Below are positions 1 through 31,374 of a DNA stretch of 31,374 nt, piece after piece. This stretch comes from a virus. A program made the translations under genes and the position numbers. The notes under the pieces are model-generated. The model was not told where the DNA came from. It worked only from the letters and a program-made list of their open reading frames with translations, and searched no databases. The stretch is taken from positions 1 to 31,374 of IMG/VR virus record IMGVR_UViG_3300035034_000760; one strand, 5' to 3'. Each line of letters opens with the position of its first letter. Within the stretch, counting starts at the first letter, position 1.

Positions 1-63
1 ATATAGTATTGATGCCATAACCACTTGAACAACTAAATGATTTTTTACACTGATTTGACATGT

Positions 64-71
64 TATAAATA
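64..71 (+). promoter_or_regulatory. T4-type late promoter
   Basis: Exact TATAAATA octamer, 25 nt before the TTG start at 97. It matches the -10 element recognised in T4 by the gp55 sigma factor. The spacing agrees with the other copies in this window. Confidence 0.65.
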
Positions 72-96
72 TACTAGAAGATTGAGGTAATATATT

Positions 97-441
97 TTGG
101 ATATTAAGACAATGTCATTTGCTGATTATTATGAGAGTAAGCAGCAATTATTAGAAAAAGCTGAAGAGACTCCAAGGGTATATTCATTTTACGAAATGAA
201 TTCTTATAAAAGGGTGCCGGTGAAAGAGTCATATGATGATGAAGATGAAAAGATATATGTAAACCTCAAACCCAAAGATAAAATAAAAATATTGTGGGAG
301 TATGAAAACATATATTACCCCACGGCTAGGAACCTTGTTATAATAAATGAAGAGGGAACTCAAGACTATTACTTCCCATGTTGGGGAAACAAGAAGTTGT
401 TACATTGGGTCTTATCTAATACTAGAGAAATTGATGCTTAA
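97..441 (+). CDS. Hypothetical protein (114 aa)
   Basis: Function not recognised. The TTG start is preferred because GAGGT (84-88) sits 8 nt upstream; the next in-frame ATG (112) lacks such a site. The protein is soluble and rich in aromatic and acidic residues, with an acidic DDEDEK stretch near residue 48, a Tyr/Trp-rich middle, and a C-terminal part ending in a WVLSNTREID-like helix. No signal peptide or membrane segment is seen. It has its own late promoter, so a late or virion-associated role is a reasonable but unproven inference. It resembles small hypothetical proteins of aquatic T4-like phages, from memory only. The downstream gene starts inside its last codons. Confidence 0.75.
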   Translation: MDIKTMSFADYYESKQQLLEKAEETPRVYSFYEMNSYKRVPVKESYDDEDEKIYVNLKPKDKIKILWEYENIYYPTARNLVIINEEGTQDYYFPCWGNKKLLHWVLSNTREIDA

Positions 442-766
442 TAATTTAACACCCTATAGTGACCACGAATACCAATTATTGGTAGAAAAGTTAGAACATC
501 TTTGTGGAAAGTTATCTAATCAATGTATGTTTCAAGCATTTTCACGAGACGTTATTCAATATTCGGAAGATCATTCAGTGAATATGTGGAATGCGAATAC
601 TTCCAGACAATTTATTACACATTTATCTAATAAGTGGGAATTCTCATATCATGCGACATTGGTCGTTGAATCGGTTATGAAAGAGTTAACTCGGTCATAT
701 CCTCAAACCACATTTACTCATATAGCCAAAACTCTTCACAATTTCTCCACACAAAATAGTATTTAA
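434..766 (+). CDS. Hypothetical protein (110 aa)
   Basis: Not recognised. The reading frame is open further upstream (ATG at 347), but that would overlap the preceding gene by 95 bases. The ATG at 434 gives an 8-base overlap, normal for this genome, with a weak purine-rich AGAGAAA before it. The product looks helical and mixed-charge, with several His and Cys residues but no metal-binding pattern I can name. It probably shares the transcript of the gene at 97 and is translated by coupling. Confidence is for the gene, not a function. Confidence 0.65.
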   Translation: MLNNLTPYSDHEYQLLVEKLEHLCGKLSNQCMFQAFSRDVIQYSEDHSVNMWNANTSRQFITHLSNKWEFSYHATLVVESVMKELTRSYPQTTFTHIAKTLHNFSTQNSI

Positions 767-780
767 AACAAACCCACCAA

Positions 781-787
781 ATAAATA
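781..787 (+). promoter_or_regulatory. T4-type late promoter (one mismatch)
   Basis: ATAAATA preceded by A instead of T, 27 nt before the GTG start at 815. Confidence 0.5.
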
Positions 788-814
788 TACCAGTATGTTG
801 AAAGGGGTTTATGT

Positions 815-1522
815 GTGTTAAGTCTATCTGATCTAATAAGATTAACTAAAGATCATAGTATTGAGACTATGGCAATAGTATTGATTATCGGAGTTATATA
901 TTTGTATGCCAAAGGGTATATAGATTTCTATATGTTCAAAAAGCGGGAAAAATACTTAGAATTAGGTAAACCCACAGAAATGGATTTTGAAGAATCTATG
1001 AAAGATATCGAAGAGGGTGAATTTTTTAGGAACTTAAAGTTTAAAGTTCATATTGATCTTCCAGTGGAAACATTTTCTACTGACCCAGTGTTGAACGAAC
1101 TATACAGAGACCTAACAATATGTCTTTTTTCCAGCTATGGTGATAAGATGAAACTCCTTTTACAGGATTTAAATTTCACGGATAATAGAGATCAATGGGC
1201 CAATTTCTTTTTGGATACTGTATATGAAACAATGAAAGACTTCGAGAGGCGGGTAGAGGATAAAAATATCCCGACTAAGGCTCTTGAAGAGTTTCAAATA
1301 TGGTTTGCTCCATTTCTCCAACAAACGTATCATTATATAACCCTAGTTGATGCACACATGGGCACTGATCGGATACAGAAAACTAAATCGTTCTTACTGT
1401 TATTGGAATTGGTTTTAGTTAACGCATTAGCTCAACTCCAAAAATTTGATGTTATTGATGATAAACTGGTGGGCATGGAATACCGTGGCGGTGTGGTGGG
1501 TAGCCAGAAACTAACTGATTGA
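815..1522 (+). CDS. Membrane-anchored protein of unknown function (235 aa)
   Basis: GTG start with an AAAGGGG ribosome binding site at 801-807; the ATG four bases earlier is in another frame. Residues about 18-36 (AIVLIIGVIYLYAKG region) form one hydrophobic segment followed by positive residues (KKREKY), so the protein is probably an inner-membrane protein with the remaining 195 residues in the cytoplasm. The cytoplasmic part is mostly helical and acidic with no recognised motif. It sits behind a late promoter and directly before two large virion genes, which favours a late role such as assembly or membrane-associated morphogenesis; this is inference. It lacks the dual-start and small size expected of a holin. 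Confidence 0.7.
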   Translation: MLSLSDLIRLTKDHSIETMAIVLIIGVIYLYAKGYIDFYMFKKREKYLELGKPTEMDFEESMKDIEEGEFFRNLKFKVHIDLPVETFSTDPVLNELYRDLTICLFSSYGDKMKLLLQDLNFTDNRDQWANFFLDTVYETMKDFERRVEDKNIPTKALEEFQIWFAPFLQQTYHYITLVDAHMGTDRIQKTKSFLLLLELVLVNALAQLQKFDVIDDKLVGMEYRGGVVGSQKLTD

Positions 1523-1526
1523 TTTG

Positions 1527-1534
1527 ATAAATAG
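1527..1534 (+). promoter_or_regulatory. T4-type late promoter
   Basis: ATAAATAG core, with the seven-base ATAAATA ending 25 nt before the start codon at 1559 of the largest virion gene. Confidence 0.65.
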
Positions 1535-1558
1535 ATCATACGATTAGAGAAAGGCTAG

Positions 1559-4500
1559 ATGTCCATTTATAATTCTTTTGCCGATACACCCGACCAAATC
1601 AAAATTGAAGGCCAAGAGATCACTCTCAAGTTCATCCGAATTGATGATGATAGTGGTAAACTTACTTGGAATATCCCACCCGCTATGGAGGGATGTAAGG
1701 GTAATGGTAAGTATGATGGAATCGTTCTTACGGTCAGCAGAAAACCTGCCAACTATATAGAATCTTCTCCTAAAGATGGTCAATATTACATTGGTGATGC
1801 TACAGTAGATGGAGACCTTCATGCTGGTAGTAACATAGAAGATGGAGTACTAGTTGTTGGAGCTTTCTACAATGATAGAACAACAACTGAACTGGAAGTC
1901 ACTGGACTAGAACGTAACACTGCCTATTACTTTTCCGGCTATGCCGTAGATAATGTTGCCAGATATCATCGTGAGGGAGTTCACTCATACTCACTACCAA
2001 CTGGTGTCGAGGAGGGTCCACGTGATTCAAAAACCCCCGGCAAACATACGGTATACTTTGAGGAAAACATACGACTTACCCAACCTACTGGATTAATTCC
2101 TGATACAATCTATAAACTTAAGTTAAATATTAATGATTGTGAACACATCCTAGATATTCTAGGTAGTGAGGCACCCAATTATCAAGAGTTAATCAAAACG
2201 ATCAACGAAAAGTTGATATTATTAGAAGAAGATATATGGAGTTCTCCAGACTTCCCTAATAAGAATGTGATATGGCTTGAAGATGGTGTCTACTATCTAT
2301 GGAATGGTGAAAACAGAATAACACTTGAATTTATTTCTAATGATATTGCCCCAAACCTTTTACCTGTTGGAACACTTTGGTTTGACACAGATGATAACCT
2401 TCTATTTGAATACAATGGAACCGGTTGGGACGCACTAAGTTTCGTAAATTATGGGTTTGACATTACCAACCCGGAAGATGGGACAATATGGTTTGATTCA
2501 TCAACCGGTATTGCTAGAATATGGAAGAATGGCATTTGGTGTGAACTTAACACTATAGTATCTAATAGAAACCCACTTCTTCCCACTCTAATTGAAGGGC
2601 AAGGGTACTGGTATAATTCTTTAACTGGTGGACTATTCAAGCTAAACAAAGAGACTAGTGAATGGGAAGACCTGTTAGCAATATATTATGATAAAGACCC
2701 CGAACTAATTGTAGCCGGAGATTACTGGTATGATGAAGCTAATGAAAAGGTGTTTGTTTTGTCATCTGGTATGGTTTGGGAAGAAGTACCCAATGTAACC
2801 GTTGAGTCTACTAATTCAAACATCACTGATAGATTATCTCTACGATATGTGGTTGACGAACTCTCACTATATCAATGGAACTCTACCACTGAACTATGGG
2901 ATAAAATTCCTGTTATCAATAATAATATTGATCCGAACGCAGATGACTCAGTAGATGATGGACTATTTGGGGATTATTGGTTTGACACGAATGATCTCAT
3001 TCTATATGAATTTGGTTCAAGTGGCTGGGTTAAACTGGACAATGTTGTCATAGAACCAAAAAATTCTTTTATAACAAGACCATTCGATTTTAGATATGTG
3101 GAAGACGAACAAACATTGTTTGAATGGTCTTCTATATCACTATCTTGGGAAGAGTTGGATATAGCAAGTTTTCCAACTGATCCACGCAATAGAGAGTCTT
3201 GCCAATATTGGTGGGATTCGTCTGCATCGGTTGATAACCTGTTTGTATGGGATACATTAAGTACCCAATGGGCAGAGGTTGATAACTTTTTCCAGAGAGA
3301 CACAAACCCACTAGAGCCTGAAAAATTACCAGAGGGTACCGTATGGTTTAACCCGGAAACAGGAGAGTTAACAAAGATTCTTTCTGAAGTGTGTGAGAGT
3401 CTGAACTTCATTAATGAGACCTTCGACCCTCGACAACCCCCAACTGGGTTGTACTGGTTGTTTAACGGACAATTTTACTTATACTCTGATACTCTGATGG
3501 AGTGGGTATTAGTAATAGATCAACCTATTCGATCTGATACTGACCCCACGGATGTGGAAATTGGTGAATATTGGTTAGATACAACCACGGGTGAACTCAA
3601 GCAATGGGATGGTACATCTTGGGTAGTACAAGTTGTGGCCAACTCTGATCCAAAGCCAGCAGAGGGCTTCTTGTGGTACAATACTGTGAAAGATACTTTA
3701 TACATTTGGGATGCTATCAGATGGGTAGAAACTACAGCTTTTGCATATGTAGAATACATAAGAGCAGAAGATTGTAATGACCGAGACCGTATTGTGTTTA
3801 AGACTCGTAAAGTTGGTTGTGACGCGATCATTGAAATACATGATATTTTACAAAACGTGTTGGGTGACATTGGTGTAAACGTTCGTTATCGTGATCCAGT
3901 TCCGGGTCAAGACATTCAAAAATCTTTACCAATGTACCAACAGTTAGGTGTTGGTGATGATGGAAGTCCCGACGAAAGACGACAGATGCATCGAAAGATA
4001 CGAGAACTTCTTGGGGCACCCACAACTAAGGTAGAACTTTCAAAATCCAATATTGATATATGTATTGATAATGCACTCGCAATGTTGAGAAAGTTCAGTG
4101 GATATTCTTATAAAAGAGGGTTCTTCTTCTTAGATATGAAGAGAAACCAACAGACCTATGAACTGTCAGACAAATGTGTTGGCTTTAATAAAATTGTTAA
4201 AGTTACAGCCGCGTATCGTATGAGAGGAGGTTTCCTAAAAGGCTCTTATGGCGGCTATGATATATTTGGTTATGCTGCTCTTAAGCATCTTTATACTGCG
4301 GGTTCCTTTGACATATTAAGCTTCCATTTAGTTTCTTCTTTCATTGAAGAAATGGAAAACATTTTTGCTACTAGGTTGACGTTCCAATGGAATGAAGTGA
4401 CCAGAGAGCTTAAACTGTATAACGGTGTGTATGCAAATGAGCGAGTATTGTTGGATGTAAGTGTTGAGCGAACTGAACAAGAACTGTTGAGAGATAGAAA

Positions 4501-4732
4501 CACGTATATGTGGCTCCAAAAATGGACACTAGCAGAAGCGAAAATGATGTTGTCCCAAGGTCGAGGTAAGTTCCAATCACTACCGGGACCAAGTGGTAGT
4601 ACAATATTGAACGCACAAGAATTAATTACGCAGTCAGAAGCCGAAAAAGCTGGACTAATGGATGAACTTGAGGATATGTCAATGGCTGATGCAGGTGAAG
4701 TCGGTCAGAAAGCATACTTTATAATGGGATAA
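1559..4732 (+). CDS. Large virion structural protein with tryptophan-rich repeats (1057 aa)
   Basis: Three regions are visible. Residues 1 to about 150 look like a fibronectin-III-type beta domain (LEVTGLERNTAYYFSGYA pattern). Residues about 230-730 hold some 13 degenerate repeats of 30-50 residues with the pattern G-x-x-W-[FY]-[DN]-x-x-x-[GN]-x-L-x-x-[WY]-x-x-x-x-W. The C-terminal 330 residues are different: basic and aromatic, with a WLQKWTLAEAKMMLSQGRGKF segment near residue 980 and a Leu/Glu-rich helix after it. A C-terminal domain of this kind occurs in structural proteins of T4-like phages as far as I recall; whether it is neck or baseplate I cannot say. The repeats resemble those of phage fibres, suggesting a surface-exposed, possibly glycan-contacting, part. 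It is followed after one base by a second virion gene and has a late promoter. Confidence 0.75.
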   Translation: MSIYNSFADTPDQIKIEGQEITLKFIRIDDDSGKLTWNIPPAMEGCKGNGKYDGIVLTVSRKPANYIESSPKDGQYYIGDATVDGDLHAGSNIEDGVLVVGAFYNDRTTTELEVTGLERNTAYYFSGYAVDNVARYHREGVHSYSLPTGVEEGPRDSKTPGKHTVYFEENIRLTQPTGLIPDTIYKLKLNINDCEHILDILGSEAPNYQELIKTINEKLILLEEDIWSSPDFPNKNVIWLEDGVYYLWNGENRITLEFISNDIAPNLLPVGTLWFDTDDNLLFEYNGTGWDALSFVNYGFDITNPEDGTIWFDSSTGIARIWKNGIWCELNTIVSNRNPLLPTLIEGQGYWYNSLTGGLFKLNKETSEWEDLLAIYYDKDPELIVAGDYWYDEANEKVFVLSSGMVWEEVPNVTVESTNSNITDRLSLRYVVDELSLYQWNSTTELWDKIPVINNNIDPNADDSVDDGLFGDYWFDTNDLILYEFGSSGWVKLDNVVIEPKNSFITRPFDFRYVEDEQTLFEWSSISLSWEELDIASFPTDPRNRESCQYWWDSSASVDNLFVWDTLSTQWAEVDNFFQRDTNPLEPEKLPEGTVWFNPETGELTKILSEVCESLNFINETFDPRQPPTGLYWLFNGQFYLYSDTLMEWVLVIDQPIRSDTDPTDVEIGEYWLDTTTGELKQWDGTSWVVQVVANSDPKPAEGFLWYNTVKDTLYIWDAIRWVETTAFAYVEYIRAEDCNDRDRIVFKTRKVGCDAIIEIHDILQNVLGDIGVNVRYRDPVPGQDIQKSLPMYQQLGVGDDGSPDERRQMHRKIRELLGAPTTKVELSKSNIDICIDNALAMLRKFSGYSYKRGFFFLDMKRNQQTYELSDKCVGFNKIVKVTAAYRMRGGFLKGSYGGYDIFGYAALKHLYTAGSFDILSFHLVSSFIEEMENIFATRLTFQWNEVTRELKLYNGVYANERVLLDVSVERTEQELLRDRNTYMWLQKWTLAEAKMMLSQGRGKFQSLPGPSGSTILNAQELITQSEAEKAGLMDELEDMSMADAGEVGQKAYFIMG
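2250..3750 (+). repeat. Array of about 13 degenerate protein repeats (W-[FY]-[DN]...W)
   Basis: Within the 1057-residue virion protein, units such as GTLWFDTDDNLLFEYNGTGW, GTIWFDSSTGIARIWKNGIW and GEYWLDTTTGELKQWDGTSW recur every 30-55 residues, each followed by an acidic or hydrophobic linker. The DNA has diverged, so the array is old and is not a recent tandem duplication. The same unit occurs once in each of the three tail-fibre paralogues. Confidence 0.8.
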
Positions 4733-4733
4733 T

Positions 4734-6476
4734 ATGGAAGACAATAATACACTATATGATTGCTATCCAGAAGAAAACTCTCCGGGAAATTGCCCGGACG
4801 GTGGTATTGTGGGGCCAGATGAACCAACTGTAACAGGTGATGGTTCGGGGAATAACAGTTGCCCACCGGATGGAAACTTTCGAGGTCTCCCATGTGCTGA
4901 AGATGCCGAGGTATGTTACCCATGGCAGTTAACCAACTTCGATGAAGAAGTGTGTGCAATTGATAGTTATGTGGAAGAATCTATTGCCATAGGTGGTGCC
5001 CAAGTCAATCTCCACAAGATGTTGGGAATTTATGAACAAGATAAACTTGTTGATCAGGTTGGATTGGGTATGGCCATTTCAGGTGGTACTCACCCCAACT
5101 TTCCTGCAAATAACGCATTCGACAAGTTTGACACTGAGTGGAGGTCTTCACAGACCGGACTCGAAGTAGTTAGAAAATCGTTCATAGGATATGATTTTGG
5201 TCCTATCCGTTTGGATAATGGAAGAATTCGATATGCTATTGAAACATATGTTAAAAAGAACATAGCTACACTGAGATTGAAGCAGGGATGTGATTCTAAG
5301 AATAGAGTTACAAAAGTTCGAGTCGAACGATCCTCTGATGGTAAGAAGTGGTATGGTGTTTCTATTTTAACTATACCCGACTGTGATGGTTATATAACAA
5401 TTCATTTAAAAGCCTCTGTTCCTTCTAGGTATTGGAGAATTAGGCCAGCGGAGTTCAATGGTGGACCAGAAGATTATTGGGCTATAAAAGCTTTTCAATT
5501 AACTGAACATGAAAAGACTAATGTGGAAAACATTCAAGATAAAATACTGTTAGAGAATCGTGATAGATCATATAGTGAAGAACCTATACGTTTAAAGGGC
5601 ACATACGCTCCCGTAGACTATGCAGGATTTTTGGCTAAAATGGGTTTTAACTCAGGTTTTTATAATGGGGAACAATATATGTTTGAATTCTCTTTTACCG
5701 CATTGGTGAGAGCACTCGGAAGACCACTAGTTATTGGGGATATGATCCAGCTACCTAGTGAGACATATTTTGATAGTAAACTTCAACCCACGTTGAAATA
5801 TCTTGAGGTTACAAACGTTTCATGGTCTTCTGCCGGATTTACACCACAATGGGTTCCAACGATGATACGAGTTGTTGCAGAACCAGCAGTAGCCTCTCAG
5901 GAAACTCAAGACATCTTCGGAAAACTAACTGAAGATAGAGACTCTTTGGGAACAATCGACATCAATGATGGTGGTAAGAAGAAGTATCAAGATGTTCACG
6001 ACATTGATCAAACAGTTGAAGCTGACGCAAATACACAAGTTCCACAAAAGGGACAAGATTATGCAAACAAACAACATCTTAGTAACGAACTTAAAGATTG
6101 GATCAAGCGTGAGATTCCTAATTATAACCCCGATAGACTCGATCCATTGATTCACAAATGGGGAATGGATGCACTCCCACCCAATGGTGAAGATTATACG
6201 GAGGGTGATGCGTTCCCCGGTGCTCCAAAGAATAATGATTATCATCGAAAGACATATAATGATATTGACAGAAACATGGCACCCAACCTATATCGCTTTT
6301 CTTCAAAGAAAAAACGATGGATATATCTATCAACTGATCATCGTTATAAAATACGTCAAACTGAACCTATTCTTTCGGACTTCTTGAATCCAGCATCCGA
6401 AGACGGTACTATAGACTTTCGCGCAGACATTGATAAAATTGAAGCGGCATTAAAAAAGAGCATTAAAAAAGACTAA
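4734..6476 (+). CDS. Virion structural protein with discoidin-like domain (580 aa)
   Basis: The first 80 residues are Cys/Pro/Gly-rich (eight Cys). Residues about 105-260 match the F5/8 type C (discoidin) pattern: AFDKFDTEWRS, an IGYDFGPI strand, VRVERSSDGKKWYGVS, and RYWRIRP followed by a W-x-IKAFQL strand. Such domains often bind carbohydrate. Residues about 285-395 form another module with a GDMIQLPSE turn, EVTNVSW and a SQETQDIFG end, which I associate with virion proteins of T4-like phages; a gp14 neck relation was considered but is not secure. The C-terminal 180 residues are hydrophilic and end in lysines. The gene begins one base after the stop of the 1057-residue protein and has no promoter of its own, so the two are probably made together late. 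Confidence 0.7.
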   Translation: MEDNNTLYDCYPEENSPGNCPDGGIVGPDEPTVTGDGSGNNSCPPDGNFRGLPCAEDAEVCYPWQLTNFDEEVCAIDSYVEESIAIGGAQVNLHKMLGIYEQDKLVDQVGLGMAISGGTHPNFPANNAFDKFDTEWRSSQTGLEVVRKSFIGYDFGPIRLDNGRIRYAIETYVKKNIATLRLKQGCDSKNRVTKVRVERSSDGKKWYGVSILTIPDCDGYITIHLKASVPSRYWRIRPAEFNGGPEDYWAIKAFQLTEHEKTNVENIQDKILLENRDRSYSEEPIRLKGTYAPVDYAGFLAKMGFNSGFYNGEQYMFEFSFTALVRALGRPLVIGDMIQLPSETYFDSKLQPTLKYLEVTNVSWSSAGFTPQWVPTMIRVVAEPAVASQETQDIFGKLTEDRDSLGTIDINDGGKKKYQDVHDIDQTVEADANTQVPQKGQDYANKQHLSNELKDWIKREIPNYNPDRLDPLIHKWGMDALPPNGEDYTEGDAFPGAPKNNDYHRKTYNDIDRNMAPNLYRFSSKKKRWIYLSTDHRYKIRQTEPILSDFLNPASEDGTIDFRADIDKIEAALKKSIKKD

Positions 6477-6551
6477 CACTCTTTACTTTTATCTCTCTAG
6501 CCATTAAGCTTCTGTGCTGACCATATAAAGGAAAGTCAAGGAACCTAATGA

Positions 6552-8045
6552 ATGAATAGTAAGAAACAACATCACATAATCAACAATCTGTTGAACTCAC
6601 CCGAACTGTTGGGGAAATGTATGGGTATTCTTAAATCAGAGTATTTTGATCCAGAGTTCATTCCACATGTACAATTTTTATTAGACTATCATCATGCACA
6701 CAACACTAACCCCACGGTTAAGTTGATGAATGCGGAGACTGATACTGACATGGATTATGAAAAGGGCACAATTCCTATGGATGAGTTGGACCACAGTGCC
6801 CAAGAGATTGAAAAATTTTGCAAACAGTGTGCAATGCGTGATGCAGTCAGCGAAAGCTTTCCACTAATTCAAAAAGAAGACTTTGGTGCGGTCTATAAAA
6901 TGGTATCCGATGCGTTAAACGTATCACTTTCTACCGATCTCGGCATCAGTGTGTTCGAGGAACCAGAAAAATTACTAAAACAATTAAGTGAAGACCTCAA
7001 CCATATCTCATGTGGTATTAGAACATGGGATGATTTAATGGGTGGTGGTAATCTACGTAAGCAACTCCAGATCATATCAGCAAACTCCGGTGGTGGTAAA
7101 TCCGTATGTTTGAGTAATGTTGCCAACAATTATGTTCTTCAGGGGTTGGATGTAATGTACATATCATTAGAACTCCCACCTGAAATGGTATTCTTGAGAC
7201 AGGCATACATCATGACTGCCCAATCTCATAGAGTATGGAAAACAAAAATATTCGAAATTGCGAAAAAAATGTCCCACTTCAAAGAAATGGGTGCTGGGGA
7301 TTTCAGAATTATACGATTACCCGGTGGTAGTACGGCTAATAATTTTCGCTCATACATTAAACAGTATGAAATAGAAAATGGTAAGCCGCCAGATGTTTTG
7401 ATAGTTGATTACATGGACTTGATGGCTCCTATTTCTAAAATGCATGCCCAACGGGGAGTGTCAGAAGAAGATAAAGCGAAGTCAGAAGATATCTATGAAC
7501 TACTCCACGCATACAATATGATTGGTTGGACAGCTTCTCAACAGAACCGAGATGCACTGAAAATGAATGAACCTAACCAATCCGTAATTGCTGGTGGGTT
7601 ATCGAAGATTAACATTTGCGATAACTGGTTGTCTGTTTTTATGACCAGTGAAATGAGATTAGATGGAGAGATGTGGACATATGCGTTCAAGACTCGTTGG
7701 TCTGATGGCGCAGGTAAGAGGGCTTTACTGGGATACGATTCCGACACACTGAGGATTTCAGATCATGAATCCCCCAATAAATATGAGGACTTACTCTCTA
7801 AGATTAAGAAAAAGACTGACCGGGTGGCCGAAGGTGCTAACATGTTGGAACAGTTAGTAGAAAATGGCCATATTTCTGCACCGTCTAAAGAAAGAACTGT
7901 AGAAGATGAAAAGATTGAAAATAAACTAGATGTACTGAAGAGAGAGTTAGTTGACTTTGATGGAGAAGATTCTGAAGAAGTTACACAATTGAAAACAGAC
8001 ATCGATAATGAACTGAATTTGTTAGACTTTAGAACAGCAATTTAA
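6552..8045 (+). CDS. 41: Replicative DNA helicase, gp41/DnaB family
   Basis: RecA-type hexameric helicase that would unwind DNA ahead of the phage polymerase and work with the primase. Residues 1-140 are the helical N-terminal domain; the motor domain follows. Walker A is ANSGGGKS (177-184), the Walker B strand is VLIVDYMDL with Asp286, and a YISLELPPE segment (about 203-211) matches DnaB motif H1a. The last 90 residues are a charged tail. Length (497) is close to T4 gp41 (475). The ATG at 6552 is used because the ATG at 6548 reads into a stop after two codons; AAGGAA lies upstream. No late promoter precedes it, as expected for an early or middle gene, and no clear sigma70 promoter could be found in the 75-base gap either. 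Confidence 0.93.
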   Translation: MNSKKQHHIINNLLNSPELLGKCMGILKSEYFDPEFIPHVQFLLDYHHAHNTNPTVKLMNAETDTDMDYEKGTIPMDELDHSAQEIEKFCKQCAMRDAVSESFPLIQKEDFGAVYKMVSDALNVSLSTDLGISVFEEPEKLLKQLSEDLNHISCGIRTWDDLMGGGNLRKQLQIISANSGGGKSVCLSNVANNYVLQGLDVMYISLELPPEMVFLRQAYIMTAQSHRVWKTKIFEIAKKMSHFKEMGAGDFRIIRLPGGSTANNFRSYIKQYEIENGKPPDVLIVDYMDLMAPISKMHAQRGVSEEDKAKSEDIYELLHAYNMIGWTASQQNRDALKMNEPNQSVIAGGLSKINICDNWLSVFMTSEMRLDGEMWTYAFKTRWSDGAGKRALLGYDSDTLRISDHESPNKYEDLLSKIKKKTDRVAEGANMLEQLVENGHISAPSKERTVEDEKIENKLDVLKRELVDFDGEDSEEVTQLKTDIDNELNLLDFRTAI

Positions 8046-8058
8046 TAGGAGATAATAT

Positions 8059-8331
8059 ATGAGCAAACTAAAAGTTTCAAAAACGACATATTGGAAGTTG
8101 GAAAGTGGAGAAGTATATAATTTGGATGATTTACCAGTACAGGTAGTTCAACAAATAGAAATATATGATTCTATTCGAGAAGACCTTACTGACATAAAAT
8201 ATCAAGAACAGGTTTTCGGATTAGCTTTGGCGACAAAGAGACAACAACTAGAAGCTATAATTTCTAGTATGGCTAAAGCTGCACAACAGAACGCCACAAA
8301 AGAGACACCACCCGACACTGTTGATGATTAA
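8059..8331 (+). CDS. Small hypothetical protein after helicase (90 aa)
   Basis: Starts at ATG with TAGGAGA 8-9 bases upstream, 13 bases after the helicase stop, so it is probably cotranscribed. The beginning has an exposed-strand look (TYWKLESGEVYNLDDLP), then a long helix (about 30-75) and an acidic, Thr-rich tail. The pattern of a short beta hairpin plus one long helix is common in small phage proteins, but I cannot assign a function. The late promoter that follows belongs to the next gene. Confidence 0.75.
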   Translation: MSKLKVSKTTYWKLESGEVYNLDDLPVQVVQQIEIYDSIREDLTDIKYQEQVFGLALATKRQQLEAIISSMAKAAQQNATKETPPDTVDD

Positions 8332-8335
8332 CCCC

Positions 8336-8343
8336 ATAAATAG
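8336..8343 (+). promoter_or_regulatory. T4-type late promoter
   Basis: ATAAATAG core with the ATAAATA ending 25 nt before the start of the small terminase gene at 8368. Confidence 0.65.
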
Positions 8344-8367
8344 TTTATAGAAATTGATATATTATTT

Positions 8368-8904
8368 ATGAGCGACTTTGATCAAATAGACGGAGATGCA
8401 ACCGAAAACGAAGATGGCCCCGTTACACAAAAAGTGACAGAAAGGCGGGGCCACGCCCTTGAAAAATATTTTGGGGTACCCGAAGAATCCACAGAGATGG
8501 AAAGAGTTATACACTCTTCTCCACTCAAGAAGTCAGAAGAATATGACGATAAAGATTCAGAAATTGAAAAAGAGTTGCATGGGGTTTTCGAAAAGGCGAT
8601 GTCAGGCTATGAATCATTGTCTGATCTTTTAGCGGGTGTTGATCCCAAATACAGAGCTAGATTGGCTGAAGTTGCTGCCACCTACTTAAACACTGCATTA
8701 AACGCTTCAACTAAACGGGCAGGACAAAAAGAGTCCATAGAAAAGTTAAAAATGAAGCAGCAAGAAATAGACAAAAAATCTTCCACCACTAAGACAACAA
8801 ATAATATAATTTATAATGGTGATCGTAACGATTTTTTGAAACTTCTTAGAGACGATACTGACACTAATGAACCCATTGATGTTACGCCCGAAAACACTGA
8901 TTGA
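8368..8904 (+). CDS. 16: Small terminase subunit, gp16-like
   Basis: Likely regulatory subunit of the packaging motor, forming a ring that acts on the gp17 ATPase/nuclease. At 178 residues it is close to T4 gp16 (164). The layout matches: acidic, disordered N-terminus (1-60), a central helical part (about 65-130, ATYLNTALNASTKRAGQKES), and near the end a NNIIYNGDRNDFLKLLRD stretch that corresponds to the NATVFVGSPTELMDEIG element of T4 gp16. Overall identity appears low, so the call rests on this C-terminal motif, size, late promoter and position in the packaging block. In T4, genes 16 and 17 are adjacent; here three genes intervene. Confidence 0.7.
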   Translation: MSDFDQIDGDATENEDGPVTQKVTERRGHALEKYFGVPEESTEMERVIHSSPLKKSEEYDDKDSEIEKELHGVFEKAMSGYESLSDLLAGVDPKYRARLAEVAATYLNTALNASTKRAGQKESIEKLKMKQQEIDKKSSTTKTTNNIIYNGDRNDFLKLLRDDTDTNEPIDVTPENTD

Positions 8905-8955
8905 TTTTTAACACCCAAGCATATACGATACACCCACCTATTAGGAGATTATACA

Positions 8956-10662
8956 TTGAGTAAGAAACTTGAAAACATGGAAGTATTCATAACAAAGTAC
9001 AAAGTGGCATATAAAAACAAAATGGCGTTGGAGGAATTCGCGTGGATTCTTGGAATAAAACCAAAAAGTGTTGCCCGAAGAAAGCTCTCAGTGAAACACC
9101 ATGCTGGCCTCGATCTTCCTGAACTTAATAGATTCGAACAGAACGTTAAGAAATCACACTCTCAAAGACCTAGTGAACAAGACCTTCAGGCATATAAAGA
9201 TGGTATAGCGAAGATACATGAGACCCAGCGTAAGTTTGTTATGGAGACACATGAAAATTTCCAGAACAATAAAAAAGCTACGTATGTGATTACGGCGGCA
9301 CAAAATGCAACCCCAGTTCATGAAAACTTTTTAAAGTGTATTCAAAATTACTTAGACATCAATGATGCGGAGCTTATGGTTATCAAATTCCGATATCGGA
9401 ATCCTACATCCATCTGGACCGTTAATAATCAAGAACAAGAGTGGTGGGATACTAAAGTTGCAAAGTATTTAATTAATAGCCACATAAAGCTAAATGATCA
9501 TATCCGTGTAATGGGACAAATACCAATAATACCAACAGCGGTTAGACCACTGTCAGGGTTTGATCATGTTACAGGTGAGGACTCTGCAATATTTGGACAC
9601 CCATCTATAGAACTAAAAACGATACCCACCCCGGCACAAAAATTACCGAAGTTGCTTAAAACAACAGGGGCCATTACAGTTCCAAACTATACTGATTCTA
9701 AAGAGGGCCATAAAGGTGAGGCCAACCATTCACTCGCTGCCGCTATTGTGGAGATTGATGGTGATAAGTTTTACACCCGCCACATCCATGCTGACCCGGT
9801 AACAGGTGCATTCTACGACAAGGATACCCATTACACGGTAGACGGTGCTGAGAATGGCCACAGAGCCGCTGCGGTGGTAACTGGTGACATTCATGCCGAG
9901 TTCCACGATCCTTCGGTGGAAGCAGCCACATATACCGACAAAAACTCTATTATGAACACGCTCAGACCAAAAGTATGGGTGTTACATGATTTGGAAGACT
10001 TTTATCGACGAAACCATCACCATAGAGGGAATGATGTAATCGCGTTCGGTAAACATCACTTTGGTAGAAATAACGTTGAAGAGGGTCTCCAGATATCTGC
10101 GGATTTTGTGGATAAACATTCTAGGCACGGCATGCTTAACTTGATCGTGAAGTCTAACCACGATGAAGCATTGGATAGATGGTTGCAGGAAGCTGAACCG
10201 AAACACGATCCAGAAAATGCAATTCTATACCACTACTTGAAACGACACCAGTACAAAAGTGTAAAAATGAGTAAGACGGGGTTCTCCAGTTTTGATCCAT
10301 TTAAGTTTTGGTGTGAAAATCCCGAATCATTAAAGGGTCTTAGAAGTATTGATGACACATACTTCTTAAAGCGAGATGAATCATTCGTTGTCAATGGTGT
10401 GGAGATCGGTTTCCATGGCGACAAGGGACCAAACGGTGCTAGAGGAAGTTTAAATAATTTCGCTAAGATTGGCCCTAAAACTGTAATAGGTCACAGCCAC
10501 TCACCGGGCATTTTTCATGGAGCATATCAAGTTGGTGTGAGTGCTCACAAAGACTTGGAATATGCTTCCGGCCCTAGTAGTTGGATGCAAACACACTGTA
10601 TCATCTACCCAGATGGTTATAGGACACTGGTGCATATTGTCAAGGGTAAGTGGACGCTATGA
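8956..10662 (+). CDS. T5 A1-like metallophosphatase (probable DNase)
   Basis: TTG start at 8956 behind TAGGAG; no ATG fits as well. Residues 1-60 look like a helix-turn-helix (EEFAWILGIKPKSVARRKL). The rest carries the metallophosphoesterase metal ligands in order: GDIH (Asp311, His313), HDLED (from His344), SNHDE (Asn401, His402, Asp403) and GHSH (His513, His515), plus an HGDKGPNGARGS segment that I associate with the T5 A1 family. T5 A1 is required for host DNA degradation and for completing DNA transfer; its length (about 556) is close to this one (568). Here the gene lies between small and large terminase. Activity as a nuclease is inferred from the family. The next gene overlaps its stop (ATGA). 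Confidence 0.75.
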   Translation: MSKKLENMEVFITKYKVAYKNKMALEEFAWILGIKPKSVARRKLSVKHHAGLDLPELNRFEQNVKKSHSQRPSEQDLQAYKDGIAKIHETQRKFVMETHENFQNNKKATYVITAAQNATPVHENFLKCIQNYLDINDAELMVIKFRYRNPTSIWTVNNQEQEWWDTKVAKYLINSHIKLNDHIRVMGQIPIIPTAVRPLSGFDHVTGEDSAIFGHPSIELKTIPTPAQKLPKLLKTTGAITVPNYTDSKEGHKGEANHSLAAAIVEIDGDKFYTRHIHADPVTGAFYDKDTHYTVDGAENGHRAAAVVTGDIHAEFHDPSVEAATYTDKNSIMNTLRPKVWVLHDLEDFYRRNHHHRGNDVIAFGKHHFGRNNVEEGLQISADFVDKHSRHGMLNLIVKSNHDEALDRWLQEAEPKHDPENAILYHYLKRHQYKSVKMSKTGFSSFDPFKFWCENPESLKGLRSIDDTYFLKRDESFVVNGVEIGFHGDKGPNGARGSLNNFAKIGPKTVIGHSHSPGIFHGAYQVGVSAHKDLEYASGPSSWMQTHCIIYPDGYRTLVHIVKGKWTL

Positions 10663-10808
10663 AGAAGATATACATAGTAGAATTACCCAAAGGCACGAAG
10701 GTAGAAGTTATGAAAGGCATACAACGAATGTTAGAGAAAAAATTTCCCGAAAGGGGCTGGTTGGTTATGACAGAAGCTGTTAAAGTATACGAATTGGGAT
10801 TGGGATAA
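10659..10808 (+). CDS. Small hypothetical protein (49 aa)
   Basis: ATG overlaps the TGA of the A1-like gene (ATGA at 10659-10662) and its TAA overlaps the ATG of the terminase paralogue (TAATG, 10806-10810), so it fills exactly the space between two genes by double translational coupling, strong evidence that it is real despite its size. The product, beginning MKKIYIVELPKGTKVEVMKG, has an alternating strand then a helix and another strand (WLVMTEAVKVYEL), a small basic alpha/beta protein. No function recognised. Confidence 0.65.
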   Translation: MKKIYIVELPKGTKVEVMKGIQRMLEKKFPERGWLVMTEAVKVYELGLG

Positions 10809-11452
10809 TGCACCCCGCTATACATAATATTAGAAAACTGTGTGTGGGCCGAGAAGAGTCATATACTAGTCCGGCTCACACTTTTTTCAAATCTCCCGCT
10901 TGTGGTGTACAAATTAGTAGTGGTAACATGGGTTATAATAAATTTATCCCTAACCCACAACAACAGAAAGTATTGGCTTTTATAAATGACAATGATAATA
11001 GTGTAATAGTTGGCCCAAGACAGTCAGGAATTAGTACAGCCGTTATGGGATATTTTTTATATGAGTTTCTACATGCCCCACATCCAGTCATGGGAATTAC
11101 TGCAAACAGTTTTGCTCAAGCGAAGCACACGCTTGAAGAGTTTCGCGATCTGCTTCTCTCGGTGATGCCCGTGGGAAACATTGAAGTAGATAATCGTAAC
11201 GAGATTCGATTAAAAAGTACTGGTGCTGTAATAACTATTGATCACGATGTTAATGCCTTTAAGGGTATGGCTATAAAATACCTATATTTCGAAGACTGTG
11301 ATTTTGGTCGAACAGTTGATCAAAAAATTAATAACATTTTACCGGTCGTGAATACAATAAATGGTAGTAGAGTGATATTAGGCTCTAGTGGTGTGGGTAT
11401 ACCACCAGCGTTCCTTAAAAACCACCCCGCCTTTAACCTGTTACGGTTGTAA
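10808..11452 (+). CDS. Terminase-like ATPase-domain protein lacking Walker A lysine (214 aa)
   Basis: Aligns collinearly with the ATPase domain of the gp17 homologue 113 bases downstream. An N-terminal PNPQQQKVLAF matches YDYQENMVRQF; GPRQSGIST (69-77) sits where gp17 has SRQVGKT; IKYLYFEDCDFG (157-167) sits where gp17 has [12 protein letters not shown]; and VILGSSGVG (189-197) replaces the SSTPNG coupling motif. It then stops: no nuclease domain. The invariant Lys of Walker A is Ile and the Asp-Glu pair is Glu-Asp, so ATP hydrolysis is unlikely. It could be a regulator of packaging or a decaying duplicate, but the intact frame and coupled start argue for a maintained gene. The start could also be the ATG at residue 41; the TAATG overlap supports 10808. 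Confidence 0.7.
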   Translation: MHPAIHNIRKLCVGREESYTSPAHTFFKSPACGVQISSGNMGYNKFIPNPQQQKVLAFINDNDNSVIVGPRQSGISTAVMGYFLYEFLHAPHPVMGITANSFAQAKHTLEEFRDLLLSVMPVGNIEVDNRNEIRLKSTGAVITIDHDVNAFKGMAIKYLYFEDCDFGRTVDQKINNILPVVNTINGSRVILGSSGVGIPPAFLKNHPAFNLLRL

Positions 11453-11531
11453 TAGAGAATGATAATATGGGATTGTGGTAAAATAAAGTTTTAAAAGCGG
11501 CACCCCCAAAAATCGGAGTAGAATTTCATAA

Positions 11532-11539
11532 CTAAATAA
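11532..11539 (+). promoter_or_regulatory. T4-type late promoter (variant)
   Basis: CTAAATAA, two mismatches to TATAAATA, at the standard distance (about 26 nt) before the gp17 start. Weaker match than the others. Confidence 0.4.
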
Positions 11540-11564
11540 TGTTAACAAACAAACTGTTAGCATA

Positions 11565-13147
<1,583 letters not shown>

Positions 13148-13148
<1 letters not shown>

Positions 13149-13155
13149 TAAATAG
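13148..13155 (+). promoter_or_regulatory. T4-type late promoter
   Basis: ATAAATAG overlaps the last base of the gp17 stop codon; the core ends 22 nt before the ATG at 13177. Confidence 0.6.
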
Positions 13156-13176
13156 TAAGAACGCATACTAACTGTT

Positions 13177-13731
13177 ATGAAACTGGACCTTCTTTTCGAA
13201 AGATCAATGAACTCTCTTGTTACTGTCACCCGACAAAATTTTGGTGGCGGTAGAGATGATCGCTCAAATGTAATCCAAATAAGTAATGTTAGGTACATTC
13301 CATCAGTTCAACAGAAGTGGCTTGAAATTAGATGTGATACATCAGGTAGTGATGGAAAGAGTTATGAAACCGTTATAAGGTTTGATGGTGTTGAATTCAT
13401 TGATAAAGATACATTCAATAATTCAACTAGTGATTCATCAATGCAAGTAGTTGATTTAACTGCAACGGATGGCAACCTGTATTATGCACGATACGATAAT
13501 ACTAAATCATTAGATGTACAAGTACGATGTGGCTGTGAAGATTTCAGATGGAGATTTGCCCCATACAATCATGGGGATGGTAGCTTATATGGTAATGCAC
13601 CACCCATGTATAGTAAAAAAACTAATAGACCTCCGGTTAATCCATCAAAAACACCGGGTGTTTGTAAACACTTAAGAAAGCTAAAGAGTGAATTAGAAAG
13701 AGAAGATTTTTTCAGATTGTTGTTGAACTAA
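13177..13731 (+). CDS. SWIM-like zinc-binding protein (184 aa)
   Basis: The C-terminal third has CGCEDF near residue 120 and GVCKHL near residue 162, i.e. C-x-C-x(n)-C-x-H, the ligand order of the SWIM zinc finger; between them lies a Pro/Asn/Lys-rich loop. The N-terminal 110 residues are beta-rich (ISNVRYIPSVQQKWLEIRC) and not recognised. Proteins with this CxC...CKHL arrangement occur in T4-like phages of aquatic bacteria as I recall, without a proven function. The late promoter and position right after gp17 favour a late role in packaging or as a virion component, rather than a DNA repair role. No obvious Shine-Dalgarno precedes the ATG. Confidence 0.65.
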   Translation: MKLDLLFERSMNSLVTVTRQNFGGGRDDRSNVIQISNVRYIPSVQQKWLEIRCDTSGSDGKSYETVIRFDGVEFIDKDTFNNSTSDSSMQVVDLTATDGNLYYARYDNTKSLDVQVRCGCEDFRWRFAPYNHGDGSLYGNAPPMYSKKTNRPPVNPSKTPGVCKHLRKLKSELEREDFFRLLLN

Positions 13732-13802
13732 GTTTTCGAAGAGTTAGAAAAAGTATATTATTCATACTTGTATTATATAAGTAAAAATAATTGATATTTA
13801 AT

Positions 13803-13830
13803 TTGACAACATATTCCAAGACTATATACT
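13803..13830 (+). promoter_or_regulatory. Sigma70-like promoter for gp32
   Basis: TTGACA (13803-13808), 16 bases, TATACT (13825-13830). It lies in the 211-base gap before gp32, giving a leader of about 105 nt. Host-type promoter, hence early expression independent of the late sigma. Confidence 0.65.
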
Positions 13831-13847
13831 ATAACAAGTTGAGAAAG

Positions 13848-13907
13848 GGACATATGGTATGTCCATAAGAATGATCTAAGACTCTACGTTAAAGAAAAGC
13901 CTTAGAT
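13848..13907 (+). promoter_or_regulatory. Structured gp32 mRNA leader
   Basis: Two stems are visible: GGACATA (13848-13854) with TATGTCC (13858-13864), loop TGG; and ATCTAAG (13874-13880) with CTTAGAT (13901-13907), 20-nt loop. An A-rich, poorly structured stretch then runs to the AAAGGAG site (13928-13934). T4 gp32 represses its own translation by binding a pseudoknot plus an unstructured run in its leader; this arrangement is compatible, but a pseudoknot has not been demonstrated here. Confidence 0.4.
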
Positions 13908-13942
13908 AAATTGAAATGCTAAGAACTAAAGGAGAAATAAGC

Positions 13943-14944
13943 ATGGCTAGAAAATCGATGAAAGAAATCCGCGCCCTCGCAAAGAAAAAAGTAGAAGGTG
14001 GTGGTAACAATAACAATAAAACGTATAACAAAGACATTTACCCATTCTGGCAAATGAAAGAAAATGAGTCAGCAAAGGTAAGATTCCTACCAGACAAGAA
14101 TAAAGATAATGATTTCCCGTTTATTGAGCGACTAGATCACTGGCTTACAATTGACGGCAAGAATAGAAAAATCGTATGTCCCAAGACAGAAGCCTTTGGT
14201 GGCACTAAGTGTCCCATATGCGAATTGTCTGCCGACTATTATGATGCCGACGATAAGGTAAGTGGAAAAGCATATTATCGAAGTGCTGTACACTTGGCTA
14301 AAGCATTAGTCTTAGAAGACCCACTCCCACCTGATCCAGAAACCGGAGAAACGTATGTTGGTAAAGTTGTTACCCTACAACTAGGTTATCAACTTTACAC
14401 AAAGTTTATGGAAGACTTGGGTAACATCTTCGAAGATGATGATCCACTACCATGGGAACTTGATAACGGCTTTAATTTCAATCTCAAGAAGACTAAGAAT
14501 GCCAAGGGTCATCCTAAGTGGGATTCATCTTCATACTTTGACCGCAACGCTTCGGCTATCCCGGACGAATATCTGGAGAACATTGAACTTATTGATCTGA
14601 AAGAAATTCTCGGTGATGTTACTACCTATGATGAAGTTAACTTACTGTTAGAACAACATCTAAACGGTTCCACCGATGATGGCGATAGTCTTGAGACCAA
14701 GAGGACTACAAAAGCCAGTTCAGAAAAGACTTCTAAAAGAGCAGCAATGTTGAAGAGATTATCTGGAGATGACGATGATGACGATGACTCACTCGAAGAC
14801 GTACCAAACTTTGATGACGATAGTCCAACAGGCTCAACCGTGGTTGAAGCATCGGAGGAAGCAATCGATGATGATGACGATGACGATGACGATGATGATC
14901 TAGGTGATCTTAAGAAGCTTATTAAGAAGAGAAGAAAGTCTTAA
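13943..14944 (+). CDS. 32: Single-stranded DNA-binding protein gp32
   Basis: Coats single-stranded DNA in replication, recombination and repair. The ATG at 13943 with AAAGGAG 8 nt upstream is chosen over the in-frame ATG at 13916, which lacks such a site. The N-terminus MARKSMKEI resembles the Lys/Arg-Ser cooperative-binding motif of T4 gp32. The zinc ligands are H66-x12-C79-x10-C90-x2-C93, as in T4 (His-Cys-Cys-Cys). Residues about 275-320 form a very acidic tail with long Asp runs, the usual protein-interaction tail, but here it ends in a basic KKLIKKRRKS, which differs from T4. It has its own promoter, a structured leader and a strong terminator, indicating high, separately controlled expression. 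Confidence 0.92.
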   Translation: MARKSMKEIRALAKKKVEGGGNNNNKTYNKDIYPFWQMKENESAKVRFLPDKNKDNDFPFIERLDHWLTIDGKNRKIVCPKTEAFGGTKCPICELSADYYDADDKVSGKAYYRSAVHLAKALVLEDPLPPDPETGETYVGKVVTLQLGYQLYTKFMEDLGNIFEDDDPLPWELDNGFNFNLKKTKNAKGHPKWDSSSYFDRNASAIPDEYLENIELIDLKEILGDVTTYDEVNLLLEQHLNGSTDDGDSLETKRTTKASSEKTSKRAAMLKRLSGDDDDDDDSLEDVPNFDDDSPTGSTVVEASEEAIDDDDDDDDDDDLGDLKKLIKKRRKS

Positions 14945-14969
14945 AGCTTTTAGATTGATATAAATCATC

Positions 14970-15000
14970 GAAGCCTATATCCTAGATATAGGCTTCTTTA
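14970..15000 (+). terminator. Intrinsic terminator between gp32 and uvsX
   Basis: Perfect 12-bp stem (14970-14981 with 14985-14996), loop CTA, followed by TTTA. The upper stem starts GAAGCCTATATC. It ends only about 20 bases before uvsX, with no clear promoter between, so uvsX probably depends on readthrough. Confidence 0.8.
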
Positions 15001-15020
15001 CTACACTTAAGGAGAAAAGA

Positions 15021-16055
15021 ATGAGTGATGTATTTAAAGGTTTTAAACAGAAAAGAAACAAACTAGATGGTGTATCCACGGCATCTGCTCCACCGAAACA
15101 CTGGCTTACAACAGGTAACTATGTAGCCAATAAAGTAATATCGGGGAGATATGATAGAGGATATGCATGTAGTAGAATGACCATGGTCACTGGACCATCA
15201 TCTGCGGGTAAAAGTTTGATGGCAATAGCTGCCGCCGTAGAAGCACAAAAGAAAGGATACGGTGTGTTTATCGTAGACTCAGAACATGCACTTGATGATG
15301 ATTTTATGAAAGCTGTAGGTTTAGATGTGGATAGCGAACTTTTCATGTATAACGATGTAAAGTCTCTCGCAGCAGCTAAAAAACTTACTAACATGTTCAT
15401 AGAAGAATATCGCAGCAATCGCGACCATTTACCACCATTTGTATTACTGATCGATAGCTTGGATCAACTCAAAACCAAATCTCACGTTGAAAAACAAGAG
15501 CGAGGTGATGTCCATAATGACCAAGGCCAACACGCCAAGCAACTAAAGCAGCTATGCTCTGATTTGGCACATGAGATTAGAGATGTTGATATCTTTGGTA
15601 TATGTACTAAACAGCCATATAAAAACCAAGACCTTATAATGTCTAAAGTTGAGCCATATATTATAACAGAGGCTATGAGATTTCCATTCTCACAGATTCT
15701 GCTTTTGACGAACCGTAAAATGCGGGATGCTAAAACTAAGAACTTTGAGGGTATCAACTTGAAGGTTTACGGATACAAGACTAGATTCTGTAAACCTTTT
15801 CAGGCAGCTTCAATAGAAATACCATATGACTCAGGTATTAACCCGTTTAGTGGTATCTTAGAAGTTGCCGAATCAGCGGGTATTGTTACTAAATCTGGGG
15901 CATGGTACACATATGATGATACTAAGTTTCAATCAATAAACGCTGCTTCGGAAGAAACTTTGAATAGTATACTACAAGCCCTTATCGAAAAAGATGAGGC
16001 TGAGAGTTTCTATTTAAATACCGGTGAAGACGCTGATGAAGATACTGATGACTAA
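15021..16055 (+). CDS. uvsX: UvsX recombinase (RecA family)
   Basis: Forms filaments on single-stranded DNA and carries out strand exchange for recombination-dependent replication. Walker A GPSSAGKS (58-65), then an EHALDDDFMKAVGLD segment (RecA-like catalytic Glu region, about 93), Walker B PPFVLLIDSLDQL (about 137-149) and an acidic C-terminal tail (EDADEDTDD). Length 344 is close to T4 UvsX (391, with longer ends). AAGGAG precedes the ATG. The three genes after it, including UvsY and UvsW homologues, follow with overlaps or 1-base gaps. Confidence 0.92.
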   Translation: MSDVFKGFKQKRNKLDGVSTASAPPKHWLTTGNYVANKVISGRYDRGYACSRMTMVTGPSSAGKSLMAIAAAVEAQKKGYGVFIVDSEHALDDDFMKAVGLDVDSELFMYNDVKSLAAAKKLTNMFIEEYRSNRDHLPPFVLLIDSLDQLKTKSHVEKQERGDVHNDQGQHAKQLKQLCSDLAHEIRDVDIFGICTKQPYKNQDLIMSKVEPYIITEAMRFPFSQILLLTNRKMRDAKTKNFEGINLKVYGYKTRFCKPFQAASIEIPYDSGINPFSGILEVAESAGIVTKSGAWYTYDDTKFQSINAASEETLNSILQALIEKDEAESFYLNTGEDADEDTDD

Positions 16056-16566
16056 AAGTCTTAGGGAAACTCTATTAGAGCGGGATCAGATGTATGCTGA
16101 ATACTTAAAGGACATTTCCCTCCACATAGGAGGGAAATTGTCGAAAGCTTTAAGTGAAGTTATATTCGATAATAAAATTATAACTATTATGGTTGAAGAT
16201 ATAAGTGTGGTAACACAAAATATCAACTATGTTTATGTGGTGATAGTAGCCCGATTGGGAAATGTAGACCAACAGGACATATCACAATCAGGGAATAGTA
16301 TCTCGTTTGCAATACCGTTGGAGATTCTAGATAATGGTGATAGTAATGATATTACCGAATACCTTAAAGAGCTTAAAAACCACCAAGAGTCAGAGGGTAG
16401 TCCTATATCACCTGATGGTGGAATGGAATATGTAGAAAGAATCATTGATCGAGTTAAAAAAAAGGCAGAAGGAGAAACAATCCAAGAACCTATTACTGAT
16501 CACGAATTAGATGAAACACAAATAGCTTTAATGAAATTAACAGAGCTTAAGGACACTAAACACTAA
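16048..16566 (+). CDS. Unknown protein in recombination operon (172 aa)
   Basis: The ATG at 16048 overlaps the end of uvsX by 8 bases; earlier in-frame ATGs (16024, 16036) would overlap more and lack a better ribosome site. The N-terminus is basic and helical, the middle (about 35-105) alternates hydrophobic strands (YVYVVIVARLG, ISFAIPLEIL), and the C-terminus is helical and acidic. No motif is recognised. Its place between uvsX and uvsY suggests a role in recombination or repair, by context only. Confidence 0.7.
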   Translation: MTKSLRETLLERDQMYAEYLKDISLHIGGKLSKALSEVIFDNKIITIMVEDISVVTQNINYVYVVIVARLGNVDQQDISQSGNSISFAIPLEILDNGDSNDITEYLKELKNHQESEGSPISPDGGMEYVERIIDRVKKKAEGETIQEPITDHELDETQIALMKLTELKDTKH

Positions 16567-16567
16567 A

Positions 16568-17041
16568 ATGACACAGAAGATACAAAAGGTATTAAGTTTA
16601 AAGGATGCTGAGAAGTTCTTGAAAATACTCAATGAACTCGAAGACCGTATGTCTGGGTGGAAAGAAAACGTTTCATTGGATGGAAAAAATATTCAAACTG
16701 TTAATATTGAACAAGTTGCTTGGATGGGATACTATGATGAGATCAAGGTTGAAGTGAAACACCATATGGATGACCTAGAGCATAGATTGAAAAGACAAAA
16801 GGCAATATCTATAAAAATCATTTATGAAACAATGCAAAAATCTGTGACAGATCGCATGGTTGACAAACTCGCTGAAGAGAATACAGATTATGAAAATATA
16901 TATTCACTATATCTGGAATTCAAACACGTGTATGATAAAGCAGATTCTATTGTGAACGTGTTTCAGCAACGCGCTTATGCGATAAACAATATCGTAAAGA
17001 TTAGAGAAAAAGAATTACAAGAGATTACACTACACACATGA
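16568..17041 (+). CDS. uvsY: UvsY-like recombination mediator
   Basis: UvsY loads UvsX onto gp32-coated DNA. The call rests on size (157 against 137 in T4), all-helical charged composition, position between uvsX and uvsW, and the C-terminal signature: DKADSIVNVFQQRAYAINNI then VKIREKE aligns with T4 UvsY SGALDAIKSRGFAIKHI then QDMRAFE. A Lys-rich helix (about 75-92) matches the T4 helix rich in Lys and Ala. The gene starts 1 base after the previous stop and its TGA overlaps the uvsW ATG. Confidence 0.7.
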   Translation: MTQKIQKVLSLKDAEKFLKILNELEDRMSGWKENVSLDGKNIQTVNIEQVAWMGYYDEIKVEVKHHMDDLEHRLKRQKAISIKIIYETMQKSVTDRMVDKLAEENTDYENIYSLYLEFKHVYDKADSIVNVFQQRAYAINNIVKIREKELQEITLHT

Positions 17042-18615
17042 AAAAAACCACATTAACCGTTCGTATGATTGATGAAGTACATGCTACCGTAAGCGGCCTA
17101 ACACCGGTTGAGTGTGAGGATGTCAGTGATGAGTTTGCATTCTATGCCGATAACTATTTTTTTAGTCCCGATTATCAGTTAGAGAAGTGGGACGGAAAAA
17201 TTAGATTCTTAACCATGGCGGGACTAACCTATTTGGAACTTCTCCCAGATGTTGTAGCAGAATTGGAAAGTCGAGGATATAAGATAAAACTGGTAGATGA
17301 TAGAAAACCTTTTGACTTGGAGGTTGGGACAGTTGATAAAGATTATTTTTCTGAATACGGCTGGACTATTGCTGAACACCAACTTAAAGCTATCAAGGCC
17401 ATATTAGAAGATCACAAAGGAATCATCAAGGTTGGAACAGGTGGCGGTAAGACGTTGATAACAGCGGTTTTAGCTGACTTGTATATCAAGGCTGGAAAAA
17501 GAATTATTGTCATTGTTCCCAATCAAGACCTTATTGTTCAAACAAAGGAAGAAATAGAACAGTTTGATATAGAAGTTGGTGCATATTATCAAAAGGAAAA
17601 AAATCTTAAACCAGCAGTTGTTGTTTCCACATGGCAGTCCCTTGGAAACAATCCTAGAATTTTGAACGATTTTGACGGAGTCATGGTTGACGAATGTCAC
17701 GGCTCAAAGGCTGCAACACTTAAAAAGTTATTAACGGGTGTTACTGGTAAAAATATACCTATACGTATAGGACTAACTGGGACACTCCCCGATCATGACA
17801 CTAATAAACTTACTGTGTTTTGTGCATTGGGTCCAACGGTAGCTGAAGTTCGATCAGAAACATTAATAAAAGAAGGATGGCTTGCAAAACTCAACTTAGT
17901 AATGATGGGATTCAAGGAAGACTTCAAAGAGGAATATGCAGAATTTTTAGAAGAGAACAAAAACGATTCCGAACTCAAAGACATAAAATATGCAGAGTTT
18001 AAAAGAAGGTTCTTGTTTCCGGAATACCAAAACGAAAAAAATTATCTTATCCACAACCCGGAAAGATTAGAAACGCTTGCGATGACTATAAAAAAATTAA
18101 CACAAGAATATGGTAATAGTTTTGTACTCGTCAATTCTGTAGACTTTGGTAAGAAGTTGGCGAAGTTGGTTGGCGACAATTCCATATTCATTAGTGCTGC
18201 CATTAAGGATCGGAAACCGATTTATAAGAGTTTTGATGATAGTAATGGATTGGTCGGTATAGCCACGTATAACTTGGCAAGTACTGGATTAAATATTCCC
18301 AGACTATTTAATGTAATCCTTGTCGATGGTGGAAAGTCTTCAGTTCGAGTTGTTCAGACTATTGGCCGAGGATTACGTCGAGCCAAAGATAAAGATCAGG
18401 TTAATGTAATTGACGTATATTCAGCACTCCCATATTCTAGTAAACACTCAATGAAGAGGCGTAAGATATACAAAGAGGAAAATTATGACTTTTTGGATAC
18501 ACGCTCTGTGAAGTATGAATCACAAAAAGATAAAGAAAATGCTGTACAAAATATTTTGAAGACAGTACAATCACTAAGAGTTGATAGTAAATTAGAACAA
18601 GAGGTATTTGATTAA
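17038..18615 (+). CDS. uvsW: UvsW RNA-DNA/DNA helicase
   Basis: Superfamily 2 helicase which in T4 unwinds R-loops and branched DNA, shifting replication from origin to recombination dependence. Motifs: Walker A VGTGGGKT (ends 139), DECH box (218-221), LTGT motif III (247-250), and QTIGRGLRR motif VI (440-448). The N-terminal 100 residues form the small substrate-binding domain seen in UvsW. Length 525 is close to T4 (503). The start overlaps the uvsY stop (ATGA). The TAATG overlap at its end couples the next gene. Confidence 0.92.
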   Translation: MKKTTLTVRMIDEVHATVSGLTPVECEDVSDEFAFYADNYFFSPDYQLEKWDGKIRFLTMAGLTYLELLPDVVAELESRGYKIKLVDDRKPFDLEVGTVDKDYFSEYGWTIAEHQLKAIKAILEDHKGIIKVGTGGGKTLITAVLADLYIKAGKRIIVIVPNQDLIVQTKEEIEQFDIEVGAYYQKEKNLKPAVVVSTWQSLGNNPRILNDFDGVMVDECHGSKAATLKKLLTGVTGKNIPIRIGLTGTLPDHDTNKLTVFCALGPTVAEVRSETLIKEGWLAKLNLVMMGFKEDFKEEYAEFLEENKNDSELKDIKYAEFKRRFLFPEYQNEKNYLIHNPERLETLAMTIKKLTQEYGNSFVLVNSVDFGKKLAKLVGDNSIFISAAIKDRKPIYKSFDDSNGLVGIATYNLASTGLNIPRLFNVILVDGGKSSVRVVQTIGRGLRRAKDKDQVNVIDVYSALPYSSKHSMKRRKIYKEENYDFLDTRSVKYESQKDKENAVQNILKTVQSLRVDSKLEQEVFD

Positions 18616-19106
18616 TGGTCTTTTTAGACGAAAACAATGTTCCAATATTTTTGGAAAGTATAGACATTCCCACAGTATCAGAGTATTTCTGGAGCTTTTC
18701 TTTAAAAGAGAGAGACTTCATGCTCAATGAAATTATTACTTTGGAAGAGATGGAGGTGTCAGCCTTAACTCTGGCAATCATGGGATATGTAATCAAAGTA
18801 CCAACCTCTTGGAATATGTTAATATACTCACAAGAAACTATGCAGATTGATATTATCGAAGTACATGAGTTGACTAAGGGCAACTTCAGTGCAGTTGTGT
18901 ACGATCACAAGAGGGACTATGTTGTCCCCGGTGCTGGATTGGTTAGAGTATTAGATTACATTCCACATAATAAGATTATGACTCCAACGCTCCATAAATC
19001 CACAATGTTATGTCACCCTATTGGGCCTACACATTGGGTGTGTGTTTCACCTACAGATAATTACAATAAATATTTGAAAGACGCAGTTATAGGAGATTTG
19101 TACTAA
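18615..19106 (+). CDS. Hypothetical protein (163 aa)
   Basis: TAATG overlap with uvsW and again with the next gene. Residues about 40-130 look like a beta-rich domain (WNMLIYSQETMQIDIIEVHE, then RDYVVPGAGLVRVLDYI), ending in a conserved-looking GPTHWVCVSPTDNYNKYLK and a hydrophobic C-terminus. The Trp/Pro-rich end with NKYLK reminds me of hypothetical proteins of T4-like phages. No catalytic motif is evident. Context is DNA recombination; function unknown. Confidence 0.7.
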   Translation: MVFLDENNVPIFLESIDIPTVSEYFWSFSLKERDFMLNEIITLEEMEVSALTLAIMGYVIKVPTSWNMLIYSQETMQIDIIEVHELTKGNFSAVVYDHKRDYVVPGAGLVRVLDYIPHNKIMTPTLHKSTMLCHPIGPTHWVCVSPTDNYNKYLKDAVIGDLY

Positions 19107-19612
19107 TGGCGATAAAAAACAAAAAGTTTTCAGTTTCGGAATTCCAAACTTGGTTAGATGGTATTATGGAATTTCAGGAATCTGGATGGTCACCCACCCC
19201 AGAACAATGGAAGTCTATTTATCAAAAGATACAGAACTTGAAAGAGCCTGTACTAACCCCTAGAAAGGTTTCTATCGACGATGATTCTAGGAGTGAAATG
19301 GTGGACGAAATATTACAAAGTATCCCGGACATTAGTGGAGTTGACTTTGAATTAATGAGTAATGTATTGAACGCAATTCTAAACCAAATGCGTCAGGGCG
19401 CTACAGTGACACCACCACAACCCCATCAACAGCAACCCCAACAGGTAAATCCCAACACCCTCGCCCCTACAGCAGCAGTGCCGGGTAACGATCTGGCCAA
19501 CCTCTCTTTAAGTGAATTGAAAAGACAACAGGGTCACGACAATGTTAACATGGGGCAAAGCAGCGATCAGCGCATATTGGAGTCTGACGAAGCTATGGAC
19601 TCATACGTTTAA
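19106..19612 (+). CDS. Hypothetical protein with Gln/Pro-rich linker (168 aa)
   Basis: TAATG overlap and an AGGAG site (19091-19095) define the start. Two short helical parts (about 10-47 and 60-97, the latter SEMVDEILQSIPDISGVDFE) are followed by a low-complexity Gln/Pro linker (about 103-118) and an acidic, Ser/Leu-rich tail. This layout suggests an adaptor that binds partners through short helices; no family is recognised. The next gene follows after 6 bases. Confidence 0.7.
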   Translation: MAIKNKKFSVSEFQTWLDGIMEFQESGWSPTPEQWKSIYQKIQNLKEPVLTPRKVSIDDDSRSEMVDEILQSIPDISGVDFELMSNVLNAILNQMRQGATVTPPQPHQQQPQQVNPNTLAPTAAVPGNDLANLSLSELKRQQGHDNVNMGQSSDQRILESDEAMDSYV

Positions 19613-19618
19613 TAACCA

Positions 19619-20194
19619 ATGTCGGTTTATTATGAGAAATTAAAAGATCGAGACCTTTGGATTGACGGTGAATCCAGTCTATCTATTGATACTATATGTG
19701 ATCGAATATTTTCAGGCGAAGAACCAACAGAAATCCTAAAAAATAATCTGATTAGTGAGAGGGACCAAAAAGAGATAAAAAGGTTTTTAACTCTCACCCC
19801 GGAACATAAAAATGTACAAGCAGTTTTTAAGGACAAAGCGTCTATAAAAAAACTTGATACATCGTTTGACATACATGACAGTTATAAAAATAAAAGTATA
19901 GAGCATGTTTTAGTCAAGAAGCTAAAAGGGGAAATTATTAAAAAGAATTTGACCGATGATGAAACTATGGAACGGGTTGACCGCATAGAGAAAGAGATAC
20001 AACTGTTCAGGAATCATGGACTACATGACGTACTGGGAGCATGTTTGTATATTGTCGATACACTTAAACGTAGGAGTGTTGTTTGGGGTCCCGGTCGAGG
20101 GAGTGCTTGTTGTTCTTATGTATTATACTTGATAGGCATTCACAATATCGATAGTGTGGCGTTTGAATTAGAAATAAACGAGTTCCTAAGATAG
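19619..20194 (+). CDS. DnaE-like palm fragment, N-terminal half (GRGS motif)
   Basis: The C-terminal 75 residues follow bacterial DNA polymerase III alpha (C family). RIEKEIQLFRNHGLHDVL matches the helix before the palm (RLEYELGVIxKMGFxGYFL), and VVWGPGRGSACCSYVLYL, then IGIHNIDS, matches [26 protein letters not shown]. It ends in ELEINEFLR where DnaE has LLFERFLNPER, just before the catalytic PDIDID motif, which is absent here. GRGS is at 159-162; in polymerases of this fold the GS contacts the incoming nucleotide triphosphates. The first 110 residues are not recognised, and no PHP domain is seen. The missing part appears in the gene at 28749. No clear Shine-Dalgarno is seen; the start follows the previous stop by 6 bases. 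Confidence 0.7.
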   Translation: MSVYYEKLKDRDLWIDGESSLSIDTICDRIFSGEEPTEILKNNLISERDQKEIKRFLTLTPEHKNVQAVFKDKASIKKLDTSFDIHDSYKNKSIEHVLVKKLKGEIIKKNLTDDETMERVDRIEKEIQLFRNHGLHDVLGACLYIVDTLKRRSVVWGPGRGSACCSYVLYLIGIHNIDSVAFELEINEFLR

Positions 20195-20195
20195 T

Positions 20196-20204
20196 TATAA
20201 ATAG
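20196..20204 (+). promoter_or_regulatory. T4-type late promoter
   Basis: TATAAATAG, full match, two bases after the preceding stop and about 32 nt before the ATG at 20236. Confidence 0.7.
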
Positions 20205-20235
20205 AAACGCGAAACCTATAGGAGTTACAAACATA

Positions 20236-20541
20236 ATGGCTAGAAAAGTGAAAAGTATAAAAGGTGAAGAGGTTGATTTTGATCTTTTGAAAACGAAGCA
20301 GGAATTAGGTGAAAAGGAACGTGTTCTTGAAGTACGAGATCGAGAAGATTTTGTACACACCAAGAGGCGTACCCGTGGAAGAGCGGCATTACTGGATCGT
20401 TTGAACAAAAATAAGAAGACCCGAGAGTCTGACACAAAAACTAAAAGTTCTACAACCAACGTTGACTCTACAACTAAAACATCATCTGAAACCGTTGCAC
20501 CCAAGTCTAAACCGAAAAGAAAGATTGTTAAAAAAGACTAA
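20236..20541 (+). CDS. Small basic hypothetical protein (101 aa)
   Basis: AGGAG precedes the ATG. The N-terminal half has MARKVKSIKGEEVDFDLLKT and a KRRTRGRAALLDRLNK helix; the C-terminal half is a Ser/Thr/Lys-rich disordered tail ending PKRKIVKKD. Such basic proteins could bind nucleic acid or be packaged, and the late promoter supports a late role. A similar N-terminus occurs in small hypothetical proteins of aquatic T4-like phages from memory. It is followed by a GroES-like gene in the same transcript. Confidence 0.7.
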   Translation: MARKVKSIKGEEVDFDLLKTKQELGEKERVLEVRDREDFVHTKRRTRGRAALLDRLNKNKKTRESDTKTKSSTTNVDSTTKTSSETVAPKSKPKRKIVKKD

Positions 20542-20549
20542 GGAAAACT

Positions 20550-20843
20550 ATGAAAATATCATTACTTGAAGACAAAATATCATTTCGTTTTGAAGAAAAC
20601 ATCTCTAACGGGGGGTTTGTTGAGCAAACTCAATCCGGTATTTTAATCCAAGAAGAACACTCTAAACAGGTTGAACAGCCACGCTGGGGTATCGTACATC
20701 AAATCGGTCCCGAATGTGTGGATGTAAAAGAGGGTGACGTTGTCCTCATCGAAGCTCCCATGTGGACAAATGGTATTGATATGAACGGCACCGTTGAGGA
20801 GTTTTGGGTGACGCGAGAAGAATATGTAATGGCAATTCGCTAA
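20550..20843 (+). CDS. GroES-like co-chaperonin (gp31 analogue)
   Basis: At 97 residues it has GroES size. Residues 20-35 (NGGFVEQTQSGILIQEE) fit the mobile loop that docks to GroEL, ending in a GILI tripeptide-type contact; WGIVHQIGP and VKEGDVVLIEAP fit the barrel strands (GxVVAVGxG and VKVGDxVLF). T4 replaces host GroES with gp31 to fold the capsid protein gp23; a similar role is likely here, in the cytoplasm with host GroEL. It is on a late-promoter transcript, consistent with capsid folding. Whether it is closer to gp31 or to bacterial GroES needs alignment. Confidence 0.75.
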   Translation: MKISLLEDKISFRFEENISNGGFVEQTQSGILIQEEHSKQVEQPRWGIVHQIGPECVDVKEGDVVLIEAPMWTNGIDMNGTVEEFWVTREEYVMAIR

Positions 20844-20849
20844 TTTTAC

Positions 20850-20858
20850 TATAAATAG
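20850..20858 (+). promoter_or_regulatory. T4-type late promoter
   Basis: TATAAATAG, full match, core ending about 26 nt before the ATG at 20884. Confidence 0.7.
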
Positions 20859-20883
20859 TTAGATAATATAAGCTTTATAAACT

Positions 20884-21804
20884 ATGCCATTTTTAATAAT
20901 GATGATTATCGGCACTTTCTCAATTGCAAGTGCCGCCATATATTTCAGTGTGTTGGGACTAGTACAGACATTCTCCGAAACCGCACTGTTTTGGGGAACC
21001 GCAATAGAGGTGGCCAAACTTATACTGGCCTCCTTCGTATATAGATACTGGGACGACCTCCAAACTTTCTACCGAGCATTATGTATATTCTTCATTGGAA
21101 TGTTGATGGTGATTACCTCTTTGGGTATATCTGGCCATATTTTGTCGTCTATGCAACAAAGTGATCTCGAACTCTCATCTCAACAAATACAAGTACAAGC
21201 GGTTGAAACTCGTCTATCTAGAACACAAGATAGGATTGACTTCATTGATCAAAGACTTGACCAAGAGCGTACCAGATTTCAGGCAATAGAAGATGAAATA
21301 TCCGAGATACCGAATACATTTGTCACAGCCAGAAGACAACTCATACAAGAAAGACAACCAGAGAAAGATGAAATACAGGACAGGATGAATGGGATGTTTG
21401 TTGAAAGGGAAACCCTATTCCAACAACTAGAAGAGTCGGAACAAGAGATATCACAGCTTTCACTACAAACGGAACAGATTGAAATAAAGGTTGGACCAAT
21501 CGTTAAAATTGTAGAAACCTTCGGGGCAGATGCAGAAAAAGCAATTTATATATTCATTTTAATTATCGTGTTGAGTTTTGACCCGGTGGCAGTAATGTTA
21601 ACAATTTCATCAAACCGGGTGGCACTAGATATAAAACATAAAAAGCAACAGACCGTAGACGGTGTTGTTGAGCCGAAAATACCCGTAGCAACTAACACAA
21701 ATGATAAAAAATTGGATCAAATCGTTGATACTATGGGGAACCTTCAGGCCAAATTGGATGAGGATGACGAAAGAAAACGTCAGGTTAGAGATTCTTTATC
21801 TTGA
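20884..21804 (+). CDS. Membrane protein with long coiled coil (306 aa)
   Basis: Hydrophobic segments are at about 1-26, 29-52, 62-88 and 218-242, so four membrane helices are likely. Between the third and fourth lies a 115-residue Gln/Glu/Arg-rich coiled coil (about 93-210, repeated Q-I-x-x-E-x-x-L type heptads); the C-terminal 60 residues are charged. The coiled coil would sit on one side of the inner membrane as a loop. A single late promoter precedes it. I recall similar four-helix coiled-coil proteins in other T4-like phages, unassigned. A role in lysis timing or in membrane-attached assembly is conceivable but not supported by a motif. Confidence 0.7.
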   Translation: MPFLIMMIIGTFSIASAAIYFSVLGLVQTFSETALFWGTAIEVAKLILASFVYRYWDDLQTFYRALCIFFIGMLMVITSLGISGHILSSMQQSDLELSSQQIQVQAVETRLSRTQDRIDFIDQRLDQERTRFQAIEDEISEIPNTFVTARRQLIQERQPEKDEIQDRMNGMFVERETLFQQLEESEQEISQLSLQTEQIEIKVGPIVKIVETFGADAEKAIYIFILIIVLSFDPVAVMLTISSNRVALDIKHKKQQTVDGVVEPKIPVATNTNDKKLDQIVDTMGNLQAKLDEDDERKRQVRDSLS

Positions 21805-21829
21805 TGTATAGTCACTAAGCCCCTATAAT
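21801..21829 (+). promoter_or_regulatory. Sigma70-like promoter for clamp loader
   Basis: TTGATG (21801-21806), 17 bases, TATAAT (21824-21829). The -35 overlaps the previous stop codon. Predicted start is near 21836-21837, inside the hairpin described next. Confidence 0.6.
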
Positions 21830-21853
21830 TGTCTCCATATACAGGAGACAGTT
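21827..21853 (+). promoter_or_regulatory. Hairpin covering gp44 ribosome binding site
   Basis: AATTGTCTCC (21827-21836) pairs with GGAGACAGTT (21844-21853), 10 bp including one G-U, loop ATATACA. The 3' arm contains the GGAG of the ribosome binding site (AGGAG 21843-21847) for the ATG at 21855. Only transcripts from upstream would contain the 5' arm. Confidence 0.55.
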
Positions 21854-21854
21854 C

Positions 21855-22799
21855 ATGCCTAAACAGCTTTGGTGGCAAAAACACCGCCCATCTACACTAG
21901 ACAATTTTATTTTCCAGAACCAAGAACAGGAAATGTTTATACGAAAGTGTGTGGAGGAAAAGAGTATCCCACACTTACTATTACATGGTCCAAAAGGTTC
22001 AGGTAAAACAACACTTGCAGAAATTATCATTTCTGCATTAGTTGAACCGGACAACATTTCGTCCGACGTTCTCCGCATCAATGGTTCAAAAGACGGCAAG
22101 ATTGATAATATCCGTAATCAGTTGGTCAATCATGTCACCTGCATTCCCATGGGCGACATACAGATCGTTTTTGTGGATGAGGCTGACGGTTTGTCATCTT
22201 CGGCCCAAGACTCTCTTAGGGGCATCCTAGAGATGTATGACAAGGATGCGAGAGTTATCTTTACATGCAATTATGTAAATAGGTTAACTCCTGAACTCCG
22301 TTCACGCTTCACCCAAATGAAGTTTAATCACCCAAGTAAGGATTCTGTCATTGAATACTGTGCTGATATTCTCGATGCCGAGGGTGTTAGCCTTGAGGAT
22401 GAAGGAAACTTGAAAGCGTTCAAGGAAATAACGGATTCTTACACTGGTGATCTTCGACAACTAGTAATAAGTTTAGACAATTCAACATATGGTGATTCGT
22501 TAAAGAGTTCATCAATTGAAGATGCCAGTGTAGATATAAAACTACAGATTTTTGATAGTGTAGCAGAAGATAACTGGATACAAGCTAGACGAATAGCAGC
22601 CGAGAACTTTAGTGATGATGAACTGATTGAAGTGTATCGCTTTCTATATGAATATCTCGAAGATATGGAGAAATTCGACGATCCTGATAGTTGGAAGAAG
22701 GGAATCGTGATTATATCGGATAATATGTATCGACATGCGACCCATCCTGATCAGGAAATAAATTTTGCAAGTTGTCTAATTAGACTATCAGAGGTGTAA
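21855..22799 (+). CDS. 44: Sliding clamp loader, ATPase subunit gp44
   Basis: AAA+ ATPase that, with gp62, opens and loads the gp45 clamp for the replicative polymerase. Walker A GPKGSGKTT (45-53), Walker B VFVDEADG (105-112, DEAD), a sensor-1 FTCNY (136-140) and ELRSRF (147-152) in the place of the SRC/arginine-finger motif. Length 314 compares with 319 for T4 gp44. The start has AGGAG 7 nt upstream. The three following genes are coupled closely (1-base gap or overlap), including gp62. Confidence 0.93.
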   Translation: MPKQLWWQKHRPSTLDNFIFQNQEQEMFIRKCVEEKSIPHLLLHGPKGSGKTTLAEIIISALVEPDNISSDVLRINGSKDGKIDNIRNQLVNHVTCIPMGDIQIVFVDEADGLSSSAQDSLRGILEMYDKDARVIFTCNYVNRLTPELRSRFTQMKFNHPSKDSVIEYCADILDAEGVSLEDEGNLKAFKEITDSYTGDLRQLVISLDNSTYGDSLKSSSIEDASVDIKLQIFDSVAEDNWIQARRIAAENFSDDELIEVYRFLYEYLEDMEKFDDPDSWKKGIVIISDNMYRHATHPDQEINFASCLIRLSEV

Positions 22800-22800
22800 T

Positions 22801-23112
22801 ATGAGATTATCAGAAGATCAAGTTAAAGAGGACTTAGACCGTGTGTCTAGGTTTCCGGAAAACGCAGACAAACTTTCTTGGAGAAGAAAGTTAGAGAAGA
22901 TGGAAAAGTTTCTAACAGAGTTGGAACCAATTGAAGAGGAAATCTTTGAGTTATACCAACAAAAGATTCCTATAATGGATAAGGTCACACAACTCAGAAA
23001 GATCATGGTGGATGAATGTATTCACCCAAAAGATCACCTTGTACATAAGGGAACCCATATTGAGTGTAAGTTCTGTAACAAAATAATAAAGCCGGTCAGA
23101 AAAAGTGGCTGA
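22801..23112 (+). CDS. Hypothetical protein with zinc-knuckle-like C-terminus (103 aa)
   Basis: Lies between the two clamp-loader subunits, 1 base after gp44. Residues 1-70 form a charged helical hairpin. The C-terminal 30 residues contain ECIHPKDHLVHKG and then ECKFCNKII: C-x-H and C-x-x-C, with spacing that could bind one zinc ion. No family name can be given. Position suggests a role with the clamp loader or replication, by context only. Confidence 0.7.
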   Translation: MRLSEDQVKEDLDRVSRFPENADKLSWRRKLEKMEKFLTELEPIEEEIFELYQQKIPIMDKVTQLRKIMVDECIHPKDHLVHKGTHIECKFCNKIIKPVRKSG

Positions 23113-23533
23113 TATATTTGAACAATTAAACAAAATAGATAGCTTTGATGTATCTGCTATTGATGATGACGAGTTTTTCAAACAGTTTAACCCGTTCATG
23201 ATTAACAAGTGGATGGCTGCTACAACTAATCCTAAAAGGATTCTATTGGTTAATGGGATACTGAACCCCACCATCTTCCAATTAAACAGAGAAAAGAAGC
23301 TGTTGTATTACCTATCGTGCTGTGCCTCTACAGGTAAAGAACGGTATACTTGGATCAAACGACCTAAGAATACACCAGACCCCATTGTGGATTTGGTTTC
23401 AGTCTATTATGGAATTTCACCTAGGGAAGCTAAACAATCGTTGATACTTCTTTCGAAAGATGATATTCTAGAAATGGCTGAAGATATTGGCCTAGAAAAG
23501 TCGGAAGTAAAGAAACTAAAGAAACATCTATGA
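23105..23533 (+). CDS. 62: Sliding clamp loader, small subunit gp62
   Basis: GTG start overlapping the previous gene by 8 bases. Family features: NPFMINKWMA (residues about 29-38) as in the FIVNRALS part of other gp62 proteins, a helical middle (NREKKLLYYLSCCAS) and KERYTWIKR in place of the KRYGKWAK of T4 gp62, then the helical VVxxYYxxSxxxAxxxLxxLS end. At 142 residues it is shorter than T4 gp62 (187). It would bridge gp44 subunits. No enzymatic motif is expected. Confidence 0.8.
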   Translation: MADIFEQLNKIDSFDVSAIDDDEFFKQFNPFMINKWMAATTNPKRILLVNGILNPTIFQLNREKKLLYYLSCCASTGKERYTWIKRPKNTPDPIVDLVSVYYGISPREAKQSLILLSKDDILEMAEDIGLEKSEVKKLKKHL

Positions 23534-24222
23534 TCCCTAAATTTCACCAATGTGAGTTTTGCTCTAAGACTTTTGCCAATGAAAAAAATCTGAGCAAACA
23601 TAGTTGTGAGTACCAAAAAAGGTACGAATATTTAACCGAGAAGGGTTCTGGTGTAACACTATACAGGCTTTATATTTTTTGGTTGAAAGATAAGAAGCGA
23701 TCAGTACGCTATGTTGATCATCATACATTTATCCATTCTACTCACTACAAACCATTTGTTAGGTTCATACAGTTTGCAAAAAAGTATAGTCTTCCGGATA
23801 AAAAATTGTACATATCATACTGCAATAGTAAGAACATTAGTCCTAAGTATTGGGATGATCAAGAACTGTATGAGAGATTCATTTGCTACTATGATGAAAT
23901 ACATCCGTACTATAAACAACTAGAAACTAGCTTTAAAACAATATTTCAAATATGTGAGTGGTTAGAGTTAGATGACCCTTCCCAAATATTTTCAGAGCTT
24001 GATAGTAAAACAGTATTAGAATTACTGAGGCGCAGAAAAATATCACCATGGTTGTTTTTCAATAGTGAAGTGTTTTTGGATTATCTAAAGACAAAGGCTT
24101 CTGCCAGTGAGAGGGATCATGTACAACAGGTCACTAACCCTAAACGTTGGAGGGGGATTTTCGAATCTAAACCCAATGAGAGAAAAAAGGCTATTGATAT
24201 AATAAAGCAAATGGGACTTTGA
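23530..24222 (+). CDS. C2H2 zinc-finger-like protein (230 aa)
   Basis: ATGA overlap with gp62. The N-terminus has CEFCSKTFANEKNLSKHSCE: C-x2-C-x12-H-x2-C, a classical-type zinc finger with Cys as last ligand. The rest is basic, aromatic and helical, without an enzyme motif; several YKPFVRF/KYWDD-like segments recall a family of hypothetical proteins in T4-like phages. A nucleic-acid-binding role is likely from the finger. It ends the clamp-loader group, which is closed by a terminator. Confidence 0.75.
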   Translation: MIPKFHQCEFCSKTFANEKNLSKHSCEYQKRYEYLTEKGSGVTLYRLYIFWLKDKKRSVRYVDHHTFIHSTHYKPFVRFIQFAKKYSLPDKKLYISYCNSKNISPKYWDDQELYERFICYYDEIHPYYKQLETSFKTIFQICEWLELDDPSQIFSELDSKTVLELLRRRKISPWLFFNSEVFLDYLKTKASASERDHVQQVTNPKRWRGIFESKPNERKKAIDIIKQMGL

Positions 24223-24233
24223 TAAACCACCCT

Positions 24234-24260
24234 AAAGGTGTGGGCCTCATGCACACTTTT
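24234..24260 (+). terminator. Intrinsic terminator before fibre genes
   Basis: AAAGGTGTG (24234-24242) pairs with CACACTTTT (24252-24260), 9 bp with one G-U, loop GGCCTCATG, the T run closing the stem. It separates the clamp-loader transcript from the late fibre transcript. Confidence 0.6.
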
Positions 24261-24268
24261 ATAAATAG
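24260..24268 (+). promoter_or_regulatory. T4-type late promoter
   Basis: TATAAATAG directly after the terminator stem, core ending about 25 nt before the ATG at 24293. Confidence 0.7.
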
Positions 24269-24292
24269 TGATGATCAGAAGAACTATTGTAG

Positions 24293-25591
24293 ATGGCCAT
24301 AAATTGTAACGACTCTTCTTATACCATTAGAAAGGTAGATACCAACACCAGTGAGATCACTGTAAACAAAGGTGAGATCAACCAAACTAGTGTTGATCTA
24401 ACATTGTTGGGTAAAAGACGGAGAGAGTATGGGGAAACCTTTAACGAAAACTTATTAAAACTTTTAGAGAACTTTAGTTCTCCAGAAGATGCAACTAATC
24501 CCGGTAATCCCGATCCGGCTAACACTAGTGGTGGAGTTTTGGCTAACCCAACTGCTGGTCAAGTATGGCATAATTCTACAGCCGATAGACTCTATCAGTT
24601 TACGGGTGCTGCATGGGTAGCATTAGAAGAACTGGGTGATGTCGCAGGAAATTCAGGAATTATAAGCAGTGGTCAACAGCTTCCTAGACCCGTTAGTTCA
24701 TATACTGGATACGTTTTCCCATATGAGGAATGTAGCTGGATTGTATCACCTCGAAGCTTTGGTACAGAACCAATAGAATATATGTTGTGTGTTACTGATG
24801 ATCAAGCCAACGTGACGTTTGAATATCTAGTAGAAGGTATGTCTGACGTAAGAACTAGTCTCGTTAATTACCAAATAATAGGTATACGAGATAATGCAAA
24901 CTTGGGTATACAGGTTAGTCCCGGCCCACGCCCATCACCAACACCGACACCAACACCAAGTAGTTCTACTGGTCTTACTGCAACACCGACACCAACACCT
25001 TCTGTGGGCGCGTCACAGTCAGCAACACCGACACCGACACCGACACCGAGTACGAGTGGAATAGCACCGTCAGCAACACCGACACCGACACCAACACCTT
25101 CTCAGGGTGCGTCACAGTCAACAACACCAACACCGACACCGACCTCGTCACAGTCAGCAACACCGACACCGACACCAACCTCAACAACTACTCCGACACC
25201 AACACCGAGTACTTCTGTTGCAGCGTTGACGTTGGCTGGACCGAGCACGATTTCTAACTTGAAAGCGGACACATGTATTCAGGGTTCTCCCGGCTCTCTA
25301 GCTACAGCATTTGTCATAACTGCGACTGGTGGAACCGGGCCATATACATATAGTAATGTTAGTATATCGCTATCCGCGAACGTACCCGCGAACGTAACGA
25401 GTATAACAATATCACCTACCACAATACCTTCACCGGTAACTGGAGGCTTTACTATTACTGTTAGTTACCCCGAAGATTGTGCTACGTGGGCGGTTACTGG
25501 TACTGTGACAATGAGAGTCACAGATGACAATAGTGTCACAGATGACTTGACAATACCAGTCAATAGTATTCAACGAATTGAAGATGGATAA
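24293..25591 (+). CDS. Tail-fibre-like protein A with (PT)n linkers (432 aa)
   Basis: N-terminal module (1 to about 205): GKRRREYGETFNENLLKLLENF, then one GQVWHNSTADRLYQFTGAAW unit and PRPVSSYTGYVFPYEECSWIVS. This LLENF-GQxWYN pattern is familiar from phage fibre or baseplate-attached proteins. Residues about 215-305 are PT repeats broken by Ser-rich pieces; residues about 310-432 form one beta sandwich of Ig/PKD type (GGTGPYTYSNVSISL). The PT linker would give a long flexible arm carrying the terminal domain. Two paralogues follow in the same direction. Receptor binding is inferred from architecture. Confidence 0.75.
   Translation: MAINCNDSSYTIRKVDTNTSEITVNKGEINQTSVDLTLLGKRRREYGETFNENLLKLLENFSSPEDATNPGNPDPANTSGGVLANPTAGQVWHNSTADRLYQFTGAAWVALEELGDVAGNSGIISSGQQLPRPVSSYTGYVFPYEECSWIVSPRSFGTEPIEYMLCVTDDQANVTFEYLVEGMSDVRTSLVNYQIIGIRDNANLGIQVSPGPRPSPTPTPTPSSSTGLTATPTPTPSVGASQSATPTPTPTPSTSGIAPSATPTPTPTPSQGASQSTTPTPTPTSSQSATPTPTPTSTTTPTPTPSTSVAALTLAGPSTISNLKADTCIQGSPGSLATAFVITATGGTGPYTYSNVSISLSANVPANVTSITISPTTIPSPVTGGFTITVSYPEDCATWAVTGTVTMRVTDDNSVTDDLTIPVNSIQRIEDG
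24931..25215 (+). repeat. Low-complexity (PT)n-coding repeat
   Basis: Repeats of ACACCG/ACACCA hexamers in runs of three to five, interrupted by Ser-rich spacers (GTCACAGTCAGCA recurs). It codes the PTPTP linkers of fibre A. Such repeats are prone to length change. Confidence 0.85.
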
Positions 25592-25603
25592 TAGAGAGAT
25601 ATT

Positions 25604-26200
25604 ATGACATATAATGTAGATTTTACTGACCCACTAAAAGCACCCATAGAGGTAGAAGAAACCGGACTAAACGAAGACTTCAGTGTCTCGTTCCCCGGAA
25701 GAATTCGACTGGAGTGGGGAAAGGATGTAAATGAGAGCCTTCTTAGAATGTTGGAGAACTTTGCATCTCCTGCATTAGATGCTAACGAAAATGTACCAGA
25801 TGAAGCATACTCTGGCACTATTCTCTCAAACCCGGTGGATGGTCAGGTATGGTATAACACCACAAATGAAAGAATATACAAGTATTCAGAAACATTAGCA
25901 GTTTGGACTCCATTAGGAAACAGGGGCCAAATGTACGCAGCCAACTGGGGCCAAATACAGAATGGGGCCACTGTGCCAAGACCGGTTGCTAGTAACGGTT
26001 ACGTTTTTCCGTATGACGAATGCATAGTTTCAGTATCACCACACAATTATTTGGATGGTACTAAAAATATGTTATGTCGAGTTAATCAGACTACTGGTGT
26101 TGTTCAAATGCTTTATATCACAAAGGGCACAAACCAATCAATAAGCGGTATAGCTAACTACATGATAGTCGGCATTTTGAAAAACCAAAACCAAGGATAA
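25604..26200 (+). CDS. Tail-fibre-like protein B, N-terminal module only (198 aa)
   Basis: Paralogue of the first 205 residues of proteins A and C: GKDVNESLLRMLENFASP, GQVWYNTTNERIYKYSETLAVW, NGYVFPYDECIVSVSP and IANYMIVGILKNQN. It stops exactly where A and C enter their PT linkers. It may be a capping or attachment subunit that pairs with the long versions, or a fibre that lost its distal part. The AGAGAG site lies upstream, 12 bases after the stop of A. A late promoter for the next gene overlaps its stop codon. Confidence 0.75.
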   Translation: MTYNVDFTDPLKAPIEVEETGLNEDFSVSFPGRIRLEWGKDVNESLLRMLENFASPALDANENVPDEAYSGTILSNPVDGQVWYNTTNERIYKYSETLAVWTPLGNRGQMYAANWGQIQNGATVPRPVASNGYVFPYDECIVSVSPHNYLDGTKNMLCRVNQTTGVVQMLYITKGTNQSISGIANYMIVGILKNQNQG

Positions 26201-26204
26201 ATAG
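26197..26204 (+). promoter_or_regulatory. T4-type late promoter
   Basis: ATAAATAG overlapping the TAA stop of fibre B, core ending about 23 nt before the ATG at 26227. Confidence 0.65.
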
Positions 26205-26226
26205 AGCATACTCTACGGAAAATATA

Positions 26227-26400
26227 ATGTACATACTCGTTAATCAACAAAACATAATTGTGGCCAGTTCTACTAACAAGCCAAGTGAACCCGATTGTTC
26301 GGAAAAGGGGCTTATAATTTACAAAGTGGCTAAGAGTGAGTATGATCCAACATTAATAGGACAACAACTAGATACATTCGATACAGTAGAGAGACAATAA
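26227..26400 (+). CDS. Small hypothetical protein between fibre genes (57 aa)
   Basis: The product begins MYILVNQQNIIVASSTNKPS and ends DTFDTVERQ. Support: it lies right behind a late promoter, and its TAA overlaps the ATG of fibre C (TAATG at 26398-26402), the usual coupling here. The sequence suggests a small beta domain (YILVNQQNIIVAS, LIIYKVAKSEYD). Possibly a fibre accessory or chaperone; no family is recognised. Confidence 0.65.
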   Translation: MYILVNQQNIIVASSTNKPSEPDCSEKGLIIYKVAKSEYDPTLIGQQLDTFDTVERQ

Positions 26401-27986
26401 TGACAACCACTTACAACCTTTCCAAAACAGATCAAACAAAAAGTACTATCCAAATTGATGAGAATACTAAGATCACCAATCTTGTTGATATCGTACTGTT
26501 TGGGTATAAAAAGCTGGAATACGGTCGTGAGTTGAATGAAAACTTTTTACATTTATTAGAAAGTTTTGCGTGTCCACAACTGGGTTCGGATGATTCTACC
26601 CCCGATACTTCTAGAGCAAACTACGGAAAACTATCTGAAGCAAAATTAATTGAAGGACAGTTCTGGTATAACACTACGGCTTCCGTTTTAAACTTTTGGG
26701 ACGGAACACAGTGGGTACCTTTGTCGAATCTCGGAGAAGAAATTGCAGCCAACTGGGGCCAGATTCTAGATGGACAGCAGTTACCAAGACCGGAAAGTGC
26801 TTCAGGATATCTGTTCCCATATGAAGAATGTAGTTGGATTGTCTCAACGTTTAACCAGAACGGCCTGATAGACAATATGGTATGTAGAACTGATGATATA
26901 GCAACTGTTGAAATGACGTATATTTATGATGGGGCGGGAACTACCACTGGTGCAGTTGCCAACTATTTGATTGTGGGGATTAAGGATAATAATAACATAG
27001 GTACCCAAATACCTGTACCACCACCCCTACCTTCGTCTGTACCGGAACCATCACAAACTCCAACACCGACACCAAGTACTTCGGTTGGTGCGTCTCAAAC
27101 TCCAACCCCAACACCTACCCCGACTCCAACCGAGTCAGGACCAGCAGTGTTTAACCCACTGGTGTTGAGAGTTAACAGCCCACTAACGGCTACGTGTTCC
27201 GGAGCTTCAAGTTGTACGGCATCTAGGGTTGTTACAAGTGGTGATTATACGATAGCGGGTGGAAGTGGTAACTACACATATTTGTGGCAGTCCATATCCC
27301 CAACAACGTTTAACCTTAGTAGCAGTACGAGTGCAACACCAACGATGCTAAGAACTGCCAATGTGGGATCAACATATAGTGGAACCGGAAGATTGACGGT
27401 AACTGATACAATAACCATGGAAACCGTTTCTAGGCTATTTTCGTTCAACACCACTCATAATTTTATTGGTGTTACTAATACACCTACACCAACGCCAACA
27501 CCTACACCAACACCAAGTAGAAGTGTGACACCTACGCCTACGCCAACACCTACCCCAAGTAATAGTGGTGCAGAGACACTAACGGCAACGGTTTCTGGTT
27601 CTTGTGGTTCGGTTATAACAACCTTTAATGATTCACTCTGTATGGGTGGAGTCTTTAACGGAATTTCTGATGCTGTAACGGTCGTACCATCCTCAATCGT
27701 TGTGCCATCTGGTGGTGTTGGACCATATACCTACTCAGTGAACCCTGCTTCTGTAGTCACAAATACTACAGGTAATGGACTTCTACAAGGGGTTAATGCC
27801 AACAGTCCACTTCCCGGCCAAATAACAGTCCAGTATGGAAACGGGCCAACACAAAGTAGCCAGTTAACGTATAACATAGATGTTACATGTACAATTGTGG
27901 TAACTGATTCTATCGGTAATACCTTTAACCGCACAGGAGTCTTGTGTACAATTGTTATTGATAGAAGTTGCAATGACCCTGAATAA
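26400..27986 (+). CDS. Tail-fibre-like protein C with two PT linkers (528 aa)
   Basis: N-terminal module as in A and B (YGRELNENFLHLLESF, GQFWYNTTASVLNFWDGTQW, GYLFPYEECSWIVS, NYLIVGIKDNNNIG). Then a PT linker (about 216-245), a first Ig/PKD-like domain (about 250-355, GGSGNYTYLWQSISPTTFNLS), a second PT linker (about 360-387) and a second beta domain (about 390-528, GGVGPYTYSVNP) with several Cys. Thus it is A with one domain added and unrelated distal sequence. It probably forms the longest fibre of the set. The next gene is a fibre-assembly-like protein. Confidence 0.75.
   Translation: MTTTYNLSKTDQTKSTIQIDENTKITNLVDIVLFGYKKLEYGRELNENFLHLLESFACPQLGSDDSTPDTSRANYGKLSEAKLIEGQFWYNTTASVLNFWDGTQWVPLSNLGEEIAANWGQILDGQQLPRPESASGYLFPYEECSWIVSTFNQNGLIDNMVCRTDDIATVEMTYIYDGAGTTTGAVANYLIVGIKDNNNIGTQIPVPPPLPSSVPEPSQTPTPTPSTSVGASQTPTPTPTPTPTESGPAVFNPLVLRVNSPLTATCSGASSCTASRVVTSGDYTIAGGSGNYTYLWQSISPTTFNLSSSTSATPTMLRTANVGSTYSGTGRLTVTDTITMETVSRLFSFNTTHNFIGVTNTPTPTPTPTPTPSRSVTPTPTPTPTPSNSGAETLTATVSGSCGSVITTFNDSLCMGGVFNGISDAVTVVPSSIVVPSGGVGPYTYSVNPASVVTNTTGNGLLQGVNANSPLPGQITVQYGNGPTQSSQLTYNIDVTCTIVVTDSIGNTFNRTGVLCTIVIDRSCNDPE
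27041..27132 (+). repeat. (PT)n-coding repeat, first copy in fibre C
   Basis: Runs of CCAACACCGACACC-type units coding PTPTP, split by a Ser/Val/Gly spacer. Confidence 0.8.
27477..27560 (+). repeat. (PT)n-coding repeat, second copy in fibre C
   Basis: Runs of ACACCTACACCAACGCC-type units, coding the second PTPTP linker, split by SRSV. Confidence 0.8.
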
Positions 27987-28003
27987 GATGGTATAATGTC
28001 AGT

Positions 28004-28777
28004 ATGAGAGAAATAAAAAATCTTAAAACCTCTAAGACTGAAGACCAAATAAGAGATGAAATTTTGGCACTACGTGCCAAGAAAGTGAGCCAGTTGGCAT
28101 ATACCGACTGGACACAACTAAAGGATGTCACATTAGAAAATGCTAATGATTTTGGGGCATGGAGGTCTGAACTCCGACGATACAAAATACGTCACAACGA
28201 AGACTCCAAAAAATTGGATGAAATAATTTCCAGAAAGCCAGTAGCAATACTATCAAACACTGCATCAACTGTAGTGGGTACGGATACCCCGCTCCCCAAT
28301 TATGTGGGTCCACCAACTGACTTACCAGAACCAACATCGCATGGAACTCCTGTAATCACACGCACAAATGAAGAGTGGCGCAATTTTCCGGATAGAGCAC
28401 CATTGACATCTATGAAAAATGCCATGGATAAACTTACTGAAATTTTGACAGCGGATAAAAGCATTGAATTAGAAAACGCAGATGTTGGTAGTTATAATTT
28501 GTTTAGGTTGATACAAGAAGAATTGATTGACTATGAAAACATGGCATCAGACAATCCTCCCAAGTTCCTCAAACGGTATATGGATGTATTGGGATATTCC
28601 CACACTGATCCCGAAAACCTTATACAATTAGATATAATATGTAAAAATTATTTCACCAACATCAACGAAATATTTTTTCGGTTTGAAGAAAAGATTCGAA
28701 GAGTTTACAATATGTCCAACGATGAACTAACAAAGGAGTTGGGCGAACGTGGATATAGATATAGACCTTCAGACTAG
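28004..28777 (+). CDS. Tail-fibre-assembly-like protein (257 aa)
   Basis: Residues about 17-60 (IRDEILALRAKKVSQLAYTDWTQLKD, broken here for length) follow the motif R-x-x-R-x-x-x-L-x-x-(S/T)-DWTQ-L-x-D followed by W-x-x-Y/L-R-x-x-L-R, common in phage tail-fibre assembly proteins and their N-terminal domains. The rest is helical (about 140-250), with a Pro-rich middle. Position directly after three fibre genes supports a role in folding or attaching them. There is no clear Shine-Dalgarno. Its last 29 bases overlap the next gene's start. Confidence 0.6.
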   Translation: MREIKNLKTSKTEDQIRDEILALRAKKVSQLAYTDWTQLKDVTLENANDFGAWRSELRRYKIRHNEDSKKLDEIISRKPVAILSNTASTVVGTDTPLPNYVGPPTDLPEPTSHGTPVITRTNEEWRNFPDRAPLTSMKNAMDKLTEILTADKSIELENADVGSYNLFRLIQEELIDYENMASDNPPKFLKRYMDVLGYSHTDPENLIQLDIICKNYFTNINEIFFRFEEKIRRVYNMSNDELTKELGERGYRYRPSD

Positions 28778-29327
28778 TGTAGACACACAAGAGCTTTTCC
28801 CACGTGCTATACGTGCCTCTATGAATGAAAGGGGTGAACTTAAAACACATTTAGTGGGAAATTATTTTCAACACATTCCAGTAGATAAGGAAACGGGCCT
28901 TGCGGCAATAACATATAAAAAAGCTCTGGAATATGGGTTTTTTAAAATTGACCTCATTCATCTAAAACTTTTAGACCGTTTTGAATCTAAGGATCAGTTG
29001 GAGAAATATATGTTTAGAGAACCCAAGTGGGAAATGTTCACTGATTCCACTGTTGTTTCCAAACTGTTTCATTTATATAAGTCATATGATTTGTTGGCAA
29101 AAGTTAAGCCTTGTTCAGTTTTGGAAGTTGCAGATTGTCTAGCCTTAATTCGTCCGGGCAAAGTACGTTTGATAAATAGTTACATCAAAGACAAAAAGGC
29201 GATCAGACAGGAGCTATACAGGAAAGAACAGGCCAGTGATTTGAGAAAATCTCACGCCATTCCCTACGCCTACTTAGTTATAGCTAATATTAATCTGATC
29301 GAAGACGGACTCTATGAAACTTTATAA
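28749..29327 (+). CDS. DnaE-like palm/fingers fragment, C-terminal half (catalytic Asp)
   Basis: GTG start behind AAAGGAG, 29 bases inside the previous gene. The protein begins with MDIDIDLQ (Asp2, Asp4, Asp6), matching PDIDIDF of bacterial polymerase III alpha, where the first two catalytic aspartates lie (E. coli D401, D403). GFFKIDLIHLKLL (Asp68) matches GLVKxDFLGLRTL, the third aspartate (E. coli D555). SKLFHLYKSYDLLAKVKP and ALIRPG (from about 132) match GVFQLES...KP and ALYRPG. KSHAIPYAYLV (167-177) matches NKSHAAAYALxSYQ. The long DnaE region between the second and third aspartates is greatly shortened, and no PHP, clamp-binding or OB domain follows. The N-terminal palm part is missing and found in the gene at 19619. 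Confidence 0.75.
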   Translation: MDIDIDLQTSVDTQELFPRAIRASMNERGELKTHLVGNYFQHIPVDKETGLAAITYKKALEYGFFKIDLIHLKLLDRFESKDQLEKYMFREPKWEMFTDSTVVSKLFHLYKSYDLLAKVKPCSVLEVADCLALIRPGKVRLINSYIKDKKAIRQELYRKEQASDLRKSHAIPYAYLVIANINLIEDGLYETL

Positions 29328-29664
29328 TATTTTTGAAGACCAAATATCATTGTCAGATAGACAAAAGTATGTATTGGCAAAGATAACAATGGCTGCAACA
29401 CCACTATTGGCATATGAAGCCATTGTTGATTCGGAACCAGATGTAGAAGCCTCTAAGGTATTACACCAGCATGGATTTATTAATGTTTCTGTAACAGAAG
29501 GTAACGCGGCCTTAACCTCACGAGGAAAACAGGCCACTGTTGAATACGGTATTGCTGATGAATCCGGTCAGTTAACGGACGTTGGTACAAATTTAGTCAA
29601 CAACTATGGTGACCGTAGTGAAGAATCGGGAGAATCGGGCGAATCAGGAGAGGTAGTCACCTAA
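29314..29664 (+). CDS. Possible winged-helix protein (116 aa)
   Basis: ATG inside the last codons of the DnaE-like gene (14-base overlap). Residues about 12-75 have a winged-helix layout: LSDRQKYVLAKITMAATPLLAYEAI, then ASKVLHQHGFINVSV strand and ALTSRGKQA, resembling MarR-like recognition modules. The tail has three SGE repeats and no fold. A DNA-binding or protein-binding role is possible. Its 3' end overlaps the opposite gene by 21 bases. Confidence 0.6.
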   Translation: MKLYNIFEDQISLSDRQKYVLAKITMAATPLLAYEAIVDSEPDVEASKVLHQHGFINVSVTEGNAALTSRGKQATVEYGIADESGQLTDVGTNLVNNYGDRSEESGESGESGEVVT

Positions 29665-30120
29665 CGTTTTGAAGTCCGCAACAGAATCCTGAAAACTTTC
29701 AGTATTCTTATGAATCTTCCTTTTTCTTTTTCGAATTTTCCGAGGATTACTTACGTCAAAGCAAAAGACTGGGCCAATTACTCTTGAGACATAATCGATT
29801 GAGTAACTCTTCACGATTCTAGAAGCCTCTTGTTCGAACCCCTCTTTACAGAATTCAATAGAAACAGGGTATAGGTCTCTACTGGATGTATACCACTTCA
29901 ACGCAATTGCAATTACTTCTTCTTCGGAAACTTTTTGTGGACCACACAAATCTAGACAAAAGGCTGTAATATGCCTCTTCCCTACATTATCTATGATTGA
30001 CAAATTCTTCTCATCATTGTATTTTATAAGAGTAATGAACTCATACCCCTTATATGAAAGAGGGTAGTCTTCAACAACTAACGGGAATTCCGAATTACTT
30101 TTTAGTCTTTTGATTTCCAT
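29644..30120 (-). CDS. Unknown protein, only minus-strand gene (158 aa)
   Basis: No + strand gene fits 29665-30211, while this frame is open for 158 codons and has a late promoter on its own strand 32 nt upstream (30153-30160). The product is MEIKRLKSNSEFPLVVEDYP..., with alternating strands, a central YPVSIEFCKEG part, a VSRVIGPVFCFDV segment and a very basic RKIRKRKRKIHKN near the C-terminus. That pattern is seen in hypothetical proteins of T4-like phages as I recall. No Shine-Dalgarno is evident. It is convergent with the gene at 29314 and divergent from the gene at 30212. Confidence 0.7.
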   Translation of the reverse strand: MEIKRLKSNSEFPLVVEDYPLSYKGYEFITLIKYNDEKNLSIIDNVGKRHITAFCLDLCGPQKVSEEEVIAIALKWYTSSRDLYPVSIEFCKEGFEQEASRIVKSYSIDYVSRVIGPVFCFDVSNPRKIRKRKRKIHKNTESFQDSVADFKTLGDYLS

Positions 30121-30152
30121 GTTATATTTTTATTATTGTCGGAATATGTCGG

Positions 30153-30160
30153 TATTTATA
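30153..30160 (-). promoter_or_regulatory. T4-type late promoter on minus strand
   Basis: TATTTATA on the + strand reads TATAAATA on the - strand, a full match 32 nt before the - strand ATG at 30120. Confidence 0.65.
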
Positions 30161-30179
30161 CACCGTTCTGGAATAGTGA

Positions 30180-30186
30180 ATAAATA
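30180..30186 (+). promoter_or_regulatory. T4-type late promoter
   Basis: ATAAATA, 25 nt before the ATG at 30212; divergent from the - strand element 20 bases away. Confidence 0.55.
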
Positions 30187-30211
30187 CAAAAGAATTAACA
30201 AAGGCACAATT

Positions 30212-30655
30212 ATGTTCAAAATTTACCGATATGACGAAGATGAAGAATTGAATAACGATGACTTGACAGATTTCGATTTCGATGAAAGTGAGACGGATGA
30301 TGAAAGTGAGACGGAAATATCTTCGGGTGGGGACGAGCTTAATAACGAAGAATCACTTGGAGAGGTTGATGGTGAAGAGGAGAAAGAGGAAGACCCAGAT
30401 TTTGTAGGAACTATAAGAACCGTTGTGGGTGCGGCTCTAGTATATAAGCGAAAAGAAAAATCTAATACCTATGAAGAACTTTGGATTTATAACGCCGAAA
30501 ACGAACTTAAAAAACTAGGTAAAATTAGAGACACCATATTGGCTGGAACGGATATTGACCCCCACACCGAAAGATCGGATGATGGAGAACAAACATGTGA
30601 CACCACAACAATAGGCAATGTTCAATACTTACACATACGAGGATTACCAAACTAA
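30212..30655 (+). CDS. Hypothetical protein with acidic N-terminus (147 aa)
   Basis: The ATG at 30212 is preferred over an upstream in-frame start at 30110, since it has an AAAGG site and sits 25 nt after a late promoter. Residues 5-65 are very acidic and disordered, with a duplicated DESETD unit. Residues 65-147 form a compact domain: TIRTVVGAALVYKRKE, YEELWIYNAENELKKLGKIR, ILAGTDIDP, NVQYLHIRGLPN. I associate a similar domain with hypothetical proteins of T4-like phages. Late, possibly virion-associated. The TAATG overlap couples the next gene. Confidence 0.7.
   Translation: MFKIYRYDEDEELNNDDLTDFDFDESETDDESETEISSGGDELNNEESLGEVDGEEEKEEDPDFVGTIRTVVGAALVYKRKEKSNTYEELWIYNAENELKKLGKIRDTILAGTDIDPHTERSDDGEQTCDTTTIGNVQYLHIRGLPN
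30281..30315 (+). repeat. Tandem duplication in acidic region
   Basis: The 17-base unit GATGAAAGTGAGACGGA occurs at 30281-30297 and 30299-30315, period 18, in frame (adds DESETD). Its identity suggests it is recent. Confidence 0.85.
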
Positions 30656-31086
30656 TGTACGCAGGATATCAACTAAGCGAATACTCAAAAAATAAACTAC
30701 TGAAACTTTTTCCACCCAAATATTCTAGAATCTATGCTCATCACATTACAACAAGGTTCGGAACTAACAATAAAGATGACATCCCCCCATATACCGAGGA
30801 TGTACAGGTTGTGGGCTATGCAGATTCATCGGATGGTATTGAAGCATTGATTGTAAGTATAAATGGGGATTCCAAAAAAGATGATGGAAATCTATTTCAC
30901 ATTACATGGAGTCTTGACCCCAATCATTATCAACCATTTGATAGTAACAAAGTGGTAAAGCAATTTGGTGTTACGCTACCAACCCCAACCCCTATTCAGG
31001 TAGAACCGAAATTGTTCACGGCCACAACCCCTTATACGGATACTGGTGTAAAAGAAACTTTCCTTGACTATCTCAAGAAGGTATAA
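30655..31086 (+). CDS. 2H phosphoesterase-like protein (143 aa)
   Basis: Two H-x-T motifs, HHIT (His30, Thr32) and FHITW (His82, Thr84), 52 residues apart, in a protein of 143 residues with alternating strands, as in the 2H phosphoesterase superfamily. RIYAHHITTRFG and GNLFHITWSLDPN, with ALIVSINGD between, fit the two active-site strands. 2H enzymes act on 2',3'-cyclic phosphates or other cyclic phosphodiesters; phage members include T4 57B (Acb1), which degrades CBASS cyclic nucleotides, and RNA-repair phosphodiesterases. The substrate cannot be told from the sequence. The start overlaps the previous stop (TAATG). Confidence 0.6.
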   Translation: MYAGYQLSEYSKNKLLKLFPPKYSRIYAHHITTRFGTNNKDDIPPYTEDVQVVGYADSSDGIEALIVSINGDSKKDDGNLFHITWSLDPNHYQPFDSNKVVKQFGVTLPTPTPIQVEPKLFTATTPYTDTGVKETFLDYLKKV

Positions 31087-31137
31087 TATCGTAAACGGAC
31101 TAGATAGTAATATAGTTCAATAATTGGAGAGTTGAAT

Positions 31138-31374
31138 ATGAACACCGAAGAGTTAGAAAAAATGTCCAACGACACACGATATGAAAAGTTGTTTAAGCAT
31201 GAAGTAGCCCGTTTCGTAGAAATGCGAATGGAACTTAACAATGCTAAAACAAAAGTTAAAAAAGCTTATCTGGAGAAAAAAATAGCTAAACAGAAATCAC
31301 ATACACTTGACGTTGGTATGAAACTTGCCATGTTCAAAGAACTACAAGAATCGGCAACAGAATCACTAGAATCA
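31138..31374 (+). CDS. Partial hypothetical protein, runs off the end
   Basis: ATG at 31138 with GGAGAG site (31126-31131), then 79 codons without a stop to the last base. The visible part begins MNTEELEKMSNDTRYEKLFK and is a Lys/Glu-rich helix (KTKVKKAYLEKKIAKQK), probably coiled coil. No function recognised; the 3' end lies outside the window. Confidence 0.7.
   Translation, partial: MNTEELEKMSNDTRYEKLFKHEVARFVEMRMELNNAKTKVKKAYLEKKIAKQKSHTLDVGMKLAMFKELQESATESLES

Follow-up and report, generated by a model that had tools for sequence, protein, structure and literature searches.

Can the sequence around a promoter's -10 element also serve to switch off the translation of RNA that was started elsewhere? 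The question is raised by the leader of a gp44-like clamp loader gene in a 31,374-nucleotide stretch of viral DNA (IMGVR_UViG_3300035034_000760; the whole of it is called the window below). A first-pass annotation had proposed that a hairpin hides the Shine-Dalgarno (SD) sequence of this gene in readthrough RNA only, RNA from the gene's own promoter being started past the 5' arm of the stem. We think it quite probable, on the strength of the comparisons presented here, that this leader is a promoter-embedded translational insulator, whose SD is accessible in RNA from the gene's own promoter but masked in readthrough RNA.

The gp44 leader and its gene setting

The features on which the argument turns are the following.

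20196..20203, + strand: further-upstream TATAAATA motif (motif scan)
20850..20857, + strand: T4-type late promoter motif TATAAATA ahead of the upstream gene (motif scan)
20884..21804, + strand: co-directional gene before gp44, membrane-like with a coiled coil (by eye), no PHROG match
21801..21806, + strand: -35-like hexamer TTGATG (read from the sequence; kept in relatives L001-L003)
21824..21829, + strand: -10 hexamer TATAAT after a 17-nt spacer (read from the sequence; kept in L001-L003)
21827..21836, + strand: 5' arm of the stem, AATTGTCTCC, the anti-SD arm, within the promoter (sequence, RNAfold, leader comparison)
21837..21843, + strand: loop of 7 nt between the arms
21844..21853, + strand: 3' arm of the stem, GGAGACAGTT, holding GGAG of the gp44 SD (sequence, RNAfold, SD opening cost)
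21855..22799, + strand: gp44-like clamp loader subunit, 314 aa (PHROG 168, E 1.5e-61)
22801..23112, + strand: 103-aa ORF after gp44, no family; an ORF of similar size stands at the same place in Xanthomonas phage XacN1
23105..23533, + strand: gp62-like clamp loader subunit (PHROG 225, E 3.8e-12)
23530..24222, + strand: 230-aa ORF, last of the cluster (PHROG 11058, function unknown)
24260..24267, + strand: TATAAATA motif past the gp44 cluster (motif scan)

The stem has 10 pairs, with a single G-U (21829-21851), and RNAfold of 21781-21900 returns exactly this structure (z -1.74; 13 of 200 shuffles fold equally well), so that the first description of it was right to the base. AGGAG occupies 21843-21847 and the ATG stands at 21855. 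The sigma70-like promoter (21801-21829) lies where it had been placed and overlaps the 5' arm. Its transcription start is predicted at A21837, 8 nt past the -10 hexamer, this being both the first loop base and the first purine at a normal distance from that hexamer; own-promoter RNA would thus be without the 5' arm, in agreement with the start near 21836-21837 that had been suggested. By calculation, readthrough RNA needs 11.1 kcal/mol for its SD to be opened and own-promoter RNA 1.2 kcal/mol, and the same method gives 12.5 and 3.5 kcal/mol, respectively, for T4 lysozyme. The stop codon of the upstream frame (21802-21804) precedes the stem arm by 22 nt, so the hairpin should fold despite a terminating ribosome.

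The mechanism that we propose is simple. The sequence around the -10 element would also serve as anti-Shine-Dalgarno arm for gp44. Polymerase at the gp44 promoter would start just past this arm and produce a short leader with a free SD, from which gp44 and then gp62 would be made, whereas RNA begun anywhere upstream (the late promoters at 20850 and 20196 are examples) would carry the arm, fold the hairpin over GGAG and leave gp44 untranslated. Clamp-loader output would then be set by gp44's own promoter rather than by late transcription through the region. The calculated opening costs support the earlier proposal that own RNA is translatable and late readthrough RNA silent, but its restriction to late RNA is not established and indeed too narrow, because the SD would be sequestered in every RNA that begins upstream. 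The gene at 20884..21804 is the putative source of readthrough RNA into gp44. Families farther upstream include terminase, SSB, a UvsX-like protein and a helicase, and the presence of the last three, which are replication genes, means that RNA entering gp44 need not be late only.

Regarding the late promoters, the number of TATAAATA sites in the window is not above chance (5 over both strands, 3.5 expected). The four + strand sites (64, 20196, 20850 and 24260) nevertheless each stand just ahead of a listed ORF start, which makes a late promoter at 20850 credible. In a 117.8-kb relative (G003), TATAAATA occurs 20 and 3 times on the two strands and the reversed pattern 7 and 3 times, a strand bias that supports a T4-type late programme.

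Other features of the window may be recorded here. At 14970-14996, between the SSB-like and UvsX-like genes, a terminator-like hairpin (12 pairs, loop of 3 nt) overlaps a weak TTGATA-17-TATCCT site. Past the gp44 cluster, three adjacent ORFs (24293-25591, 25604-26200 and 26400-27986) all belong to PHROG 15511, an unknown family, which suggests a tandem duplication. Rfam gave 0 matches over the window at gathering score. The gp44 hairpin was also considered as a terminator, an idea that was dropped for lack of a T-run: none follows 21853, and the hairpin is absent from the window's 12 terminator-like sites.

How unusual is this locus? When the part upstream of the SD was shuffled, the score of the SD-covering stem was equalled or beaten in 44 of 5000 shuffles (a chance of about 1%), and the + strand of the window holds 6 hairpins of this score, against 2.25 per shuffle. 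Taken alone, the stem is therefore only modestly unusual, suggestive but not proof. The promoter is among the 8 top-scoring sites (10/12) of the 56 promoter-like sites in 14000-31374; since 52.6 were expected, shuffled sequence gives about as many such sites and the match by itself is not significant. Both figures would suit a chance coincidence of a promoter-like sequence with an SD complement, devoid of regulatory effect. It is comparison across phages that, in our opinion, makes the layout convincing.

gp44 leaders in near and distant phages

A blastn search of 20000-23000 against phage records gave no match, and relatives were therefore gathered at the protein level. The nearest are three IMG/VR contigs (L001-L003), whose gp44 is 82% identical to that of the window and whose leaders are identical to each other. 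They retain both promoter and stem, with a loop of 10 instead of 7 nt and of changed letters; the G-U pair becomes A-U and the outermost pair is lost. Compensatory changes had been expected in related phages, and between the window and these three leaders we found no two-sided one, the change being one-sided only.

One could argue that the conserved object is a DNA palindrome, bound at the promoter by a repressor or activator, with the hairpin as a by-product. Indeed the -10/start region is spanned by a perfect dyad, TTGTCTCC-N-GGAGACA, which the near relatives retain, and TGTCTCC-N(3-16)-GGAGACA, with its one occurrence in the window, is found in 0 of 100 shuffles. An operator of this kind sits uneasily, however, with a dyad found at only one place in the window and at only one in each of the three related contigs, with half-sites whose spacing shifts from 7 to 10 in these relatives, and with distant gp44 leaders that differ in letters, spacing and place while SD pairing persists. 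We consider it improbable, somewhat more so than chance coincidence.

These distant leaders came from a profile search combined with phage records, which yielded 270 starts and, once near-identical ones had been collapsed, 196 distinct leaders. A stem score of at least 18 is reached in 10 of the 52 leaders with a sigma70-like promoter, against 2 of the 144 without. A stricter set of 33 leaders (proximal promoter, at least 90 nt upstream, SD-like match required, other loci excluded) includes 10 such stems, where 2.07 were expected by swapping SDs and 1.37 by shuffling; the swap expectation is the higher of the two, probably because leaders within a set share parts of their SD. The 5' arm lies inside the promoter in 10 of 10 strong-stem leaders and between start and SD in none of them. 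Since L015 and XacN1 (L011) are 80% identical in gp44, and the window and L003 are likewise close, the ten should be counted as about eight independent cases.

The 5' arms have no common sequence: AATTGTCTCC in the window, TAATACCT in L015, ATAATACC in XacN1, ATTCCTATAT in Sinorhizobium phage Phosso (L012), GACTCCTTATTGTTA in L049 and TTTTATTCCTACGG in L022; L154 and L165 show the same layout, again with unrelated letters. The stems reach 20 pairs in L139, 15 in L049 and 14 in L022, and the position of the arm (-10/+1, spacer or -35) differs between leaders. What stays constant across distant gp44 leaders is that the arm pairs with the SD and lies within the promoter. Opening the SD costs, in readthrough and own-promoter RNA respectively, 9.0 and 0.8 kcal/mol in L003, 16.4 and 0.8 in L139, 15.2 and 1.2 in L049, and 11.3 and 1.6 in L022. 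L016, with a stem of 6 pairs only, gives 3.2 and 2.8 kcal/mol, and little effect is predicted there (0.4 kcal/mol).

The chance explanation can point to the 23 of 33 proximal-promoter leaders in which a strong stem is missing, but it has to face the recurrence of unrelated stems at the same gene (10 of 33, with 1.4-2.1 expected), as well as the pooled enrichment and the regB covariation described below. We regard it as unlikely, although it is the least unlikely of the alternatives to a promoter-embedded insulator.

Another alternative is a translational operator at the gp44 start, bound on readthrough RNA by a RegA-, gp43- or gp32-like protein. Repressors of this sort do control T4 replication genes, according to the available text of PMC3014915. 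Half of the hairpin would, however, be missing from own-promoter RNA, the relatives have no hairpin letters in common, and RegA sites, in the same text, lack RNA structure. We give this reading very little credit.

The junction ahead of gp44 shows further structures. By eye, the gp44 genes of L042, L069 and L088 have upstream of them a terminator-like hairpin and then a promoter. In these three and in L011 (2440-2475) terminator and promoter overlap compactly, the -35-like hexamer falling within the terminator-like hairpin that ends the preceding gene, either in its loop or in its second arm. XacN1 gp44 appears to have a terminator-like hairpin as well as the SD-covering stem. This suggests that the junction is often insulated by one means or another.

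The layout at other genes, and covariation at T4 regB

The promoter-in-stem layout is not special to gp44: it recurs at other genes, T4 early genes included. A first genome-wide scan took in 1668 genes from 16 groups of phage DNA and was then enlarged by T4 in full, by KVP40, S-PM2 and SPO1, and by segments of Aeh1 and of E. coli (100 kb). Some genomes are partly covered (XacN1 by 1-380000 of its 384670, Phosso by 1-400000 of 469473 and Aeh1 by 1-100000 of 233234, among others), and the counts exclude genes with an SD match below 4 nt. In the 16 groups a stem score of at least 20 is found at 17 of 121 sigma70-like genes called co-directional (1.7 expected by shuffling), at 10 of 97 late-promoter genes (1.7 expected) and at 16 of 876 promoter-less genes. 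In the pooled set, 201 sigma70-like genes include 26 with such a stem, where swapping gives an expectation of 7.21 (Poisson p 5e-8), and 187 late-promoter genes include 19, where it gives 5.81. If single-gene groups are included, 28 of 205 sigma70-like genes have such a stem, versus 44 of 1797 promoter-less genes; in these 28 the 5' arm lies in the promoter 25 times, across the predicted start twice and upstream once. The E. coli segment holds 0 suitable promoter-proximal genes and SPO1 one, and both are controls for the no-promoter class only. Among the 201 sigma70-like genes, the median difference in SD opening between readthrough and own-promoter RNA is 6.7 kcal/mol for stem scores of at least 18 and 0.5 for those below 14, and the window's gp44 ranks tenth by this difference.

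Two observations call for caution. Stems at divergent genes are not expected under the insulator model, and any found there count against it: genes labelled divergent by our crude ORF caller have a stem in 6 of 38 cases (2.0 expected by shuffling), of which three, all in Phosso, are co-directional by annotation, two look co-directional and one is truly divergent. Secondly, stems scoring at least 20 occur at 15 of 296 promoter-less Phosso genes, which means that SD-covering stems have other uses too.

In G003, the nearest relative, lysozyme-type hairpins at late promoters precede an HNH endonuclease (L099 6736+), an Rz-like spanin (L096 13100+) and a NUMOD3 homing endonuclease (L096 17273+), gene types that match those of T4; sigma70-type stems precede gp44 and a MazG-like pyrophosphatase and, in weaker form, a NAD-dependent DNA ligase. 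In XacN1 (L129 11325-), the gene for a 107-aa DUF5658 protein has its SD covered by a 20-pair stem (loop of 3 nt), and the 5' arm of this stem takes up the -10 of a TTGACA promoter together with its spacer.

T4 itself is instructive. The scan picked up the known cases e, 49, I-TevI and I-TevII (I-TevI being the gene that we take to be such from its length and place); soc, a reported hairpin gene, was not recovered by it. Sigma70-type T4 genes have a stem score of at least 20 in 6 of 21 cases, against 0.38 by shuffling, and mrh.2 has a weak stem. The six are the following.

L384 (T4 1-50000), 13130, - strand: modB
L390, 3885, - strand: nrdC.8
L390, 12740, - strand: regB
L390, 15355, - strand: denV
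L393, 13032, - strand: alt.-3
L394, 6278, - strand: alc

Their stems, of 10-15 pairs, join the SD to the stretch between -35 and predicted start, and opening the SD is costlier in readthrough RNA by 6.7-12.5 kcal/mol. For regB, whose promoter is a typical early promoter (available text of PMC3014915), T4 was compared with eight T4-like phages, chosen for low identity and genus spread from the 45 matches listed (693 records had a match). MAFFT lost the register of the arm, and for the count of pairs the leaders were lined up at the SD. In 9 of 9 leaders the -35 is GTTTAC, the arm lies at or just after its end, and the SD is covered by a stem of 7-15 pairs, the weakest being that of Klebsiella phage Mexia. 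Four central SD pairs are invariant, and eight neighbouring positions show 2-4 standard pair types (for example CG/GC/UA, or GC/GU/UA/AU); F27, F2 and NicPhage have identical stems, so these three of the nine are one case. Read in this way, the two-sided changes at regB are direct compensatory evidence, in a related system outside the window's clade. As to control of the GGAG SD by a RegB enzyme, the RegB family PF10715 matched 0 of 12 records, which may be fragments, and no control genome gave a match either. The expectation of a conserved stem is borne out by the layout of L001-L003 and of distant gp44 leaders, and that of compensatory change, which fails between the window and its nearest relatives, finds its support in the unrelated stems of distant gp44 leaders and in regB.

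The invariance of SD pairing in both gp44 leaders and regB also speaks against the view that the hairpin is mainly a site of RNA processing or decay, the gp44 message being removed from readthrough RNA without any block to ribosomes. RNases can be drawn to stable stems, and RNA processing is widespread in T4 (PMC3014915, in its available part), but the gp44 hairpin carries no T-run, terminator or processing mark, and we find this explanation as hard to credit as a protein-bound operator.

The insulator reading of gp44 invites a more general one, to which we incline with some reserve: insulation by anti-SD arms embedded in promoters may be a general code of large T4-like phages, serving many genes, early or replication genes of the sigma70 type and late genes of the T4-late type alike. 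Phage genomes are dense arrays of genes with extensive readthrough, and their RNA levels are often at odds with the timing of proteins. If such a code exists, many genes with a promoter of their own inside co-directional arrays would be translated only from own-promoter RNA, readthrough would be translationally neutral, the timing of each gene would be kept without terminators, and T4 regB, denV, alc and modB would be cases that had gone unnoticed. If promoters routinely hold an anti-SD arm, genes translated solely from their own promoter could be predicted from sequence. A T4 transcriptome and proteome study concludes, in its available part, that the translational factors behind discrepancies between RNA and protein still need study (PMC9697503). 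A device of late T4 genes would be extended to early and replication genes, and T4 permits a direct test in a laboratory phage.

Comparison with known systems

Hairpins that silence early RNA and leave late RNA open are described in T4 at e, soc, 49, I-TevI and other homing endonuclease genes, and ribosome-site-hiding hairpins with an internal late promoter also at I-TevII, I-TevIII, Aeh1 mobE and T4 segB (available parts of PMC3014915 and PMC2988022); the genes concerned are all late genes according to the second of these texts, and for lysozyme the first reports a repression of about 100-fold. The device proposed for the window's gp44 is the same, a stem that covers the SD only in upstream-started RNA and an own promoter in the region of the 5' arm. 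The difference is that in those T4 genes, as these sources have it, the own promoter is late (TATAAATA) and the silent RNA early, whereas gp44 is a replication gene with a sigma70-like promoter, and upstream RNA, late RNA included, would be the silent one. Set against the lysozyme type, gp44 has its SD covered in the longer RNA, and its own RNA is predicted from the hexamer positions to be without the 5' arm; its promoter is TTGATG-17-TATAAT and not TATAAATA, whereas the type has a late promoter and silent RNA that is early or middle. The likeness to T4 lysozyme in reverse, drawn already by the first-pass annotation, is apt (PMC3014915, available part): the predicted switch follows the lysozyme principle with its sign reversed, and is not a strict member of the lysozyme-type class.

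A bacterial parallel may be added. In the fold-back inhibition of IS10/Tn10, readthrough RNA hides the ribosome site of the transposase gene, and a sigma70-type promoter lies inside the hairpin region. There a mobile element is shielded from neighbouring promoters; here the gene belongs to the core replication set of a T4-like phage.

Further counterparts are the six T4 early genes listed above, which share with gp44 a sigma70-type promoter and an anti-SD arm between -35 and start, and differ from it in the genes and stems themselves and in a -35 that reads GTTTAC. An early or sigma70-type version of the device was not found in the available parts of PMC3014915, PMC2988022 and PMC2988021 or in a search of mostly open-access literature, and older work on T4 early promoters may well hold it. 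Promoter-in-hairpin control of the lysozyme type, with its sign reversed, appears to be at work at many genes, the early genes of T4 among them.
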